Assembly: GCF_006376685.1 (NCBI RefSeq) | Contig: NZ_VEWL01000005.1 | Coordinates: forward strand, 186,001-250,000 | Reading direction: 5' to 3' | Length of the DNA stretch: 64,000 bases | From: Ochrobactrum teleogrylli | Lineage (GTDB): Bacteria; Pseudomonadota; Alphaproteobacteria; Rhizobiales; Rhizobiaceae | Shown here: piece by piece, positions 1 to 64,000 of the stretch | How the letters are laid out: every line of letters starts with the position of its first letter | Position numbering within the stretch: the first letter of the stretch is position 1 | Program-made: the position numbers and the translations under genes | The notes under the pieces: model-generated | Told to the model about the DNA's origin: nothing | What the model saw: the letters and a program-made list of their open reading frames with translations, nothing else | The model's database searches: none

Positions 1-1442
1 TCGGGCCGGACCTGTTCCGCAAGGGCATGGACCTCTATTTCGAGCGCCATGACGGTGACGCCGCCACCATCGAAGATTTCATCAAGGTTTTCGCCGACGT
101 TTCCGGGCAAGACTTTGCGCAATTCGCACTCTGGTACGATCAGGCAGGCACCCCGCGCGTGGAAGCGGATTTCGATTATGATGCGGCGGCTGAAACCTTC
201 ACCATCCGTTTGAAACAAGCGCTGGCGGCGACACCCGGCCAGCCGGTGAAAAAGCCGATGCATATCCCAATCGCGTTCGGCCTCATTGGGCCAGACGGCA
301 AGGATATGGAGGCCACTTCCGTGGAAGGTGGCGACGTGCATGACCATGTCATCCATCTGCACCATGCGTCTGAAACCATTCTTTTCCACGGCATCAAGGC
401 GCGCCCGGTTCCCTCGCTGCTGCGCGGCTTTTCCGCGCCGGTCAATCTCACTTCACCACTCTCCGAGGAAGACCTGACATTTCTGGCGCTGAACGACAGC
501 GATCCGGTTGCGCGCTGGCAGGCCATGACCAGCATTCTCACCCGCGCCCTGCTCGACGGCGCAAAGCGCGTTCGCGGCGGTTATCAGCCGGAGCTGAATG
601 CCAAGGTAGTTGAACTGGTCGGTCGCGTTGCGTCCGACGAAACGCTCGACCCGGCGTTCCGCGCACTCTGCCTGACGCTTCCAAGCGAAAGCGACGTGGC
701 GCGTGAAATGGGTGACAATGTCGATCCCGACGCTATCCTTGCCAGCCGTGACCATTTGATCGCCGCGATTGCATCGGCCTATGCGACCGATTTCGCGAAA
801 CTTTACGACGGTCTCAAGCAGACCGGCGCGTTCACGCCCGATGCGGAAGCCGCAGGCAAGCGTTCCTTGCGCAATGCGCTGCTCGATTATCTGAGCCGCC
901 ATGAGCAGAACCAGCGTCGTGCCGCCCTGCAATATGCAGATGCCGACAACATGACCGACCGCTTCGCGGCACTTACGATTCTCGTCCATCGCTTCGGCGA
1001 TACGGATGAAGCACAGGAAGCCCTGTCCGGCTTTGAACAGCGTTTCGGCGGCGATGGGCTTGTCATGGACAAATGGTTCAATGTTCAGGCAACCCGACCC
1101 GGCGACAATGCGCTGAAAACGGTGCGCAAGCTTGCCGTCCATCGCCTGTTCTCGCTCGACAATCCCAATCGGGTGCGCTCGCTGATCGGCTCGTTCTCGG
1201 CGTCGAATCCGACCGGTTTCAACCGCAAGGACGGCGCGGCCTATGCGTTCTTCGCCGACACGATCCTCGCCATCGATCCCGAAAACCCGCAGCTCTCGGC
1301 GCGGCTTCTGACCTCGATGCGTTCGTGGCGGTCGCTCGAAGAAACGCGGCGCGAACACGCCCGTGCCGCTCTTGCCCGCATATCGGGTACGGCGAAGCTT
1401 TCCACCGACCTGCGCGACATCGTGGACCGCACTCTCGCCTGA
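1..1442 (+). CDS. pepN: Aminopeptidase N, C-terminal part (5' end outside window)
   Basis: The reading frame is open from base 3 and runs 480 codons to a TGA at 1440-1442. The translated part starts GPDLFRKGMDLYFERHDGD and continues with FIKVFADVSGQDFAQFALWYDQAGTPRV, which is the typical PepN region after the M1 catalytic domain, followed by the long helical C-terminal domain. The HExxH zinc site must lie upstream of the window. The family is a cytoplasmic zinc metallopeptidase that removes N-terminal residues during peptide turnover. It is followed after 339 bases by a sensor kinase on the same strand. Family assignment is from recognition of the protein sequence; truncation is only by the window edge. 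Confidence 0.9.
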   Translation, partial: GPDLFRKGMDLYFERHDGDAATIEDFIKVFADVSGQDFAQFALWYDQAGTPRVEADFDYDAAAETFTIRLKQALAATPGQPVKKPMHIPIAFGLIGPDGKDMEATSVEGGDVHDHVIHLHHASETILFHGIKARPVPSLLRGFSAPVNLTSPLSEEDLTFLALNDSDPVARWQAMTSILTRALLDGAKRVRGGYQPELNAKVVELVGRVASDETLDPAFRALCLTLPSESDVAREMGDNVDPDAILASRDHLIAAIASAYATDFAKLYDGLKQTGAFTPDAEAAGKRSLRNALLDYLSRHEQNQRRAALQYADADNMTDRFAALTILVHRFGDTDEAQEALSGFEQRFGGDGLVMDKWFNVQATRPGDNALKTVRKLAVHRLFSLDNPNRVRSLIGSFSASNPTGFNRKDGAAYAFFADTILAIDPENPQLSARLLTSMRSWRSLEETRREHARAALARISGTAKLSTDLRDIVDRTLA

Positions 1443-1781
1443 TTCGCTGGCGACAATCGAAACAGCATGATTCGCCCCTGCCCGCCGCCTCGTCGCGGCT
1501 GGCAGGGTGAACAGCTATGCCCGCCAGTGCTTGTCTGACAAGCTTTCGGAGCGAGCATGTTTTTCATGAGTCTTTTCATGGATTTAAGCGCGTCAGCTGA
1601 CGAACTGATTCCAGTTAAGAGCTTGAGATTCATAAGAAAATCAGCAGCAGCAAACGGGCTTTTTTACGTCTCGTTAACGAAATCGCTGGACAGCGCGAAT
1701 CACTTTTGATTCATTGAATGCATTCGGAGGTGGCGTATTCCGAATCACTTCACTCGCAGGCATTTCACGAGGGACCATCAG
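1443..1781. other. Intergenic region before the PleC-like kinase
   Basis: These 339 bases carry no convincing ORF. The last 100 bases are less GC-rich and include GTTAAC near 1672 and a GAGGGA ribosome binding site at about 1769-1774, eight bases before the kinase ATG at 1782. A promoter for the kinase is expected here, but no clear -35/-10 pair was picked out, and no full CtrA box (TTAA-N7-TTAA) is present. Confidence 0.5.
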
Positions 1782-4136
1782 ATGGCGAGCACCGACGCGT
1801 ATGGCGCGCCGGCGGGGACGCATTGCGAATCCGGTCGGAAGAGAAGGAAAGGCAAGGTCTCTGGCCATGTCCGTCTTCTCGCGGGTCCGGCCTATGGCAA
1901 GTTTATCTCGATGGAACCCATTCTGCGCCGCCTCGTTCCCGCGCTGATCATCATCTTCCTCGTCATTTTGGGTGTCGCCCGCGTGTTCTCCATGCTGGCC
2001 TGGCATGACGATATCGAACAGCAGCACAAGGCTTCGCTGTCGGCGGCGACCGCCAATCTCGCGCAAATGATCGAGCGCGTGGCGAACGGCACCACGGCAG
2101 GCGCGCAGATTTCCGCCAAAGACCTTCAGGACACGATTGCCGAGTTTCGCTCGCGCGGCCTCTCCTCGCCCGGCATGACGGTTGCCGTCGTGGACGGTCA
2201 GTCGTTGGTGGTCGCAGCATCCGGTCCGCTCTCCGATTTGCCCGGGAAGCCGATCGATACAATCCTGACGGAAGCGCAACCGCTGTTCCTCTTTGCCGAG
2301 CGCGCAGGCGTATTAAAAGTAATGTTGCAGGGCGAAGCCGCCTATGGCGCCTTGTCCAAACCGCTGACCGCGCCCTACTCCATCATTGCGACTGAAGCCG
2401 AGAATACGATCTTTGCCGAATGGCGTCGCGCCGTGTCGCTCAACGTCACGCTCTTTGCAGGCACCACCGGCGTCATGTTCGCCATTCTCTACGCCTATTT
2501 CAGTCAGGCAGCGCGCGCTCGCGAAGCCGACGATCTTTCCAACCAGATCCAGCGTCGGATTGATCTGGCCATGGCGCGCGGACGCTGCGGCCTCTGGGAT
2601 TGGGACATGGCGCGCGGGCGCATCTACTGGTCGCATTCCATGTATGAAATGCTGGGCTATGAAGCGCAGGACGCGGTTCTGCCCTTTGGCGACGTCGCTG
2701 CGATCATCAACCCGGAAGACGGCGACCTCTATTCTCTTGCCGAGCAAGCCGCCGCTGGAGACTTCTCCCATGTGGACCGCGTGTTCCGCATGCGGCATGC
2801 GGACGGGTCGTGGGTGTGGATGCGTGTGCGTGCCGATATTGCCGCCGAGGGCGACCTGCATCTGGTCGGCATCGCCTTCGACGTCAGCGAACAGCACCGC
2901 TTTGCGGAAGCGACAGCGGAAGCGGATATGCGTATCCGCGAAGCCATCGAGAATATTTCGGAAGCCTTCATTCTCTGGGATTCCAACAACCGTCTGGTGA
3001 TGGCGAATTCCAAGTTCAGCGAATATGCGGGCCTGCCAGTCTGGACGCTGAAGCCGGGCGTGCCGCGCAATGAAGTCGACGCCCATACGCGCCCGTTCAC
3101 CTTCGAGCGTCGCATGGCCAACGAACACAATCGCGCAGGCGGTCAGACTTTTGAACGCCAGCTCAGTGATGGCCGCTGGCTGCAGGTCAACGAACGCCGC
3201 ACGCAGGATGGCGGCCTCGTTTCCATCGGAACCGACATTACCCAGCTCAAGCTGCATCAGGAACGTCTGGTGGACAGCGAACGCCGTCTCATGGCGACGA
3301 TCCACGACCTGTCGATTGCACGCAAGGGCGAGCGCGACCGCGTGCGCGAATTGTCGGAACTTGCCCGCAAATACGGTCAGGAAAAGGAACGCGCCGAAGC
3401 CGCCAACCGCGCCAAGTCGGAATTCCTCGCCAATATGTCCCATGAGCTGCGCACGCCGCTCAATGCGATCATCGGCTTTTCGGAGATGATCCAGGCGGGC
3501 ACCTTCGGGCCACTCGGCTCCGACCGCTACGAGGAATATATCAACGATATTCACACCAGCGGAAACTTCCTGCTGAATGTCATCAACGACATTCTCGACA
3601 TGTCGAAGATCGAAGCCGGTCATTTCTCGCTCGACCGCGAGCAGATCGATCTTTGCCCGCTCATCAATGAGACGGTGCGCATGATTTCATTGCAGGCTGA
3701 TGAGAAGAACATCACGGTCGAGACCCGCATCGAAGATGCGATGCAGCTTTATGCCGACCGCCGCGCGGTCAAGCAGGTGCTGATCAATCTTCTGTCCAAC
3801 GCGGTCAAGTTCACGTCCCATAACGGGCACATCACAGTGCGCGCCCGCAAGGCCGGATCGGCATTGTTCATGACCATTCAGGACACGGGCGTCGGCATTC
3901 CGAAATCGGCATTGAAGAAGATCGGCCAGCCGTTTGAACAGGTGGAAAACCAGTTCACCAAGAGCCATAGCGGCTCCGGCCTCGGGCTCGCCATCACCCG
4001 CTCGCTGGCGGAACTGCATGGCGGCTGGCTGCGCATCCGCTCGACAGAGGGTGTCGGCACGGTGGTTGCGGTCAGCATACCCGACCGCAAGGCGGTTCAG
4101 ATCAGCGGGCACAGCACCGCGATCCACGCGGCGTAA
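1782..4136 (+). CDS. pleC: PleC-like membrane sensor histidine kinase/phosphatase with two PAS domains
   Basis: 784 residues. A basic N-terminus is followed by a membrane segment at about 50-70, an extracytoplasmic region to about 215, a second membrane segment at about 218-240, PAS domains at about 255-375 and 380-490, a coiled linker, and a DHp domain with the phosphorylatable His554 in [19 protein letters not shown]. The ATPase domain follows with N-box, DTGVGIP and [12 protein letters not shown] motifs. The DHp sequence belongs to the PleC/DivJ/PdhS group, which acts on the cell-cycle regulator DivK. The position next to glnE, a two-component pair and degP matches, from memory, the neighbourhood of S. 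meliloti pleC. The ATG at 1782 has GAGGGA upstream; Met44 is an alternative start. It converges on glnE with two bases between the stop codons. The symbol rests on family and synteny and was not tested by alignment. Confidence 0.72.
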
Positions 4137-4138
4137 AT

Positions 4139-7081
4139 TTAGACGCTAACGAGCTTCTCAAAGCTCGCACGCACTTCCTTCGCCAGTTCGGTCAGATGAT
4201 GCTCGACACGCTTGATGTCGGGCATATCGGCGGCGCGGCACAGAAGATCGATCATGCCCGGAATGAACTCTTCACGCGGGGCATCGCTGCCGAGACACAG
4301 GCGGATGGTCTGGCTTAGATTGGTATAGAGTCGATGCGCCTCGACCAGACTGTCGGCAAGGGCTGGTTCCGCATAGGCTGGATCGAGCGATGCCAGCACC
4401 TCCTCTGTTCCGAGCGGTCGCGGCTTCTTCGTCACCTTGCCGACCAGCGCTGCAAATTGCGCGATGAATTCCAGATCGACAATGCCGCCAGGCTTCAGCT
4501 TGAAGTCCCAATCATCTCGCGGCGGTTTTTCCTGATAGATCAGGTCGCGCATTTCGCGCACATCCTTGGCGATCTTCTTCGCGTCACGCGGCGCAGACAA
4601 CACCTCGTCGATTTCCGCCGTGATATGCGCAATAAAATCTTCGTCGCCATGGATCGGGCGCGCGCGGGTCAGCGCCATATGCTCCCACGTCCACGCCTCG
4701 CTGCGCTGATACTTGCCGAAGGATTCGATATGGGTCGCGACCGGGCCTTTGTTGCCCGATGGGCGCAGCCGCATGTCGACTTCATAGAGCACGCCCTCCG
4801 CTGTCGGCGCAGACAGCGCGGCGATCAGGCGTTGCGTCAGGCGGATATAATATTGCGACGGGGCGAGCGGCTTTTCACCGTCCGATTCATCAGCATCCGT
4901 GTCATGATCGTAGAGCAAGATCAAATCAACATCGGAACCTGCCGTCAGTTCACGACTGCCAAGCTTGCCCATGGCGAGCAGCGCGGATTTCGCGCCTTTG
5001 ACCTTGCCGTGGCGACGCTGCAATTCGGCCTCCACGGCCTCGAATGCTTTGCCGATCATCAGCTCGGCCAGATCGGAAAAAGCGCGCCCGGCGCGCACGC
5101 CGTCAATCGCGCTTGTCAGCAGGCGAATGCCGATCAGGAAACGGTGTTCGGCGGCGAAGATGCGCAGCCGGTCCAGCACTTCCTCATAGTCGGTCGCAGC
5201 ACCGAGAAAGACGCGCAGCCGTTCTTCAAGATAGGAGCGGGTCGGCATTTCTGAAAAGATTGCCGGGTCGAGCAGTCCGTCGAAAACATGCGGATTGCGG
5301 GTGATGATTTCGGCCAGCCGTGGCGCGGCGCTCATGATCATCACAAGCAGATTGAGCAGGCGCGGATTGGATTGCAGCAGGCTGAAAAGCTGGATGCCCG
5401 CAGGCAGACCTTGCAGGAAACTGTCGAACCGCAACAACGACTCGTCGGCGCGCTTGGTCTCGGCGAAGGCTTTGAGGAGCGCTGGCGTCAGTTCGGTCAG
5501 GCGCTCGCGCGCTTCCGCTGACTGCGTGGCGCGATAGCGTCCGAAATGCCAGGTACGGATGACACGGCAGATGTCGCTCGGGCGCTCATAGCCCATGGCG
5601 GCGAGCGTCTCCAGCGTACCCGGATCGTCCACATCGCCGGTGAAGACGAGATTGCCGGTCGAGGTGCCCAGTTCCGGCGCCTGTTCGAACAGGGCCGCAT
5701 AGTGCTTTTCAACGATCTTGAGCGCTTCGAGGAAAACATCGGAAAACTCTGACGGATCAGCATAGCCCATCATATGGGCGACACGGGCAAAGCCTTCGTC
5801 GTCTTCAGGAAGAATATGGGTCTGCTCGTCGGCAATCATCTGGATGCGGTGTTCCACATCGCGCAGGAAATAATATTCCTTGGCCAGCGCATCACGCGCC
5901 TTTTCCGTGATCCAGCCGCGCTCCGCCAGTTGGCCGAGCATCGGCACAGTCTGATTGCCGCGCAGTTCCGGAAAGCGCCCGCCAGCAATCAATTGCTGGG
6001 TCTGGACGAAAAACTCGATCTCGCGGATACCGCCGCGACCAAGTTTCACATTGTGCCCGCGAACGGCAATGTCGCCATGGCCCTTATGGGCGTGGATTTG
6101 CCGCTTGATCGAATGAACATCGGCAATCGCCGCATAATCGAGATATTTGCGCCAGACATAAGGGGAGAGTTCAGCCAGCACCTGACGACCGGACGCGCGA
6201 TCACCGGCGACAGGCCGCGCCTTGATCATGGCAGCGCGCTCCCAGTTCTGGCCGCGCCCTTCGTAATAATGCAGCGCCGCGCCAACGGGAATGGCAAGCG
6301 GCGTCGAACCCGGATCTGGACGCAAGCGAAGATCAACTCGGAAGACATAGCCATCCGCCGTGCGATCCTGAAGGATGCGGACAAGACGCCGTGTCAGACG
6401 CGAAAACGTGTCCACGCATTCATAAGGATCGCCGATGGCCGGTTTGGTTTCGTCGATGAAGACAATCAGGTCGATATCGGAGGAATAGTTCAGCTCGCGG
6501 GCGCCGAACTTGCCCATGCCCAGCACGATCCAGCCGCAATCCTTGTCGGGCTTGTTCCTGTCGGGCAGCTTGATCTTGCCCGCAGCATCCGCATCGCGCA
6601 GCAAAAAGCGCACGGCAGCACCGGTGCAGGCCTCGGCCAGATCGGTCAGCCAGCCGGTGGTGGCTTCGGTGTCGAAAATATGCGCCAGATCGCAAAGCGC
6701 GATCAGCACATGCGCTTCGCGTTTGAAGCGGCGCAGATCGGCCATAAGCGAAGCTTCGCTCGCGCCCTCCTCCATGCAGCACACGGAAACCGTCGCAAGA
6801 ATGTCCTGCAATGCAGTTTCAGGCGAGGCAGAAACGATCCGGGTCAAAATAGATGGATGCCGGTTCAGCGCTTCGCGAATGAAGGGCGACAGATCGAGTA
6901 CCGCTGACAGGAAGGCCGAAGCTTTCTGCGTTTCCAGCAGAGCGGCGACTTTCGGCAGTTCGTCCTCGCGGGACCGTTCAATCAGATCGGCGAGGAAAGA
7001 TCGCGCCCGATCAGGATCAAGCGGCACCAGCGCACAAAGGTCTCTCTCGAAAAACAGTGCCTTTGTATCGTCAGCCGCCAT
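4139..7081 (-). CDS. glnE: Bifunctional glutamine synthetase adenylyltransferase/adenylyl-removing enzyme
   Basis: 980 residues, the usual GlnE length. Two nucleotidyltransferase domains are visible: the N-terminal adenylyl-removing domain with GMGKFGARELNYSSDIDLIV at about 188-207, and the C-terminal adenylyltransferase domain with AMGKLGSRELTAGSDVDLIL. The paired Asp residues in SDIDL and SDVDL are the expected metal ligands. The enzyme switches glutamine synthetase off and on by adenylylating and deadenylylating it in response to PII. The gene starts 21 bases after the stop of the upstream histidine kinase, so it is probably the third gene of that two-component operon. The ATG is preceded by GAGGGGA. 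Confidence 0.96.
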   Translation of the reverse strand: MAADDTKALFFERDLCALVPLDPDRARSFLADLIERSREDELPKVAALLETQKASAFLSAVLDLSPFIREALNRHPSILTRIVSASPETALQDILATVSVCCMEEGASEASLMADLRRFKREAHVLIALCDLAHIFDTEATTGWLTDLAEACTGAAVRFLLRDADAAGKIKLPDRNKPDKDCGWIVLGMGKFGARELNYSSDIDLIVFIDETKPAIGDPYECVDTFSRLTRRLVRILQDRTADGYVFRVDLRLRPDPGSTPLAIPVGAALHYYEGRGQNWERAAMIKARPVAGDRASGRQVLAELSPYVWRKYLDYAAIADVHSIKRQIHAHKGHGDIAVRGHNVKLGRGGIREIEFFVQTQQLIAGGRFPELRGNQTVPMLGQLAERGWITEKARDALAKEYYFLRDVEHRIQMIADEQTHILPEDDEGFARVAHMMGYADPSEFSDVFLEALKIVEKHYAALFEQAPELGTSTGNLVFTGDVDDPGTLETLAAMGYERPSDICRVIRTWHFGRYRATQSAEARERLTELTPALLKAFAETKRADESLLRFDSFLQGLPAGIQLFSLLQSNPRLLNLLVMIMSAAPRLAEIITRNPHVFDGLLDPAIFSEMPTRSYLEERLRVFLGAATDYEEVLDRLRIFAAEHRFLIGIRLLTSAIDGVRAGRAFSDLAELMIGKAFEAVEAELQRRHGKVKGAKSALLAMGKLGSRELTAGSDVDLILLYDHDTDADESDGEKPLAPSQYYIRLTQRLIAALSAPTAEGVLYEVDMRLRPSGNKGPVATHIESFGKYQRSEAWTWEHMALTRARPIHGDEDFIAHITAEIDEVLSAPRDAKKIAKDVREMRDLIYQEKPPRDDWDFKLKPGGIVDLEFIAQFAALVGKVTKKPRPLGTEEVLASLDPAYAEPALADSLVEAHRLYTNLSQTIRLCLGSDAPREEFIPGMIDLLCRAADMPDIKRVEHHLTELAKEVRASFEKLVSV

Positions 7082-7102
7082 GATCCCCTCATCGAATTAT
7101 GC

Positions 7103-8506
7103 TTATTTCACCTCGCCCTGCGGCAACGGAAATTCCAGAACAGCACGCAGTCCCGGTTCGTTGCTTTCAAGACGAAGCGCGCCACCGTGCAACTTCATGA
7201 CCGCCTTGGCAAGACTCAAACCGAGGCCGGAACCCGGTTGCGTGCGGCTTTCCTCCAGACGCACGAAACGTTCTGTCGCCTGTTCGCGTTTTTCCTCGGG
7301 GATGCCCGGTCCATTATCGGCTACGATGATCCGCACCCAGTTGGAATCGCGCTCCATGGCGAGCGAGACATTTGCCTCGCGTTCCTCGCAACTCGCATAT
7401 TTGATCGCATTGTCCACGAGGTTGGAAACCGTCTGGCCCACCAGTTCGCGGTTGATATGCAGCACCACCTCGTCCAGAGCGCCAAGCGTCAGCTTCCCGT
7501 TCGCGTCTTCCGCCACCGGCTCGTACATCTCCGCCACATCCCGCACGATGGGCGCGACCGGCAGGTCTTCGAGGTTTTCCGTCGAATAACCAGCCTCAAG
7601 ACGTGAAATCATCAGGATCGCGTTGAAGGTGCGGATCAACTGATCCGATTCGCCAATGATATCTTCCAGAGCTTCCCTATATTCCGGCCCCGCCTTCTTG
7701 CCCGCCAGCGCTTCCTCGGCGCGATTGCGCAGACGGGTCAGCGGCGTCTTGAGATCGTGAGCAATATTATCGGAAACCTGCTTCAGCCCTTCATTCAACT
7801 CCAATATGCGCCCGAGCATGACATTGAGATTGCCCGACAACCGGTCGAATTCATCGCCCGAGCCGTTGACCGGCAGACGCCCGGTCAGGTCGCCATCCAT
7901 GATGCGCTGGGAAGCCTTGGACACGTCGTCGATGCGCTTCAAGGCGCGGCGTCCGACCACGAGCCAGATCAAAAGCGCGCCCGCGCCCATAATGCCAAGC
8001 GCCAGCATGAGTGAACTGCGAATGATATCGCGGAAGCGTTCTGGTTCGCCAAGATCGCGCCCGACCATCAGGCGCATGCCATTTGGCAGCGCAATTACCA
8101 CGGCAACGGCGCGATGATCGCTTTCCGCCCCCTGCTCGCCATAGCGCTTATAAACGAAGGCGCGCTCAACAATGCCGTCCGTGTCCAGCACGCCGGGTTC
8201 CACGCTTTCGACATTGCCCGCCAGAATGCGCCCCGTTGGGTCGGCGACCAGATAGAGATAAGCGCCCGGCTGGCGCGAGCGATAATCGATGCTGCGCACA
8301 AGCTGCGGAATACCGCCGCGCGCATAGCTCTTGCCGATGCTGGCCACCTCTTCGCCCAGCGCCTGTTGCGTCTGGGCGGTGAGGATCGAAGCCGACAGAT
8401 TGGTCATATAAAAGACTAATGCGACGGCCCCGACCACGAAGAGAAGCAGATAAAGAGCCGACAGGCGCACCGCCGTGGTGCGCATAAGCGCGGAAAACCG
8501 ACCCAT
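7103..8506 (-). CDS. Two-component sensor histidine kinase, OmpR-partner type
   Basis: 467 residues. There is a membrane segment at about 15-35, a periplasmic sensor region of about 125 residues, a second membrane segment at about 165-185, a HAMP region, then a DHp domain with the phosphorylatable His in DNIAHDLKTPLTRLRNR. The ATPase domain has N-box VSNLVDNAIKYA, DNGPGIPEE and GSGLGLSLAKAV. Its ATG shares one base with the TGA of the regulator gene upstream (TGATG), so translation is probably coupled. With the regulator and glnE it forms an operon next to degP, an arrangement also found, as I recall, in Sinorhizobium. The signal is unknown; a link to envelope stress is only an inference from the neighbouring degP. 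Confidence 0.9.
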   Translation of the reverse strand: MGRFSALMRTTAVRLSALYLLLFVVGAVALVFYMTNLSASILTAQTQQALGEEVASIGKSYARGGIPQLVRSIDYRSRQPGAYLYLVADPTGRILAGNVESVEPGVLDTDGIVERAFVYKRYGEQGAESDHRAVAVVIALPNGMRLMVGRDLGEPERFRDIIRSSLMLALGIMGAGALLIWLVVGRRALKRIDDVSKASQRIMDGDLTGRLPVNGSGDEFDRLSGNLNVMLGRILELNEGLKQVSDNIAHDLKTPLTRLRNRAEEALAGKKAGPEYREALEDIIGESDQLIRTFNAILMISRLEAGYSTENLEDLPVAPIVRDVAEMYEPVAEDANGKLTLGALDEVVLHINRELVGQTVSNLVDNAIKYASCEEREANVSLAMERDSNWVRIIVADNGPGIPEEKREQATERFVRLEESRTQPGSGLGLSLAKAVMKLHGGALRLESNEPGLRAVLEFPLPQGEVK

Positions 8507-9210
8507 CAGTCCACCTTGGCGGCGGTCTGTTTGGCACGCCCGGCCTTTAGCATGTAACCGGCGCCACGCACCGTATGCAGCAGCGGGCCGTCAAAGCCCT
8601 TTTCGATCTTGGAGCGCAGACGCGAAATATGCACGTCGATCACATTGGTCTGGGGATCGAAATGATAATCCCAGACGTTTTCGAGCAGCATGGTGCGGGT
8701 CACCACCTGCCCGGCATGACGCATGAGATATTCGAGAAGGCGGAATTCACGCGGTTGCAGTGTGATATCGACATCCTGACGGCGCGCCGTATGCGCAAGC
8801 CGGTCAAGTTCGAGATCGCCGACGCGATAGATCGTGTCCGCCTCACGCGGGCTGGAACGGCGCTGCAATACTTCTACGCGCGCCAGAAGCTCGGAAAATG
8901 CATAGGGCTTGGTTAGATAGTCATCGCCGCCAGCACGCAGCCCCGTTACGCGGTCATCGACTTCGCCGAGCGCAGATAGAATTAGCACCGGCGTTTCCAT
9001 GCCCTTTGCCCGCAGGCCCGCCACGACAGACAGTCCATCGCGCTTCGGCAGCATACGGTCCACGACCAGCACGTCATAAGTGCCGTTTTCCGCCAGCGCA
9101 TAGCCGGTCTCGCCGTCACCGGCAATATCCGCCGAATGTCCGGCTTCGCTGAAAGCTTTCTCCAGATAACGAGCAGCTTCGCGGTCATCTTCAATAACGA
9201 GAATTTTCAT
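8506..9210 (-). CDS. OmpR/PhoB-family response regulator
   Basis: 234 residues. The receiver domain at about 1-115 has the acidic pocket IEDD, the phosphorylation-site Asp in VVDRMLP and the Lys of LTKPYAF. A winged-helix DNA-binding domain occupies about 125-225 with the conserved segments LQPREFRLLEYLMRH and VDVHISRLRSKI. It is the first gene of the operon that continues with the histidine kinase and glnE. A palindromic repeat and a hairpin separate it from degP upstream, so it probably has its own promoter. Targets cannot be read from the sequence. Confidence 0.93.
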   Translation of the reverse strand: MKILVIEDDREAARYLEKAFSEAGHSADIAGDGETGYALAENGTYDVLVVDRMLPKRDGLSVVAGLRAKGMETPVLILSALGEVDDRVTGLRAGGDDYLTKPYAFSELLARVEVLQRRSSPREADTIYRVGDLELDRLAHTARRQDVDITLQPREFRLLEYLMRHAGQVVTRTMLLENVWDYHFDPQTNVIDVHISRLRSKIEKGFDGPLLHTVRGAGYMLKAGRAKQTAAKVD

Positions 9211-9241
9211 GGCGCCACTTATAAATTACATTCGGAGATAA

Positions 9242-9340
9242 AGCACATCCCGAAAAGTGTAAGACAGTTTTCGGATAAGAGGTGCGTAAACAAAAACTTA
9301 GAGCGCAGATCTGATGCAATCAGATCGAAACGCGCTCTAA
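9242..9340. repeat. Interspersed palindromic repeat, family 1, copy A
   Basis: This element of about 99 bases begins GCACATCCCGAAAAGTGT and ends in a stem-loop whose arms are GAGCGC...GATCTGAT and ATCAGATC...GCGCTC. A second copy at 26139-26235 matches it at roughly 80% by eye. The first part is also a weak inverted repeat (GCACATC...GGTGCG). It lies in the gap between degP and the response regulator, where the stem-loop followed on the minus strand by TAAGTTTTTG could help to end degP transcripts. Confidence 0.8.
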
Positions 9341-9342
9341 GA

Positions 9343-9372
9343 CGATGCCAGGCAGTTACCCGCCTGGCATCG
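9343..9372 (-). terminator. Perfect 11-bp stem-loop downstream of degP
   Basis: CGATGCCAGGC at 9343-9353 pairs perfectly with GCCTGGCATCG at 9362-9372 around an 8-base loop, 31 bases past the degP stop. No T-run follows directly, but the family 1 repeat stem-loop with a short T-run comes next on the minus strand, so the two together plausibly terminate or stabilise the degP transcript. Confidence 0.6.
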
Positions 9373-9403
9373 ATTGTTCAGAAGTCGCTACGGATACCGG
9401 TCA

Positions 9404-10957
9404 TCAACCCTGATCGATCGGCAAGGCCACGAAGCGGCTCTGATCGTTGCTCTGCAATTGCAGCAGCACAGCCTTGCGACCCGACTTGGAGGCTTCGCTG
9501 ATGGCGTTGTTTATGTCCTTGGCACTCTTCACCGTCTGGTTGTTGACGCTGACGATGACATCGCCGGAGCGAACGCCACGGTCGGCGGCATCGCTATCGG
9601 GATCGACATCGGTAACCACCACGCCGTCACCATCTTCCGAAGGTGTCACGGTCAGGCCGTAGCTGTCGAGCGTTTCGCTCTGCTGGCCGCCCTTGTCTTC
9701 ATCCGTCGTACCGCCAGCCTGCTTCAGATCCTTCGGCATCGCCTCAATGGTGATGCTGATTTCTTCAGCCTTGTTCTTGCGCCAGACGCTGAGGGCTGCC
9801 TTTTCGCCTGGATTGATACCGGCAACCTTGCGGGCCAGATCACGCGGATCCTGTACCGTTTCTCCATTTACGGCGGTGATCACGTCACCGGCCTGAATGC
9901 CAGCCTTGGCTGCGGGACCATCCTTCTGCGGTGCAGCGACGATTGCGCCCTTTTCCTCGGCCAGACCAAGCGAAGCAGCGATATCCTTCGTCACCGGCTG
10001 GATCTGCACGCCAATCCAGCCGCGCTCAACCGAGCCCTTCTTGATGAGCTGATCGACAACCTGCTTTGCAGTGCCCGACGGTATTGCGAAGGCGATACCG
10101 ACGCTGCCGCCCGAAGGCGAGAAGATGGCGGTGTTGATGCCGACGACCTGACCGGACAGGTTGAAAGCCGGGCCACCCGAGTTGCCCTTGTTCACAGCCG
10201 CGTCGATCTGGATGAAGTCGTCGTAAGGACCAGCGCCGATGTCACGGCCACGGGCCGAAACGATACCCGAGGTCACCGTGCCGCCGAGACCGAACGGATT
10301 GCCGACTGCAACAACCCAATCGCCGACGCGCACCTGATTGTCATCGCCGAAAGCGACATAGGTGAACTTGCGCTTGGCATCGTCAACCTTCAGCACGGCA
10401 AGGTCGGTGCGCGGATCGGTGCCGATCAGCTTGGCGTCGAGTTCGGTGCCGTCATCCATAACGACCGTATAGGCGTCACCATCGGAAACGACGTGATTGT
10501 TGGTGACGACATAACCGTCTTCGGAGATGAAGAAGCCGGAGCCCTGTGCATAGGGGCGCTCATGACCCGGACGGCCCGGACGCTTGCCGGGGCCACGGCG
10601 ACCATCGGGACGCGCATCGCCACTCGGCGGTTCCATGCCGAAATCACGGAAGAAGCGCTTCAGCGGATGATCGTCGGGCAGCTGGTCAAAACCGCGCGCA
10701 CCAAAATTCTGACCGCCACGGCTATCGGCTTCCTGAACGTTCTTCTTCACGGTGACGCTGACGACGGCAGGACGTACCTTTGAAACCAGATCAGCGAAGC
10801 CGACAGTCTGCTGCGGCGGCGTCACCTGAACAGCTTCCGCGCGGGCATCGTTGAGTGCGCCAAGCGGGCCAGTCGCGACAAACGCGCCTGCAAGGGCAGC
10901 GCAAACTGCAACGGCTGCAACGCTCTTGCGGTAATGGGAAGTCTTAGCTCTGGACAT
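9404..10957 (-). CDS. degP: DegP/HtrA periplasmic serine protease (Do family)
   Basis: 517 residues. The N-terminus has a signal peptide (SVAAVAVCAALAGAFVATG). The trypsin-like domain shows the catalytic triad as His in VVTNNHVV, Asp in DPRTDLAVLKV and Ser in VNKGNSGGPAFN, and two PDZ domains follow at about 300-390 and 420-510. The region before the protease domain has a low-complexity Gly/Arg/Pro stretch, which corresponds to the variable loop of the family. The protein degrades and refolds damaged envelope proteins. The ATG is preceded by AAGGAG at seven bases. It lies downstream of the ccm genes but 178 bases away, so it probably has its own promoter. Confidence 0.95.
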   Translation of the reverse strand: MSRAKTSHYRKSVAAVAVCAALAGAFVATGPLGALNDARAEAVQVTPPQQTVGFADLVSKVRPAVVSVTVKKNVQEADSRGGQNFGARGFDQLPDDHPLKRFFRDFGMEPPSGDARPDGRRGPGKRPGRPGHERPYAQGSGFFISEDGYVVTNNHVVSDGDAYTVVMDDGTELDAKLIGTDPRTDLAVLKVDDAKRKFTYVAFGDDNQVRVGDWVVAVGNPFGLGGTVTSGIVSARGRDIGAGPYDDFIQIDAAVNKGNSGGPAFNLSGQVVGINTAIFSPSGGSVGIAFAIPSGTAKQVVDQLIKKGSVERGWIGVQIQPVTKDIAASLGLAEEKGAIVAAPQKDGPAAKAGIQAGDVITAVNGETVQDPRDLARKVAGINPGEKAALSVWRKNKAEEISITIEAMPKDLKQAGGTTDEDKGGQQSETLDSYGLTVTPSEDGDGVVVTDVDPDSDAADRGVRSGDVIVSVNNQTVKSAKDINNAISEASKSGRKAVLLQLQSNDQSRFVALPIDQG

Positions 10958-11135
10958 CTATTTCTCCTTGCGAGCAGTAATCGGCCCGTGTTCTCGTCAT
11001 CGGGAAACGAGGCCCTGTAAATCCTTTATAGAGCACAGGATATCTACAGCTACCTTACCGCTCAATTTCCGCAACATGAAAGTTTCGTAAGGTTGGGCGG
11101 GCGCAAGGGAGAAACTTGCTCATAAATATAGAGGA

Positions 11136-11612
11136 TTATTTATTATTCAGAAGCCGGGAAAGCTCAGCTTTTTCGCTTTCGGAAAGCGGCTGCGCCGCTT
11201 CGCCAAGCCTGCGTCGCCCACGAAACGCGAAGACAAGCGCCACCGCGCCGATCAGAAGCACCATGACCGGAAATCCCCAGAGCAGAACCGTGCGGGCCGA
11301 CAGGCGCGGCTTCAACAGCACGAACTCGCCATAACGGGCAACGACAAAATCCATCACCTGATCGTCCGTATCACCTGCTTTCAGGCGGTCACGGACGAGA
11401 AGGCGCAGATCGCGGGCAAGCTCGGCATTCGAATCATCGATGGATTCGTTCTGGCACACCATGCAGCGCAACTCGCCGGATATGGTGCGGGCGCGCTTTT
11501 CAAGCGCCGGGTCGGGCAGAACTTCATCCGGATTGACGGCCAGTGCCGCCGTTCCCTGAATGGCCAGAGCAACGGCAAGGGCACACGTGGCAAAGAGGTT
11601 GCGCATCTTCAT
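11136..11612 (-). CDS. ccmH: Cytochrome c maturation protein CcmH (CycL)
   Basis: 158 residues. A signal peptide ([21 protein letters not shown]) precedes a periplasmic domain with the redox motif LRCMVCQN, and a membrane segment ([23 protein letters not shown]) lies near residue 110-132. The protein reduces apocytochrome CXXCH cysteines before haem ligation. The start at 11612 was chosen because its ATG overlaps the ccmF TGA as ATGA; a longer open frame upstream lies inside ccmF. It is the last gene of the ccmI-ccmE-ccmF-ccmH operon. Confidence 0.93.
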
Positions 11613-13600
11613 GCTGCGGCCTCCGCTTCCTGCGACGAGGTCTTTCGCTTGGAGGCAGGTGCGCCGACGCGCAAGCGGCGGTCGGCCAGCGAAAACAGGC
11701 CGCCCAGCATCATAACCAATGCGCCATACCAGATCAGCGTGACCTGCGGTTTCCACCAGATACGAACGACCACCGAACCGTCGCCCGGCTCATCGCCCAG
11801 TGCCACATAGACCTGACTGAACCAGAGCGTGCGAATGCCCGATTCGGTCGTCGGCATCTGGCGTGCCGGGAAAAAGCGCTTCGACGGTTCGATCCGGCCG
11901 AGGCTGCGGGCGCTAGAATCGAGCAGCGTGAAAGTACCGCGATTCTCGGTAAAGTTGGGACCGGTCAAAGGCCGCAACCCGTCAAAACGCAACGTGTAGT
12001 CCTGAACCTTGACCGTATCGCCCGCACGCATGATGAGCACGTTTTCAGTGCCAAAGGTCGTCACGCTGACGATACCGAGCAGTGTCACGCCAAGACCGAT
12101 ATGCGCCAGCGCCGTTCCGAAAACGGAGCGCGGCAGCCCCTTGAAACGCGCCCAGGCCTTCGTTGCCGAAACCTTGCCGATACCGGCTTTCTGCACCAGA
12201 TCGGTAAGGCTGCCGAAAATCAGCCAGGCGGCGAGACCGACGCCGCAAGCCGCCAGCAGCGATTTGGCCGATGTGGTCCAAAGCACGATACCGGCCACAA
12301 CCAGCGCCAGGGCGAAAGCCGTCATCAGTCGCTGGGCAACGCCGTAAAGGTCACCGCGTTTCCAGGCGAGAAGCGGCCCGAACGGCACCGCAAACAGAAG
12401 CGGGATCATCAGCGGACCGAAGGTCATGTTGAAGAATGGCGCGCCGACGGAAATCTTCTCGCCAGTCATGACTTCCAGCAGCAGCGGGTAAAGAGTGCCG
12501 ATCAGAACGGTCGCAGCGGCCGTGGTCAGGAACAGGTTGTTGAAGACCAGCGCCCCTTCCCGCGAAATCGGATGGAAAATGCCGCCAGCCGTGAGGCTCT
12601 GGACGCGAAGCGCGAAAAGCGACAGGGAACCGCCGATGAAAATGGCGAGAATGGCCAGGATGAAAAGCCCGCGCCCCGGATCGGTCGCGAAACTATGCAC
12701 GGAGGTCAGCACACCGGAACGCACGAGGAAGGTTCCGAGCAGCGATAGCGAGAAGGTCAGGATCGCCAGAAGGACCGTCCAGATTTTCAGCGCCGAACGC
12801 TTTTCCATGACCAGCGCGGAATGCAGCAAGGCGGTGCCGACCAGCCATGGCATGAAGGATGCGTTTTCGACCGGGTCCCAAAACCACCAGCCGCCCCAGC
12901 CAAGCTCGTAATAGGCCCAGTAGGAACCCATTGCGATGCCGCCGGTCAGGAACACCCAAGCCACCAGCGTCCATGGCCGCACCCAGCGCGCCCAGGCTGC
13001 ATCAAGACGACCTTCCAGAAGGGCGGCAACAGCAAAGGAGAAGCAGACAGAAAAACCGACATAGCCGAGATAAAGTAGCGGCGGATGAATGGCGAGGCCG
13101 ATATCCTGCAAGATCGGATTGAGATCGCCGCCTTCCATCGGGGCCGGAAGGATGCGCGTGAACGGGTTCGACGTGAAGATGATGAAGGCCAGAAAAGCCA
13201 CAGCGATCCAGCCCTGCACGGCCAGCACATTGGCGCGCAATGTTTCAGGCAGATTACCGGAAAATGCCGCGACCAGCGCGCTGAAAAGCGTCAGGATGAA
13301 CACCCACAACAGCATGGAGCCTTCATGATTTCCCCAGACGCCGGTGATCTTATAGAGGAGCGGCTTTTGCGAATGCGAGTTTTCGACAACGTTCAGGACC
13401 GAGAAATCAGACACGACATAGGCATGGACCAGCACCGCTGAGGACAAAACGACAAGCGCGAAGACCGCAAGCGCCGTTGGCACAGCCACCGACATGAGCT
13501 GCGTGTCGCGTCGGCGGCCACCGATCACCGGCACGACCGACTGAACGATCGACAGAGCCAGCGCCAGCACCAGAGCAAAATGGCCGATCTCGACACTCAT
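11609..13600 (-). CDS. ccmF: Haem lyase subunit CcmF (CycK)
   Basis: 663 residues with many membrane helices. The tryptophan-rich WWD segment is visible as [19 protein letters not shown], the family's haem-handling periplasmic motif. CcmF takes haem from CcmE and, with CcmH and CcmI, attaches it to apocytochromes c in the periplasm. It starts with ATG 19 bases after ccmE ends and overlaps ccmH by four bases. Length and motifs are normal for the family. Confidence 0.96.
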
Positions 13601-13619
13601 AGACAGTCTCCCGGCATAA

Positions 13620-14117
13620 TTATTTACCTTCCCACACGCCTTTGGCCTTCAGGCTATCGGCAAGATCCTTGGGAACATAGTTCTCGTCATGCTTGGCAAG
13701 CACATTATCGGCGCGAAACACGCCGTCTTGTCCGAAACGTCCTTCGGCCACCACACCCTGCCCTTCACGGAAAAGGTCAGGCGGAATGCCTTCGAACACC
13801 ACTTTCACGGTCTTGATCGTATCGGTGACGGTGAAGCGAAGCTCGCTGCCTTCCCGGCTGACCGAGCCTTCCTCGACCAGACCACCCAGACGAAAACGAG
13901 AACCGGACGTCAATTCCTGTTCCGTCAGATCAGCGGGCGTGCGGAAGAACCGGATGTCCTGATTGAAGGCCATCAGCATCAAGCCAACCGCCACGGCCAG
14001 AACCGCCAGCGCACCGCCGATCAACATCAGGCGCTTGCGTTTCCTCTGGCCGATTGTCCGGGCAAGACTGCCAGCAGGTTTCGGCTTGCGTGCGTTTTCT
14101 TCTGCGGTCGCGCTCAT
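13620..14117 (-). CDS. ccmE: Periplasmic haem chaperone CcmE (CycJ)
   Basis: 165 residues. One N-terminal membrane anchor ([23 protein letters not shown]) precedes an OB-fold domain. The haem-binding histidine is in the conserved segment [14 protein letters not shown] near the C-terminus. It receives haem from CcmC and hands it to CcmF. Its ATG overlaps the ccmI TGA (ATGA), so the two are translationally coupled. Confidence 0.96.
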
Positions 14118-15244
14118 TTCTGTGCCTCTAGACCCAAGCCGGATGCAAAACTGCGAAGTTCGGTTCGCTGTTCTTCCGCAAGGGCGGTCATGCCCCGGTT
14201 CAGGGCATCAAGCGCCGCATCGCGGCGATGCAGGATCATATAGGAGCGCACGAGACGCTTCCAGCCTTCGACATCCCCGCTATTCTGGCGAAGACTTTCA
14301 TCAAGACGTTGAACCATGCCCTCGATCATCGTCTGACGGTCTTCCGCCGACAGGGACGAAGCCGCTTCGATATCGTCGGATGACGGGCCTTTTTGCTCTG
14401 TCGGCTGGTTGGCCGAAGGATTGCTTAGCCGCGCAATGGCCTGCTCGACCTGACCACGCCAGGGAGCATCAACTGGCGCCTTGTCCAGAAGGGTCTTGAG
14501 ACGGGCGGCGGCAGCATCGGGACGACCGTCCTGCATCTCGCCTTGCGCCAGATAAAATTGCGGACGCGGATCGTTCGGATCGAGCGCGACAGCCTTGTTC
14601 AGAAATGTTTCTGCCTCGGCGGTGATCGTGCCGCCGGAAACTGCGGCAAGCCCTTCGGCCAGACCCAGCAAGCGCGGGAAATTTTCGCCGTCAATGCGCA
14701 TGGAAGAACGATAGGCATTCACCGCATCCGCTGGACGGCCAAGACGCATATAGATCGGCGCCAGCACATCCCAGCCGCGTGCATCATCAGGGTTTTTCGC
14801 CAGATGCGCTTCAGCCCGCGCGACCAACTCATCAACGGAACCGCGATCAGGATTATCGGAGAGACGGTCCGCAAGCGGCATGGACGGCACGTCCGGCTTG
14901 CCAAAAAGCGGATAGACGCCCCAGGCGATCAATGGGACCGCCAACACGGCAACCAAGGCCAGAACGCGGCCCGACTTTGTGGCCTTCGCTGCGCTCACAG
15001 CGTCCTGACTGACCTTTTCAGCACTCAAAATGCGGCGGGAAATTTCAATTCGCGCCTGTTCGGCGCTTTGCGGGTCGATCATGCCGCGCGCGGCATCGGA
15101 TTCGACCTCGCGCAGCTGATCGCGATAAACTTCCAGGTCGTTCTTTTCAGCAGGCAAAAAAGCCTGCTTGCGCCGCGTGAGCGGCAACAAAACAGCCAAA
15201 GTGGCTGCTAACGTCAATAATGCTGCAATCAACCAAAATCCCAT
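14114..15244 (-). CDS. ccmI: Apocytochrome c chaperone CcmI (CycH)
   Basis: 376 residues. The N-terminus has two membrane helices, at about 2-20 and 95-112 ([20 protein letters not shown]), separated by a cytoplasmic coiled segment, then a periplasmic TPR region (about 130-350) with repeats such as [21 protein letters not shown]. CcmI holds the C-terminal helix of apocytochromes for the CcmFH haem lyase. It is the first gene of the ccmI-E-F-H operon, and its promoter is expected in 15245-15339. Confidence 0.93.
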
Positions 15245-15339
15245 GGCTACGACTTAAGCGTAGGCATGGGAAAAACCAACCTCTACCTGCCACAACAGGC
15301 CGCCTAGGGCAATTCGCCGCAAAGGCCGCCCGTGAGTGA

Positions 15340-15789
15340 TCAGGTCAGCGGCGTCCAGCTGCCGTCCGTGTTGCGGCAGGCAGTGCCGCGCACGGTCTGC
15401 TGCGAACCGCCAATATCGAAGGTGTGCGAATATTGGCGGCAATTCTGCGAGCCGACCTGATAAGGCTGTGCCGCAGTGACATCACCGGAGTTCGAACCGC
15501 CGCTCCAGGAAACGGCTTTGCCGGCTGGCGAATATTCAAGCGCACGATATTCGGCTTCCAGCGCTTTTTTGCGGTCGCCCGCGCTCAGCTGGTTTGCCGC
15601 ATTGCCAAGCAGGCCGTTGCCCAGCGATGCGAGCAGGCTCGATTCCGGCTTTGCAGATGACGACGATCCGCCAAGCGATGTCAGCCCTCTGCCACCACCC
15701 GATGTGCCACATGCCGCCAAGGCCAGCGACAGCGCCACCATGGTCGGAACGACCAGAACCGGAGAAGAAAACCTCAATTCCATCATCAT
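15340..15789 (-). CDS. Surface-antigen-like lipoprotein (RT0821/Lpp0805 family)
   Basis: 149 residues from the ATG at 15789; a TTG start at 15813 would be nine codons longer. A signal peptide ends in the lipobox LALAAC. A Gly/Ser-rich linker (GTSGGGRGLTSLGGSSSS) is followed by a domain with LEAEYRALEYSPAGKAVSW and two cysteine-containing strands (SQNCRQYSHTF and RGTACRNTDGSW), the pattern of the RT0821-type 17-kDa surface antigens. An outer-membrane lipoprotein of unknown role is the best description. It stands alone between ccmI and feuQ. Confidence 0.75.
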   Translation of the reverse strand: MMMELRFSSPVLVVPTMVALSLALAACGTSGGGRGLTSLGGSSSSAKPESSLLASLGNGLLGNAANQLSAGDRKKALEAEYRALEYSPAGKAVSWSGGSNSGDVTAAQPYQVGSQNCRQYSHTFDIGGSQQTVRGTACRNTDGSWTPLT

Positions 15790-15861
15790 AACAAACCGGC
15801 CCTCATGAACCAATGAGCTTGCATATTATCGCATCATGCGATCTTGTAATTTCAATTTCTT

Positions 15862-15909
15862 AGAGCATTTCCCGCAAAAATGTGAGCCTGTTTTGCATAC
15901 GGAAATACT
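15862..15909. repeat. Interspersed repeat, family 2, degenerate copy
   Basis: TTAGAGCATTTCCCGC through TTTTGCATACGG resembles, in inverse orientation, the family 2 element at 18093-18198 (GCGCAAAACCGCTTCGCAC...TGGAAATGCTCT). It lies between the lipoprotein gene and feuQ. Confidence 0.55.
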
Positions 15910-15946
15910 AAAAAGCAAAGACGCCGTTTCAGCCTAAAAGACAACC

Positions 15947-17335
15947 TTAATCTTCGGCAAGCGGTAACACACTGCGAACACGCAGGCCCCCGAGCGGGCT
16001 GCGGTCGAGATGCAACTGGCCGCCATATTCGCGAACCGTATCCTGCACGATGGCAAGCCCCAGACCTGTGCCCGGCTTGGTTTCGTCCACGCGGCTGCCG
16101 CGTTTCAATGCGGCCTCCATCTTGTCGTCCTCAAGTCCCGGCCCGTCATCCTCGATCACGATTTCAAACTGCCGTTGCCCGCCCATTGCTGCCCCAACGG
16201 TGATATTCACCCGGCGGCTTGCCCATTTTCCGGCATTTTCAAGAAGATTGCCGATGATTTCCTCAAGGTCTTCCTTTTCACCGGCGAAGATCGCGTGCGG
16301 GAGATCATTGCGCAAGCTGACATGCAGCGCAGGGTTAAGCTTGGCGGTCACCCGTTGCATGCGCTCCATCACCGGCGCGACGGAGGTGCGGAACACCACA
16401 CTGTCCCGTTGCGCCGCTATGCGCGCACGTTGCAGATAATGCTGGATCTGCACCTGCATGGCCTCGCTCTGCTCCTGCACGACGCGGCCCTGATCGCCGC
16501 CGATGGCGCGGCCTTCATTGACCAACACGGACAGCGGCGTCTTGAGCGAATGAGCGAGGTTGCCGACCTGCGTTCTCGACCGCTCGACGATTCGGCGGTT
16601 GTTTTCGATCAACGCATTCATTTCGCGGGCAAGCGGCGCAATTTCCATCGGCAGCGAAGCGTCGAGCTTGGATGAACGCCCCTCGCGAATATCGGTGAGC
16701 GCCTGACGCACCTTGTCCAGCGGGCGCAGGCCGAACAGGATGATGGCTGCATTGATGAGGATACTGCCAATACCGAACACCGCAAGATAGGCGGCAAGCT
16801 TCGTCCTGAAATCGGAAATCTCGTTCATGACTTCGCTGAGATTGCCCATCACGCGGAAGCGGGCCACCCGGCCCGCATTATCCAGAACGACTTCCGTTTC
16901 GACGATGAAAAGCTCTTCGCCATTAAGTCCCGGCAGGGAATAGCTGCGCATGAAGGAACTGTCGAAAGGCGCCTGTGTGATCGGCATTTCCGGGACAATG
17001 CGCCCAATCAGCGACGGCGATTCCAGCTTGCCGCTCACATTGGGGGCGAGCGGGTCCACCGACCAGTACCAGCCGGAAAGCGGGCTTGAATAGCGCAGTT
17101 CACCCAGTTCGGGACGTCCTTGAAGCACGCCTTCCGTCGATACACTGACAGCGCCGACAAGGCTGAACAGATGCGCGGTCAGAAGCCGTTCAAAATTGCT
17201 GCGGGCGGCGTCGCTGTAAAGTGATCCGATAAGCGTCGCGACCACCACCAGCGCGGCAATCACCCACAGCGTCGACAATGTGACGACGCGAACGGCGAGA
17301 GAGCGAAGCGATGGGATGACGCGAAAACGCTTCAG
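15947..17335 (-). CDS. feuQ: FeuQ-like sensor histidine kinase
   Basis: 462 residues if started at CTG 17335; no in-frame ATG lies at the 5' end. The CTG overlaps the feuP stop as CTGA and has AAGGGGA eight bases upstream. A TTG at 17278 would give 443 residues but cut into the basic leader and first membrane helix (RSLAVRVVTLSTLWVIAAL). The sensor region lies at about 55-180, a second membrane helix at about 185-205, the phosphorylatable His in VGNLAHSLKTPLSVL, and the ATPase motifs EDDGPGLED and GTGLGLAIV follow. FeuQ of Sinorhizobium meliloti partners FeuP in osmoadaptation and cyclic glucan export. The gene-pair order and PhoQ-like sequence support the name. Confidence 0.8.
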   Translation of the reverse strand: MKRFRVIPSLRSLAVRVVTLSTLWVIAALVVVATLIGSLYSDAARSNFERLLTAHLFSLVGAVSVSTEGVLQGRPELGELRYSSPLSGWYWSVDPLAPNVSGKLESPSLIGRIVPEMPITQAPFDSSFMRSYSLPGLNGEELFIVETEVVLDNAGRVARFRVMGNLSEVMNEISDFRTKLAAYLAVFGIGSILINAAIILFGLRPLDKVRQALTDIREGRSSKLDASLPMEIAPLAREMNALIENNRRIVERSRTQVGNLAHSLKTPLSVLVNEGRAIGGDQGRVVQEQSEAMQVQIQHYLQRARIAAQRDSVVFRTSVAPVMERMQRVTAKLNPALHVSLRNDLPHAIFAGEKEDLEEIIGNLLENAGKWASRRVNITVGAAMGGQRQFEIVIEDDGPGLEDDKMEAALKRGSRVDETKPGTGLGLAIVQDTVREYGGQLHLDRSPLGGLRVRSVLPLAED

Positions 17336-18021
17336 TTGTCGTTCCCCTTGGGTTCAGCTCCGGTATCGGAGCGCATACGATAACCCATGCCGCGCACGGT
17401 CTCGATCAGATCGACACCCATCTTCTTGCGCAGGCGTCCGACGAAAACTTCAATCGTATTGGAATCGCGATCGAAATCCTGATCGTAGAGATGCTCAACC
17501 AGTTCCGTGCGGGAAACCACTTCGTCCATATGATGCATGAGATAGGACAAAAGCCGGTATTCATGCGAGGTCAGCTTCAGCGACACGCCGTCAACACTGG
17601 CCTTGGAGGTCTTGGTGTCGAGATGCAATGGACCGCAGACGATTTCCGACGAGGCATGACCGGCAGCACGACGAATGAGCGCACGAAGCCGCGCCAGAAC
17701 TTCCTCCATATGAAAGGGCTTGGCGACATAATCATCCGCACCGGCATCAATACCGGCAACCTTGTCGCTCCAGCGATCACGGGCGGTCAGCATGAGCACA
17801 GGCATGGCACGGCCGTTGCGACGCCAGCGTTCCACGACGCTGATGCCGTCGATACGCGGCAGTCCGATATCGAGAATCACCGCATCATAGGGTTCCGTAT
17901 CGCCCAGAAAATGGCCCTCTTCGCCGTCATAGGCGCTATCGACCACATAACCGGCGGCAACCATCGCATCGGAAAGTTGCCGGTTCAGGTCCTTGTCGTC
18001 CTCAACAATCAGGATACGCAA
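17332..18021 (-). CDS. feuP: FeuP-like OmpR-family response regulator
   Basis: 229 residues. The receiver has VEDDKD, the phosphorylation Asp in VILDIGLPRIDG and the Lys in VAKPFHM. The C-terminal winged helix contains LTSHEYRLLSYLMHH and IEVFVGRLRKKMG. The start codon is TTG at 18021, with AAGGGAG nine bases upstream; no better start exists. The stop overlaps the proposed CTG start of feuQ. In S. meliloti FeuP activates ndvA, for cyclic beta-glucan export; the same role here is inferred from orthology and the adjacent FeuQ-type kinase. Confidence 0.82.
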   Translation of the reverse strand: MRILIVEDDKDLNRQLSDAMVAAGYVVDSAYDGEEGHFLGDTEPYDAVILDIGLPRIDGISVVERWRRNGRAMPVLMLTARDRWSDKVAGIDAGADDYVAKPFHMEEVLARLRALIRRAAGHASSEIVCGPLHLDTKTSKASVDGVSLKLTSHEYRLLSYLMHHMDEVVSRTELVEHLYDQDFDRDSNTIEVFVGRLRKKMGVDLIETVRGMGYRMRSDTGAEPKGNDN

Positions 18022-18092
18022 GCGGGCTGTCTCCCTTCAAAGGATCAGATGCAACGCAAAAGCCGGTCTGTTTCTTCCAACGCAAACCGGCT

Positions 18093-18198
18093 TCTAGAGC
18101 GGCTCCTTTAAAACAGAATCGTGGAGCCGCTCTATCTATTTGTTTTACGCATTATCCTGCGCAAAACCGCTTCGCACTTTTGCTGGAAATGCTCTAAA
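18093..18198. repeat. Interspersed repeat, family 2, long copy with 11-bp stem-loop
   Basis: AGAGCGGCTCC at 18096-18106 pairs perfectly with GGAGCCGCTCT at 18123-18133, followed by the block GCATTATCC...GCAAAACCGCTTCGCAC...GCTGGAAATGCTCT. The second block recurs at 38411-38459. The element lies between the small secreted protein gene and feuP. A further 8-bp inverted repeat (AAGCCGGT...ACCGGCTT, 18060-18093) abuts it on the left. Confidence 0.75.
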
Positions 18199-18214
18199 AC
18201 CCATGCCGGGAATT

Positions 18215-18523
18215 TTATCGATTGGGCACAGCCACTTCGACCCGACGCGGACGTTCACCGTCGCGACCGGGGACCAGCACGACGACAACGCAAACCGGCG
18301 CACCGTTCTGGGTGGAAGGGGTGGCCTTGGCGAGCTGTCCGCCCTGTTTGGCCGCAACCTGTTCGCCCACGGCGGCGCAGTCGCTGGCAGCGGCGATCAG
18401 AAGATTGGAGGTCTGCGGCGCAGCAATCGGCATAGCGCCAGCATCGGCAATGCCGCCGACGGGCAACAAGCCAAAACTCACCGCGAGCAGCGCGAAAACT
18501 TTGAGTGCAGAGTTCTTTTTCAT
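18215..18523 (-). CDS. Small secreted protein upstream of feuP (FeuN-like candidate)
   Basis: 102 residues. It has a basic start and signal peptide (MKKNSALKVFALLAVSFGLL), a low-complexity middle, and a C-terminal segment CVVVVLVPGRDGERPRRVEV that looks conserved. Position and secretion match FeuN, the small periplasmic protein encoded immediately upstream of feuP in Sinorhizobium that restrains FeuQ signalling, but I judge this by context rather than clear sequence identity. Of two adjacent ATGs, the second (18523) has AAGG at a better distance. Unlike the compact feuNPQ arrangement, about 190 bases including a repeat element separate it from feuP. Confidence 0.62.
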   Translation of the reverse strand: MKKNSALKVFALLAVSFGLLPVGGIADAGAMPIAAPQTSNLLIAAASDCAAVGEQVAAKQGGQLAKATPSTQNGAPVCVVVVLVPGRDGERPRRVEVAVPNR

Positions 18524-18533
18524 CATGCCGCCT

Positions 18534-18566
18534 TGTATAGCGCGCGACAGCTGAACGATGCATGAA
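18534..18566 (-). promoter_or_regulatory. Possible -10 and tandem operator upstream of the FeuN-like gene
   Basis: On the minus strand, TGTTCAT and CGTTCAG are two 7-base near-repeats separated by four bases (18549-18566), the layout of OmpR/PhoB-family binding sites, ten bases before CTATAC (18534-18539), which resembles a -10 box. The gene begins 11 bases further on. A FeuP-bound autoregulatory site is possible but unproven. Confidence 0.35.
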
Positions 18567-18627
18567 CAGCCTGTTCCCGCTATAGACCTTAAAGAATATT
18601 TTCCCTTAGCTATCACGCTTTGTGAAA

Positions 18628-18834
18628 TTATGAAATGCGCGATGTTGCCCTGATACGGCCGAATATCGTAACAATTCCAGCGATTGCAGCTGCCAGTTGC
18701 AGTAAAACATCCGTTAGCGCGCCGTGATCTATCGTGCCATCCGCGATCCCGAAAGCGCCCGCCAGCCCCAGAATGATCGAGACCAGACCCGCCCAGACTG
18801 TGCGGGAAAGATACCAGGATTTGTCGTCCGTCAT
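18628..18834 (-). CDS. Holin-like small membrane protein at the end of the GTA cluster
   Basis: 68 residues, MTDDKSWYLSRTVWAGLVSI onward, with hydrophobic segments at about 12-29 and 41-57 and a basic C-terminus (GRIRATSRIS). This layout (short polar start with SRTVW, two helices, then FGRIRA) is typical of phage holins of the small two- to three-helix type. It starts 17 bases after g15 ends, so it is probably the last gene of the GTA transcript and may release particles by making pores in the inner membrane. No endolysin is encoded in the window. The function is inferred from topology and position. Confidence 0.6.
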   Translation of the reverse strand: MTDDKSWYLSRTVWAGLVSIILGLAGAFGIADGTIDHGALTDVLLQLAAAIAGIVTIFGRIRATSRIS

Positions 18835-18850
18835 CTCGTTTCTCCAGAAA

Positions 18851-21800
18851 TTATAGGCCAGCCGCCAGATTGAGTATAGCCGTATCACCGGCACCGATTT
18901 TCGTGCTGACCATCGCAACGCGGAGCTCGAACGCACCGGCACCGACGTCTGCGGTGCGAATCGCCTTGGCATAGGTCCAGGACGCTGTTGCCACTTGTTC
19001 GCGCCGCACAACAGCGCCATTTTGCCAGACCTCAACCGCGTAAAGTTCGCGGTCCTCGCCGAGCGGAATGTCTTCGCCAAGCCAGCTGTCGGCGTCGATC
19101 CGCCCGCGCCGCGTCCAGCCAAAAGCGAGATCGCCATTGGCCGCACGGTCATACTTCAAATGAACCGGGCTAAGCGGCGTCAGCCCGCGCAGACCGCCGC
19201 TCTGCCGGACCGTTTCGAAATAGGCATCGGAGAAAGTCTTGCCCGCCGTTCCGACACGCCAGTTGAGTTCAAGCCCCAGTTCGGACGCAGATAGCCCCAC
19301 CCCGCTCACAGCCATATCCAGAAGGATAAACGGCGTCTCGACCGGCTTGTCGGCCAGAGCCGCCGCTTCCGTACCAAGCTGCCCGCGCAACAATCGCGAC
19401 AAACGCCAGCGATTGGCCCCGATTTCGTCCGCATCGAGAAACTGGAATATTTCCCAATCCCCATTAAGCGTTTGCAACAGTGCGGTATTCGCTCCGTTCA
19501 AAATCTGCGCCAGCGGACGCGATTGCAACTCACCCGCATAGAGCGTGACCTCAACCGAATGCCCCTCCTGCAAACGCCCGCTCGGACCACCGGCAAGCGG
19601 CGCGACCAGTTCGCCCATGACCGCCCGTTCGGTAATCTTCGCCCGCTCGGCAAAACCTTCAGCCGTTGGCGATGCATAGACCGCGACACCTCGCCATGGC
19701 TTGGCATGGGCTGCGATACGAAACCGGCCTGCGGGTTCCTCCGCTCCAGGCCAGAGCGGCAGATCAACGAGATGAAACACCGGTTTCATGTCGATAGCGG
19801 GCCCGCCCGAAACAGCTTGCGGCGTCTCGCCCCGGTCCGCAAAGATGATGTTTGGAGCAAGCGCCGTCGTCCTGACGGAACGCACCGAACCGTCATCAAG
19901 GCCGGTTACGACATAGTCACGCGCGCCGCCCAGCATATCGAGGCGCAGCCGGTCGCCGACGTGAAGCGCCGCCGCAGACCATGGCAGCGAAAAGGATGCC
20001 GTCCGCCGCTCGGCAAAACGGCGCGCCATCCAGCTTTCAGCCAGTGCCGTCGCCTGTCCCTGCTCCATCGAGCCGGATAGGCTGATGCTCTCGCTGCCCT
20101 GCCCCTCGTCCCGTCGTACTGCCGCGCCGACAACCTGAAAATTCCTCAGCGGGTCGCTGCAATAAAACTCGACCGTCGCCGGCAATGTGCCCGCATCTTC
20201 CAGTTCGGCGGTGAGCGCGTTGCCGTCATCCGGTTGCACCAGCATGTCACTGATCGCGACCGAAGACGACGCCCGCGCTATGCTTCTGAAAACGAACTGG
20301 CCCGCCTGCTCGAAACCATGCACGCCGAAGACATTCAGCAGCGGCTCCAGCACGCCGCGCGCTGTCGATGCTTCCGCGATGACGAAACCGGCGAGATAGC
20401 CATCGGCCTGCGAACATTCAGCCTGTGGCAGACCAAAATCGGCAAGGATCGCCGCAATCAGCTCATCCAGCGCGACACCGCTCAGACGCCCGTTCAGCCA
20501 ATGGCCGAGACGCCAGTTTGCGGTATCGCCCCAGATGCTGCTGCTGAGCGGAAATTCCGGAAAAGGTCGCGTGTCCCACGCCCAGAGATAGATGCGATCC
20601 ATATCCAGCATCGGCCCGCCATAGACAGGCGACACGGCATTCGCCGTTGGCCAGTGCTGGTAATGGGCGCGCAAAAACCGCTCCATGGCGGCATCGGAAC
20701 GTGCACCGTTTGAGAAATACGGCGTCGCATTTTCCGACGATTTCGGGTCGGGAAAAACATTGGGCTGGTTCGGCCCCTTGTCCACCGCCGGGCAGCCCAG
20801 TTCCGTAAACCAGATCGGTTTGGATTGCGGCACCCAGCCGGTCGGGCTCGTCGCTTCAGTCCCGTCGATGCGGTTGAAATGTGGATTGCTCCACCAGGCG
20901 CGAATATCCTTGTAGCGATAGACCCATGGCTTTCCGGCCAACCCGTCGGTGATCGGCGTGCGCTGCCGCGCGCCGCGATTGCTGTCGCTGGCATAATACC
21001 AGTCATAGCCCTCGCCCGCCTCGATCTGGCTCGTCAGCCCGGCAAAATCGTAAGGTCCGTCGAAACCGTCCGGATTGCCGCCATCGAGATCATCGTCGCG
21101 CCAATCGGCGAGCGGCATGTAATTGTCGATGCCAATGGCATTGATGGCCGGGTGCGACCAGAGTGGATCGAGGTTGAAGAACAGATCGCCTGTCCCGTCC
21201 TGCGCCTGATAACCGAAATATTCGGTCCAGTCCGCGCCATAGGTGATTTGGCAGGCGCTGCCCAGTCGCTGACGCATCTCGGCTGCCAGCGAACAAAGGC
21301 TCGTGACGAAGGGAAAGCTGTCGCGTGCATCGCGAATGCTGGTGAGGCCGCGCAGTTCTGAGCCAATCAGGAAAGCGTCGACACCGCCCGCCTGCACCGC
21401 CAGATCGGTGCAATGGCGCAGGAAGCGACGATAGCCCCATTCGCCTTCGACAAAGGCCGTGACCTGTTCTGCCGCTGCTGGCGTCTTGTCGGGCGTGCCC
21501 AGCAGACCAATGGCGGGATGACAGGTGATGCGCCCGCGCCACGGATAGACCGGCTGCCCGACGCCGTCATAGGGCGATGGCAGCGTGTTGCCCGCCGGAA
21601 TATCCATCATGATGAACGGGTAGAGCGTTACGCCCAAACCCCGCGCCTTGGCATCGCGGATGGCAGCGATAACGCTTTCGTCCGATGGCGTACCGCCATA
21701 GGCCGACCCGCTGCCATTCATCGAGATGAGATGCGCGGCAGAGCGCGCAACATTTTCCACCTTCCAGACATGGCTGGGCTTGCGCACCGAAAGTTCGGTC

Positions 21801-22657
21801 ACGCCGGGGCGGATATGGCAGAACCCTGCCCTGAGATCGTCGCCAAACCATGGCACCACAATCGCGACATGGCGGAGACCCGGACAAAGCGCCTGCAATT
21901 CATCCAGCGCGGCCGACCAGTCGCTACGGGCGCGGACCGCATTGCGGTTCAGCGACCGCGTGGTTCCCGGCACCGGCTCGTCGGTAACGGGATCGGGCAT
22001 CAGCCCGAATTCCGTCGAACCGGGAATAAGCGCCACGGCGCGCAGATCGCGCGCGACCTTGCCCACCGGCCGCACCACTTCGAACTCGAATTGCGGCAGC
22101 CGGTTGCCAAAACCGTCGAGCGGGATACGCTCGAAAACCACATAGGCTGTGCCGCGATAGGCGGGCGCGTTGCCGGTGCCCTGCTTGGCCTCGATCAGCG
22201 GATCGGGCTGCTGCGCGGCGTCACCGCGATAGACACGCATTTCAATGTCGGTGAGATCGAGTTCCTGCCCATCGGCCCAGACCCGACGAATGAACGCGAT
22301 CTCACCTTCGGCCACCGCATAAGCGGCATTGCCGAAATAGCTGTAACTCGTGACCTTCGGTCCGCCCTTGCCGCCCTGCCGTTCGGTGGTTGCGCTTTCC
22401 TCAAAACGGGTCGCCCAGATCAGCGTGCCGGAAACGCGGGCCGTACCGTAGATGAAAGGCAGGCTGGCACCTTCCTCTGCCGTGACAACGCGACCGCTGG
22501 AAAGCCTTGCGCCTTCGCTGTGGCGGGTGGAATTGATCAGCGCCGTGTCGATGCTATAGCCCGCCATGGCCCCAAGACCCGCGCCGATTGCAGCGCCAAC
22601 CGGACCGAATATGCCACCGATGGCAGCACCAGCGGCTTGCAGAACGATTGTCGCCAT
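18851..22657 (-). CDS. GTA host-specificity/tail-tip protein (RcGTA g15 type)
   Basis: 1268 residues. A Gly/Ala-rich hydrophobic start (AAGAAIGGIFGPVGAAIGAG) leads into the central TIM-barrel-like domain of the GTA megatron family (segments such as WFTELGCPAVDKGPN), then beta-rich tail domains shared with phage tail fibres (VEFYCSDPLRNFQVVG). In the Rhodobacter particle this protein forms the tail tip that contacts the recipient envelope. It follows g14 with three bases between. The frame is intact over 3.8 kb, which argues against decay of the cluster. Confidence 0.93.
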   Translation of the reverse strand: MATIVLQAAGAAIGGIFGPVGAAIGAGLGAMAGYSIDTALINSTRHSEGARLSSGRVVTAEEGASLPFIYGTARVSGTLIWATRFEESATTERQGGKGGPKVTSYSYFGNAAYAVAEGEIAFIRRVWADGQELDLTDIEMRVYRGDAAQQPDPLIEAKQGTGNAPAYRGTAYVVFERIPLDGFGNRLPQFEFEVVRPVGKVARDLRAVALIPGSTEFGLMPDPVTDEPVPGTTRSLNRNAVRARSDWSAALDELQALCPGLRHVAIVVPWFGDDLRAGFCHIRPGVTELSVRKPSHVWKVENVARSAAHLISMNGSGSAYGGTPSDESVIAAIRDAKARGLGVTLYPFIMMDIPAGNTLPSPYDGVGQPVYPWRGRITCHPAIGLLGTPDKTPAAAEQVTAFVEGEWGYRRFLRHCTDLAVQAGGVDAFLIGSELRGLTSIRDARDSFPFVTSLCSLAAEMRQRLGSACQITYGADWTEYFGYQAQDGTGDLFFNLDPLWSHPAINAIGIDNYMPLADWRDDDLDGGNPDGFDGPYDFAGLTSQIEAGEGYDWYYASDSNRGARQRTPITDGLAGKPWVYRYKDIRAWWSNPHFNRIDGTEATSPTGWVPQSKPIWFTELGCPAVDKGPNQPNVFPDPKSSENATPYFSNGARSDAAMERFLRAHYQHWPTANAVSPVYGGPMLDMDRIYLWAWDTRPFPEFPLSSSIWGDTANWRLGHWLNGRLSGVALDELIAAILADFGLPQAECSQADGYLAGFVIAEASTARGVLEPLLNVFGVHGFEQAGQFVFRSIARASSSVAISDMLVQPDDGNALTAELEDAGTLPATVEFYCSDPLRNFQVVGAAVRRDEGQGSESISLSGSMEQGQATALAESWMARRFAERRTASFSLPWSAAALHVGDRLRLDMLGGARDYVVTGLDDGSVRSVRTTALAPNIIFADRGETPQAVSGGPAIDMKPVFHLVDLPLWPGAEEPAGRFRIAAHAKPWRGVAVYASPTAEGFAERAKITERAVMGELVAPLAGGPSGRLQEGHSVEVTLYAGELQSRPLAQILNGANTALLQTLNGDWEIFQFLDADEIGANRWRLSRLLRGQLGTEAAALADKPVETPFILLDMAVSGVGLSASELGLELNWRVGTAGKTFSDAYFETVRQSGGLRGLTPLSPVHLKYDRAANGDLAFGWTRRGRIDADSWLGEDIPLGEDRELYAVEVWQNGAVVRREQVATASWTYAKAIRTADVGAGAFELRVAMVSTKIGAGDTAILNLAAGL

Positions 22658-22660
22658 GGG

Positions 22661-23095
22661 TCAGTCTGTCCTTTCGGGGAAAATGAAAATGCCGGCAATC
22701 CGCCTGCGCCATTGCGGCACCAGCGCCGAGGCCATAACGCCATGGCCCTCATAGGCATGGATAAACCGGTTCTCGCGGCCCATGATGCCAAGATGTTTCG
22801 CGGCCACATCGGCCCGCCAGCGAAAGACGATCAGATCGCCCGGCAGCGCCTCGCGGGTCTCGCGCCGCGCCATGTGCCGGGACGCGGCATCAAGCAGCCG
22901 GTCGCCCGCTGTCACCTCGCCCCAATCGGGCGCATAGGCACCGGCGTCTTCCGGCTCGCAGCCATAGAGCGCCCGCCAGATGCCGCGCACCAGACCGAGA
23001 CAGTCGCAGCTCACGCCAAGCGTCGAAGCGCCATGCCGATAGGGCGTGCTGAGCCACCGTTCGGCCTCGATCAGAACCCGTTCGGCAATCGTCAT
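22661..23095 (-). CDS. GTA tail NlpC/P60 peptidase (g14)
   Basis: 144 residues. The NlpC/P60 catalytic Cys is in SCDCLGLVRGIW, with candidate His residues in AAKHLGIM and FIHAYEG. In RcGTA this enzyme sits near the tail tip and cuts peptidoglycan cross-bridges of the recipient during DNA entry. It overlaps g13 by four bases (ATGA) and g15 follows immediately. Confidence 0.92.
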   Translation of the reverse strand: MTIAERVLIEAERWLSTPYRHGASTLGVSCDCLGLVRGIWRALYGCEPEDAGAYAPDWGEVTAGDRLLDAASRHMARRETREALPGDLIVFRWRADVAAKHLGIMGRENRFIHAYEGHGVMASALVPQWRRRIAGIFIFPERTD

Positions 23096-23967
23096 TGGAC
23101 CAACGCGCTCCCGTCATATTCCTGCTCGCCGCTGACATAGCTATAGGCGGCATCGTTGCCCGGCAGATGCGGGAAGCCACGAAAATTGACGCCATTGGAA
23201 AACTTGGCCTTGCAGGTGACAAAGCTCTTGTCGCAGCCAGCGACCACGCGGAAACTATCGCCTGCCGCAATCGGCAGAACCGGCGGCTCGCTGAGGCGCA
23301 AGGTGGTTCCGCTGTGATCCAGCACGCGTATTTTCGCGCCGACATTACTGCCGTTCATCCAGGTGAGATAGCCATTCGCGAACCAGCCCGTTGCGAAACC
23401 GGCAAGACCGGTCGCTGTCACTTCAGCACCATTGGCGGTCACCACCACGCCATCCGCAAAATAACGGGGGTCGCCGAGATTCACCCCGCAGCGCCCGTCA
23501 CCCAGACTGGCATCGCACAAGCGCATGATCCGCCTGCCGCGCACAGCGTCGAACAGGGCCGCAATGCCCTTCAGCTCCATGACGAAGCTTGCACCCGAAC
23601 GGCTGATTTTCGCCGCCGTCCAGCGGCGCAACAGCATGTGCTGGTCCGGGGCCGACCAGTTCACCAGATAGACTTCTATCGCCGCACCGTCATAGCGCCC
23701 GTTTTCGATATCCGTCTCACTAATCTTCGCGGACGACAGCGCGCCTTCAACCTCGCCACCCGCGATGGAAAGGCCAAGCGTGGTCGAGGCCTCGGAACTG
23801 CTCAGCCCGGTCTGCGGTTCGCAGGCGACGCCATTGACCGTGAGTGTCCGGTCGTGATCGGTGAAGCCCATAACCAAACCGTCCTGACGGCGGATAATCC
23901 ATGCGAAGCAATGGGTTGTCACCTCGCCTTGCAAATGTGATTCAAGCGCTGCCGGAACCGGGATCAT
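23092..23967 (-). CDS. GTA hub protein, DUF2163 family (g13)
   Basis: 291 residues. The N-terminal DUF2163 domain (FAWIIRRQDGLVMGFTDHDR) is followed by a beta domain with four cysteines arranged RLCDASLGDGRCGV and AGCDKSFVTCKAKF. The hub of the Rhodobacter GTA is reported to hold an iron-sulfur cluster, and these four cysteines are the natural ligand candidates. It overlaps g12 and g14 by four bases each. Confidence 0.92.
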   Translation of the reverse strand: MIPVPAALESHLQGEVTTHCFAWIIRRQDGLVMGFTDHDRTLTVNGVACEPQTGLSSSEASTTLGLSIAGGEVEGALSSAKISETDIENGRYDGAAIEVYLVNWSAPDQHMLLRRWTAAKISRSGASFVMELKGIAALFDAVRGRRIMRLCDASLGDGRCGVNLGDPRYFADGVVVTANGAEVTATGLAGFATGWFANGYLTWMNGSNVGAKIRVLDHSGTTLRLSEPPVLPIAAGDSFRVVAGCDKSFVTCKAKFSNGVNFRGFPHLPGNDAAYSYVSGEQEYDGSALVQ

Positions 23968-24596
23968 GACTTCACCTCAATGATCGGAATGGATGGAATT
24001 TCACCAGCGCGAAACGAGGCGATGCTGGCTGCCAGGCGATCCGTGTCGAAACGCACGACCACATCGAACAGGAACCCAGCCGTCACCACAGCGCCGACGC
24101 CCGGCACATAGCTTGGTGTGAACGTGATCTGCCCGGTCGCAAGATCGACCATGAACGCCTCGCCTTCATCCATGCGCGCGCCATTGACCCCGACCGTCAC
24201 CGATCCGGCGACCGGACGCGTCACCGGGCGGTCGTAGCTCTCATAGCTCTTGATGAGCTGGAAGTGCGGTGTCGCGCCATCTCCGCTGCCCAGTTTCTGA
24301 TCGAGATAGGTCGGCGGAATATTGCCCGGCGCGGATGAATAATCGAAAGGATCGCGAAACCGGAACGCATAAAGCGACCCGCGCCGCGCCTCGAAAAAAC
24401 CCAGCACAGTTTTGAGATCATCAAGCGAACGCAGACCCGTGCCGACATCGAAATGACGGCGGGAATGCGCCCAGCGCGCATTGCGCTTTTCCAGCCCCGA
24501 GGTGAGCGTGACAATCTCGTTGCGCCATTCCGGCCCGCCGGTTGCCCCGAAGGAAACGCCGAGCGGAAAGCGCACATCATGAAAGGCGTTCGTCAT
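23964..24596 (-). CDS. GTA distal tail protein, DUF2460 family (g12)
   Basis: 210 residues. Its start MTNAFHDVRFPLGVSFGATG and the block HSRRHFDVGTGLRSLDDLKT followed by GSLYAFRFRDPFDYSS are typical of DUF2460 (TIGR02217) proteins. It forms the distal tail ring under the hub. The ATG at 24596 was preferred to a GTG at 24602, because AAGGAG lies nine bases before the ATG and only three before the GTG. Confidence 0.92.
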   Translation of the reverse strand: MTNAFHDVRFPLGVSFGATGGPEWRNEIVTLTSGLEKRNARWAHSRRHFDVGTGLRSLDDLKTVLGFFEARRGSLYAFRFRDPFDYSSAPGNIPPTYLDQKLGSGDGATPHFQLIKSYESYDRPVTRPVAGSVTVGVNGARMDEGEAFMVDLATGQITFTPSYVPGVGAVVTAGFLFDVVVRFDTDRLAASIASFRAGEIPSIPIIEVKS

Positions 24597-24598
24597 GT

Positions 24599-25144
24599 TC
24601 ACAATCTCCTTGCGCCGCGGCGCACCGCACCCGCCAGCATGGTCGAAAGCTGTGCCTCGGATTTTCTGAACGACGATGCATCGGGCGATGTCATATTGAA
24701 CACGACCTGCACCGGGCTGCCGCCGCCGCCCGTCGCAACGCCAAGACGGCCATCCGCCCCACGCGCCAGCGGGAGGATCGCTTCCGCACCTGCCTCACCA
24801 GTGAGGCCGAGCGAACCGGACCCCATGCCGAAATAGGTCGGGCTGGACACGACCCCACCCTTGGCGAAAGGCATGATCGAACTGATGCCGCTCGTCAGCC
24901 CGCCAATCGCCGAGGAAGCAAGACCTTGCAGCGGCTGCAAGCCTGCCGATAGGGCCGAACCGGCCAGACTGGTCGCGAGGCTGCGCAACACATCCTCCAA
25001 CCCCTGACCGGAGGTGATCGCGCCTTTCAACGCCGAAGTCAGGCTTCGACCGAAACTCGACGAGCGCTTTTCGAGATCGGTCAAGGCGCGGTCGAACGCG
25101 CTTGTATCCGCATCGACGGATACGGTTACGGTTTCGTCTGTCAA
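24599..25144 (-). CDS. GTA tape measure protein (g11)
   Basis: 181 residues. It is a short tape measure, consistent with the short GTA tail: an N-terminal helical region (SVDADTSAFDRALTDLEKRS), a Gly/Ser/Ala-rich hydrophobic middle (LQPLQGLASSAIGGLTSGI), then FAKGGVV and GLTGEAGAEAILPL, which recur at the ends of many tape measure proteins. It sets tail length and may help DNA cross the inner membrane. It lies five bases after the tail-assembly gene. Confidence 0.9.
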   Translation of the reverse strand: MTDETVTVSVDADTSAFDRALTDLEKRSSSFGRSLTSALKGAITSGQGLEDVLRSLATSLAGSALSAGLQPLQGLASSAIGGLTSGISSIMPFAKGGVVSSPTYFGMGSGSLGLTGEAGAEAILPLARGADGRLGVATGGGGSPVQVVFNMTSPDASSFRKSEAQLSTMLAGAVRRGARRL

Positions 25145-25149
25145 TTAAA

Positions 25150-25365
25150 TCACCTGTCGGGAAAAGCGCGCATCAGCGCATCGAGCGCATGGCGCGTGGG
25201 CGCGTCGCGCTGCGGCGTAAGCGGTCCGAGTGCCGCCGAAAGTTCACGCGGGGTCATGGACCAGAAAGCCTGTGAGGAAAGCCGCAGCAAACCGAAACCC
25301 GCCCGCATCACCTCATCCCACGGGAAAGGCTTCGGCGAAGATTCCGATTCAACTGCGGCTCTCAA
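25150..25365 (-). CDS. GTA tail assembly chaperone, rcc01693/TIGR02216 family
   Basis: 71 residues. The segment PFPWDEVMRAGFGLLRLSSQ followed by FWSMTPREL is characteristic of the small rcc01693-type proteins encoded just before the tape measure gene. The start codon is TTG overlapping the preceding TGA (TTGA); the first internal ATG would lose 19 residues including the conserved PFPW. Translation is probably coupled to the upstream gene. Confidence 0.85.
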   Translation of the reverse strand: MRAAVESESSPKPFPWDEVMRAGFGLLRLSSQAFWSMTPRELSAALGPLTPQRDAPTRHALDALMRAFPDR

Positions 25366-25709
25366 GGGTTTGGCGGAGAATCGCTTTCCGGCTTTGCAGA
25401 TGTGCCGAATGTGGCGGTCAGGAGTGCGGCGACCACGCTCGCGAAACCGGCGGCACCGCCTTCGGCCCGCATATCGGCGACATCTTCTTCGCTGACGGCA
25501 TGACCGCCGCCGCGCAGGCCCGCACAGAGAATACGCAACATATCGCGGGCCGACAGCCGCCCTGTCGAAAACCGCGCAATCAGTTCCGAAAGATTATCCG
25601 CTTCGAAAGCTGTTTCCAGCTCGGCAAGCGCGCCCAAAGTGAGACAGAGAATCCAGTCGCGACCATCGAGCTTTGCGGCAACCTCGCCGCGATGGCGGTT
25701 GGCCATCAT
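25362..25709 (-). CDS. GTA tail chaperone (g10)
   Basis: 115 residues (MMANRHRGEVAAKLDGRDWI onward). The sequence has the gene transfer agent family pattern of a short beta domain with a helix (LTLGALAELETAFEADNL) followed by LIARFSTGRLSARDMLRILC. Chaperones of this type coat the tape measure during tail assembly. The ATG overlaps the g9 stop, and the gene overlaps the next gene by four bases. Confidence 0.88.
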   Translation of the reverse strand: MMANRHRGEVAAKLDGRDWILCLTLGALAELETAFEADNLSELIARFSTGRLSARDMLRILCAGLRGGGHAVSEEDVADMRAEGGAAGFASVVAALLTATFGTSAKPESDSPPNP

Positions 25710-26119
25710 AGGACGGCACCGAAGGTCATATAGCCCGCTGATTCCAGCGCAATCTCGAAGGTCATTTCGGCGTCGTGATCGCCGCCATATTCCAGTGCCG
25801 TAATCTGAAACGGCCCGGTGACGGTGCCAAAATCCGGCAGTACGATCTGCCAGTCAACTATTTCACCGTCAAAAAACAGATCGCGCACCAGAGCGTCCGA
25901 TCCGGCATCCTTGAAAATACCCGACCCGCTGACCGAAACGCGCTGCACACCACTGCCCGCCAGAAGCTGACGCCAGCGTCCGGCAGAATCCGCGTCGGTT
26001 ACATCGACGGTTTCCGCATTGAAGGCAATGCGCTTGGTGCGCAGACCCGCGCATGTCTCAAAGCTGCCATCACCGCGCGCCGTCTTGAGCAAGATATCCT
26101 TGCCTCTTTGAGCCGCCAT
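25706..26119 (-). CDS. GTA major tail protein (g9)
   Basis: 137 residues, TP901-1-like major tail protein: MAAQRGKDILLK near the start, VDVTDADSAGRWRQLLAGSG in the middle, and a beta-rich C-terminal half ending FEIALESAGYMTF. It polymerises into the tail tube. It lies 98 bases after g8, a gap filled by a palindromic repeat, and starts its own tightly packed run of tail genes. Confidence 0.93.
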   Translation of the reverse strand: MAAQRGKDILLKTARGDGSFETCAGLRTKRIAFNAETVDVTDADSAGRWRQLLAGSGVQRVSVSGSGIFKDAGSDALVRDLFFDGEIVDWQIVLPDFGTVTGPFQITALEYGGDHDAEMTFEIALESAGYMTFGAVL

Positions 26120-26138
26120 TCATTTCTCCTGGATGAGA

Positions 26139-26235
26139 GCACATCCCGAAAAGTGTGAAACGGTTTTCGGACAAGATGTGCGTAAAAACAGATGGTTAGA
26201 GCGCCGATCTGATAAAATCAGATCGAAACGCGCTC
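26139..26235. repeat. Interspersed palindromic repeat, family 1, copy B, inside the GTA operon
   Basis: It matches copy A at 9242-9340 along its length: GCACATCCCGAAAAGTGT at one end and the GATCTGAT...ATCAGATC stem-loop with GAGCGC/GCGCTC arms at the other. It fills the g8-g9 gap, and its end overlaps the last codons and stop of g8 (26218-26235). Confidence 0.8.
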
Positions 26236-26649
26236 GATAATCAAAGGCTCGGTCACCGCGCGATAGCGCATGGTGCCGAGATAGCTGCCGAGACCGTCCG
26301 TGTTGCGGGCGATCACTTCGGTCAGCATGAGATTGACGAGATGATGCCCATCCACCGTAACCGGCGGCCCCTCATCAAGGCGGCTCGCAATCTTCGCGGC
26401 GATGTCCAGCACGCGCTTGCGCCCGCTTTCCTTCGCCCAAATCTGTATGTTGACGAAATGCTCGTCGCCCTTTTCGCTGGCCGTGCTCCAGTCGCGGCTG
26501 GATGTCTCGCCAAGCGTCACATAGGGGAATGGTGTTTTCGGCGGCACATGGTCGTAAATCCGTTCGCCGCCGAGTGTTTCTTTCAGTCCGTCGTCGTCTT
26601 TCAGGGCGTCAAAGAGCGCCCTCTGTAATGCTGCCGCTCCAAGTTCCAT
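26218..26649 (-). CDS. GTA tail terminator, DUF3168 family (g8)
   Basis: 143 residues. MELGAAALQRALFDALKDDD and PKTPFPYVTLGETSSRDWST are typical of DUF3168 head-tail joining proteins, which cap the tail tube. The last six codons (IERVSI and stop) are read from the end of the palindromic repeat copy B, so the original C-terminus may have been altered. The ATG is preceded by GGGGA. It overlaps a small upstream ORF by 41 bases. Confidence 0.9.
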   Translation of the reverse strand: MELGAAALQRALFDALKDDDGLKETLGGERIYDHVPPKTPFPYVTLGETSSRDWSTASEKGDEHFVNIQIWAKESGRKRVLDIAAKIASRLDEGPPVTVDGHHLVNLMLTEVIARNTDGLGSYLGTMRYRAVTEPLIIERVSI

Positions 26650-26797
26650 CCGGGTCCCCGCTGGAAGTTACCATTTTAGCGCCAGCACTCTGCGCAAGCG
26701 CCTGTCTGTCGAAAATCAGATCGTCGCTGACGGCCAAAGCCTTCCAGCGCAGCGCCCGCACCAGCCCCTCCGCCGTCAGCTTCATCGCAATGTTCAT
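26609..26797 (-). CDS. Extra small ORF between GTA g7 and g8, unknown function
   Basis: 62 residues: MNIAMKLTAEGLVRALRWKA onward, ending SGSITEGAL. Its ATG overlaps the g7 stop (ATGA) and has an excellent ribosome binding site (GAGGAGGGACG before the ATG). It overlaps g8 by 41 bases in another frame. Without it there would be a 144-base gap in an otherwise tightly packed operon. I recall no counterpart in the Rhodobacter cluster. The start is amphipathic helical (LTAEGLVRALRWKALAV), and nothing suggests a membrane protein. It could be an assembly factor or a remnant. Confidence 0.55.
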   Translation of the reverse strand: MNIAMKLTAEGLVRALRWKALAVSDDLIFDRQALAQSAGAKMVTSSGDPDGTWSGSITEGAL

Positions 26798-27132
26798 CGT
26801 CCCTCCTCGACCGCCAGGCAGACGAGGTAACGCCCGGTCTCGTCCGGGTCATGCACCGCGCTGAGCCGGAACAGACGTGCGCCCTTGCGCAGCCGCATGG
26901 CGGTTGAAATATCGTCGCGAAACCGCAGCAGGATGCGGTGCGTTACCTGTGGCTGCGGTCGTGTGCCGAAATCGCGCTGCCCGACCGAAACGGGTTCGAT
27001 GCGTCCCCAGACCGTCGCGATTTCCACCCATGCTTCAGCATAACCGCCCATACCGTCGGCCACCGGCTGCAACATTTCCAGAGCCAGCTCCGCAGTGAGC
27101 TGGCCCGGATCGATGAAGAGCACATTGTTCAT
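26794..27132 (-). CDS. GTA head closure/stopper protein (g7)
   Basis: 112 residues. The pattern EIATVWGRIEPVS followed by THRILLRFRDDI and MRLRKGARLFRL is that of SPP1 gp16/HK97 gp10-like head closure proteins. It seals the head-tail interface. It overlaps g6 by four bases and the small following ORF by four bases. Confidence 0.88.
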   Translation of the reverse strand: MNNVLFIDPGQLTAELALEMLQPVADGMGGYAEAWVEIATVWGRIEPVSVGQRDFGTRPQPQVTHRILLRFRDDISTAMRLRKGARLFRLSAVHDPDETGRYLVCLAVEEGR

Positions 27133-27695
27133 AGAGAAATCCGTCGCCAGCCATCGACCATCTGGTTGACCATCGGTGGAAAGGACACCGCCGCGGAACC
27201 AGCATCGACGCCTGCGCGCGATTCATAAAGATGGGCGACGAGGCTCAGGATCGCCTGTTTCAAAACCTCCGGCACCGTATCGGCAGTGGTGCCGAAGCCC
27301 GCCACGAAGTCCACCTCGATGCCGCAGAAGGTCGGGGCGTCGGGATAAGGCGCCATATAGAGACGTTGCGGACGACGGCCAAGCTGCAGCTCGAACTCCT
27401 CCGGCGCGAAGCTGATTGCCGTGCCGTCTGCGCGGTAGGCGACCACTTCGGTCACGGCTGAAACCGGATATTTGAACAGCGCCAGACGGCCCGAACGCGG
27501 CCAGCGATCCACGCGCAGCCGCCAGGTCTGGTCGATCAGCGCGAGGCCGGTTTCGGCTTCCACCAGTTCCCGCGCCGTCTTGATCAGGCGCTCCAGAATG
27601 GTGTCTTCGCTTTGTGTCGAGATACGCAAAAATGTGCGTGCGTCTTCGATCGTCACCGGCTCGACTGCCGGCGGCGTGACAAGAAACATTGTCAT
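27129..27695 (-). CDS. GTA head-tail connector (g6)
   Basis: 188 residues. The N-terminal half, VTIEDARTFLRISTQSEDTI followed by RLIKTARELVEAETGLALI, is the gp6-like adaptor fold, and a C-terminal extension (LKQAILSLVAHLYESRAG) is common in the GTA family. It docks on the portal. A 147-base gap separates it from the capsid gene upstream. Confidence 0.9.
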   Translation of the reverse strand: MTMFLVTPPAVEPVTIEDARTFLRISTQSEDTILERLIKTARELVEAETGLALIDQTWRLRVDRWPRSGRLALFKYPVSAVTEVVAYRADGTAISFAPEEFELQLGRRPQRLYMAPYPDAPTFCGIEVDFVAGFGTTADTVPEVLKQAILSLVAHLYESRAGVDAGSAAVSFPPMVNQMVDGWRRISL

Positions 27696-27782
27696 GGAAT
27701 TTCCCCTAAACGATAACTTTCAAATCAGTCAGTTACACTCAACGCCCTCTACAAGTTTCACCTCTCGCGAGCGCAAAACCAC

Positions 27783-27840
27783 CTGCCAAAACCGGCAGTG
27801 GGGCTTCAAAAGACCTGAGAAAAATACCAGTCGGTCTTAT
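27783..27840 (-). other. Short hairpin in the gap between capsid and connector genes
   Basis: CTGCC (27783-27787) pairs with GGCAG (27794-27798) around a 6-base loop and is followed on the minus strand by GTGGTTTTGC. It is the only notable element in the 147-base g5-g6 gap. A weak partial terminator here would favour capsid expression over tail genes, but the stem is short. Confidence 0.3.
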
Positions 27841-27842
27841 GC

Positions 27843-29111
27843 CTAAGCTGCGAAGGTCAGCAGCTTGATCGCGTCGAAATCCTGTACGCCACCACCGACT
27901 CGCTTGGTGGTGTAGAACAGCACATAGGGTTTTGCGGAATATGGATCGCGCAGCACGCGCACACCGATTCGGTCGACAACCAGATAGCCGCGTCCAAAAT
28001 CACCAAAGGCAATCGCCGGAACATCGGCTGCAATGTCGGGCATGTGCTCGGCCTCGACCAGACCGAAGCCCATCAGCGACGCCTTGTCGCCAATGGCGGA
28101 TGGCGGCTGCCAGAGATAATTGCCGTCCTTGTCCTTCAGCTTGCGCAACACGCTCTGCGTCTTGCGGTTCATGACGAAATTGGCGTTCTGGCGATAACCG
28201 GCTTTCAGCGCATAGATAAGCTCGATCAGCTTGTCGGACGGGTCAGTCGCAGGCAGCGCACCGTCGACGCCGGTGGCGATATGGCCAAGCTTGCCCCATT
28301 CCCAGGCGCTTTCAGCGACACTGTCATAATTCAGGAAACCCCGCGGCTTGTTGACACCATCGCCATTGACGAAGGCAGCGCCTTCCTGCTCGGCGAAGGC
28401 GGTTTCCACCTCCTCGGCAATCCACTGTTCGACATTGACCGCCGCGTCGTCGAGAAGCGCTGCGGTCGCCGCTGGCATGGCGTAGATTTCCATGGTCGGG
28501 AACTGCAATTCGGCAAGCTTCGCCGATGCCGTCTGCGGACGGGCATCTGTTTCGCCGACCCAGCCCGTTGCCGGACCGGTGATGGAGAACGGCTTTTTCA
28601 GAACCGCACCTGATACCTGACGCACGCCGGAAATGCCGCGGATCGGTGACAGCACGGCCAGCCTGCGTCCGATTTCGGTTTCAAGCTCGGCAGGCACCAG
28701 ATAGCCGCCATCCGGACCTGAAGCATAGGAATGCGCCTTCTGCTCGATGCCGCGCAGCGTCTGCTCGTCACCGCGACGCACATAGCCATCAAAGGCCTGC
28801 TTGTGTTCGACATTGCCAATAACCGAAGCGCCGCCAAGCTGCGGACGCGACTGTTTCGACACGTAACTATCGAGCGCATGCTTCTGCTCATCCAGTGCGC
28901 GATTGATGCGCTCGACCTTTTCGGTCAGAAGCACGTCCACGCCCGCATGTTTTTCAACCTTCTTCAGCCGTTCGTCATTGGCATCGCGGAAGGCCGAAAA
29001 CGCGGTCATGAATTCCTCGAAAGCCTCGCCGACATCGCCATTCTGATGCGAGACAAGCGACTTCGTTTCCACGCTTTTGGTTTCAAGCGGGATGGCATGA
29101 ATTTTTTCCAT
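27843..29111 (-). CDS. GTA major capsid protein, HK97 fold (g5)
   Basis: 422 residues. About 110 N-terminal residues are coiled-coil rich (FEEFMTAFSAFRDANDERLK and VERINRALDEQKHAL) and form the scaffold-like delta domain normally removed by the g4 protease. The HK97 capsid domain follows, with YLVPAELETEIGRRLAVLSP, the E-loop region, and FVNGDGVNKPRGFL. It builds the small GTA head. Full length and intact. Confidence 0.95.
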   Translation of the reverse strand: MEKIHAIPLETKSVETKSLVSHQNGDVGEAFEEFMTAFSAFRDANDERLKKVEKHAGVDVLLTEKVERINRALDEQKHALDSYVSKQSRPQLGGASVIGNVEHKQAFDGYVRRGDEQTLRGIEQKAHSYASGPDGGYLVPAELETEIGRRLAVLSPIRGISGVRQVSGAVLKKPFSITGPATGWVGETDARPQTASAKLAELQFPTMEIYAMPAATAALLDDAAVNVEQWIAEEVETAFAEQEGAAFVNGDGVNKPRGFLNYDSVAESAWEWGKLGHIATGVDGALPATDPSDKLIELIYALKAGYRQNANFVMNRKTQSVLRKLKDKDGNYLWQPPSAIGDKASLMGFGLVEAEHMPDIAADVPAIAFGDFGRGYLVVDRIGVRVLRDPYSAKPYVLFYTTKRVGGGVQDFDAIKLLTFAA

Positions 29112-29122
29112 GGAGTTCCTGT

Positions 29123-29794
29123 TTAATTGGAGATTGTTTTCGCGGCATCGCGCATACGCTGCGCAAGACCGGCTTCCTCATGCCGGATGGCGTCCCGCGC
29201 TATCCGGTTTTCGCCGAGCGCCGCATAGCCCTTGGCTATGACCGTTCGTGCGCTCGCACGGCTCAGCCCCGCATCCCGCGTGAGCCAGCGTTCGAATTCC
29301 CTGATGGTCGGTAAATCCGATTTGACCTGACCGATGCGCGCCTGCGGCAGCATCGGAAAGGTCACCACCGAGATTTCCCAGAGATCGGCTTCCAGAATAT
29401 GGCGCAGACCGGTGCGCGCATCTTTCCGCGCCTTCACCGTGCGAAAGCCGATGGACAGCCCGTCAATGCCGCCCGAGCGCAAGAGATCCAGCGCCTCGCG
29501 GGCCCGCGCCACGCCCTTGGCAAGCCTGCCTTCGACGTAGAGCCCGCGCGCATCCTCCCTGATCTGCGTCCAGACGCCGATCGGCTCCGCCGCATCATGC
29601 TGCCACAACATGCGGATGCCCGAAGTGCCGCGTTCTCGTAGTGCACGGCTGAAAGCGCCGCGCTCGATCACATCGGCGCCGAGATCCGGCAGACCGAAAA
29701 TGCTGGCATAGCCGGAAAAGCTGCCGTCGATCTCGACATCTTCAAGCGCCAGCGAAGCGCGTTTGGTTTCGAGCTTCAGATCAGGCTTCGCCAT
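29123..29794 (-). CDS. GTA prohead protease, HK97 family (g4)
   Basis: 223 residues. The U35-type domain has GYASIFGLPDLGADVIERGAF near the start, WQHDAAEPIGVW with the likely catalytic His, and GGIDGLSIGFRTV with the likely Ser. It processes the capsid delta domain. The ATG at 29794 was chosen over the longer open frame because AAAGGAG lies six bases upstream; it overlaps the end of the preceding gene by 14 bases. Confidence 0.92.
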   Translation of the reverse strand: MAKPDLKLETKRASLALEDVEIDGSFSGYASIFGLPDLGADVIERGAFSRALRERGTSGIRMLWQHDAAEPIGVWTQIREDARGLYVEGRLAKGVARAREALDLLRSGGIDGLSIGFRTVKARKDARTGLRHILEADLWEISVVTFPMLPQARIGQVKSDLPTIREFERWLTRDAGLSRASARTVIAKGYAALGENRIARDAIRHEEAGLAQRMRDAAKTISN

Positions 29795-30158
29795 CGGTGC
29801 TCCTTTCGGCGGGGAGAATGCCCGGCAGGGCTGCATGTTTAAGCCGTTCGCTGAAACGCTTGAAAACGCCCAGCGCCGACCAGGCGGCGAGGCTGGCGGA
29901 TGCCGATCCCATCAGCATCAGTTCCGCCCGACCGAGCGCGGCATCAAGCGCCAGCGCTTCGGCGATTTTCACACCCGCCGCGCCACCGAAAACCATGCCG
30001 CAGATAATGCCGACGGCGAAGCGGATCGCCGCTTCGCGCCTGCCATGCGGCAGCATATAGGCGAGCGATACCGCCGAGCCCGCAACCGCACCCGCCACCT
30101 TGGCGAACCAAAGCCATGCGGCATCAGATGCAAAAACCGTGTCGTTCAGATTGCTCAT
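29781..30158 (-). CDS. GTA-associated membrane protein, DUF6107 type (g3.5 position)
   Basis: 125 residues with three likely membrane segments (about 18-34, 46-65 and 82-98: AVAGSAVSLAYML, FAVGIICGMVFGGAAG, LMGSASASLAAWSALGVF). It lies between portal and protease genes, the g3.5 position of RcGTA, and overlaps both neighbours. The role is not established; a membrane protein in the head operon might anchor assembly or serve as a second holin. Confidence 0.8.
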   Translation of the reverse strand: MSNLNDTVFASDAAWLWFAKVAGAVAGSAVSLAYMLPHGRREAAIRFAVGIICGMVFGGAAGVKIAEALALDAALGRAELMLMGSASASLAAWSALGVFKRFSERLKHAALPGILPAERSTDGEA

Positions 30159-31363
30159 GACGACCTCCTGCTTTTTGTGTGAGGCTGATAGCCAACCGCT
30201 TCGCGCTTTTCGTCATCAGTGAGGAAAGGCGCATCGGACACGCGCCGCCACAACGCTTCGCGTTCAGACGAAAGCCCCTCAATGCGGTCGGCATCGTAGT
30301 CGAGGCGCAAATTCTCGCCGAAAAGCGGCCCCAGCCAATGGCTGAACGCCTTGGTCATGCGTCCCATCAAGGGCAGCACGGTGAGGCGATAGAAAGCGCG
30401 GTTGGCCTCGGCGTAATTGGCATAGGTATTGTCGCCGGGAATGCCGAGCAGCATCGGCGGCACGCCGAAAGCCAGCGCAATGTCGCGTGCCGCGCCATTC
30501 TTGGCTTCGATGAAATCCATATCCTGCGGGCTATAACCCATCGCCTTCCAGTCGAGCCCGCCTTCCAGAAGCAGCGGTCGCCCGGCACCGGACGCGCCGG
30601 TATAGCCCTCTTCCAGTTCGGCCTTCAGCCGTTCGAACTGTTCCTCGGTCAGATTGCCGCCATCTTTCGGCGCATAGACCAACGCTCCCGATGGACGCGC
30701 CGAATTATCCAGCAACGCCTTGTTCCACGCGCCCGCAGCATTATGCGTATCAAGCGCCATCAGGGCGGCTTCGAGCGGTGCGAAACCATAGATGTCATCG
30801 AGCGGATGAAACAGTTTGAGGTGCAGACCCGCAGCCGTCTCCGTTCCAAGCGCAATACGCCGCACCGTCGAGCCGGAACGGTAGACCAGCGCTTGCGGCC
30901 AGCCATTGGCATCCGTTTCGACGCTGACACGTTCCGGCTTCAGCAGATGCAATTCAATCCGCCCGCTTGGCAGATCGACCCGCTCCACATAGGCATTGCC
31001 GGAAATCAGTAAATGGCCGTAGAGCCTTTCCAGAAAGCTCGCGCCATCCATGCCCGATTGCGGCGATGCGATCAGGTCGAGAAGCGGATGCGTGTCATGC
31101 TCCATCACGCCTTCATAGAGCAGCCATGGCACGCTACTGGCCGCATCGGCAATCAGGCGCACACAGCGATGCGCGACCGGATTGCGCATAAACCCTTCGC
31201 GAGCAAGCGTCGTATAATCCCGCGCAATCCACGACGCATTGCGTTCGACATGCAGCGCCACGAAACCGTTTGCCATTTTCAGCTCACGCCCCGCATTCAC
31301 GGTTGCAGGCAGACGCGACGCAGTTTCGCGCCCCGGCCTTTTCCAAGCCCAGTTCCAAGCCAT
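30155..31363 (-). CDS. GTA portal protein (g3)
   Basis: 402 residues. HK97-type portal: NPVAHRCVRLIADAASSVPW, FLERLYGHLLISGNAYVERV, and LALAFGVPPMLLGIPGDNTY are family hallmarks. It forms the dodecameric ring through which DNA is packed. ATG at 31361-31363 with GGAGAGG seven bases upstream. It overlaps g3.5 by four bases and lies 28 bases after the terminase gene. Confidence 0.94.
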   Translation of the reverse strand: MAWNWAWKRPGRETASRLPATVNAGRELKMANGFVALHVERNASWIARDYTTLAREGFMRNPVAHRCVRLIADAASSVPWLLYEGVMEHDTHPLLDLIASPQSGMDGASFLERLYGHLLISGNAYVERVDLPSGRIELHLLKPERVSVETDANGWPQALVYRSGSTVRRIALGTETAAGLHLKLFHPLDDIYGFAPLEAALMALDTHNAAGAWNKALLDNSARPSGALVYAPKDGGNLTEEQFERLKAELEEGYTGASGAGRPLLLEGGLDWKAMGYSPQDMDFIEAKNGAARDIALAFGVPPMLLGIPGDNTYANYAEANRAFYRLTVLPLMGRMTKAFSHWLGPLFGENLRLDYDADRIEGLSSEREALWRRVSDAPFLTDDEKREAVGYQPHTKSRRSS

Positions 31364-31391
31364 AAAGTGGCCTCTCCAGTTTTTCTAAAAT

Positions 31392-32636
31392 TTAGCCGAA
31401 GCGCCGGATGCGGGGCTTCATATCCGTACCCAGCATCAGCTCGCCCAACGCCCAAACCATCGCGTCAAGACGATCCGGCGAGCGACCGCTGGAAAGCCCT
31501 TCCGGCGCGAAATCGCACATCTCGTCTTCCAGAGCGGAAAACCGACCCGCATGGCGCACCCGCCCCTGCTCGTACAAGGCCGCGACGGGTTCCGCCCGCA
31601 GCCACTTGCCCCGTGTCGCATGGCGTTTCAGCACCGGCACCGAAGGGTCTTCCGCCGCCAGCACCGCAGCCACCATCTCGCCGCCCTGATTGACCTCGGC
31701 GACAATCGTGTCGGCCTCCAGACGGTGATAAAGCGCGATAGCCTTGCGCGCCCATTGATGCGGCTTGGCCATCGACATGCTGTCATCGACCAGCACATGC
31801 CCTATCCCCTCCGCATCGATACCCGCCGCGACAATGCCGCAGGCATCCGATGCCTTGCCCGACGAGGCCGGTGGGTCAACGGCGACAACAATACGAACCA
31901 AGGGTGGTGCGCTTTCCTCGAAACCGCGCTCGATCAGATCGCGCGACCACAGCGCACCCGGACGCTCCTCGATCAGTTCGCCGTCGAGTTCCTGTCGCCC
32001 AAGGCGCGTGCCCGCATAACGCCGGTTGATGGTGGCGATGAAACCATCAGCCAGATTGGCGGCGTTTTCATCGGTGCGCATATGCGTCATCGAAACACCG
32101 TCATCCGCCATCAATGTTTTCAGCAACGACACCGCGCGCGGTGTGGTCGTGACGACCTGTCGTGGTGACGTTCCCAACCGCAGACCGAATTGCAGCATGT
32201 CCCAGGTTTCCTGCGGATGCTTCCATTTCGCCAGCTCGTCACACCAGGCGGCGGCAAATTGCGGCCCGCGCAAGCTGTCCGGGTCTTCCGACGAAAACAA
32301 CGTCGCCGTCGCACCATTGTCCCAGATCAGACGGCGGCGCGTTGCCTCATAGCGAGGGCGGCAGAGCCGCGACACCGACAAAATCCCCGATGGCCCATCG
32401 ACCATCACCTCCCGCGCATCATTGAAAGTTTCACCGACCAGCGCGATATGCCCGCTTGGCTTTTGCGTGAAAGGCGGCAGACCCAGCGCCATGCCGGAAA
32501 CCCATTCCGCGCCCGCCCGCGTCTTGCCGGAACCGCGTCCGCCAAGAATGAGCCAGACGCGCCAGTCTCCGGCGGGCGGCAATTGCGCGTCACGCGCCCG
32601 GAGAAACCACTCCTCCCCCGCCGCCATCACCTGCAT
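31392..32636 (-). CDS. GTA large terminase (g2)
   Basis: 414 residues from ATG 32636; other possible starts are ATG 32627 and a TTG at 32693 with AGGAGA close by. The ATPase domain has Walker A LILGGRGSGKTRAG and a Walker B-like FAAAWCDELAKW. The C-terminal nuclease domain shows Asp-rich VVAVDPPASSG and the later segment PDRLDAMVWALGEL. The protein packs random chromosomal DNA into GTA heads. The 5' end overlaps g1 by 47 bases or more. Confidence 0.93.
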   Translation of the reverse strand: MQVMAAGEEWFLRARDAQLPPAGDWRVWLILGGRGSGKTRAGAEWVSGMALGLPPFTQKPSGHIALVGETFNDAREVMVDGPSGILSVSRLCRPRYEATRRRLIWDNGATATLFSSEDPDSLRGPQFAAAWCDELAKWKHPQETWDMLQFGLRLGTSPRQVVTTTPRAVSLLKTLMADDGVSMTHMRTDENAANLADGFIATINRRYAGTRLGRQELDGELIEERPGALWSRDLIERGFEESAPPLVRIVVAVDPPASSGKASDACGIVAAGIDAEGIGHVLVDDSMSMAKPHQWARKAIALYHRLEADTIVAEVNQGGEMVAAVLAAEDPSVPVLKRHATRGKWLRAEPVAALYEQGRVRHAGRFSALEDEMCDFAPEGLSSGRSPDRLDAMVWALGELMLGTDMKPRIRRFG

Positions 32637-33117
32637 TCGCGTCAAGCCCGCGCTCCAGGATTTCCCTTGCGCGCCTTTTTGCAAGTTCCTCAATTCTCCT
32701 GTCTATGCGGATCAGAGCCTGTCGCGCCTCGTTGACGCTGACCGTGGAATTTTCTTCCGAGCGCGCCGGGGTGGCCGCTTCGGCAGAAAGTTCGCTCACC
32801 GTCTTCACAGCCCTTGCCAGCGCCATCAAGGCTTCCGCCTTCCCCTTGTCCGGCAACTCTTCCGCTTCGAGCAGCCGTTTCAATTCGGTCTGCAACCGCT
32901 CCAATGCCGGATCGGCTTTTACCTGCGGTTTCAGCGCCGCACCGGATGGTCCGACCAGCTGCAACCGGCGCAACCGCATCAGATAATTATCCAGCGAATA
33001 ACCCAGCACCTCCGCCATTTCGGCACTGTCGATGCCGTGAGCCATCTGCAATGCATAGGCATGCCGGATACGCTTCTCGCTCCGCGCTTGTCTTGTTGTG
33101 ATGTCCAACTGCGGCAC
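32590..33117 (-). CDS. GTA small terminase (g1)
   Basis: 175 residues from GTG 33117; TTG 33108 (172 residues) has AGGTG eight bases upstream and is the better-spaced alternative. The N-terminal half carries a helix-turn-helix-like segment (MAHGIDSAEMAEVLGYSLDN), the middle is acidic and helical (ERLQTELKRLLEAEELPDKG), and the C-terminus is coiled coil (IRIDRRIEELAKRRAREILE) with a Gly-rich tail. Size and position match the small terminase described for RcGTA. It is the first gene of the cluster, and an intrinsic terminator lies 11 bases upstream of the GTG. Confidence 0.8.
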   Translation of the reverse strand: MPQLDITTRQARSEKRIRHAYALQMAHGIDSAEMAEVLGYSLDNYLMRLRRLQLVGPSGAALKPQVKADPALERLQTELKRLLEAEELPDKGKAEALMALARAVKTVSELSAEAATPARSEENSTVSVNEARQALIRIDRRIEELAKRRAREILERGLDANAGDGGGGGVVSPGA

Positions 33118-33120
33118 CTG

Positions 33121-33229
33121 TGCTTATAAAAAAACCCCGGAAGCGCGGGCGCCTTCGGGGTTACGAACATGTTTGGTTCGACAGGTTATTCCCGCAATCA
33201 GCGACTGCGGTTACACTTCTTCGACCGTA
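33121..33229 (-). ncRNA. Candidate small RNA or GTA operon leader ending in an intrinsic terminator
   Basis: On the minus strand three hairpins follow in order: CCGCA/TGCGG (33210-33192), CGAAC/GTTCG (33180-33164) and a GC-rich hairpin (33160-33135) followed by seven T. A promoter-like CTTGAC at 33264-33259 places the start near 33229, giving an RNA of about 109 bases. It ends immediately before GTA g1, so it is either a free small RNA or an attenuating leader of the operon. I do not recognise its family. Confidence 0.5.
33128..33160 (-). terminator. Intrinsic terminator directly upstream of GTA g1
   Basis: The 26-base segment 33135-33160 folds into a GC-rich hairpin (four C-G pairs at the base, one A-C mismatch, tight loop) and is followed on the minus strand by seven T (33134-33128). 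The U-run ends 11 bases before the g1 GTG, leaving no room for another promoter in between. Confidence 0.75.
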
Positions 33230-33235
33230 CCGAAT

Positions 33236-33264
33236 GACTACCAAAGCACCGTTACGCAGTCAAG
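33236..33264 (-). promoter_or_regulatory. Possible promoter for the RNA upstream of GTA g1
   Basis: CTTGAC (33264-33259) matches the alphaproteobacterial -35 consensus; 17 bases downstream lies GTAGTC, a weak -10. There are no other good candidates nearby on the minus strand. Confidence 0.4.
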
Positions 33265-33578
33265 GACTTTTTTCCTATTTAACGAATATTTTCCTGTTTT
33301 ATGATATGGGCTGCAGATTCCATATTTAAGCATATACTTAAAAATAACATCTACCCGGAACATCCGCTTCACCCCCAGCTCAAAGCGCAGAATTATAAAA
33401 TATCGGGCAACATTATGTTTCTACTGGTTTTTCACGATTGCCATTAAAAATTTGCACGTCCAACCTTTGGCAACCAATCGTCAACTTCCACCCACTAGGC
33501 TCCTGGCCTATTAGTTTGCTATAATAAAAGAGCAAGTTCAGTGCGTTTCCCAATTCTCTAGTGCCGAAGTCAGAGTTT
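33265..33578. promoter_or_regulatory. AT-rich divergent promoter region between the GTA cluster and the penicillin-binding protein
   Basis: The region is markedly richer in A+T than its surroundings. It contains a perfect inverted repeat TTTAAG-N6-CTTAAA at 33325-33342 and a TATAAT-like sequence near 33521 with the right orientation for the penicillin-binding protein gene, although without a good -35. No ORF of note. Confidence 0.5.
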
Positions 33579-35735
33579 ATGCGTCATACGGCAGACAAAG
33601 ATTCCGGAAAAAAGCAGCGGAAACCCTTCCGGGTTTCGCGCCTGATTGGACTCGACGCCTGGATTGATTCAGGCCTGTACAATCTGCATTTCCGTCTCGG
33701 CGAATGGTGGGAAAACATCACCATCTTTTCGCGCCGCTTTCGCGTGCGCGGCTTCCGGCGCTTTGTCGTCGAGGTTTTGGACGAGGGTTTTACGCTCGGC
33801 GTCGCGGGTTCTGTCGTGCTTTTGATGCTGGCGCTGCCCGCTTTTGAGGAAACCAAGAAAGACTGGCGCGCGCAGGACGATTATGCCGTCACTTTCCTTG
33901 ATCGTTACGGCAATGAAATCGGCCAGCGCGGCATTCTGCACCGTCAGGCCGTGCCCATCGACGAATTGCCGGATCATGTCATCAAGGCGGTGCTGGGCAC
34001 CGAAGACCGACGCTTCTTCGACCATTATGGCATCGATTTCTGGGGCCTCAGCCGTGCGCTCAGCCAGAATATGCGCGCTAATGGCGTCGTGCAGGGCGGT
34101 TCGACTATTACCCAGCAGCTTGCCAAGAACCTGTTTCTCTCCAACGAACGAACGCTGGAACGCAAGATCAAGGAAGCCTTTCTGGCGCTCTGGCTGGAAA
34201 GCAATCTGAGCAAGAAGGAAATCCTTCAGCTCTATCTTGACCGCGCCTATATGGGCGGCGGCACATTCGGTATTGCAGCCGCGTCCGAATTCTATTTCGG
34301 CAAGAACATCAAGGATGTCTCGCTCGCGGAAGCCGCCATGCTGGCGGGTCTGTTCAAGGCACCGGCCAAATTCGCGCCGCATGTCAATCTGCCTGCCGCG
34401 CGTGCACGCGCCAATGTCGTCTTATCCAATATGGTGGAAAGCGGTTTCCTGAGCGAAGGTCAGGTCGCCGTCGCCCGCCGTCATCCGGCAAGCGTCATCG
34501 ACCGCGCCAAGAACGAAAGCCCGGACTATTTCCTCGACTGGGCCTTCGATGAGGTCAAGCGCGTGGCAGGCCAGATGCCGCAGCACACGCTGATCGTACG
34601 CACCACGCTGGACAGCAATATCCAGCGGGCAGCGGAGGAATCGCTCGAATATCACCTGCGCCAATATGGCAAGGACTATAATGTTGCGGAAGCCGCAACC
34701 GTCGTTCTCGCCAATGACGGCTCGGTGCGGGCGCTTGTCGGCGGGCGCGACTATGGCGAAAGCCAGTTCAACCGCGCGACCAGGGCGCTGCGTCAGGCGG
34801 GCTCGTCCTTCAAGCCTTATGTCTATGCGGCAGCGATGGAAAAGGGCCTGACGCCCAAAACCATCGTCTCCGATGCGCCCGTCAGCTGGGGCAACTGGTC
34901 GCCGCGCAATTATGGCCGCAGCTTCGCGGGTCGGGTCGACCTGACGACGGCACTCGTGCGCTCGCTGAACAGCGTGCCGGTGCGCCTCGCGAAGGATTAC
35001 CTGACCACGGCACCGATTGTCGCCTTGACCAAGGCAATGGGGGTGGAATCGCCGATCTCCTCGCACAAGACGATGGTGCTTGGCACATCCGAAATGACGG
35101 TGATGGATCAGGCCACCGGCTTCAATGTGTTTCCGAATGGCGGCATGGCGGGCAATCGTCACGCCTTCACGCAGATCGTTTCTTCGGACGGTCGTGTATT
35201 GTGGGATTTCACCCGCGATGCGCCAAAGCCGCACCGCGCTCTGTCTGAAAAGGCCGCTTTCGAGATGAACTCGATGCTGGTTCAGGTGCCCGAGCGCGGG
35301 ACGGGCCGTCGCGCCGCACTGCCCATGACCCGCGTGGGCGGCAAGACCGGCACGACGCAGAACTATCGCGATGCCTGGTTTGTCGGCTTCACCGGCAATT
35401 TCACGGCGGCGGTCTGGTTCGGCAATGACAATTTCACGCCGATGAAGGATTTGACCGGCGGCATTCTGCCTGCCATGGCATGGCAGCGCATGATGTCCTA
35501 TGCGCATCTAAACGTCGAACTGAAGCCGATACCCGGCGTCACGCCGCCTTTCCCCGCCCCGCCTAAAAACCCTGCGCCGCAGGTGGCCAACGCCAAGCCG
35601 GAAGAAACCATGGCAGCGCCGCCACGGGTGCTTTCTCCGATGGCAACCAAGGTTCTCAAGGAGTTGCACGACCGTTTCATGGCCGCACCGCCTCTGCCGA
35701 AAATTGCCGAGCGGACCAAGATTTCGGTGCTTTGA
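33579..35735 (+). CDS. Class A penicillin-binding protein 1A (transglycosylase/transpeptidase)
   Basis: 718 residues from ATG 33579; a GTG at 33561 would add six. A basic cytoplasmic N-terminus of about 70 residues precedes one membrane helix (about 72-88). The GT51 domain shows TEDRRFFDHYGID and GGSTITQQLAKN. The transpeptidase domain has the active-site serine in AGSSFKPY (SxxK), then SLN and KTGTT. It ends with a Pro-rich tail. It polymerises and cross-links peptidoglycan at the outer face of the inner membrane. The DUF1214 gene follows after six bases, so they are co-transcribed. Confidence 0.93.
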   Translation: MRHTADKDSGKKQRKPFRVSRLIGLDAWIDSGLYNLHFRLGEWWENITIFSRRFRVRGFRRFVVEVLDEGFTLGVAGSVVLLMLALPAFEETKKDWRAQDDYAVTFLDRYGNEIGQRGILHRQAVPIDELPDHVIKAVLGTEDRRFFDHYGIDFWGLSRALSQNMRANGVVQGGSTITQQLAKNLFLSNERTLERKIKEAFLALWLESNLSKKEILQLYLDRAYMGGGTFGIAAASEFYFGKNIKDVSLAEAAMLAGLFKAPAKFAPHVNLPAARARANVVLSNMVESGFLSEGQVAVARRHPASVIDRAKNESPDYFLDWAFDEVKRVAGQMPQHTLIVRTTLDSNIQRAAEESLEYHLRQYGKDYNVAEAATVVLANDGSVRALVGGRDYGESQFNRATRALRQAGSSFKPYVYAAAMEKGLTPKTIVSDAPVSWGNWSPRNYGRSFAGRVDLTTALVRSLNSVPVRLAKDYLTTAPIVALTKAMGVESPISSHKTMVLGTSEMTVMDQATGFNVFPNGGMAGNRHAFTQIVSSDGRVLWDFTRDAPKPHRALSEKAAFEMNSMLVQVPERGTGRRAALPMTRVGGKTGTTQNYRDAWFVGFTGNFTAAVWFGNDNFTPMKDLTGGILPAMAWQRMMSYAHLNVELKPIPGVTPPFPAPPKNPAPQVANAKPEETMAAPPRVLSPMATKVLKELHDRFMAAPPLPKIAERTKISVL

Positions 35736-35741
35736 GGATAT

Positions 35742-36332
35742 ATGCTTAAAACCATTCTCAAAGCTGCTTTTGTACTGGCGCTTGCGCTCGGCGGGGGCAT
35801 ATTCAGCGTCCATTTCATCCTCGACCGTTTCAACGGTTTTGGAGAATTGCAGGTTGGTGCCTGGACGGCATTTCCCGATGATGGGACGGCGAATGCCGAT
35901 CCCTACTCGCGCGCCCGCGCCGCCCGCAAGGCCTATCTGGCGCTCGGCGCCGCGGAGGGTCTGCCCTTCTTTGCGCGCCGCGACAGCAGCGGACGCGACT
36001 TGCAGCGCGGCTGCACCTATCGCCTGACCGGAGCCACGCCGCCAGCCCGTTTCTGGACGATCTATCCGGCAACGCCCAACCTCAGTCCGATCAAGCCGCG
36101 TGACGGCCTGCAAGCAGCGCTTCATTCAAGAGAAGTCCTCTATGAAAGCGACGGCAGTGTTTCCATCACCATTGGGCCCGATGCGCGCCCCGGCAACTGG
36201 CTGCCGGTGGAAGGCCGTGGAGGCCTTGTTCTCGTCATGACGCTTTACGACACGCCCGCCGCAAGCTCGTCGGGTCTGTCCGATCTCGTCATGCCTGTAC
36301 TCGTGCGCACGGGGGACGACTGCCATGGGTAG
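35742..36332 (+). CDS. DUF1214 protein, membrane anchored
   Basis: 196 residues. An N-terminal hydrophobic segment (ILKAAFVLALALGGGIFSVH) acts as anchor or signal. The rest has the DUF1214 pattern: DPYSRARAARKAYLALGAAE, then beta-rich segments ending SDLVMPVLVRTGDDC. DUF1214 is usually fused to or paired with DUF1254, as here. GAGG lies six bases before the ATG; the gene overlaps the next by eight bases. The function of the family is not known. Confidence 0.85.
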   Translation: MLKTILKAAFVLALALGGGIFSVHFILDRFNGFGELQVGAWTAFPDDGTANADPYSRARAARKAYLALGAAEGLPFFARRDSSGRDLQRGCTYRLTGATPPARFWTIYPATPNLSPIKPRDGLQAALHSREVLYESDGSVSITIGPDARPGNWLPVEGRGGLVLVMTLYDTPAASSSGLSDLVMPVLVRTGDDCHG

Positions 36333-36867
36333 GATCATCCGTCTCATCCTGCTCGGCCTCGTCGGCGCAGCCATCGTCCATATCTGTGTGCTGTTGCTGG
36401 TCCCGGTCTATTCCGACACGAATGCCTGGGCGCGCATCGAAAGCGCCACCACCCCCTATCGTTTCTTCGCTCTCGACGAGAACAAAGGCCCGGTCGGCGA
36501 CAGCGACCCGCTGGTCAAGGAAGCGACCTGCCGTTTCGATCTGGCTGACGGGCCGGTTCATATGACCACGGCGGGCATTGTCCCCTACTGGTCCTTGTCC
36601 GTCTATGCGCCGAATGGCGACAATCTCTACAGCATCAACGATAACGTCTCCAACGAGCGCAAGCTCGATCTCATCATCGCAGATCCCGTCGGCATGGCGA
36701 GCCTCAAGGCGGACGGGTCGCAGATTGATGCCCAATCGCTAGCCGTCGAGCAGAACATTGGCGAAGGCGCCGCCGTGTTGCGTGTTTTCATGCCCGACGC
36801 GACCTGGAAGGAAGAGGTGCAACGCTTCTTCGATGACGCCCAGTGCGCGCCCTTCGAGGGCAGCTAA
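36325..36867 (+). CDS. DUF1254 protein, membrane anchored
   Basis: 180 residues. An N-terminal membrane helix (IIRLILLGLVGAAIVHICVL) is followed by a periplasmic domain with YSDTNAWARIESATTPYRFF and YWSLSVYAPNGDNLYSINDN, typical of DUF1254. It overlaps the DUF1214 gene by eight bases. Being expressed with a penicillin-binding protein suggests an envelope role, but that is inference from context only. Confidence 0.83.
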   Translation: MGRIIRLILLGLVGAAIVHICVLLLVPVYSDTNAWARIESATTPYRFFALDENKGPVGDSDPLVKEATCRFDLADGPVHMTTAGIVPYWSLSVYAPNGDNLYSINDNVSNERKLDLIIADPVGMASLKADGSQIDAQSLAVEQNIGEGAAVLRVFMPDATWKEEVQRFFDDAQCAPFEGS

Positions 36868-36990
36868 AGGCATCCAGATCTTCTGCGGCACGGTTAATGA
36901 GTTGCTAAGGCTTCATGCCTATTATCCGGTGTGCTGACCATTGCGGGGACCTTTGATGGCAGCGAGTGTATGCCTACCGGAGTATTCTGC

Positions 36991-38025
36991 GTGACAAATG
37001 ATCAGTTCCGCGCCCTGGAGGAAATTTCAGGCAACCGGAGCCCGTCGAATTCAAAAGCGGGGAGCAAAGCGGACGACCTTCTGGCGGCCGCTATTTCTGC
37101 ATTCGCCGGTATCACGCGCCCCGGTCGTCAGGACATGCAACAGCTGGAAGATCTGGTCACGCCGCTTTTGCAATGCGCGACTACGCGCGGCAAGCGTCAC
37201 GCAGCCAATGCCCTTGCCCAGTTGGAAGAAGCCCCGCGCCGCATCATTCTCGCGCTTGCCGCCGAGCCGGTGGAAATCTCGGCCCCCATTCTCCTGCGTT
37301 CGCCGCTGCTGCGTCCGGGCGACCTGATCGACCTCATCGGCCAGAACGGGCTTACCCATGCCCGCGCCATTGCGCGTCGCCAGTCCGGCGATATTCTGCT
37401 GCAAGGCGTGTTGCGCAGTTTTGCCGATCCGGTGATCGACCGCACGCTGACGCTGCAGGACAATCTCGCGAATATCGAAGCCGAGCCGCTTGAAAAGCCG
37501 CAAATTCCCGATCTGTCGACAGCGAAAGCGCCGCTGATGAGCGGCGGCAGCTCGGAACGTCTCGCGCGCACGCTGCAACAGCCCTTCTTCAATGCGGGAA
37601 CCTTGATCGGCTCTGACCGCCTGATCGAAACCGCGCTTTTGATCGACAGCCAGTTTTTCCGCAACGCGCTTGCCGATGCGCTCGACCTGTCGTTCGAGCG
37701 TGCTGACGCCGTCATCGGCAGATGGCCGGAATCGCATCTGCCGATTGCTTTGAAGGCGCTTGGCCTCCCCGCCGCCGAATGCTTTCTGGTGATGACCGCT
37801 GTTCTCGGCACCATCGACACCGACCGCGACGGGCTGCGCGAATTCGTGCAAATCTACCGTTCCATCGATCGGGAAAAAGCCATGGCGCTGGTGCGCCGCT
37901 GGAAAGCCGAGGATATGTCGGCCATGCTGCGCAGTAAATTGCGTGAAATGGCTCATGATGATGAACCGCTGGCCGAGGCCGCCAACAGCGATGGACCGGC
38001 TGCGGATAGCAGGTTCGCCAAGTAA
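36991..38025 (+). CDS. DUF2336 protein
   Basis: 344 residues from GTG 36991, which has GGAG eight bases upstream; ATG 36970 and GTG 36931 are longer in-frame options. The protein is all helical and made of HEAT-like repeats (FADPVIDRTLTLQDNLANIE, then a block FNAGTLIGSDRLIETALLID), the DUF2336 pattern common in alphaproteobacteria. No enzyme motif is visible. It stands alone between the PBP operon and the convergent DUF1491 gene. Confidence 0.8.
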   Translation: MTNDQFRALEEISGNRSPSNSKAGSKADDLLAAAISAFAGITRPGRQDMQQLEDLVTPLLQCATTRGKRHAANALAQLEEAPRRIILALAAEPVEISAPILLRSPLLRPGDLIDLIGQNGLTHARAIARRQSGDILLQGVLRSFADPVIDRTLTLQDNLANIEAEPLEKPQIPDLSTAKAPLMSGGSSERLARTLQQPFFNAGTLIGSDRLIETALLIDSQFFRNALADALDLSFERADAVIGRWPESHLPIALKALGLPAAECFLVMTAVLGTIDTDRDGLREFVQIYRSIDREKAMALVRRWKAEDMSAMLRSKLREMAHDDEPLAEAANSDGPAADSRFAK

Positions 38026-38028
38026 AGT

Positions 38029-38385
38029 TCAGAACGTCTCGCCGTCCTGCGCGATAGTGAAGAACAGAGACGCGTCGGTCACATCTTCTAGTTCGACCAG
38101 CCACAGGTCCGGATCAAAACGGATTTCCCGCTGCATCCGGTCGCCTGCCGCTATGTCGTCGGCATCGTGGAGAATGCGCAGAAACTTGCGCTCGCCGTCA
38201 TTATCTTCTTCATAGGACGTCTGCGGCGCGGGCGAATAAAGATCGCATGTGCCGAAACGCGAACTGACCTTGATGAAGATCGCGCCTGCTTCCGTCGAAC
38301 CGCGCCGGGCGAGATAGGCAAAGCCACCCTCACCCTGCACCCGGCGGATCAATGCGGAAACCCAGAAATCCGATGTCAGTCGCAT
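38029..38385 (-). CDS. DUF1491 protein
   Basis: 118 residues. It begins MRLTSDFWVSALIRRVQGEG and contains GGFAYLARRGSTEAGAIFIK and IRFDPDLWLVELED, which are characteristic of the DUF1491 family of small soluble alphaproteobacterial proteins. ATG 38385 was chosen because the first 18 residues of the longer frame are unlike the family. It converges with the DUF2336 gene, three bases between stops. Confidence 0.85.
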   Translation of the reverse strand: MRLTSDFWVSALIRRVQGEGGFAYLARRGSTEAGAIFIKVSSRFGTCDLYSPAPQTSYEEDNDGERKFLRILHDADDIAAGDRMQREIRFDPDLWLVELEDVTDASLFFTIAQDGETF

Positions 38386-38410
38386 GGCCGCGTAACTACT
38401 TTTTTCTTTC

Positions 38411-38459
38411 GCATTATCCGACGCAAAACCGATTCGCACTTTTGCTGGAAATGCTTCTA
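38411..38459. repeat. Interspersed repeat, family 2, short copy
   Basis: GCATTATCCGACGCAAAACCG followed by TTCGCACTTTTGCTGGAAATGC matches the second block of the element at 18093-18198 almost base for base. Its right end touches the stop codon of the peptidoglycan-binding protein gene (38457-38459). Confidence 0.75.
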
Positions 38460-39512
38460 GCTGATGAGCCCGATTTCACGCATCTTGGCGATGAGCGTGG
38501 AATCGATTTCGCCTGTCTGGCGCATGCCGAACAGCTTCTGGAACTCGCGAATGGCTGATTCCGTCGCTTTGCCCGGCTGGCCATTGACCGGCACCATATC
38601 ATTGCCGAAAGCCTTCAGCCCGGCCTGCACACGGATGATATCCTGCGAAGAGATTTTCTCCGCCGGACCTGCCGGTGCGCCAGCCGGTGCGCTCTTCTGA
38701 ACTGGCTTTTGATAGGCGGCAAGATCAGGCTTCGGCTTGGCAGGCGTCTCGCTTTTCAACACAGCCGGTTGTGCGGTTAATTGCGGACGCGGCGTCGGTA
38801 CAGCCACCACTTCGATGGCCTTGGCGACCTCATCCTGTTGCGCAGGCGCCGGGCTCTCGACCTGCGCCGGAACGCTGGCCTGCTGCACGCCCAGCTTCTG
38901 CTGCAAGGCGCGCCAGCGATCCACAGCCTCACGGGTCTGCGGGCCGGTAAAGCCATCCACCGGGCCTTTATAGACGCCAAGCATGGAAAGACGCTGTTGC
39001 AGACGGGCAATCTCCAGATCGGCATTCGGCGCGAGCGCAGGCAGCATATCGTCGGTGGCCGTGACCGGCATGCGATCTGCCGAAAGGTCGGCATCGCTCA
39101 CGCCCTGCGTGGTCGTCTTGCCCGTTGCCTGCGGGTCAGCCGTTGCCGTTTCTACTGGCTTTGTTTCCTGCTGACTGGCGGCGGCGGTGCCGGGCAGAAC
39201 GGCGCGTGGCGTCGGCTTGAAAACGAAATCAGGTCTCGTGCGGAAGAACACGGCATTATGCGCCTCCGGCTGATACCAGAGCGCATTGGCCGACACGAAA
39301 CTCATTACCACGAGAAAGGCCGTCGCTCCGCCGGTCAGAACCGGATTGCGCACGACAAAGTCACCGGCAACGATCGCCAGTGCCGAGGCCGAGTTGAAGA
39401 AGAATTGGAGGAGCCGTGTCCCCAGACTACGCTGTTTTGCGGGTCTGCGTGTGGAGCGGTTCTGCGATCCGCTCTGGGTTCTGCTCCCGGTCTTCGTCGT
39501 TCTGCCAGTCAT
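38457..39512 (-). CDS. Membrane protein with two peptidoglycan-binding domains
   Basis: 351 residues. A basic Arg/Ser/Thr-rich cytoplasmic start precedes a membrane segment at about 60-78 (LTGGATAFLVVMSFVSANAL). Two PG_binding_1-type domains follow: RLQQRLSMLGVYKGPVDGF near 170-205, and RVQAGLKAFGNDMVPVNGQP near 295-345. A Pro/Ala/Lys-rich linker separates them. It is probably a bitopic protein attached to the cell wall. The ATG has GGGAG nine bases upstream and lies 86 bases inside the 3' end of divJ in another frame, so expression is linked to the kinase. Confidence 0.82.
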   Translation of the reverse strand: MTGRTTKTGSRTQSGSQNRSTRRPAKQRSLGTRLLQFFFNSASALAIVAGDFVVRNPVLTGGATAFLVVMSFVSANALWYQPEAHNAVFFRTRPDFVFKPTPRAVLPGTAAASQQETKPVETATADPQATGKTTTQGVSDADLSADRMPVTATDDMLPALAPNADLEIARLQQRLSMLGVYKGPVDGFTGPQTREAVDRWRALQQKLGVQQASVPAQVESPAPAQQDEVAKAIEVVAVPTPRPQLTAQPAVLKSETPAKPKPDLAAYQKPVQKSAPAGAPAGPAEKISSQDIIRVQAGLKAFGNDMVPVNGQPGKATESAIREFQKLFGMRQTGEIDSTLIAKMREIGLIS

Positions 39513-41271
39513 TGCGCCTTTCTCCCTGGTGACGGTGCATATCGATCACCGTGCCAAGTTCCTGTTGTTCGTCATCTCCCGCGAGATATTGCGGACCTGT
39601 CACCGGAAGACGGACGGTCACAACCGTGCCTTCGCCGGGACAGCTCTTGAGGTTCATCGATCCCTGATGCAATTCCACGAGGCCCTTGACCACGGATAGT
39701 CCAAGGCCACTTCCTTCCTGAGCGCGCGTATAGCTGTTGTCGGCGCGCACAAAAGGCATGCCGATGCGCTGCAAGTCTTCCGGCTCGATACCGATGCCGG
39801 TGTCCGAAACGCTGATTTCCAGCATAGCGCGACCGTCAGCCACCACACGGGCGGCATCGATGGTGACGCAACCGCCGGTCTCGGTGAACTTCACGGCATT
39901 GGCCGCCAGATTGAGCAGGATCTGCTGCACCGCGCGACGGTCGGCCATCAGTTCGCCAACGCCGTTGCCGACGCGATGGCAGAAGGCAACGCCCTTCTTT
40001 TCCGCCTGCGGCAGCATGACCGAGGTGCACATTTCGGCCACGTCGCGGAAGGCAAAGTTCTGCGGCGCAATCCCGTAAGTGCCGGTTTCCAGCCGCGAAT
40101 TGTCGAGAACCGCATTCACCAGTTCCAGCAGATAATGCCCCGACTGGTGGATCAGACCGGCATATTCGCGCTGCTTTTCATTGGGGAGCTGACCACCCAC
40201 CCCATGCGACAGCATGTCGGAGAAACCGATGATGGAATTGAGCGGCGTGCGCAGTTCGTGGCTGACCGAGGCAAGCAGACGGCCCTTGCCGACGCGCTCC
40301 GATTCCAGTTCTGCCTTCAGTGTTGCGATTTCATCCAGAAGCTTTTGTTCGCCTTCCAGCGAACGACCGACCAGCGTGATTACGCCAGCGGCAGTCAGCC
40401 CTTCCAGACGATAGGCGCGGAAAACCGGGCTTCCAGCTTCGATGGAGCGCAGACGGATATCGACACGTTTCGATGCAATCCCCGAACGCAGATCGGCCAG
40501 AAGCGAGAGATATTGCACGCGGTCGGCAACATGGACGCGGTCGACCAAAGCGGTCGTTTCCAGCATTTTTGGCTGCATGCCGAGAAGCTTTGCGGTCTTG
40601 TCGCCGACCGATGCGATGACGCCTTCTGCATCCAGTACGAACTGCACGTCGCCCTCGGCAATAGCAACCTGCGGCATGGCGGTTTCATTGTTCTGTGGCT
40701 TGACGGCCAGACCCACGCTGCGCGCGACAAGGCTTGCCGCATAAAGAACCAGCACTGTGACGGAGGCCAGCGAACCACCGGCAATCACGCCGCCGCTTGT
40801 CATCGCAAAAGCGCCGACAATGGCAAGTGCTGCAACAGCGCCAGCAATTGCGGCAGCAGGCTTGCGGCTGACAAGCCAGATTTCCAGCGGCAAGGCAGCC
40901 GCCATCAGCCACAGAGCGGCATCGCTACTGGAGACCATGCCAATGGCGGCAAGTCCCGCGCCATAGGCGACAAAATTCAATGTTCCGAGGAGAGCGGCGC
41001 TCAATCCCATCAGTGAGAGAGCGCAGAAAATCATCGCCATACCGGCGAAGCTGGCGGCGAGAATGGCAAATTCAGTCGGCCCGGATGCGAGACCGGAAGC
41101 CAGAACGGCAGCAACAAGCAGCAGCGGCACAACAACGACCGAACCGACAACACGCATAGCCGTCGCGTTGGGCGTGTTCACCCAGCGGCGGCAAAAACGT
41201 TCGTAAAAACGGCCGAGCGTCTGCACACCAGTGCGAACGGTCTTAGCTGCTTTCAAAAGAATGGCGTTCAA
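39427..41271 (-). CDS. divJ: DivJ-like membrane sensor histidine kinase
   Basis: 614 residues. The N-terminal 190 residues are a multi-helix membrane domain (about six helices between 41 and 185). A PAS-like region (about 205-310) and coiled linker lead to the DHp domain with the phosphorylatable His338 in [20 protein letters not shown]. The ATPase domain has NLAANAVKF, DTGIGIEPEDL and GSGLGLSVVKGL. The polytopic N-terminus plus PleC/DivJ-type DHp fits DivJ, the DivK kinase. The last 50 residues are polar and have no known domain; their coding sequence overlaps the next gene. Assignment is by architecture and recalled rhizobial synteny. Confidence 0.68.
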   Translation of the reverse strand: MNAILLKAAKTVRTGVQTLGRFYERFCRRWVNTPNATAMRVVGSVVVVPLLLVAAVLASGLASGPTEFAILAASFAGMAMIFCALSLMGLSAALLGTLNFVAYGAGLAAIGMVSSSDAALWLMAAALPLEIWLVSRKPAAAIAGAVAALAIVGAFAMTSGGVIAGGSLASVTVLVLYAASLVARSVGLAVKPQNNETAMPQVAIAEGDVQFVLDAEGVIASVGDKTAKLLGMQPKMLETTALVDRVHVADRVQYLSLLADLRSGIASKRVDIRLRSIEAGSPVFRAYRLEGLTAAGVITLVGRSLEGEQKLLDEIATLKAELESERVGKGRLLASVSHELRTPLNSIIGFSDMLSHGVGGQLPNEKQREYAGLIHQSGHYLLELVNAVLDNSRLETGTYGIAPQNFAFRDVAEMCTSVMLPQAEKKGVAFCHRVGNGVGELMADRRAVQQILLNLAANAVKFTETGGCVTIDAARVVADGRAMLEISVSDTGIGIEPEDLQRIGMPFVRADNSYTRAQEGSGLGLSVVKGLVELHQGSMNLKSCPGEGTVVTVRLPVTGPQYLAGDDEQQELGTVIDMHRHQGERRNDWQNDEDREQNPERIAEPLHTQTRKTA

Positions 41272-41607
41272 CGTGCGCTACTCACTCAAACTCATACACA
41301 TACTCATCCGCCCGAAACATTCGGAAAAGAACATTCCCGGCGATCTTCAGATTGCAGGTGAGGCTTTAAGGAAACGATAAAACGAGGCCCATGAATGCAG
41401 ATAAGCATCGCGGGAGCCGTGCTTTTCGACCTATGGTAAACAGAGGGTAGCGATTGCTTGTACGAAAGCGCGAAGATTGCACAATCTTCCGCCTACCACT
41501 GCGCACATCACAGAATTGCGAATCGCGCGGTTACGGAATCTTTTCGATTTCATCGGACATTGGCGACATCGTTCGATTAGCTGAAGGCGAGCAACAGCAA
41601 CAAGGCC
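41272..41607. promoter_or_regulatory. Divergent intergenic region between divJ and the DUF5330 gene
   Basis: 336 bases with no convincing gene. TTAA-N7-ATAA at 41366-41380, about 95 bases upstream of divJ, matches seven of eight positions of the CtrA box. An AT-rich stretch near 41540-41580 may hold the DUF5330 promoter. No terminator or repeat was seen. Confidence 0.4.
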
Positions 41608-42111
41608 ATGATCCGTTTCCTCATCAAATCCGCTATCTGGCTGTCGCTGGCATTCATTGTAATGCCGCGCTTTTTCCCAGCGGAACAGGAAAACAAAAGT
41701 GCCGAAAAGCCCGCTGCCATCGCTGAGACGCGTGGCGAGCCGAGTACCGTGGATCAGCTTTTAGCCAATGGCAAAACGGCGATTGAGATCGGCAAACTCT
41801 GCATGAACAATCCGAGTTTCTGCGAAAACGGCACGTCGATGATTTCAAGTGCTGGCAGCGGTTTGCTCAAGGGCAGCGGCCAGATGCTCGATTATCTGAG
41901 CCAGCGTTTCGGCAACAAAAGCGAAACGCCTGCTGACCCGCAACCCGTAGCCGTCGCTGAAAAACCCGAAACGACAGTCTCCGAAATCCTGTCCGAGCAA
42001 GCCGCTCCTCAAACAAGCGGTTTGATCAATATCCCGATCCCGACCTCTCGTGCGGCAGCCTTGCGGGCACTGGATCGCCGGACCACGGGCGCGATCCCTG
42101 CAAAACACTGA
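41608..42111 (+). CDS. DUF5330 protein, membrane anchored
   Basis: 167 residues. A membrane helix lies at about 4-20 (FLIKSAIWLSLAFIVMPRFF). The conserved core is LLANGKTAIEIGKLCMNNPS with FCENGTSMISSAGSG, two cysteines about nine residues apart that could form a disulfide. This is the rhizobial DUF5330 pattern. Function unknown. It stands as a single gene before sufE. Confidence 0.8.
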   Translation: MIRFLIKSAIWLSLAFIVMPRFFPAEQENKSAEKPAAIAETRGEPSTVDQLLANGKTAIEIGKLCMNNPSFCENGTSMISSAGSGLLKGSGQMLDYLSQRFGNKSETPADPQPVAVAEKPETTVSEILSEQAAPQTSGLINIPIPTSRAAALRALDRRTTGAIPAKH

Positions 42112-42189
42112 TCTTTCCCGTGACCTTGCCGCCATTCATGACTATATAAGCGGCACAACACCGCAAAGACGGCAATTCAGGCGAGTATC

Positions 42190-42615
42190 ATGACGACCAC
42201 AATCGATAGCATCATGTCCGACTTCGAATTTCTCGACGACTGGGAAGATCGCTATCGCTATGTCATCGATCTTGGCAAGGAATTGTCGCCTTATCCCGAC
42301 GACGCACGCGATGCGGAACATAAGGTTCAGGGCTGCGTCAGTCAGGTCTGGCTCAAGACCATGCCGCATAGCGGCGCAGATCCGGTGATCGAATTTCTGG
42401 GCGATTCCGATGCGCATATCGTGCGCGGTCTCGTCGCCATCGTTCTGGCGCTCTATTCCGGCAAACGCGCCTCGGAAATTCTCGCCATCGAGCCGGAAAG
42501 TGTGCTGAAAACGCTCGGCCTTGATGAGCATCTCACCCCGCAGCGCTCAAACGGTCTGCGCGCCATGGTCGCCCGCATCCGCCGTGAAGCCGAAGCGGCC
42601 AAGCTCTCAGCCTAG
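42190..42615 (+). CDS. sufE: SufE cysteine desulfuration protein
   Basis: 141 residues. The SufE fold is evident from DFEFLDDWEDRYRYVIDLGK, and the sulfur-accepting cysteine is in HKVQGCVSQVWLK. SufE takes persulfide sulfur from SufS for iron-sulfur cluster assembly. The rest of the suf genes are not in this window. Its 3' end overlaps the convergent amidase gene by nine bases. Confidence 0.95.
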   Translation: MTTTIDSIMSDFEFLDDWEDRYRYVIDLGKELSPYPDDARDAEHKVQGCVSQVWLKTMPHSGADPVIEFLGDSDAHIVRGLVAIVLALYSGKRASEILAIEPESVLKTLGLDEHLTPQRSNGLRAMVARIRREAEAAKLSA

Positions 42616-43902
42616 GACCTTTTCCACCGACAGAGCCGCCGCAAGCAGACGTTTATCGGTACCGCCGCGTGCGGTCAGCATCAGGCCTGTCGGCAGCTTC
42701 ATGCCCGGCATAGGCAGCGTGATGCTGCACAGATCGAACTGATTGCCGACCTGCGTATCACGTAGCGTCAGCCCTTCCACACGATCATATTCGTCCTCGT
42801 CGTGACTGACCGAAGCAATCGTCGGCGCGACAATCGGTGTGGCGGGCGTGGCGAATGCATCGAAGCCATTCAACCGCTCATCCATCTCGCGGATCAGCTG
42901 ATTTCGGGTTGCCACCATGGCTTGATAAGTCTCGTCCGGCACGTGCAGACGCACCGATAGCGGACGCTTCACGCGCAGATCGACATTGGCGTCGGGGTCG
43001 CGCAGCCATGTGTCGGCATGGACGCGGCTTGCCTCAATGCCGACGATCGATCCGGACGTGCTTGCCTCACGCCAGCGCTGGATCAGATCATCCAGCATGA
43101 TATCGACAAGCGTCACGCCTGCCTTTTCAAGCACCGCCAGCGACGCCTCGAAATGCGCAGCCACATCCGGCTCCATGGCGTCCAGCAAATAGCCCCTCGG
43201 CACGGCGATCCGCAGACTGGAAAGCGGCACCGCATCCGGCAGAATCGGTGTTTCGCCCGCCATCACGGCATCGGTCAAAATGGCATCCGCAACTGTGCTG
43301 GTGAGCGGCCCAATGGAATCAAGCGAAGGCGCCAGCGGAAAAGCGCCATCCAGCGAAATGCGCCGCGCCGTCGGCTTGAAACCGACAATGCCGTTCAGCG
43401 CCGCGGGAATGCGCACCGAACCACCCGTATCCGACCCGATAGCGATTTCGCTGGTGCCTTCCGCCGCCGAGACCGCCGCGCCGGACGACGACCCACCCGG
43501 AATGCGCGTCGGATCGACGGCATTGCCCGGCTCCCCATAATGCGGGTTGAGACCGACTGGCGTGAAAGCAAATTCGGTCATATGCGTCTTGCCGACGATC
43601 ACCGCGCCCGCCTCACGAAGACGCTGCACGATGGTCGCATCCTTGACCGCAGGCGCGGCTGTGCGCCGAACCACAGACCCGGCCAGCGTCGGTTCGCCCG
43701 CGACATCGAAGAGATCCTTGATCGAGACAATGCGGCCATCCAGCGGACCAAGGGCCTGCCCAGCCCCAAGCCGTGCATCGGCGGCATCGGCTTCCGCCCG
43801 CGCCCGCTCCGCATAAACCTTGCTGAAAACACGCTCATGATCGCGGCGGGCCTCAAGCCGCGTCAGAATAGTTTCCAGCCGATCCCGGACATTCGACGAC
43901 AT
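42607..43902 (-). CDS. Amidase-signature family hydrolase
   Basis: 431 residues. The Ser-cisSer-Lys triad is visible: Lys in GRIVSIKDLFD, Ser residues in IPGGSSSGAAVS and in IGSDTGGSVRIP. ATG 43902 is favoured by GGGGAG about seven bases upstream over a TTG at 43917. Substrates in this family range from amides to allophanate and GatA; the lack of gatB/gatC neighbours argues against GatA. It lies behind a LysR regulator on the same strand (72-base gap), so it may belong to the catabolic set beyond the regulator. Confidence 0.87.
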   Translation of the reverse strand: MSSNVRDRLETILTRLEARRDHERVFSKVYAERARAEADAADARLGAGQALGPLDGRIVSIKDLFDVAGEPTLAGSVVRRTAAPAVKDATIVQRLREAGAVIVGKTHMTEFAFTPVGLNPHYGEPGNAVDPTRIPGGSSSGAAVSAAEGTSEIAIGSDTGGSVRIPAALNGIVGFKPTARRISLDGAFPLAPSLDSIGPLTSTVADAILTDAVMAGETPILPDAVPLSSLRIAVPRGYLLDAMEPDVAAHFEASLAVLEKAGVTLVDIMLDDLIQRWREASTSGSIVGIEASRVHADTWLRDPDANVDLRVKRPLSVRLHVPDETYQAMVATRNQLIREMDERLNGFDAFATPATPIVAPTIASVSHDEDEYDRVEGLTLRDTQVGNQFDLCSITLPMPGMKLPTGLMLTARGGTDKRLLAAALSVEKVLG

Positions 43903-43974
43903 GCAAATTCTCCCCAATTTCCCCGCCCGGTCGCACCGGCTTTTCCCTTGCGATAAGGTGGTGTTCGGTCACTG

Positions 43975-44892
43975 TCAATCGGAGGTATCTGGCCCCGCCT
44001 GAAATGACCGTGCGGCAAAACAGTCGCGGATTGCGGGCAGCGCTTCCCTCCCCGTTTGCGTGGTTGGACCACTGGTCGGATAGGCCAGCACCAGACGCTG
44101 GCGCAGCGTTTCATCCTCAATCGGCAGGCACACGACTTTTCGTCCATCATGGCTGAAATCGTGGCCGGGCCGCGTGAAAAGCAGCGACACGCCGAGACCA
44201 TTCGCCACCATGCCGCGCACCATCTCCACCGAGGTGGTCCGCAGCACGATATTCGGCGACAGACCCTGCTGCCAGAACGGCACCAGCAGAAATTCGCGGC
44301 TGAGCGGCAGATCGACAAGAATGAACGGATAGCGCGCCAGTTCCGCCAGGGTCACGCTCTTCTTCGCGGCCAATGGACTGTCCGGCGGAACGACCGCATG
44401 CGGTGCGTAAGACAGCATGGTTTCCCATGTGACCGTTTCCGGCAGGCCCACATCATAGGTAATGCCGAGATCGACAATGCCTTTTTCCAGCGCCCGCGCC
44501 ATACCTTCCAGATCGAACTCCCGCAGCTTCACGCGCATATCCGGAAACACCTGTTTCAAATGGCCCAATATGCCCGGAACACAGACCGGCCCCAGCGTGC
44601 TGAAATAACCGAGCGTCAACCGTGCCGCGCCCTCGCCCTTACCCGATACAGCGAAGTCTTCAGCGCCAGCCAGAAGCAGCCGCGCCTCTTGCAGCTTGCG
44701 GCTGCCGAAAGGCGTCAGCTCCAGCCCCCTAGCCTGCCGCCGCTCGAAAAGCGGTTGCCCCAGATCACGTTCCAGATCGCGGATTGCCGCCGATATGGAG
44801 GGCTGCGAAACATTGAGCTTTTCGGCAGCGCCCGTTGCGCTGCCAGCCTCGGCGGAAGTGACGAAATAGTGGAGTTGACGAAGCGATATCAT
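43975..44892 (-). CDS. LysR-family transcriptional regulator
   Basis: 305 residues. The winged helix-turn-helix is at the N-terminus (LRQLHYFVTSAEAGSATGAA, then LNVSQPSISAAIRDLERDLG), followed by a periplasmic-binding-protein-like effector domain. It is divergent from the CoA-transferase/acyl-CoA dehydrogenase pair with 99 bases between, the classical layout in which LysR proteins control the divergent operon in response to a pathway intermediate. The effector is unknown. Confidence 0.92.
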   Translation of the reverse strand: MISLRQLHYFVTSAEAGSATGAAEKLNVSQPSISAAIRDLERDLGQPLFERRQARGLELTPFGSRKLQEARLLLAGAEDFAVSGKGEGAARLTLGYFSTLGPVCVPGILGHLKQVFPDMRVKLREFDLEGMARALEKGIVDLGITYDVGLPETVTWETMLSYAPHAVVPPDSPLAAKKSVTLAELARYPFILVDLPLSREFLLVPFWQQGLSPNIVLRTTSVEMVRGMVANGLGVSLLFTRPGHDFSHDGRKVVCLPIEDETLRQRLVLAYPTSGPTTQTGREALPAIRDCFAARSFQAGPDTSD

Positions 44893-44991
44893 TAGAGGAT
44901 TTTCCTATAATGACTGCTCAATTTCAATTCTTTTTCCGATACTGAACTGCGTTTAGCCTCCCGTTAAATTAAACAATAAGGGGATACGAAC
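44893..44991. promoter_or_regulatory. Divergent LysR/CoA-transferase promoter region
   Basis: AT-rich 99-base gap between the divergent LysR and CoA-transferase starts. It ends with AAGGGG eight bases before the CoA-transferase ATG. A LysR operator (T-N11-A) is expected here, but I could not single out one convincing palindrome. Confidence 0.45.
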
Positions 44992-46239
44992 ATGTTCAAC
45001 GAAAGGGCGCCGTGCCTCGACGGGATTCGCGTTCTGGATTTCACGCGCGTTCTGGCCGGGCCGTTTTGTACGGCCTTGCTTGGCGATCTGGGCGCGGAAG
45101 TCATCAAGATCGAAAGTCCGGAAGGCGACGATTACCGCCACATCACGCCGGGCACAGCCGACGGCGGTGGGCTGTTCCTGCTGATGAACCGCAACAAGAA
45201 GAGCATCTCCATTGATCTGCGCAAGGAACGCGGGCGGGATATTGTCCGCCAACTGGCGAAGAATGCCGATATCATCGTAGAGAATTTTCGTCCTGGCGTG
45301 ATGGACCGGCTGGGGCTCGGGTTTGCCGAGCTTGCCAAAGACAATCCGCGCCTCATCCATGTGGCGATTTCCGGCTTCGGCCAGCAAAGCCCGATGGGCA
45401 ATCTGCCTGCATATGATCTCGTCGTGCAGGCGGTAACCGGCTTCATGGATATTTCCGGCGAACCGGATGGTCCGCCGATGATGACCGGCGAATCCGTTGC
45501 CGATCTGACCGCCGGGCTTTTCGCGTCCTGGTCGGCGCTAGCCGCACTTCTCGCTCGCGAACGAACCGGCAAGGGCCAGTTTGTCGATGTGGCCATGTAT
45601 GATTGCCTGTTCAATCTTCTGCCTGCGGCGCTGACCCAGCAGCTTTATGGCAGCAAATCGCCGAAGCGGGTCGGGAATCGCCATCCTTTGAGCGCGCCAT
45701 TCGGTGTCTTTGCGGCAGCGGACGGCTATCTGACGATTGCCGTTTTGAGTTCGAAGCAATTTGCCGGTCTGGCCGAAGCTTTGGGCGAACCCCAGCTTGC
45801 GACCGACGAACGCTTTGCCACGGCAACCGCACGCAACGAAAACCATGCCGAGCTGAAGGCCATCATCGAAGCATGGAGCACGGCAATGGGTGTCGAACAG
45901 GTGATCGACGCCTTGCAGGCCCATGACGTGCCCTGCTCGCCGGTGCTTTCTGTCTCCGATGCAACCGCCAGCGAACAGGTGCGCGCGCGTGGTCTCCTGC
46001 CGGAAGTCACGTCCGCCAGCGGCCCGGTGCGCGTTCTGCGCCAGCCGGCCAAGTTTTCCGGCATGGATTGCCCCGCCCCGACACCGCCACCCGCACTGGG
46101 CGCGCATGCCACCGACATATTGCAGGAAAAACTGGAACTTACTGCCGACGATATCGAAAGCCTCGTGCGCGACGGCGTGTTGCACGGCCTGACATTGCAA
46201 CCGCAGCAGCTTCTGAAGGAACCCAACCATGACGCATGA
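44992..46239 (+). CDS. CaiB/BaiF family (class III) CoA-transferase
   Basis: 415 residues. The N-terminus LDGIRVLDFTRVLAGPFCTA and the block VENFRPGVMDRLGLGFAELA are diagnostic of class III CoA-transferases; the nucleophilic Asp is expected in the SGEPDGPP/VDVAMYD region. It moves CoA between carboxylic acids. The acyl-CoA dehydrogenase gene overlaps it by 11 bases, so the pair probably activates and oxidises one substrate acid. Confidence 0.9.
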   Translation: MFNERAPCLDGIRVLDFTRVLAGPFCTALLGDLGAEVIKIESPEGDDYRHITPGTADGGGLFLLMNRNKKSISIDLRKERGRDIVRQLAKNADIIVENFRPGVMDRLGLGFAELAKDNPRLIHVAISGFGQQSPMGNLPAYDLVVQAVTGFMDISGEPDGPPMMTGESVADLTAGLFASWSALAALLARERTGKGQFVDVAMYDCLFNLLPAALTQQLYGSKSPKRVGNRHPLSAPFGVFAAADGYLTIAVLSSKQFAGLAEALGEPQLATDERFATATARNENHAELKAIIEAWSTAMGVEQVIDALQAHDVPCSPVLSVSDATASEQVRARGLLPEVTSASGPVRVLRQPAKFSGMDCPAPTPPPALGAHATDILQEKLELTADDIESLVRDGVLHGLTLQPQQLLKEPNHDA

Positions 46240-47392
46240 TTGCCTGCTGACCGACGAACAACGGATGATCCGTGACAGTGCGCGCAGCTTCGCCCGTGAA
46301 AAACTGGCCCCAACCGCAGCCATGCGCGACCGTGAGCACCATTATTTTCCGCGCACCGAAATGCAGGAACTGGGAGAGCTGGGTTTTCTCGGCATGCTGG
46401 TTTCCGAGGAATGGGGCGGCGTTGCAACCGACCATCTGAGCTATGTTCTGGCGCTGGAAGAAATCGCCGCCGCCGATGGCAGCATCGGCGCGATGATGGC
46501 GCTGCACAATGGTCTCATTTCGACTCCCTTGCGCGTACATGGGAGCGATCGGCAGAAGGAACTTTATCTGCGTCCGCTGGCGGAAGGTCGCTTCAACGGT
46601 GCTTTTGGCCTGACCGAACCGGAAGCAGGGTCCAATGCCTTTGCGATCCGTACCAAGGCGGTCCGGGTCGATGGCGGCTTTCGCCTCACCGGCGCAAAAC
46701 AGTTCATGTCGAATGGCAAATCCGCCGATATCGCCATCATATTTGCGGCAACCGAGAGCGATGACCCGCGCCGCCGCATCACCGCGTTTCTGGTCTCCCC
46801 GACCGCGCCCGGTTATGTCTGCGTTCGCATCGAAGACAAGCTCGGCCTTGCGGCCTCGGAAACCTGTCAGGTGCAGCTTGACGATGTCTTCGTTGCCGAC
46901 GACCATGTGCTGGGTGAAGTCGGCGGCGGCTATGCTCTGGCGATGAGCACGCTGGAACTCGGACGCCTTGGCATCGCGGCGCAGTCGCTTGGGCTTGCGC
47001 GGGCCGCCTTCGACCATGCCCATGCCTATGCGCTGGAACGGCAGACATTCGGCAAAGCCATCATCGAACATCAGGCAGTCGGTTTCCGGCTGGCAGAAAT
47101 GCACACGCAAATCGAAGTGGCGCGCAGCTACCTGCATTATGTCGCAAGGCTGCGTGATGCAGGTCAGCCCTGCAAGACGGAAGCCGCCATGGCGAAACTG
47201 TTTGCCTCCGAGATTGCTGAAAAAGTCGCCTCTGAAGCGATCCAGGTGCACGGCGGCTATGGTTATCTCAAGGATTTCGCCGTCGAACGCATTTATCGCG
47301 ATGCCCGGATCTGCCGCATCTACGAGGGAACCAGCGATATTCAAAAGCTGATTATCGCTGGGTCCCTCGCAAAGAAAGGCAAGGCCGTTTGA
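46229..47392 (+). CDS. Acyl-CoA dehydrogenase
   Basis: 387 residues. FAD-enzyme signatures are present: GAFGLTEPEAGSNAFAIRTK for substrate and flavin contacts, and the C-terminal QVHGGYGYLKDFAVERIYRD followed by IYEGTSDIQ, whose Glu is the usual catalytic base in short-chain members. It introduces the alpha-beta double bond in an acyl-CoA. The overlap with the CoA-transferase gene implies a shared pathway for an unidentified organic acid, under the divergent LysR regulator. Confidence 0.93.
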   Translation: MTHDCLLTDEQRMIRDSARSFAREKLAPTAAMRDREHHYFPRTEMQELGELGFLGMLVSEEWGGVATDHLSYVLALEEIAAADGSIGAMMALHNGLISTPLRVHGSDRQKELYLRPLAEGRFNGAFGLTEPEAGSNAFAIRTKAVRVDGGFRLTGAKQFMSNGKSADIAIIFAATESDDPRRRITAFLVSPTAPGYVCVRIEDKLGLAASETCQVQLDDVFVADDHVLGEVGGGYALAMSTLELGRLGIAAQSLGLARAAFDHAHAYALERQTFGKAIIEHQAVGFRLAEMHTQIEVARSYLHYVARLRDAGQPCKTEAAMAKLFASEIAEKVASEAIQVHGGYGYLKDFAVERIYRDARICRIYEGTSDIQKLIIAGSLAKKGKAV

Positions 47393-47407
47393 CTGCCGAG
47401 AGCGGCC

Positions 47408-48214
47408 TCACCTCGTATGAGGCCGCGCTGCGGGGCGGTAGTCATCCGCCCCCCAATGCAGCACCACGCCCCGGCGACGATCACTGTCACGTGGCGGATT
47501 ATAGTGCCGGTGCAGCATGGCGAGGCCCGCTTTCAGCATGACCTTGGCGGAACGCACCGGCCATTGACGCTCGCGCTCCACCCGCTCCAGCCCTTTCAGG
47601 AAACAGCAAACATCGACCAGCACGCGGCTTAATTCCGGCCCGACCGCCTCCAGCGCCCGCTCCACCCGCATTCGGCTCGCAAGTGCGATGTCGGTCAGTT
47701 CCGCCATGCCGCCTGCCCCACCGCGCCCGCCGCCGCCAACGCTGATATCCCAGCGCGACGTGATCGACGGCATCAGCGAACCCCGCGTGAAATCAGCCCG
47801 CAAGCGTTCTCCCGCATGGAACTCATCCTCCGAAATGAAGGCATTGCCGTCACGACCTTTACGGCGATAGAGCATGGCCAGCGGCGATTCCGCCAGATTG
47901 ACCTCGACCTTCTCCCCCGATGCCAGTTCAATCAGCGCCGTCACCCGCCCGCCGCCATGATCTGGCTCAGGCGGCGCGATTTTGGTCGATTGCGTGCGCC
48001 TACGCCCATTACCGGAGAGCGCCAGCTTCTGACCGTCCATCCGCAGCAAACCTTTGCCGCACATGGCGGCGACTTCATCGCGGGCAACCGCAATCGTCCC
48101 CTGCTCGCCAACCAGCAGCATATGCGAATCGCGAACCGAATCCTGCATTTCGCAAGCACCTGTTTTGAGGAACCGCATCACGCGCATTTCGGACGTCGAA
48201 AACTGTGTGGTCAT
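47408..48214 (-). CDS. DUF6456 protein
   Basis: 268 residues. The N-terminal 70 residues look like a winged-helix-type region (TSEMRVMRFLKTGACEMQDS, then VARDEVAAMCGKGLLRMDGQ). The C-terminal two-thirds match the alphaproteobacterial DUF6456 pattern: SPLAMLYRRKGRDGNAFISE, HAGERLRADFTRGSLMPSIT, and the closing LHRHYNPPRDSDRRRGVVLH. Its ATG overlaps the stop of the DnaA-domain gene (ATGA), so the two are translationally coupled. Role unknown; probably DNA related. Confidence 0.8.
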   Translation of the reverse strand: MTTQFSTSEMRVMRFLKTGACEMQDSVRDSHMLLVGEQGTIAVARDEVAAMCGKGLLRMDGQKLALSGNGRRRTQSTKIAPPEPDHGGGRVTALIELASGEKVEVNLAESPLAMLYRRKGRDGNAFISEDEFHAGERLRADFTRGSLMPSITSRWDISVGGGGRGGAGGMAELTDIALASRMRVERALEAVGPELSRVLVDVCCFLKGLERVERERQWPVRSAKVMLKAGLAMLHRHYNPPRDSDRRRGVVLHWGADDYRPAARPHTR

Positions 48215-48663
48215 GCCGCCATCCTCCAGGTTGAAAAAGCCGAATTCACGATGCGCTCAAAGGCGGTCACGATGGCGTCGAAATCGACATCATCGCGCAT
48301 ATCTTCCACGAGATGGCAGGCATGCATCACCGTTGTGCGATCCCGCGCAAAGCCGGTGGCCACCTCCCGCATCGCCAGACCGAACGACGTATGCGCCACA
48401 TACATGCCGATCTGCCTGACCCGCGCCACATTGCGCCTGCACCGGGTTGGCGCACGCAGTTCCTTGCCATCCACACCGAACGACGCCACGAGGAGATCGA
48501 TCAGCGTTTCGCACAATTGCACGCTGTATTCCTGCCGCTTTCGATCCGGCAATCCCTCAACGGGGTCGAGAAGAAGGGGCCTCCCATGTCGTGCCGCGAT
48601 CAACCGCAAAGCATCAAAAGCATCTGCCCGCGTATGAATGACATCCGTTAGTTCCAAAGACAT
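48211..48663 (-). CDS. Stand-alone DnaA domain IV-like DNA-binding protein
   Basis: 150 residues. Residues 75-120 (CRRNVARVRQIGMYVAHTSF and ATGFARDRTTVMHACHLVED) match the C-terminal DNA-binding domain of DnaA, including the signature normally written RDHTTV. Here the His is Arg109, while Asp108, Thr110 and Thr111 are kept. There is no ATPase domain. It should bind DNA, perhaps DnaA-box-like sites, and could compete with or assist DnaA. It heads an operon with the DUF6456 gene. The upstream gap contains a consensus DnaA box. Confidence 0.8.
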   Translation of the reverse strand: MSLELTDVIHTRADAFDALRLIAARHGRPLLLDPVEGLPDRKRQEYSVQLCETLIDLLVASFGVDGKELRAPTRCRRNVARVRQIGMYVAHTSFGLAMREVATGFARDRTTVMHACHLVEDMRDDVDFDAIVTAFERIVNSAFSTWRMAA

Positions 48664-48999
48664 TCATCTTCCCTCATCTGAATAGGAATATCTTCTTATA
48701 ATGAGGAAATTGCAAGGGAGGATAAGTTTGCGGGATAAAGTTTGGAGTGTCCGGCACCGCGTTGGAGGATGACGCTTCTGGCGCTTTGGCTTGAGCCACC
48801 TGACCGCCCATACCCTTGGGTTTCTCTAACTATTTGCTTTAGAGAGCGTTTTTCAACAGCCATCTGCTAGGTGGGCACCACCGGGAGTAAACCGATCGTC
48901 CCTCCGCCCGTCAAACAGATTTCACAGATTTTAGGAATATTATCCACACCATGCAGAAATCGACGATCCTGTTTGTATCGACAAACGAGGACAAGGCTT
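48664..48999. promoter_or_regulatory. Divergent intergenic region with a consensus DnaA box
   Basis: 336 bases without a gene. It contains the 9-base sequence TTATCCACA at 48940-48948, a perfect DnaA box, and an imperfect GC-rich stretch at 48750-48830. AGAGG-type and AT-rich promoter elements for both flanking genes are expected, but no unambiguous -35/-10 pair was found. Confidence 0.5.
48940..48948 (+). promoter_or_regulatory. DnaA box (TTATCCACA)
   Basis: Exact consensus 9-mer, 52 bases before the start of the small basic protein gene and about 280 bases upstream of the DnaA domain IV-like gene. One exact match in 64 kb on either strand is not rare by chance (about 0.5 expected), so only its position makes it notable. 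Confidence 0.5.
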
Positions 49000-49389
49000 A
49001 TGAAAACAGCGCTGGAACAGGCCCGCAGAATCTTTCTCGCCGAACGAGAGCAAGACCGGATGAGCGCCATGCAGCGCGTGGCCCTGCAAATCGTGGCGGG
49101 AATCGATATCGACCGGCTGGTGCAGGCATCGGAAGTGGAAAAGCAGCAAGCAGCGCGCCGCCTCACGCGACTGATCGAACGCGAACGCCTCAAGGGCACC
49201 AGTGGTCACTGGAGTTATGATCTCAACCGCCACATTGCCTTAAAACAGGCGCTCGACAGGTTGGAAGGCAAAGCCGGTCGTGATGATGCTGCACATATAC
49301 GCGGCCCGCGAAAGATTTACAGTCAACGCCGACGCATTCGAACGACCGCGCCTGATAGCAATCACAAGCAAAAGCCCATCTCGATATAA
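49000..49389 (+). CDS. Small basic protein of unknown function, possible DNA-binding
   Basis: 129 residues starting at ATG 49000 with GAGG and AAGG upstream. It is highly charged and helical: ALEQARRIFLAEREQDRMSA, VEKQQAARRLTRLIERERLK, and a basic C-terminal tail (PRKIYSQRRRIRTT). The middle resembles a helix-turn-helix followed by a wing (GIDIDRLVQASEVEKQQAAR, then GTSGHWSYDLNRH), so DNA or RNA binding is plausible. I recognise no family. A strong terminator follows at 49453. Confidence 0.65.
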   Translation: MKTALEQARRIFLAEREQDRMSAMQRVALQIVAGIDIDRLVQASEVEKQQAARRLTRLIERERLKGTSGHWSYDLNRHIALKQALDRLEGKAGRDDAAHIRGPRKIYSQRRRIRTTAPDSNHKQKPISI

Positions 49390-49452
49390 AACAATCTTTG
49401 TCGCGTCCAAACCGAAAGCTCAAATACGAGAAGCACAGTGCTAAAACACAAA

Positions 49453-49502
49453 GAGCGCGCCCGGGCCTGCTCATGGCAGGTCAGGGCACGCTCCATATTT
49501 TT
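49453..49502 (+). terminator. Long imperfect stem-loop with T-run
   Basis: GAGCG-GCCC-G-CCTGC on the left arm (from 49453) pairs with GCAGG-C-GGGC-CGCTC on the right arm (to 49493) with single-base bulges and a TCAT loop, followed by TTTTT at 49498-49502. It ends transcripts of the small basic protein gene and lies between it and convergent mucR. Confidence 0.75.
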
Positions 49503-49568
49503 GCTTCAGGCACATCAATATCCGAAAACCGCTTCACGGTCTTCGCGATGCGCCGTCAGGATCGCTGA

Positions 49569-49997
49569 TTAAGCGCCCTTCGGCTTGCGACCGAGGCCCA
49601 TCTTCTTTGCCAGACGCGAACGAGCGGCAGCATAGTTCGGAGCAACCATCGGGTAGTTAGGATCGAGATCCCACTTTTCGCGGTACTGTTCCGGGGTCAT
49701 GTTGTAATGGGTCATCAGGTGACGCTTGAGCGACTTGAACTTCTTGCCGTCTTCGAGGCAGATGATGTAGTCGTCATGAACCGACTTCTTCGGATTGACG
49801 GCTGGCTTCGGCTTTTCAACAACAACCGGCGCTTCTTCACGTTCCACGTGACGCTTGAAAGCGGCATGAACATCGGCAATCAACAGCGGCAGCTCGCCCG
49901 CACGAATCGAATTATTGCCAACATAGGCAGCGACAACATCCGCGGTCAGGCTCAGAAGCAGTTCTGCGCTTTCGTCGTGCGTATCCAGATTTTCCAT
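49569..49997 (-). CDS. mucR: MucR/Ros family zinc-finger transcriptional regulator
   Basis: 142 residues. The Ros/MucR zinc site is visible as Cys80, Asp83, His93 and His97 in IICLEDGKKFKSLKRHLMTH, followed by YNMTPEQYREKWDLDPNYPM. The N-terminal 60 residues form the oligomerisation region and the C-terminus is basic (RSRLAKKMGLGRKPKGA). MucR in Brucella and rhizobia is an H-NS-like silencer of surface polysaccharide, motility and virulence genes that prefers AT-rich sites. The long AT-rich upstream region fits autoregulation. Confidence 0.96.
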   Translation of the reverse strand: MENLDTHDESAELLLSLTADVVAAYVGNNSIRAGELPLLIADVHAAFKRHVEREEAPVVVEKPKPAVNPKKSVHDDYIICLEDGKKFKSLKRHLMTHYNMTPEQYREKWDLDPNYPMVAPNYAAARSRLAKKMGLGRKPKGA

Positions 49998-50574
49998 CGG
50001 TTTTCCTTTTTTTACTTCTTATGTTTTTGTTTTTCCGCAACTTTCGGCATCGATGACACATCTGAAGTCGGGATTGCGTATCTCAGAACTCTACCTAGCT
50101 CTTTTATGACCGCACTTAACAACTACCATGATCTTTTGCAATAGAATTGTTGTGCGAAACTACATTAATAATAGCCTATTATTCTTTAAGCCACAAATAA
50201 AAAGAACGAAAACAAAACCTTTTCATGGAAATAGCACCCCGGCAATCTCACTGGCACAATCATGGCGCGCATCGTTTATTGACGATAAAGCAACCGCATA
50301 TAGTTTTTCAGCACGGCTCGCATAATTTGCATGACCAAGTTTAGCAACCGTTTTTGCTTTAAGCTATGATCTGGCCTCGCGAAACAAACACATTTTGCTG
50401 ATTGCAGCACTGCCTCTAAAATCGGGCGCGAAAAAGGCATAGCTTAAATATATTTCATTGAAATCAACTCGCTTTCGACCGTGCCTGAAACTATATATGC
50501 CTCAATATCCGTCTTTCCAAAGGGTCGTTAAAGCGATCCGCAACAATTTGAAACAATGTTCATCGGATTTCAGA
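49998..50574. promoter_or_regulatory. AT-rich 577-base region upstream of mucR and the oligopeptidase gene
   Basis: No convincing gene. The stretch 50100-50460 is far more A+T-rich than the flanking genes and has many T-A steps (for example TTAATAATAG near 50165 and TTTATTGAC near 50275), the kind of DNA that MucR binds. The TTG-started extension of the oligopeptidase frame (from 50458) falls in this low-GC stretch and is probably not translated. Confidence 0.5.
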
Positions 50575-52683
50575 ATGCCTCATAACGCTCGCCCGCCACA
50601 GCCTCCGCACGCCCCGAAACATCCGCATAGCGATACCCGCCACGGCATCACCCGTACCGACGATTACGCCTGGCTTCGTGCGGAAAACTGGCAGGACGTC
50701 TTCAAGGACCCGTCGGTTCTTTCCCCGGAAATACGCACACATCTCGATGCCGAGAACGCCTATCAGGCAAGCCTGATGCAGAACACGGAAGCCCTGCAGA
50801 AAGAGCTTTTCGCGGAGATGCGCGGCCGCATCAAGGAAGATGATTCGTCGGTTCCGTCGAAGGATGGCCCCTATGCTTACGGCGTTTCATACCGCACTGG
50901 CGGCGAGCAGCCCTATTTCATCCGCACGCCGCGTGATGGCGGCGCGGAAACCATCCTGCTCGATGGCGACAAGGAAGGCGAAGGCAAGGCCTATTTCCGT
51001 CTTGCTTCGGCAGACCATGCCCCCAATCACAATCTGTTGATCTGGGGCTATGACGACAAGGGATCGGAATTCTACAAGCTGAAGGTTCGCGATCTCACGA
51101 CCATGGCGGAACTTTCGGACATCGTCACCGATACCAATGGTGGCGGCACGTGGGATGCGGAAAGCAAAGGCTTTTTCTATACACGGCTTGATGAAAACCA
51201 TCGCCCGTCGAAAGTCTTCTATCACCGCATCGGCACCGACCAGTCCGAAGACCGGCTGATCTTTGAAGAACAGGACGCCGGCTTCTTCCTCGGCGTCGGC
51301 GGCTCCGCGCTGGACGACTATATCTTCATCGATATTCACGACCACGAAACATCGGAATGCTGGCTGCTGCCCGCCAATGATCCGGCGGCCAAGCCGCAAC
51401 TGATCATGGCGCGCAAAACCGGCACGGAATACGACATTGCGCCGGGCGGCGATGAATTCTTCATTCTGACCAATGCCGATGGCGCGAAGGATTTCAAGAT
51501 CTGCAAAGCGCCAGCCAGCGCGCCGCAGCCGGAAAACTGGGTGGATGTGGTGGCGGAAAAGCCGGGCCGCCTGATCCTGTCCCACTCTGCCTACAAGCAT
51601 CACCTCGTCTGGATCGAACGCGACAACGGCCTGCCGCGCATCGTCATCCGGGATCGCAAGAGCGGCGAAGAACACGCCATTGCCTTTGACGAGGAAGCCT
51701 ATTCGCTCGGCCTGCATGGCAGCGCCGAATACGACACCGAGGTCATCCGCTTCTCCTATTCGTCGATGACGACGCCGGAACAGCTCTTCGATTACAATAT
51801 GCGCACCCGCGAGCGGACGCTTCTGAAGACGCAGGAAGTGCCGTCCGGCCATGATATCGACGATTATGTGACGCGCCGCATCCTTGCGCCCGCAGCCGAT
51901 GGCGAGCTGGTGCCGGTCTCGATCCTTTATCACAAGGATACCAGGCTGGACGGTTCGGCTCCGTGCCTGCTCTACGGCTATGGCTCCTATGGCATCACCA
52001 TTCCGGCAAGCTTCAGCACATCGCGCCTGTCGCTGGTGGATCGCGGCTTCGTCTACGCCATTGCGCATATTCGCGGCGGCAAGGACAAGGGCTTTGCCTG
52101 GTATGAAAACGGCAAGCGCGACAAGAAGACGAACACTTTTACCGACTTCATCGCCGCCGCCAAGCATTTGGTCAGCGAAGGTTTCACCAGTCATGACCGC
52201 ATCGTCGCCCATGGCGGCTCCGCTGGCGGCATGTTGATGGGCGCGGTCGCCAATCTCGCGCCGGAAGCCTTTGGCGGGATTATCGCGGAAGTGCCGTTTG
52301 TCGACGTGCTGAACACCATGCTCGACGATACGCTGCCGCTCACCCCGCCGGAATGGCCGGAATGGGGTAACCCGATTGCCTCGGAAGCGGATTATCGCAC
52401 CATCGCCGCCTATTCGCCTTATGACAATGTGACGGCGCAAGCCTATCCGGCCATTCTGGCTGTTGCAGGCCTGACCGACCCGCGCGTCACCTATTGGGAA
52501 CCGGCGAAATGGGTTGCCAAGCTGCGCGAGTTGAAAACCGATGACCATCCGGTGCTGTTCCGCATCAATATGGATGCCGGCCATGCGGGCGCTTCGGGCC
52601 GTTTCTCGCGGCTGGAAGAAGTCGCCTATACGCAGGCTTTCGCGCTGAAAGTCGTGGGCAAGGTTACAGGCTTCGAAGGTTGA
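50575..52683 (+). CDS. Prolyl oligopeptidase family peptidase (oligopeptidase B type)
   Basis: 702 residues from ATG 50575. The beta-propeller N-terminal domain begins HSDTRHGITRTDDYAWLRAE. The alpha/beta-hydrolase domain carries the nucleophile in AHGGSAGGMLMGAV, the Asp in GLTDPRVTYWEPAKW, and the His in NMDAGHAGASGRF. The GGSAGG serine motif and the length fit oligopeptidase B (S9A), which cuts after basic residues in short peptides in the cytoplasm. Longer in-frame starts at 50458 (TTG) and 50497 lack family-like residues. Confidence 0.9.
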   Translation: MPHNARPPQPPHAPKHPHSDTRHGITRTDDYAWLRAENWQDVFKDPSVLSPEIRTHLDAENAYQASLMQNTEALQKELFAEMRGRIKEDDSSVPSKDGPYAYGVSYRTGGEQPYFIRTPRDGGAETILLDGDKEGEGKAYFRLASADHAPNHNLLIWGYDDKGSEFYKLKVRDLTTMAELSDIVTDTNGGGTWDAESKGFFYTRLDENHRPSKVFYHRIGTDQSEDRLIFEEQDAGFFLGVGGSALDDYIFIDIHDHETSECWLLPANDPAAKPQLIMARKTGTEYDIAPGGDEFFILTNADGAKDFKICKAPASAPQPENWVDVVAEKPGRLILSHSAYKHHLVWIERDNGLPRIVIRDRKSGEEHAIAFDEEAYSLGLHGSAEYDTEVIRFSYSSMTTPEQLFDYNMRTRERTLLKTQEVPSGHDIDDYVTRRILAPAADGELVPVSILYHKDTRLDGSAPCLLYGYGSYGITIPASFSTSRLSLVDRGFVYAIAHIRGGKDKGFAWYENGKRDKKTNTFTDFIAAAKHLVSEGFTSHDRIVAHGGSAGGMLMGAVANLAPEAFGGIIAEVPFVDVLNTMLDDTLPLTPPEWPEWGNPIASEADYRTIAAYSPYDNVTAQAYPAILAVAGLTDPRVTYWEPAKWVAKLRELKTDDHPVLFRINMDAGHAGASGRFSRLEEVAYTQAFALKVVGKVTGFEG

Positions 52684-52694
52684 TACACGATCAC

Positions 52695-52721
52695 GCTCCA
52701 GCGGGTTTATCTCGCTGGAGC
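52695..52721 (+). terminator. Perfect 9-bp stem-loop after the oligopeptidase gene
   Basis: GCTCCAGCG (52695-52703) pairs with CGCTGGAGC (52713-52721) around a 9-base loop, 11 bases after the stop codon. No T-run follows, so termination is probable but not certain. Confidence 0.55.
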
Positions 52722-52798
52722 AAATGAAAAGCAGCTACACGTTTGACAATCAACGCCCTATACTATCGCAGATTGAATATCGTCATGGAGATTGCATC

Positions 52799-53131
52799 AT
52801 GAAAACCGGATGCGTGACTTTTCTGGCGAGCTTGGCATTGGCGCTTCCAGCCCTTGTGCCCGCCACCACGGGCGCAAATGCGCAAGTGCGGAAAGATGTG
52901 AGCGAATATGCGGGGCGGCGTTGCAGCGCGCCGCCAAAGGGCAGCGGCATTATTCTCGGTCAGTTCAGCGGTGTGGACGATTCGCCCATGGTCAGCATGG
53001 ACGGCATCGTTCCAGTTGATCGCATGCGCTGCTTCACCAACCTGTCCGAGTGCAAAGGCTGGCTCTATACCATGCAGAGCAAATATACCAATGCCGGTCC
53101 GGCAACAGTTGCCCGCTGCATCAAGCGATAA
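52799..53131 (+). CDS. Small exported protein of unknown function
   Basis: 110 residues. A signal peptide ([22 protein letters not shown]) precedes a mature domain of about 82 residues with four cysteines ([20 protein letters not shown] and ARCIKR), probably two disulfides in the periplasm. GGAG lies eight bases before the ATG. No family was recognised. It lies alone between the oligopeptidase and acyl-CoA synthetase genes. Confidence 0.72.
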
Positions 53132-53265
53132 ACTCCGCCCAAAAAACTACAATTTTTGGCAGCACCATAAAATGGCAATATCATTGTCGGAGGATAAGCA
53201 CGGGGCCGTGTAGCGGGAACGAAAGAACACTATCGGGGGCTGAAATCGATTTGGGAGGATCGACT

Positions 53266-54954
53266 ATGCAGCAGGCGAGCTATGTTCATGGCGCGAGTGA
53301 CCGACTTCTGATCGGCGATACGATTGGCAATCATCTCGACCGCATCGCCCGGCAATATCCCGACCGGCCAGCAGTGGTCGTCCGTCATCAGAATATCCGC
53401 CTGACATATGCAGAATTGAACACCCGCGTTGACGCCCTTGCAGAAGGGCTCCTCGCCATCGGCCTTCGACCCGGCGAACGGGTCGGCATCTGGTCGCCGA
53501 ACAATCTGGAATGGATATTGACCCAGTTTGCCACGGCGAAAGCGGGCCTGATCCTCGTCAATATCAATCCGGCCTATCGGGCGCATGAATTGGAATATGT
53601 GCTTGCGAAGGTCGAATGTTCGGCGCTGATCCTCGCGCCATCGCTCAAGACCAGCAATTATCTGGATATATTGCGCTCTATCGTGCCGGAAATCGATAGC
53701 GCGCGGCCTGGCCATCTCGTGGCGGAACGGCTGCCTGCCCTGCGCTGTGTGATCCGGCTTGGCGAAGAACAGACCGCTGGCATGATGAATTTCGATGCGG
53801 TTGCCGTCGCAGGCGATGAGGCCGCGCGCGACGAACTGCGCCGGCTGTCGGAGGAGCTGCAATTCGACGATCCGATCAATATCCAGTTTACGAGCGGCAC
53901 CACGGGCAGTCCCAAGGGTGCGACCCTCTCCCACCACAATATTCTCAATAACGGCTTTTTCGTCGGCGAGGCCATGCGCCTCACCGAACAGGACCGGCTG
54001 TGCATTCCCGTACCATTCTACCACTGCTTCGGCATGGTGCTCGGCAATCTGGCCTGCATGACCCATGCCGCCTGCATGGTGATCCCGAATGACAGTTTCG
54101 ATCCGCTTCTGACATTGCAGACGGTGCAGGATGAACAATGCACCGGCCTGCATGGTGTGCCGACCATGTTCATCGCCATGCTGGATCATCCCGAGTTCAC
54201 AACCTTTGATCTTCAGAGCTTGCGCACCGGCATCATGGCCGGATCGCCCTGCCCGGTCGAAATCATGCGCCGGGTGATCAGCGAAATGCACCAGAGCGAA
54301 ATCACCATCGCTTACGGCATGACCGAAACGAGCCCCGTCAGTTTTCAAAGCTCGACCAACGACCCGCTGGAAAGGCGCGTTTCAACCGTTGGCCGCATCC
54401 ATCCGCATCTGGAAGTCAAGATTGTCGATGCGGATGGCCGGATTGTACCACGCGGCGAAAAGGGCGAGTTGCTGACGCGAGGCTATAGCGTCATGCGCGG
54501 TTACTGGAACGATCCGCAAAGCTCGGCGGGCGCTGTCGATGATGCGGGCTGGATGCATACCGGCGACCTCGCCACCATTGATGCGGAGGGCTATTGCAAC
54601 ATTGTCGGGCGCATCAAGGACCTGATCATTCGCGGCGGCGAGAACATCTATCCCCGCGAGATCGAAGAATTCCTGTTCACCCATCCGGCGATCAGCGATG
54701 TGCAGATTTTCGGTATTCCCGACCGCCGGTTTGGCGAGGTTATCTGCGCCTGGGTCAAGCTCAGTCAGGACGGACGCCTGAACGAAGCGGAACTGGTCAG
54801 CTTCTGCCAGCAGCGGATCGCCCATTATAAAATCCCGGCGCATATCCGCTTTGTCGATCAATTCCCCATGACCGTTACCGGGAAAATCCAGAAATTCGTC
54901 ATGCGGCAAACCATGATCGAAGAACTCGAATTGGAAGAAATCAAAACCGCCTGA
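53266..54954 (+). CDS. AMP-dependent acyl-CoA synthetase/ligase
   Basis: 562 residues. The adenylate-forming signatures are present: P-loop [20 protein letters not shown], the YGMTETSPV motif, [15 protein letters not shown], and the catalytic Lys in the C-terminal [11 protein letters not shown]. The sequence is closest in feel to medium- or long-chain FadD-like ligases. It activates a carboxylic acid to its CoA thioester via acyl-AMP. ATG 53266 has GGGAGG eight bases upstream. The convergent cytochrome gene starts five bases after its stop. Confidence 0.92.
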
Positions 54955-54959
54955 ACCTG

Positions 54960-55907
54960 TTATTGCGTCTTATAGCCATTCGCGTGTGGGGGAATGGCTT
55001 TCAGATAGGCCGCGATTGCAGCGCGGTCGGCCTCGGTCAGATGCGCCATATTGGACACCACGTCCGTCATCGATCCCCCAAGCGAATCGAAGTCGGGCGT
55101 GAAGCCGCTTTGCAGCGCATAGGCGATATCGTTTTCGCTCCAGTCGCCAATGCCGCCCTCGCCGGTGGTGATATTCGGAACCACGCTCTTCTTACCGTCG
55201 CTGCCGGTTTCCGCCGATAGCGCGCCCGCCAGCCATTGGCTGGTTTGCAGCCCGCCAATCAGATTGCGCGGGGTGTGGCACTCGCCGCAATGACCGAGCG
55301 CTTCGGTCAGATATTGTCCGCGCGTCACGAGGTCGGATGCATCGGCAATATCCACAGCGGGCGCATCCGACAGGTAAAGATGCTTCCAGATGCCGAGGCT
55401 GCGGCGAATATTGAAGGGAAATCCAAGCTTGTGGGGTGCTGCGACATTATCCGATGGCGGCAATGTCTTCATAAACGCGTAGAGGTCGGCCACATCCTGC
55501 GGCTCCATTCGGGTGTAGGATGTGTAGGGAAAGGACGGGTAGAGATGCTCGCCCTGCTTTCCGACGCCTTTGAGCATGGCATTGGCGAAATCCTGAATGG
55601 TCCAGGTGCCGATGCCCGGTTCGGACGGCGAAATATTCGGCACGACGAAAGTGCCGAAATCCGAGACCAGCTCATACCCGCCAGCAAGCACCTTGCGCGC
55701 ATCGCCTGCAGCGCCCGGCGCCGCATGGCAAGACGCGCAACCGCCCGCCCAGAAAACCTGTTCACCCCGCACCGTATCGCCGGGCTTCATGGAAGCCAGA
55801 ACGGTGCTATCCACTTTTTGCGGCGTGGTCAGAATCCAGAAGGCGGCAGCGCCAATGACAAGCACAGCGCCCGCGGCATATGCCAGTTTGCGGACCATCC
55901 TACCCAT
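54960..55907 (-). CDS. Membrane-anchored dihaem cytochrome c
   Basis: 315 residues. One N-terminal membrane helix (KLAYAAGAVLVIGAAAFWIL) is followed by two cytochrome c domains with haem sites GCASCHAAPG and HCGECHTPRN. Likely axial Met residues follow in each domain (YTRMEPQDV, GSMTDVVSNM). Proteins like this transfer electrons from periplasmic dehydrogenases to the oxidase, but no dehydrogenase gene is adjacent. It follows the cytochrome c' gene after 52 bases, so they are probably one operon. It depends on the Ccm system encoded at 11136-15244. Confidence 0.9.
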   Translation of the reverse strand: MGRMVRKLAYAAGAVLVIGAAAFWILTTPQKVDSTVLASMKPGDTVRGEQVFWAGGCASCHAAPGAAGDARKVLAGGYELVSDFGTFVVPNISPSEPGIGTWTIQDFANAMLKGVGKQGEHLYPSFPYTSYTRMEPQDVADLYAFMKTLPPSDNVAAPHKLGFPFNIRRSLGIWKHLYLSDAPAVDIADASDLVTRGQYLTEALGHCGECHTPRNLIGGLQTSQWLAGALSAETGSDGKKSVVPNITTGEGGIGDWSENDIAYALQSGFTPDFDSLGGSMTDVVSNMAHLTEADRAAIAAYLKAIPPHANGYKTQ

Positions 55908-55959
55908 TCCATTGCGGCAGTTTCGCTATCAAACGAAACTGCCGGTCTTGCAAAGCTGA

Positions 55960-56406
55960 TCAGTTTTTCTTGACGCGATAGGCCTGATGGCAGGAACCGC
56001 AATTGGCAGCGACCTGCTGAAATGCCGTTTTCAGCGCATCGACATCCTGCGGTTTGGCAGCCAGAGCAGCGGCTGCATCGGTGCGGAATTTTTCGACATG
56101 CTTGACGAAATCGTCCTTGTTTTCCCAGATTTTCGGCGAAGCTTCGGTGTCGCCCTGATCTGACCCCGCCGGGAACAGCGTATCGACATCGAGCTTTTTG
56201 GCGTCGGCGTCGATTTTCTCAAGCGCCGCCAGAACCGCCGCTGCATCGAACGGCTTTTCGCCTTTGACCACCGGCGCGATCTGGCCAACCGAACGGCCCA
56301 GATCCTTCATGATCGCCTGACGATCAGCAATCGCATCGGCCTGTGCCAACCCGATACTGGCGACGAGCACTGCCGCAGAACCAAGTGCAGGAAAAAACAA
56401 GCGCAT
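55960..56406 (-). CDS. Cytochrome c' / c-556
   Basis: 148 residues. A signal peptide (FFPALGSAAVLVASIGLAQA) precedes a four-helix bundle with the haem site at the extreme C-terminus (ANCGSCHQAYRVKKN), which is diagnostic of cytochrome c'/c-556. Such proteins bind haem with an open or weakly held sixth site and can bind NO, or carry electrons. It is the first gene of the two-cytochrome operon. Confidence 0.92.
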   Translation of the reverse strand: MRLFFPALGSAAVLVASIGLAQADAIADRQAIMKDLGRSVGQIAPVVKGEKPFDAAAVLAALEKIDADAKKLDVDTLFPAGSDQGDTEASPKIWENKDDFVKHVEKFRTDAAAALAAKPQDVDALKTAFQQVAANCGSCHQAYRVKKN

Positions 56407-56649
56407 GTAGTCCTCCGCATTTCATTGAACAAAACCGATCTATTGGCGAAATATCCGATACAATCCCTGCCATTGCAACGATCGTTCCCAACATATCACC
56501 ATCAAGAAAAGTAAAACGCGCACATTACAGAGGTTTATACAAATTAATCACGATAACGTGAAAAACATGATCGAATTAGTACTGTTTAATTTGAGCATTT
56601 TACTGACAGCTCAATAAGAAGAAAAAAGCCTCGCCATTCCGAATGCATA

Positions 56650-56681
56650 CAAAAAAAGCCCCGCAGAAGCGGGGCTTTTCT
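56650..56681 (-). terminator. Intrinsic terminator of sodB
   Basis: AAGCCCCGC and GCGGGGCTT form a 9-bp stem with a 4-base loop, followed on the minus strand by a run of T (56650-56657 read as TTTTTTT). It sits just past the sodB stop. Confidence 0.85.
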
Positions 56682-56702
56682 CATAACATCAATGCCTTGG
56701 CA

Positions 56703-57299
56703 TTATGCCTGTTCGTACATTTCCAGCACGTAATCCCAGTTGATCAGGCTGTCGACGAAAGCTTCGAGATATTTCGGACGCAGGTTGCGATAATCGACAT
56801 AGTAGGAGTGTTCCCACACGTCGACGCCGAGGATTGGCTTTGCGCCATGAACCAGCGGGTTTTCGCCATTCGGCGTCTTGGAGATTTCCAGCTTGCCGTC
56901 CTTGACCGAGAGCCATGCCCAGCCCGAACCGAATTGGCCGACGCCAGCAGCGATGAAATCTTCGCGGAACTTGGCGAAGCCGCCGAGATCGGATTCGATT
57001 GCCTTTTCAAGCTTGCCTGGCAGCTTGTTGCCGCCGCCGCCCTTCTTCATCCACTTCCAGAAATGGATGTGGTTGTAATGCTGGCCGGCATTGTTGAAGA
57101 GGCCCTGATTCTTGCCGTAGCTTTCCTTGACGATGTCTTCCAGGCTCTTGCCTTCGAGGCCGGAACCTTCAAGCAGCTTGTTGCCGTTGGTGACATAAGC
57201 CTGATGGTGCTTGTCGTGGTGGAGTTCAAGCGTCTCGCGCGACATGAAAGGCGCAAGTGCTTCATAGTCATATGGAAGGGCGGGCAGTTCGAAAGCCAT
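56703..57299 (-). CDS. sodB: Superoxide dismutase, iron type
   Basis: 198 residues. The metal ligands are in ELHHDKHHQAYV, QHYNHIHFWKWM and the DVWEHSYYVDYRN signature. The second-shell Gln lies in NNAGQHYNH and a Gly in TPNGENPL, the pattern of iron rather than manganese enzymes. It has no signal peptide, so it acts in the cytoplasm on superoxide. The gene has its own terminator and a 180-base upstream region shared with the divergent hydrolase gene. Confidence 0.94.
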   Translation of the reverse strand: MAFELPALPYDYEALAPFMSRETLELHHDKHHQAYVTNGNKLLEGSGLEGKSLEDIVKESYGKNQGLFNNAGQHYNHIHFWKWMKKGGGGNKLPGKLEKAIESDLGGFAKFREDFIAAGVGQFGSGWAWLSVKDGKLEISKTPNGENPLVHGAKPILGVDVWEHSYYVDYRNLRPKYLEAFVDSLINWDYVLEMYEQA

Positions 57300-57479
57300 T
57301 GGAAACTCTCCTCTTTATCTCTCAACGCGCGGCGGGCAATGCGGTTGCCTACCCGAAAAATTGCGTGCGGACTCTACATAGGCCCCAACCGCGTGAGCGG
57401 CAATGAAATATTATTGAAATCACAGTAGGATGAACCCCATTCAGGATTTCCGCATCGCCGCATCGATAAAGGGGTAACC

Positions 57480-58139
57480 GTGTCCGGTACAATTAGTTCC
57501 TATGTCTTCGACGCCTATGGCACATTGTTCGATGTCCATTCGGCGGTGCGGCGGCATGCGGACAAGGCCGGGCCCGACGGGCGCGCCTTTTCGGAACTGT
57601 GGCGCGCCAAGCAGCTTGAATATTCATGGGTGCTGAGCCTGATGGGCGCTTACAGCGACTTCTGGAAGCTGACGGAAGAGTCGCTGGATTTCGCTTTTGC
57701 GCGCTATCCTTCCGTCGATCCAACGCTGCGCAACGACCTGCTCGACGCCTATTGGAAACTCGACTGCTATCCGGAAGTGCCTGCGGCGCTGAAAAATCTC
57801 AAGGATCGCGGCGCACGACTGGCCATCCTGTCGAACGGCTCGCCTGCCATGCTGGAAGCTGCCGTGAAATCAGCCGCGCTCGACGTTCTTCTCGATGATG
57901 TCATTTCGGTCGATGCCGTGCGCAAATACAAGACCTCGCCTTCGGCCTATGAGCTGATCACCATGCAATGGCGGCTTTATCCGTCCGCGATCTCCTTCCA
58001 GTCGTCCAATCGCTGGGATGTGGCGGGCGCGGTCAAGTTCGGCATGCGCGGCGTGTGGATCAATCGTTCGGGCCAACCGGACGAGTATAAAGCGTTCGCG
58101 CCTGCCCTGATTTTGCCGAGTCTCCAGCTTCTTGGCTGA
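57480..58139 (+). CDS. Haloacid dehalogenase type II-like hydrolase
   Basis: 219 residues. The nucleophilic Asp11 is in YVFDAYGTLFDV, the second motif in ILSNGSPAML, the Lys in RKYKTSPSAYEL and the last motif in FQSSNRWDVAGA, exactly the residues of L-2-haloacid dehalogenases. The start is GTG with AAGGGG five bases upstream. The physiological substrate may differ from haloacids, as it stands alone without transport or catabolic partners. Confidence 0.9.
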   Translation: MSGTISSYVFDAYGTLFDVHSAVRRHADKAGPDGRAFSELWRAKQLEYSWVLSLMGAYSDFWKLTEESLDFAFARYPSVDPTLRNDLLDAYWKLDCYPEVPAALKNLKDRGARLAILSNGSPAMLEAAVKSAALDVLLDDVISVDAVRKYKTSPSAYELITMQWRLYPSAISFQSSNRWDVAGAVKFGMRGVWINRSGQPDEYKAFAPALILPSLQLLG

Positions 58140-58462
58140 CACGCCGAGGCGGCGAAATGAATATTTCACTAAAATTTGAATTACTGGGCTTCTTCCAAAT
58201 AGGCTGATTGCCCGCAAAATTGTGTCGTGAGCGCAACACGCGTGCAACGGGGGGCTTTTCGCCACTTTTAGGCCCTATTCACACCGGCTCGGCGCCACAA
58301 TTCTAGGGCGTTTTCCGGTCAGTCAAATCTTCAGGCTTCGGGAAACACTTACCCGAGTCCGTGCCTTCCACCCACGGCGCCTCTACCATATCTGGTTTGG
58401 TCGCACTTCGTTAACCCTGATTGTTGTATTCATAACCCTCCCGTCACTAGTCTGGTTTTCTT
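58140..58462. other. Intergenic region before the L,D-transpeptidase gene
   Basis: 323 bases, no gene seen. TTAACCCTGATTGTT near 58411 is only a six-of-eight match to a CtrA box. The bases before the ATG at 58463 show no strong ribosome binding site. A promoter for the L,D-transpeptidase is expected here. Confidence 0.45.
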
Positions 58463-59179
58463 ATGCAAACGACCCTCACCCGCCGCTCTTTCCTGACGGC
58501 AATGACTGCCACTGCGGCTGCCGGTCTCGCCGGCTGCGCCCAGTTGGGACAGAATGTTCCTATCATCGATGTCGATGCGTCCGGCAACCCGATCAACAGG
58601 ACCCCGCAGGCCAATGTGGATTCGTCCTTTGGCGGCTGGGAGCAGATGTATGCTTCCGTCAACGATGGCGGCTTCCAGCTTCCGGCGATCCCGATCCAGA
58701 AGATGGACAAGCGTTATCTGCGTCAGGTCGTACAGGACCCGACCGGCGAAATGCCCGGCACGCTGGTCATCGATACCTCCAACCGCTTCTGCTATCTCGT
58801 GCTCGATAATGGTCAGGCGCTGCGCTATGGCGTCGGCATCGGTCGAGAAGGCTTTGCCTGGTCCGGTCGCGCTGTGATCCAGTACAAGCGCCAGTGGCCG
58901 CGCTGGACGCCGCCGGATGAAATGGTCGCCCGTCAGCCGGAACTGGTCCAGTACAGCGCTGCCAATGGCGGCATGGCTCCGGGCCTCAAGAACCCGCTTG
59001 GTGCGCGTGCGCTCTACATCTTCCAGGATGGCAAGGACACGCTCTATCGCCTGCACGGCAATCCGGAATGGTGGTCCATCGGCAAGGCGGTTTCGTCGGG
59101 CTGCGTGCGCTTCCTCAACCAGGATATCATCGATCTTTATGATCGTGTGCCGCCGAAGTCTCAGATCCTGGTAATGTGA
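58463..59179 (+). CDS. L,D-transpeptidase (YkuD family), Tat or lipoprotein signal
   Basis: 238 residues. The N-terminus has a twin-arginine motif (TRRSFLTAM) and a lipobox-like LAGC. The YkuD domain shows the catalytic segment HGNPEWWSIGKAVSSGCVRF, with the nucleophilic Cys in SSGCVR. These enzymes make 3-3 cross-links in peptidoglycan or attach proteins to it, a major activity in Rhizobiales. The gene is followed by an octamer-repeat hairpin shared with the convergent ATPase gene. Confidence 0.92.
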   Translation: MQTTLTRRSFLTAMTATAAAGLAGCAQLGQNVPIIDVDASGNPINRTPQANVDSSFGGWEQMYASVNDGGFQLPAIPIQKMDKRYLRQVVQDPTGEMPGTLVIDTSNRFCYLVLDNGQALRYGVGIGREGFAWSGRAVIQYKRQWPRWTPPDEMVARQPELVQYSAANGGMAPGLKNPLGARALYIFQDGKDTLYRLHGNPEWWSIGKAVSSGCVRFLNQDIIDLYDRVPPKSQILVM

Positions 59180-59189
59180 GTTTAGGGGA

Positions 59190-59290
59190 GTAGGGCAGTA
59201 AGGCAGTAAGGCAATATGTTTTGCTTGACTGAAAACTTACTGCCCTATTCACTTACTGCCTTACTGCCTTACTGCCTTACTGCCTTACTT
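59190..59290. repeat. Inverted octamer tandem repeats (AGGGCAGT / AAGGCAGT), HOOF-print-like
   Basis: The left arm (59192-59215) reads AGGGCAGT, AAGGCAGT, AAGGCAAT. The right arm (59236-59290) contains the same units in reverse complement: one TTACTGCCCT, then four perfect tandem copies of CTTACTGC at 59252-59283 plus a partial copy. AGGGCAGT is the unit of Brucella hypervariable octamer loci. The arms can pair into a long hairpin between two convergent genes, and the array reaches into the stop codon of the ATPase gene (59285-59287). Confidence 0.85.
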
Positions 59291-60796
59291 CTTAAAGCTG
59301 CCGAGAATGCCGCGCACCAATGCGCGACCCAGCGAATTGCCGACCGTACGCACAACGGACTTCATGGCTGTTTCCGCAACGGTCTGACGACCTGAGCGCT
59401 TACCCGTGCCCAATGCCGTGCCGAGGAGGTCGCCAAGTATTCCGCCGCCGCCTTCTTCCTCCTGCTTGGCTTTCTGTTGCTCGACCGTCGCGTTCTGCGC
59501 CTTGCGCGCCAGCATCTCGAATGCTGAATCGCGATCAACAACCGTATCGTACTGACCCGAGACCGGGCTTGCGGCGATGATCCTGGCGCGTTCTTCCGGC
59601 GTCAGCGGGCCGATGCGCGACGAAGGCGGGCGAATGAGGGTGCGCTGCACCATGGACGGCACGCCCTTGGCCTGCAAGGTGGAGACCAGCGCTTCACCGG
59701 TCGCCAGATTGGTGATCGCATCGAACGTCTTGAAATCCGGATTGGGACGGAACGTGTCGGCGGCGGTTTTCACCGCATTGGTCTCGCGCGGCGTATAGGC
59801 GCGCAACGCATGCTGCACGCGGTTGCCGAGCTGCGCCAGAACCGTTTCCGGCACGTCGAGCGGGTTCTGCGTCACGAAATAGACGCCGACGCCCTTGGAA
59901 CGGATCAGACGCACGACCTGTTCGACACGGTCGACCAGCGCTTTCGGCGCTTCATCGAACAGAAGATGCGCTTCGTCGAAGAAAAAGACCAGCCTTGGCT
60001 TGTCCGGGTCGCCCACTTCCGGCAGCGCTTCAAACAGTTCCGACATCAGCCAGAGTAGAAACGTCGAATAAAGGCGCGGGCTCATCATCAGCTTGTCGGC
60101 GGCAAGCACGCTGACCACGCCGCGCCCGTCCGTCGTCGTGCGCATCAGGTCGGCAATGGTCAAAGCCGGTTCGCCGAAGAATTTGGCCCCGCCCTGCTGT
60201 TCAAGCACCAGCAGCGAACGCTGCACCGCGCCGACCGACGCCTTGTTGACGTTGCCATATTTGCCGGAAAGCTCGGCGGAACGATCCGCCATTTCCTTGA
60301 GGATCGCCTGAAGATCCTTGAGGTCAAGCAGCAGAAGGCCTTCTTCGTCCGAGAGGCGGAAAGCGATATTCAACACGCCTTCCTGCGCTTCCGTGAGATT
60401 CATCAGGCGCGACAGCAGCAGCGGCCCCATTTCGGAAATGGTGGCGCGAACCGGGTGTCCCTGCTCGCCGAAAATATCCCAGAAAATGACCGGCGATGCG
60501 CGCAGCTCGTAAGGCTTGAGCTTGATTTCCTCGGCCCGCTTGTTCAGGCCGTCATTTGCAACGCCGATAGCGGCAATGCCCGACAGATCGCCCTTGATAT
60601 CGGCACAGAAGACCGGCACCCCGGCGGCGGAAAAGCTTTCCGCCAACACCTGCAAGGTCACGGTCTTACCCGTACCCGTCGCGCCGGTGACCAGACCGTG
60701 CCTGTTGCCATATTTCAGCGCCAGATATTCCGGCTGCTGGTAGGAATCGTCGGGCTTGCGGCTTGCGCCAAGGAAAATTGCATCGTCAGCAGTCAT
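59285..60796 (-). CDS. HerA-like ATPase, DUF853 family
   Basis: 503 residues. Walker A is VTGATGTGKTVTLQ near residue 40 and Walker B is RLVFFFDEAHLLFDE. The segment GVYFVTQNPLDVPETVLAQL and the low-complexity C-terminal Gly-rich part (EEEGGGGILGDLLGTALGTG) are typical of DUF853. It is an RecA/HerA-fold ATPase with presumed DNA translocation activity, but no nuclease partner (NurA) lies nearby. The stop codon is formed by the first unit of an octamer repeat array. Confidence 0.9.
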   Translation of the reverse strand: MTADDAIFLGASRKPDDSYQQPEYLALKYGNRHGLVTGATGTGKTVTLQVLAESFSAAGVPVFCADIKGDLSGIAAIGVANDGLNKRAEEIKLKPYELRASPVIFWDIFGEQGHPVRATISEMGPLLLSRLMNLTEAQEGVLNIAFRLSDEEGLLLLDLKDLQAILKEMADRSAELSGKYGNVNKASVGAVQRSLLVLEQQGGAKFFGEPALTIADLMRTTTDGRGVVSVLAADKLMMSPRLYSTFLLWLMSELFEALPEVGDPDKPRLVFFFDEAHLLFDEAPKALVDRVEQVVRLIRSKGVGVYFVTQNPLDVPETVLAQLGNRVQHALRAYTPRETNAVKTAADTFRPNPDFKTFDAITNLATGEALVSTLQAKGVPSMVQRTLIRPPSSRIGPLTPEERARIIAASPVSGQYDTVVDRDSAFEMLARKAQNATVEQQKAKQEEEGGGGILGDLLGTALGTGKRSGRQTVAETAMKSVVRTVGNSLGRALVRGILGSFKK

Positions 60797-61021
60797 CAGG
60801 CGATTTGCTCCTCATTTCGACCGGCACATCCACAGCGCAGTTTTTTCAGATATAACTGCCGCATCGTCATGCGACAACGATAAAGCCCATGCTCCACAGA
60901 GAGAACCGGTTTTGCTGTCACAACAGCTGAAAAATTTCCCTATATTTTTGATCCGGACAAGCTTGCAAAGCGATAGCGAGAATGCATATTACGTAAACGT
61001 AAGATTTTTGGGAGAGTTTCC

Positions 61022-61384
61022 ATGGAAGAACTGATCGCACGCATCACCTCGAATGTCGGCATCGATGCCGCGACGGCAGAAAAGTCTGTCGGCATGATCC
61101 TCGCATTCCTTCAGAAGGAAGGCCCGGCGGATCAGGTTCAGCAGCTTCTGGCCGCTATTCCGGGTGCGGAAGAAGCCGTTGCGCAGGTCAAGGGCGGCGG
61201 CTTTCTGTCCAACCTGATGGGTGGCGTGATGGGCCTCGGCTCGCAGCTCATGGGCGCTGGTCTCGGCATGGGTGAAATTTCCGGCGTTGCCAAGGAAACC
61301 ATCCGCTTCGCCAAGGAAAAGGCGGGCGATGCACCGGTCGATGCGGTGATCGGCTCGATCCCGGGTCTCGGCCAGTTCGTCTGA
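61022..61384 (+). CDS. Small DUF2267-type protein
   Basis: 120 residues. The helical N-terminal half (EELIARITSNVGIDAATAEK, then ILAFLQKEGPADQVQQLLAA) is DUF2267-like, followed by a Gly/Met-rich middle (FLSNLMGGVMGLGSQLMGAG) and a helical end. GGGAG lies seven bases before the ATG and a good terminator follows. Function unknown. Confidence 0.75.
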   Translation: MEELIARITSNVGIDAATAEKSVGMILAFLQKEGPADQVQQLLAAIPGAEEAVAQVKGGGFLSNLMGGVMGLGSQLMGAGLGMGEISGVAKETIRFAKEKAGDAPVDAVIGSIPGLGQFV

Positions 61385-61403
61385 GAACGAACACTCTGTA
61401 ATG

Positions 61404-61435
61404 AAAAAACCCCGGCAATGCCGGGGTTTTTGTTT
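61404..61435 (+). terminator. Intrinsic terminator after the DUF2267 gene
   Basis: CCCCGGC and GCCGGGG form a 7-bp stem with a short loop (61410-61426), flanked by A-run and T-run (TTTTTGTTT). The flanking A-run would let it work in both directions, ending the convergent MFS transcript as well. Confidence 0.85.
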
Positions 61436-62693
61436 ATGCCTCTTTGTTTATCGTTCTCGCCCCCACATGGCGGGCGCGTCCTGACAGCCAGCCATTGATA
61501 CTGGCCCCGATCCACAGAATCACAAAGAAAAGGCCGCTTGCGGCAAAGCTTCCCGTCGCGCTGTGAATCATGCCGACGACCAGCGGCCCGATGGCCGCGA
61601 GAATGTAGCCGACGCATTGCGCCATGCCGGACAGATGCGCAGCCGTGTGCGAATCCGGCGAGCGCAGCACGATCACCATCATTGCAGCGGCAATCAATCC
61701 GCCCTGCCCGATGCCCTGAATGATGGCCAGTATCCAGAAGCTCCATTGCGGCAGATAGAGAAAGCCGATCAGCGCAAGCGATGCACAGGCGCAGAGAAAG
61801 ACATTGATAAAGCTCTGGCTTTTCTGACGCACCGCAATGGACGGGATCAGCAGGCATGTCACGACCTGCGCCATGATCGAAAACGACACCAGACCGCCCG
61901 CCGCAGCCGGGCTCATACCCCGCTCGCGCAGGATCGGCGCCAGCCAGCCGAACACGATATAGGCCGTCGACGATTGCAGCCCCATGAAAAGCGTCACCTG
62001 CCAGGCAAGCGGATCTTTCCAAAGGCCCACGACGCGGAAGCCCGAATGCGCGACATTGTGCTTGCTGCGCAGCGCCTGCGGCAGCCACAACACCAGAACC
62101 AGCGCCGCCGGAATGGCCCAGAACGCCAGAGCGAGATTCCACGAGCCGCCAAGCATGTTCTTGATCGGGATCGTGAAGCCCGCCGCCGAAGCTGCACCAC
62201 CGCAAAGCGCCATGGTGTAAAGACCGGTCATGATCGCGGCGGTCTTCGGAAAATCGCGCTTCACCACCCCTGGCAGCAGCACATTGCCCATGGCAATCGC
62301 CGCCCCGGCGAGTGTTGCGCCCATATAGAGCGACCAGAAAGACCCGACACCACGCAGCGCCGTGCCGATGGTCAGCACAACCAGCACGGCCAGCAGCACA
62401 CGCTCGGCGCCGAAACGCTGGGCGAGACGCGGCGCGAAAGGCGCGAACGCGCCAAGGCAGACAACCGGCAAAGTCGTCAGCACGCCCGCGGCCAGCGACG
62501 ACATGCCGGTTCCATCGATGATTTCCGGCAAAAGCACCGAAACACTGGAGAAAACCGGCCGCAAATTGGCGGCAATCAGCACCAGGCTCAGCCCCAGCAG
62601 GATGCGTGAAGCCTTGCTCGGCATTTGCGGCGCAGAGGGCGGCGGAACGCTGTCCGCTTCAGCATCAACAAGCTGTTCCGGCTGCGATAGCAT
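61434..62693 (-). CDS. MFS transporter, CynX/NimT-like
   Basis: 419 residues from ATG 62693, which has GGGAGGAG six bases upstream; ATG 62741 overlaps the regulator's stop (ATGA) and would add 16 residues. About 12 membrane helices are evident. LVLIAANLRPVFSSVSVLLP and WLPQALRSKHNVA fit the cyanate/2-nitroimidazole transporter (CynX/NimT) subfamily. It probably exports or imports a small organic molecule. The GntR regulator gene directly upstream is the likely controller. Confidence 0.88.
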   Translation of the reverse strand: MLSQPEQLVDAEADSVPPPSAPQMPSKASRILLGLSLVLIAANLRPVFSSVSVLLPEIIDGTGMSSLAAGVLTTLPVVCLGAFAPFAPRLAQRFGAERVLLAVLVVLTIGTALRGVGSFWSLYMGATLAGAAIAMGNVLLPGVVKRDFPKTAAIMTGLYTMALCGGAASAAGFTIPIKNMLGGSWNLALAFWAIPAALVLVLWLPQALRSKHNVAHSGFRVVGLWKDPLAWQVTLFMGLQSSTAYIVFGWLAPILRERGMSPAAAGGLVSFSIMAQVVTCLLIPSIAVRQKSQSFINVFLCACASLALIGFLYLPQWSFWILAIIQGIGQGGLIAAAMMVIVLRSPDSHTAAHLSGMAQCVGYILAAIGPLVVGMIHSATGSFAASGLFFVILWIGASINGWLSGRARHVGARTINKEA

Positions 62694-62737
62694 GGTGTAC
62701 TCCTCCCGTGCTGCGGGGGGCACGGCATTGATGCGGC

Positions 62738-63415
62738 TCATGATGCGAGCAACCTTTCCAGTTCTTCAATCAGGGGCGCCATAAAACGACGAACTGTCGC
62801 GCTGGCCTTGTCCGGGTCGCCGGTGGCGATCGCTTCAACGATCTGGCGATGCGCCTCATAATCCGGTTCCGGCAGTTCGCCATCCAGCGTGGCTTCTATC
62901 GATTCGCGGATCGATGCGGAAAAGAAGCCATAAACTTCGATCAGCGCCTCATTGCCGGAAGCTGCGGCGATGGCTTCATGGAATGCAAAATCGCGCTCAA
63001 CGAAGGTCGCCCGGTCGGTCTCCTCGCGCAGACCGCGTGAAGCCAGCATGGATTCCAGATGCGCAATCGTCTGCGGCGTTATGCGTTGCGCGGCAAGGCG
63101 CGCAGCCTCCACTTCCAGCGCCGCACGCATTTCAAGCCGGTCGCGCAAGCTTGTATGGCGTATGCGGTTCAGACTGCGCGCCGTGTCGGCCTTAGAACGA
63201 ACATAGGTGCCCGAGCCCTGCCGTGTCTCCAGCATGCCCTGAGCCACAAGCGCCCGGACGGCCTCGCGCACCGTGCCACGACTGACACCAAGCCGCGCCG
63301 AAAGCTGGGCTTCGTTCGGCAGTTGCTCGCCCACAGCCCAGCGCCCCGAGGTGATTTCGGAACGAATGGATTGCGTCGCCGCTTCCGTCAGGCTTTTGCG
63401 TGAAACCGTCTTCAT
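62738..63415 (-). CDS. GntR-family (FadR subgroup) transcriptional regulator
   Basis: 225 residues from ATG 63415; ATG 63433 and TTG 63475 are longer options. The winged-helix domain is IRSEITSGRWAVGEQLPNEA with LGVSRGTVREAVRALVAQGM, followed by the all-helical FadR-type FCD domain (ERDFAFHEAIAAASGNEALI, YEAHRQIVEAIATGDPDKAS) whose His residues can bind metal or ligand. It overlaps the longer transporter start by four bases, forming one operon. A 7-bp inverted repeat lies 13-35 bases upstream of the chosen start. Confidence 0.9.
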   Translation of the reverse strand: MKTVSRKSLTEAATQSIRSEITSGRWAVGEQLPNEAQLSARLGVSRGTVREAVRALVAQGMLETRQGSGTYVRSKADTARSLNRIRHTSLRDRLEMRAALEVEAARLAAQRITPQTIAHLESMLASRGLREETDRATFVERDFAFHEAIAAASGNEALIEVYGFFSASIRESIEATLDGELPEPDYEAHRQIVEAIATGDPDKASATVRRFMAPLIEELERLLAS

Positions 63416-63427
63416 AGAGCTTGCCAA

Positions 63428-63450
63428 ATTCATCGGATGACTTGATGAAT
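63428..63450. promoter_or_regulatory. Inverted repeat upstream of the GntR gene, possible operator
   Basis: ATTCATC (63428-63434) and GATGAAT (63444-63450) are perfect 7-base arms separated by nine bases. They lie 13-35 bases upstream of the chosen regulator start, where an autoregulatory operator would be expected. They would fall inside the gene if the TTG start at 63475 were used, and partly inside it with the ATG at 63433. Confidence 0.45.
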
Positions 63451-63608
63451 TAGCGGAGCGTGCTAAACCTGTCAACAGGCGCGATTATCTTGTCACAGTC
63501 AGGGCTAATCCCGCACTTGCGTGCGCCCGAATATTTTCATTTGGCTTCAAAATGCTCTAACAATTTTCGCGCAGATTGTATTTTCATTCGCAGCCAGCAG
63601 GTGCCAGC

Positions 63609-64000
63609 ATGATCACGCTCTACAGCCTTTCCGGAGATCACCTTGAGATAACGGAAGTCGAACCGGGCACCCCATTACCGGACAGCGTGATCTGGATCGA
63701 TCTTTCCACACCCGGCGTCAATGAAGATCATATTGTCGAGGCGTGGACCGGCATTTCCATCCCCACCCGTGAAGACATGACCGAGATCGAGGAATCGAGC
63801 CGCTTTTACATGGAAAACGGCGCACAATATCTCACCGTGCCCATCCTCCATGCCGTCGATCTCGATCATCGCGAACTCGCGCCGGTGACCTTCATATTGC
63901 ACGGCTCGCGCCTGATTACCGTGCGCTATGCCGACCCCAAATCCTTCACCACCTATATTCTGCGCTCCACCAAGCCGGGTAACGGGCTGATTTCCGCCAA
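63609..64000 (+). CDS. CorA-family magnesium transporter, N-terminal part (3' end outside window)
   Basis: The frame is open from ATG 63609 to the window edge (130 codons). It reads MITLYSLSGDHLEITEVEPG, then VIWIDLSTPGVNEDHIVEAW, and FYMENGAQYLTVPILHAVDL, the usual N-terminal cytoplasmic domain of rhizobial CorA-like divalent cation channels. The transmembrane GMN motif lies beyond the window. AGG lies seven bases before the ATG. Confidence 0.88.
   Translation, partial: MITLYSLSGDHLEITEVEPGTPLPDSVIWIDLSTPGVNEDHIVEAWTGISIPTREDMTEIEESSRFYMENGAQYLTVPILHAVDLDHRELAPVTFILHGSRLITVRYADPKSFTTYILRSTKPGNGLISA

What the first reader, a model, noticed from the sequence alone, without database searches (positions are those of the whole stretch)
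33121..33264. Terminator-ended RNA directly in front of the GTA operon: small RNA or attenuator
On the minus strand a CTTGAC box is followed by three hairpins, the last a GC-rich intrinsic terminator with seven T. The U-run stops 11 bases before the g1 GTG, so no promoter for g1 fits in between. The GTA structural genes can therefore only be transcribed by reading through this terminator (or from inside g1). That would make the terminator an on/off control of particle production, or the RNA a co-encoded small regulator. I know of no description of such a leader in rhizobial GTAs.
Basis: partly seen in the sequence, partly recalled or inferred. Interest (0 to 1): 0.75.

Follow-up and report, generated by a model that had tools for sequence, protein, structure and literature searches.

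The report
Terminator switch before GTA genes
A strong stop signal between the promoter and the first gene of a domesticated-phage (gene transfer agent) operon most likely keeps the operon off until a dedicated anti-stop protein, encoded nearby, rides on RNA polymerase and lets it through.

Summary
On the minus strand a conserved promoter (-35 at 33263) is followed by a predicted 101-nt RNA (33228-33128) ending in an intrinsic terminator with seven T, 10 bases before the g1 GTG. The window also encodes GafY and GafZ; in Caulobacter, GafZ is the GTA anti-terminator. The promoter module lies upstream of the terminase gene in 74 of 80 loci fetched by that gene alone, mostly Hyphomicrobiales. It has the two features Q-type anti-terminators need: a palindrome between -35 and -10 (imperfect in Brucella) and an invariant -10-like YAnnnT over the predicted start. 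The terminator stem covaries (0 of 500 shuffles as good). Terminators of unrelated sequence occur in 24 of 63 leaders outside the genus (5% in shuffles); the other 39 show none at that setting. Best reading: a phage-late-promoter-like switch in which GafZ lets polymerase pass the terminator; the short RNA is mainly a by-product, like lambda's 6S RNA (recalled). GafZ anti-termination is known from Caulobacter, where the terminator lies after the first gene. The leader terminator and pause-like element in Hyphomicrobiales were in no paper that my searches returned. No expression data were available.

The parts
33264..33277 (-). Upstream box TAGGAAAAAAGTCC (GGA-N6-TCC), candidate activator site
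   Evidence: Perfect matches to TAGGAAWWWWDTCC occur at only two places in the 4.76-Mb genome, this one and 48932-48945; with one mismatch allowed 24 places against 17 for the backward control. Conserved in relatives
33283..33296 (-). Second, weaker copy of the box (CAGGAAAATATTCG)
   Evidence: 3 mismatches to the wider pattern; an upstream repeat is visible by eye in many genus leaders
33258..33263 (-). -35 element TTGACT
   Evidence: TTGA invariant in 62 of 62 leaders of the 'others' set
33247..33259 (-). Spacer palindrome, candidate GafZ-binding element (imperfect here: CTGCGTAACGGTG)
   Evidence: In the 'others' set the only symmetry axis with >3 of 6 pairs (centres 7 to 34.5 tried); 4.45 pairs vs shuffled mean 4.18, max 4.42 of 2000; no covariation within the genus, 4.00 vs 4.00
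33235..33240 (-). -10 element TAGTCA (order-wide TAGGNT)
   Evidence: T24 in 61 of 62, A25 in 62 of 62 leaders of the 'others' set
33224..33229 (-). -10-like element TACGGT (YAnnnT) over the predicted start, candidate sigma-dependent pause signal
   Evidence: A36, T40 and C41 in 62 of 62 leaders of the 'others' set and in 35 of 35 genus genomes
33128..33228 (-). Predicted 101-nt terminated leader RNA (start A at 33228 inferred from -10 spacing)
   Evidence: start and end not measured
33208..33227 (-). Hairpin 1 of the leader
   Evidence: 6 pairs, 94.4% of cells paired, 2 pairs with double changes in 30 genus leaders
33192..33210 (-). Middle hairpin, overlapping hairpin 1
   Evidence: Minimum-energy fold; not in the consensus fold
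33128..33162 (-). Intrinsic terminator: stem 33162-33133, T-run 33134-33128
   Evidence: -17.7 kcal/mol; 12 pairs, 8 with double changes in 30 genus leaders
32590..33117 (-). g1, putative small terminase, first gene of the GTA operon
   Evidence: Position next to TerL; GTG start and following residues kept in sister species; no Pfam family at E<=0.001
18851..32693 (-). Rest of the GTA structural cluster (TerL, portal, protease, capsid ... GTA_TIM tail protein)
   Evidence: Pfam hits for five of these genes; ORFs; no stop inside the frames translated
48211..48663 (-). gafY: DnaA domain IV-like (Bac_DnaA_C)
   Evidence: Pfam E 1.2e-13
47408..48214 (-). gafZ: DUF6456, candidate anti-terminator; overlaps the gafY end by 4 bp
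   Evidence: Pfam E 1.7e-46; only DUF6456 match in the genome
48932..48945 (+). Second perfect copy of the box, upstream of a divergent gene (about 49000-49389 +) beside gafYZ
   Evidence: Exact box in 25 of 30 fetched gafYZ loci (30 of 56 matching genomes, all of the genus); 3 more have one mismatch and 2 have none

Best explanation
This is the late-promoter-like control region of the GTA operon. RNA polymerase starts at about 33228 and by default stops at the leader terminator, giving a ~100-nt RNA and no structural genes. When GafY/GafZ are made, GafY helps recruit polymerase. GafZ binds the element between -35 and -10, loads on polymerase held at the -10-like pause signal just after the start, and the modified enzyme reads through the terminator into g1 and the ~14-kb cluster. 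Shown by sequence: promoter module, pause-like element, terminator, gafYZ genes, their conservation and linkage. Inferred from homology and anatomy: that GafZ acts here, that the pause happens, that termination is efficient. The short RNA is most likely a by-product, like lambda 6S RNA (recalled).
For: (1) gafY and gafZ lie in the window. Caulobacter GafZ is an anti-terminator that needs an element between -35 and -10 (PMC11150451, sections read). (2) Of the 80 loci fetched by TerL alone, 74 carry the module upstream of TerL (the other 30 loci of that call were fetched by the leader itself and are not counted). A profile of it hits 51 of 60 relative genomes, once in each of 35 genus genomes. 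(3) A36/T40/C41 of the initially transcribed region are invariant in 62 of 62 leaders of the 'others' set and in 35 of 35 genus genomes. A -10-like sequence there and a binding element between -35 and -10 are the two elements Q needs (PMC6606751). (4) Terminator stem and hairpin 1 covary: 33 double-change cells vs 12.0 in shuffles, 0 of 500 as high (the structure came from the same alignment). (5) Terminators with >=5 T and dG <= -12 in the first ~185 nt: 24 of 63 outside the genus vs 5.4% of shuffles, 8 of 31 in the genus vs 2.3%; with >=4 T and dG <= -14: 27 of 63 vs 9.3%, 24 of 31 vs 2.6%. (6) In G050, whose GTA cluster is split, the module recurs before TerL, before the portal piece and before the capsid piece, the last followed by a U-tract hairpin seen by eye.
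Against: No RNA or binding data. In Caulobacter the tested terminator lies after the first gene, not before it. 39 of 63 non-genus leaders show no terminator at the stricter setting, and only 8 of 31 genus leaders have five or more T. 2 of 26 genus genomes with a long TerL match lack a comparable hairpin near the start (G014, G025); G014 has one further down without a T-run. The palindrome is imperfect in Brucella and shows no covariation there. The Caulobacter GafY site (ACTATG at -123 to -113) does not resemble the box seen here. Seven of nine genus genomes without an intact TerL still keep the hairpin (G030). The TerL-coding control also scored 9 of 11 in the genus (related sequences, loose criterion) and 10 of 63 outside. 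In the class sample the module is rare: 10 of 385 genomes under strict filters. Shuffles ignore relatedness.
Confidence: 0.73

Rival explanations
1. The terminated RNA is an independent small RNA that acts in trans; the GTA operon is read from elsewhere or only by leakage.
For: Discrete promoter and terminator; the leader persists in genus genomes without intact TerL (7 of 9 keep the hairpin); a CCCCC stretch is shared by 17 of 31 genus leaders.
Against: No Rfam match; the best-conserved part is the promoter and first ~17 nt, and the middle of the RNA diverges and lacks the CCCCC stretch in the window; no promoter fits between it and g1; copies of the module precede pieces of the GTA cluster in G050.
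Confidence: 0.08
2. RNA-only attenuation (riboswitch, leader peptide or antiterminator stem) decides read-through.
For: Leader with structured RNA and terminator; hairpin 1 and the middle hairpin overlap in the window.
Against: No alternative pairing of the terminator arms, about 18 kcal/mol lost without the stem; the only ATG in the leader is at 33170 and its frame is still open beyond the g1 start; middle region not conserved.
Confidence: 0.06
3. The hairpin is a simple insulator or passive terminator, and g1-g15 are read from an internal promoter or by leakage, without GafZ control.
For: Many genus members have short U-tracts; 39 of 63 leaders outside the genus show no leader terminator at the stricter setting.
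Against: No upstream minus-strand gene to insulate from; the conserved promoter points straight at it; a GafZ match is found in 56 of 60 genomes.
Confidence: 0.1

Closest known systems
Caulobacter crescentus GafYZ control of the GTA cluster (PMC11150451)
   Same: Split GafY (DnaA domain IV-like, PMC9632790) and GafZ (DUF6456; the Caulobacter control genome rings); palindrome between -35 and -10; terminator in the transcribed region that needs GafZ to be passed
   Different: There the terminator is three 150-bp repeats after the first gene gtaT, the -35 is degenerate (AATCAT) and GafY binds far upstream; here a compact U-tract terminator lies before g1, the -35 is near consensus and a box abuts it; no pause element is mentioned in the sections I read
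Pseudomonas AlpA / alpB leader (PMC7969949, passages)
   Same: Binding element between -35 and -10 and an intrinsic terminator in the leader (54 nt after the start; here about 67)
   Different: PMC11150451 sees no similarity of GafZ to the known anti-terminators; AlpA controls lysis genes, not a GTA
Lambdoid phage PR'-Q-tR' late switch (PMC6606751, passages)
   Same: -10-like element in the initial transcribed region, binding element in the promoter spacer, terminator before late genes; short terminated RNA by default (6S: recalled)
   Different: GafZ shows no sequence or structural similarity to Q by PMC11150451; this operon is a domesticated GTA
Rhodobacter capsulatus GafA-RcGTA promoter (PMC6363796, PMC9638019, passages)
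   Same: C-terminal GafA binds the -35/-10/start region; Hyphomicrobiales carry gafA split into two genes
   Different: GafA is one protein described as an activator acting through RpoZ; anti-termination is not mentioned in the passages I saw ('terminat' has 0 occurrences in PMC9638019)

Membership tests
GafYZ-controlled GTA promoter (Caulobacter type) | DUF6456 GafZ with adjacent DnaA domain IV-like GafY | tested here: met
GafYZ-controlled GTA promoter (Caulobacter type) | Palindromic element between -35 and -10 | tested here: inconclusive
   Supported outside the genus; 4 of 6 pairs on average in the genus without covariation
GafYZ-controlled GTA promoter (Caulobacter type) | Terminator downstream that GafZ lets polymerase pass | tested here: inconclusive
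   Terminator present; GafZ dependence not testable here
GafYZ-controlled GTA promoter (Caulobacter type) | GafY and IHF sites upstream | not tested
   A box abutting -35 is conserved, but its binder is unknown and IHF sites were not assessed
Q-type processive anti-termination (works like) | -10-like sequence in the initial transcribed region | tested here: met
   By sequence, with a predicted start site: A36, T40 in 62 of 62 and 35 of 35
Q-type processive anti-termination (works like) | Sigma-dependent pause, and a factor that loads on paused RNA polymerase | not testable with these tools
   Association of GafZ with polymerase is reported only for Caulobacter (PMC11150451)
Intrinsic terminator | Stable GC-rich stem followed by U-tract | tested here: met
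Trans-acting small RNA | Known RNA family or shown function in trans | tested here: inconclusive
   No Rfam match; function not testable
RcGTA-type GTA cluster | TerL, portal, protease, capsid and GTA_TIM tail genes in order | tested here: met

The most novel reading that the evidence does not exclude
Hyphomicrobiales GTAs share one late-promoter module in which GafZ is loaded at a sigma-dependent promoter-proximal pause, a Q-type mechanism reached by an unrelated protein. The terminator it must beat is a movable part: before g1 here, after g1 in Caulobacter, before the capsid piece in a split cluster.
Probability: 0.5. Interest if true: 0.75.

Novelty: new variant of a known kind. Interest (0 to 1): 0.62.

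Why it matters
GTA production kills the producing cell, so how it is held off is a central question. This points to one switch shared by many Hyphomicrobiales, names its likely factor and gives exact, testable positions (start A, -10-like element, terminator). It also predicts a mechanism step (pause-dependent GafZ loading) that is not mentioned in the sections I read of the Caulobacter work.

Tried and rejected
Generic promoter/terminator scan missed both elements: bulged stem and unusual -10. Rfam and tRNA searches of the window: nothing. Plasmid search of the region: no match. An sRNA described in print was sought and not found in the listings; PMC5381064 only lists a 'gene transfer agent' gene in a table (passages). 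BLASTN on the leader missed 5 of 35 genus genomes; all 5 carry the module by the R1 profile. The box near gafYZ looked like gafYZ autoregulation, but its distance to gafZ varies (550-728) while the spacing to the divergent plus-strand gene looks steady by eye, so that reading was dropped.

Counts that changed. The matrix accepted 104 of 110 loci, but 30 of the 110 had been fetched by the leader itself, so I report 74 of the 80 fetched by TerL. The six below 18 are L071, L072, L074, L076, L084, L105; L071 has only ~400 bases upstream of TerL. L074 (score 12.8) stayed among the 94 leaders used for terminator counts. The first terminator counts (25 of 30 and 30 of 64) used a loose rule and had a poor coding control in the genus (9 of 11); one search replaced them. 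The 'others' set (62 leaders) includes L040, which belongs to the genus (G027), and L026 of the same family; one search counts L040 in the genus. L055 was left out because of a one-base offset. R1 was built from 58 of 93 leaders. Alignment A1 holds 30 of the 35 genus genomes. Of the 26 genomes called 'long TerL match', G028 has one stop inside and G023 lacks the end; G006, G012, G017 and G030 were counted as broken.

Full report
WHAT IS THERE. The minus-strand sequence matches the description. Numbering from the first T of the -35 (window 33263), the parts are: box TAGGAAAAAAGTCC 33277-33264; -35 TTGACT 33263-33258; spacer element 33259-33247; -10 TAGTCA 33240-33235; -10-like TACGGT 33229-33224 with predicted start A at 33228; terminator stem 33162-33133; seven T at 33134-33128; g1 GTG at 33117. 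The gap to g1 is 10 bases. Hairpin 1 and the middle hairpin overlap. On the minus strand from 33400 to 18500, 15 compact hairpins of -12 kcal/mol or better are followed by at least four T; only this one has more than four. Next to it, on the plus strand, is a penicillin-binding-protein gene, so no upstream minus-strand gene explains the terminator.

WHERE IT IS. TerL relatives identify the host as a Brucella of the former Ochrobactrum type; the closest named TerL is B. haematophila, 97% identical. The cluster has TerL, portal, protease, capsid and the GTA_TIM tail protein. The only DUF6456 match in the genome lies in this window, at 47408-48214. The ORF just before it, overlapping by 4 bases, is Bac_DnaA_C. 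These correspond to GafZ and GafY of Caulobacter. PMC9638019 states that Hyphomicrobiales, Brucella included, carry gafA split in two (passages). PMC9632790 calls GafY a homologue of DnaA domain IV (passages).

HOW CONSERVED IT IS. A position matrix refined on the loci finds the module upstream of TerL in 74 of the 80 loci that were fetched by TerL. Scores run from 32.6 to 93.1, against a maximum of -30.2 in the reversed sequences of the same 80. The matrix was trained on these loci and on 30 fetched by the leader, so the fairer test is the profile R1 (58 sequences) run on whole genomes. It hits 51 of 60 relatives, 17 of 26 genera, with one copy in each of the 35 genus genomes. In the class sample it hits 10 of 385 genomes under strict filters, so in this form it is rare outside the order. 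Eight of those ten loci, the window's own included, have TerL downstream; four of the eight lie outside the order. TerL itself matches in 52 of 60 relatives, fragments included, and GafZ in 56 of 60.

WHAT THE MODULE SAYS. In 62 leaders of the 'others' set (all but L040 outside the genus) TTGA, C13, A25, A36, T40 and C41 never vary and T24 varies once. A36 to C41 lie at or after the predicted start, so ordinary promoter contacts do not explain them. They read YAnnnT, the form of a -10 element; 35 of 35 genus genomes share it. PMC6606751 (passages) states that Q needs a -10-like sequence in the initial transcribed region, which causes a sigma-dependent pause, and a binding element between -35 and -10. 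The spacer here holds a palindrome (CAGCGTGACGCTG or CACCGTGACGGTG in the clearest cases) whose halves co-vary in the 'others' set (4.45 of 6 pairs; shuffled mean 4.18, highest of 2000 shuffles 4.42). In the genus it is imperfect and shows no covariation (4.00 against 4.00). In Caulobacter the GafZ element is a palindrome at the same place (PMC11150451, section 12). The TGYG near +14 to +17 resembles the consensus pause sequence and the lambda pause at +16/+17; both are recalled, not tested, and the window itself reads TGTA there.

IS THE TERMINATOR REAL AND KEPT. In 30 genus leaders the two helices keep 92.5% of cells paired against 86.5% in shuffles, with 33 double-change cells against 12.0; no shuffle of 500 reached either. 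The structure was derived from the same alignment, which favours it. Using the 35 genus genomes, 24 of 26 with a long TerL match have a strong hairpin, T-run not required; G014 and G025 do not. Of nine without intact TerL, seven keep it (G030), and G009 and G010 have lost it (TerL statuses). Many genus members outside the window's own group have only about four T: with five or more T and dG <= -12 the genus count is 8 of 31 against 28 of 1240 shuffles; with four or more T and dG <= -14 it is 24 of 31 against 32 of 1240. Outside the genus the same two rules give 24 of 63 against 137 of 2520 and 27 of 63 against 234 of 2520; the stems in Nitratireductor, Methylocystis, Cohaesibacter and Hoeflea differ in sequence. 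The other 39 of 63 have none at the first setting. g1 starts were not mapped in these loci, so some hits could lie inside g1. In G050, an order relative with a split GTA cluster, the module occurs three times: before TerL, before the portal piece and before the capsid piece. The last copy has a U-tract hairpin between promoter and capsid, seen by eye.

MECHANISM. Shown by sequence: promoter, pause-like element, terminator, gafYZ, linkage. Reported for Caulobacter (PMC11150451, abstract, sections 9, 12, 13 and part 1 of the discussion): GafZ binding depends on the element between -35 and -10, GafZ appears to travel with polymerase and Nus factors, and it lets some polymerase pass a terminator placed after gtaT, the first gene, and also E. 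coli rrnB T1. Inferred: the same protein passes this leader terminator, so the RNA is the default short product. The nearest architecture in print that I saw is AlpA, whose target has a terminator starting 54 nt after the start site, before the first gene (PMC7969949, passages). An RNA switch is less likely: without the stem the leader has no replacement structure (-20.6 against -38.8 kcal/mol), and the only ATG in the leader opens a frame that is still open beyond the g1 start.

NOVELTY. My searches listed no paper on a leader terminator or pause element in Hyphomicrobiales GTAs. They cover open-licence PMC papers only, and most listed papers were seen as listings. The principle is known, so I file this as a new variant of a known kind.

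LIMITS. No transcript was measured. Counts treat related sequences as separate rows. The start site, pause and GafZ binding are predictions.

Noticed in passing
48932-48945 (+) and the gene at about 49000-49389 (+): The only other perfect copy of the promoter box in the genome sits before a divergent gene of unknown function (no Pfam or PHROG match) beside gafYZ; exact box in 25 of 30 fetched loci. It may be a co-regulated GTA accessory gene. In the window this copy contains TTATCCACA, which I recall as a DnaA box; GafY is DnaA-like.
   Followed up: partly
L184 (G050:C13:346800-362600), modules at about 692, 7971, 14297: GTA cluster split by other DNA; a copy of the promoter module lies before the TerL, portal and capsid pieces.
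   Followed up: partly
L181, L182, L183 (G054): Three extra copies of the module with no GTA structural gene found by tblastn in the stretches fetched; possible other GafZ-type targets.
   Followed up: partly
L007, L016 and others (17 of 31 genus leaders): A CCCCC stretch in the middle of the leader (in L040 it is in the hairpin loop), absent from the window; function unknown.
   Followed up: partly
L133, L134, L136, L178 (G009, G024, G018, G010): Genomes with no TerL match that keep the leader promoter and a GafZ gene.
   Followed up: partly
47408-48663 (-): PHROG 31864 (316 positions) matches GafY near its start (E 1.1e-7) and, weakly, GafZ near its end (E 0.0036): perhaps a phage protein with both parts fused, as in GafA.
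   Followed up: no
L047: Record labelled Bacillus subtilis carries an alphaproteobacterial GTA TerL (66% identical) and the module; probably a mislabelled or contaminated assembly.
   Followed up: no
L110 (2938, 3223) and L069 (1538, 2414): Two copies of the promoter module in tandem upstream of TerL.
   Followed up: no
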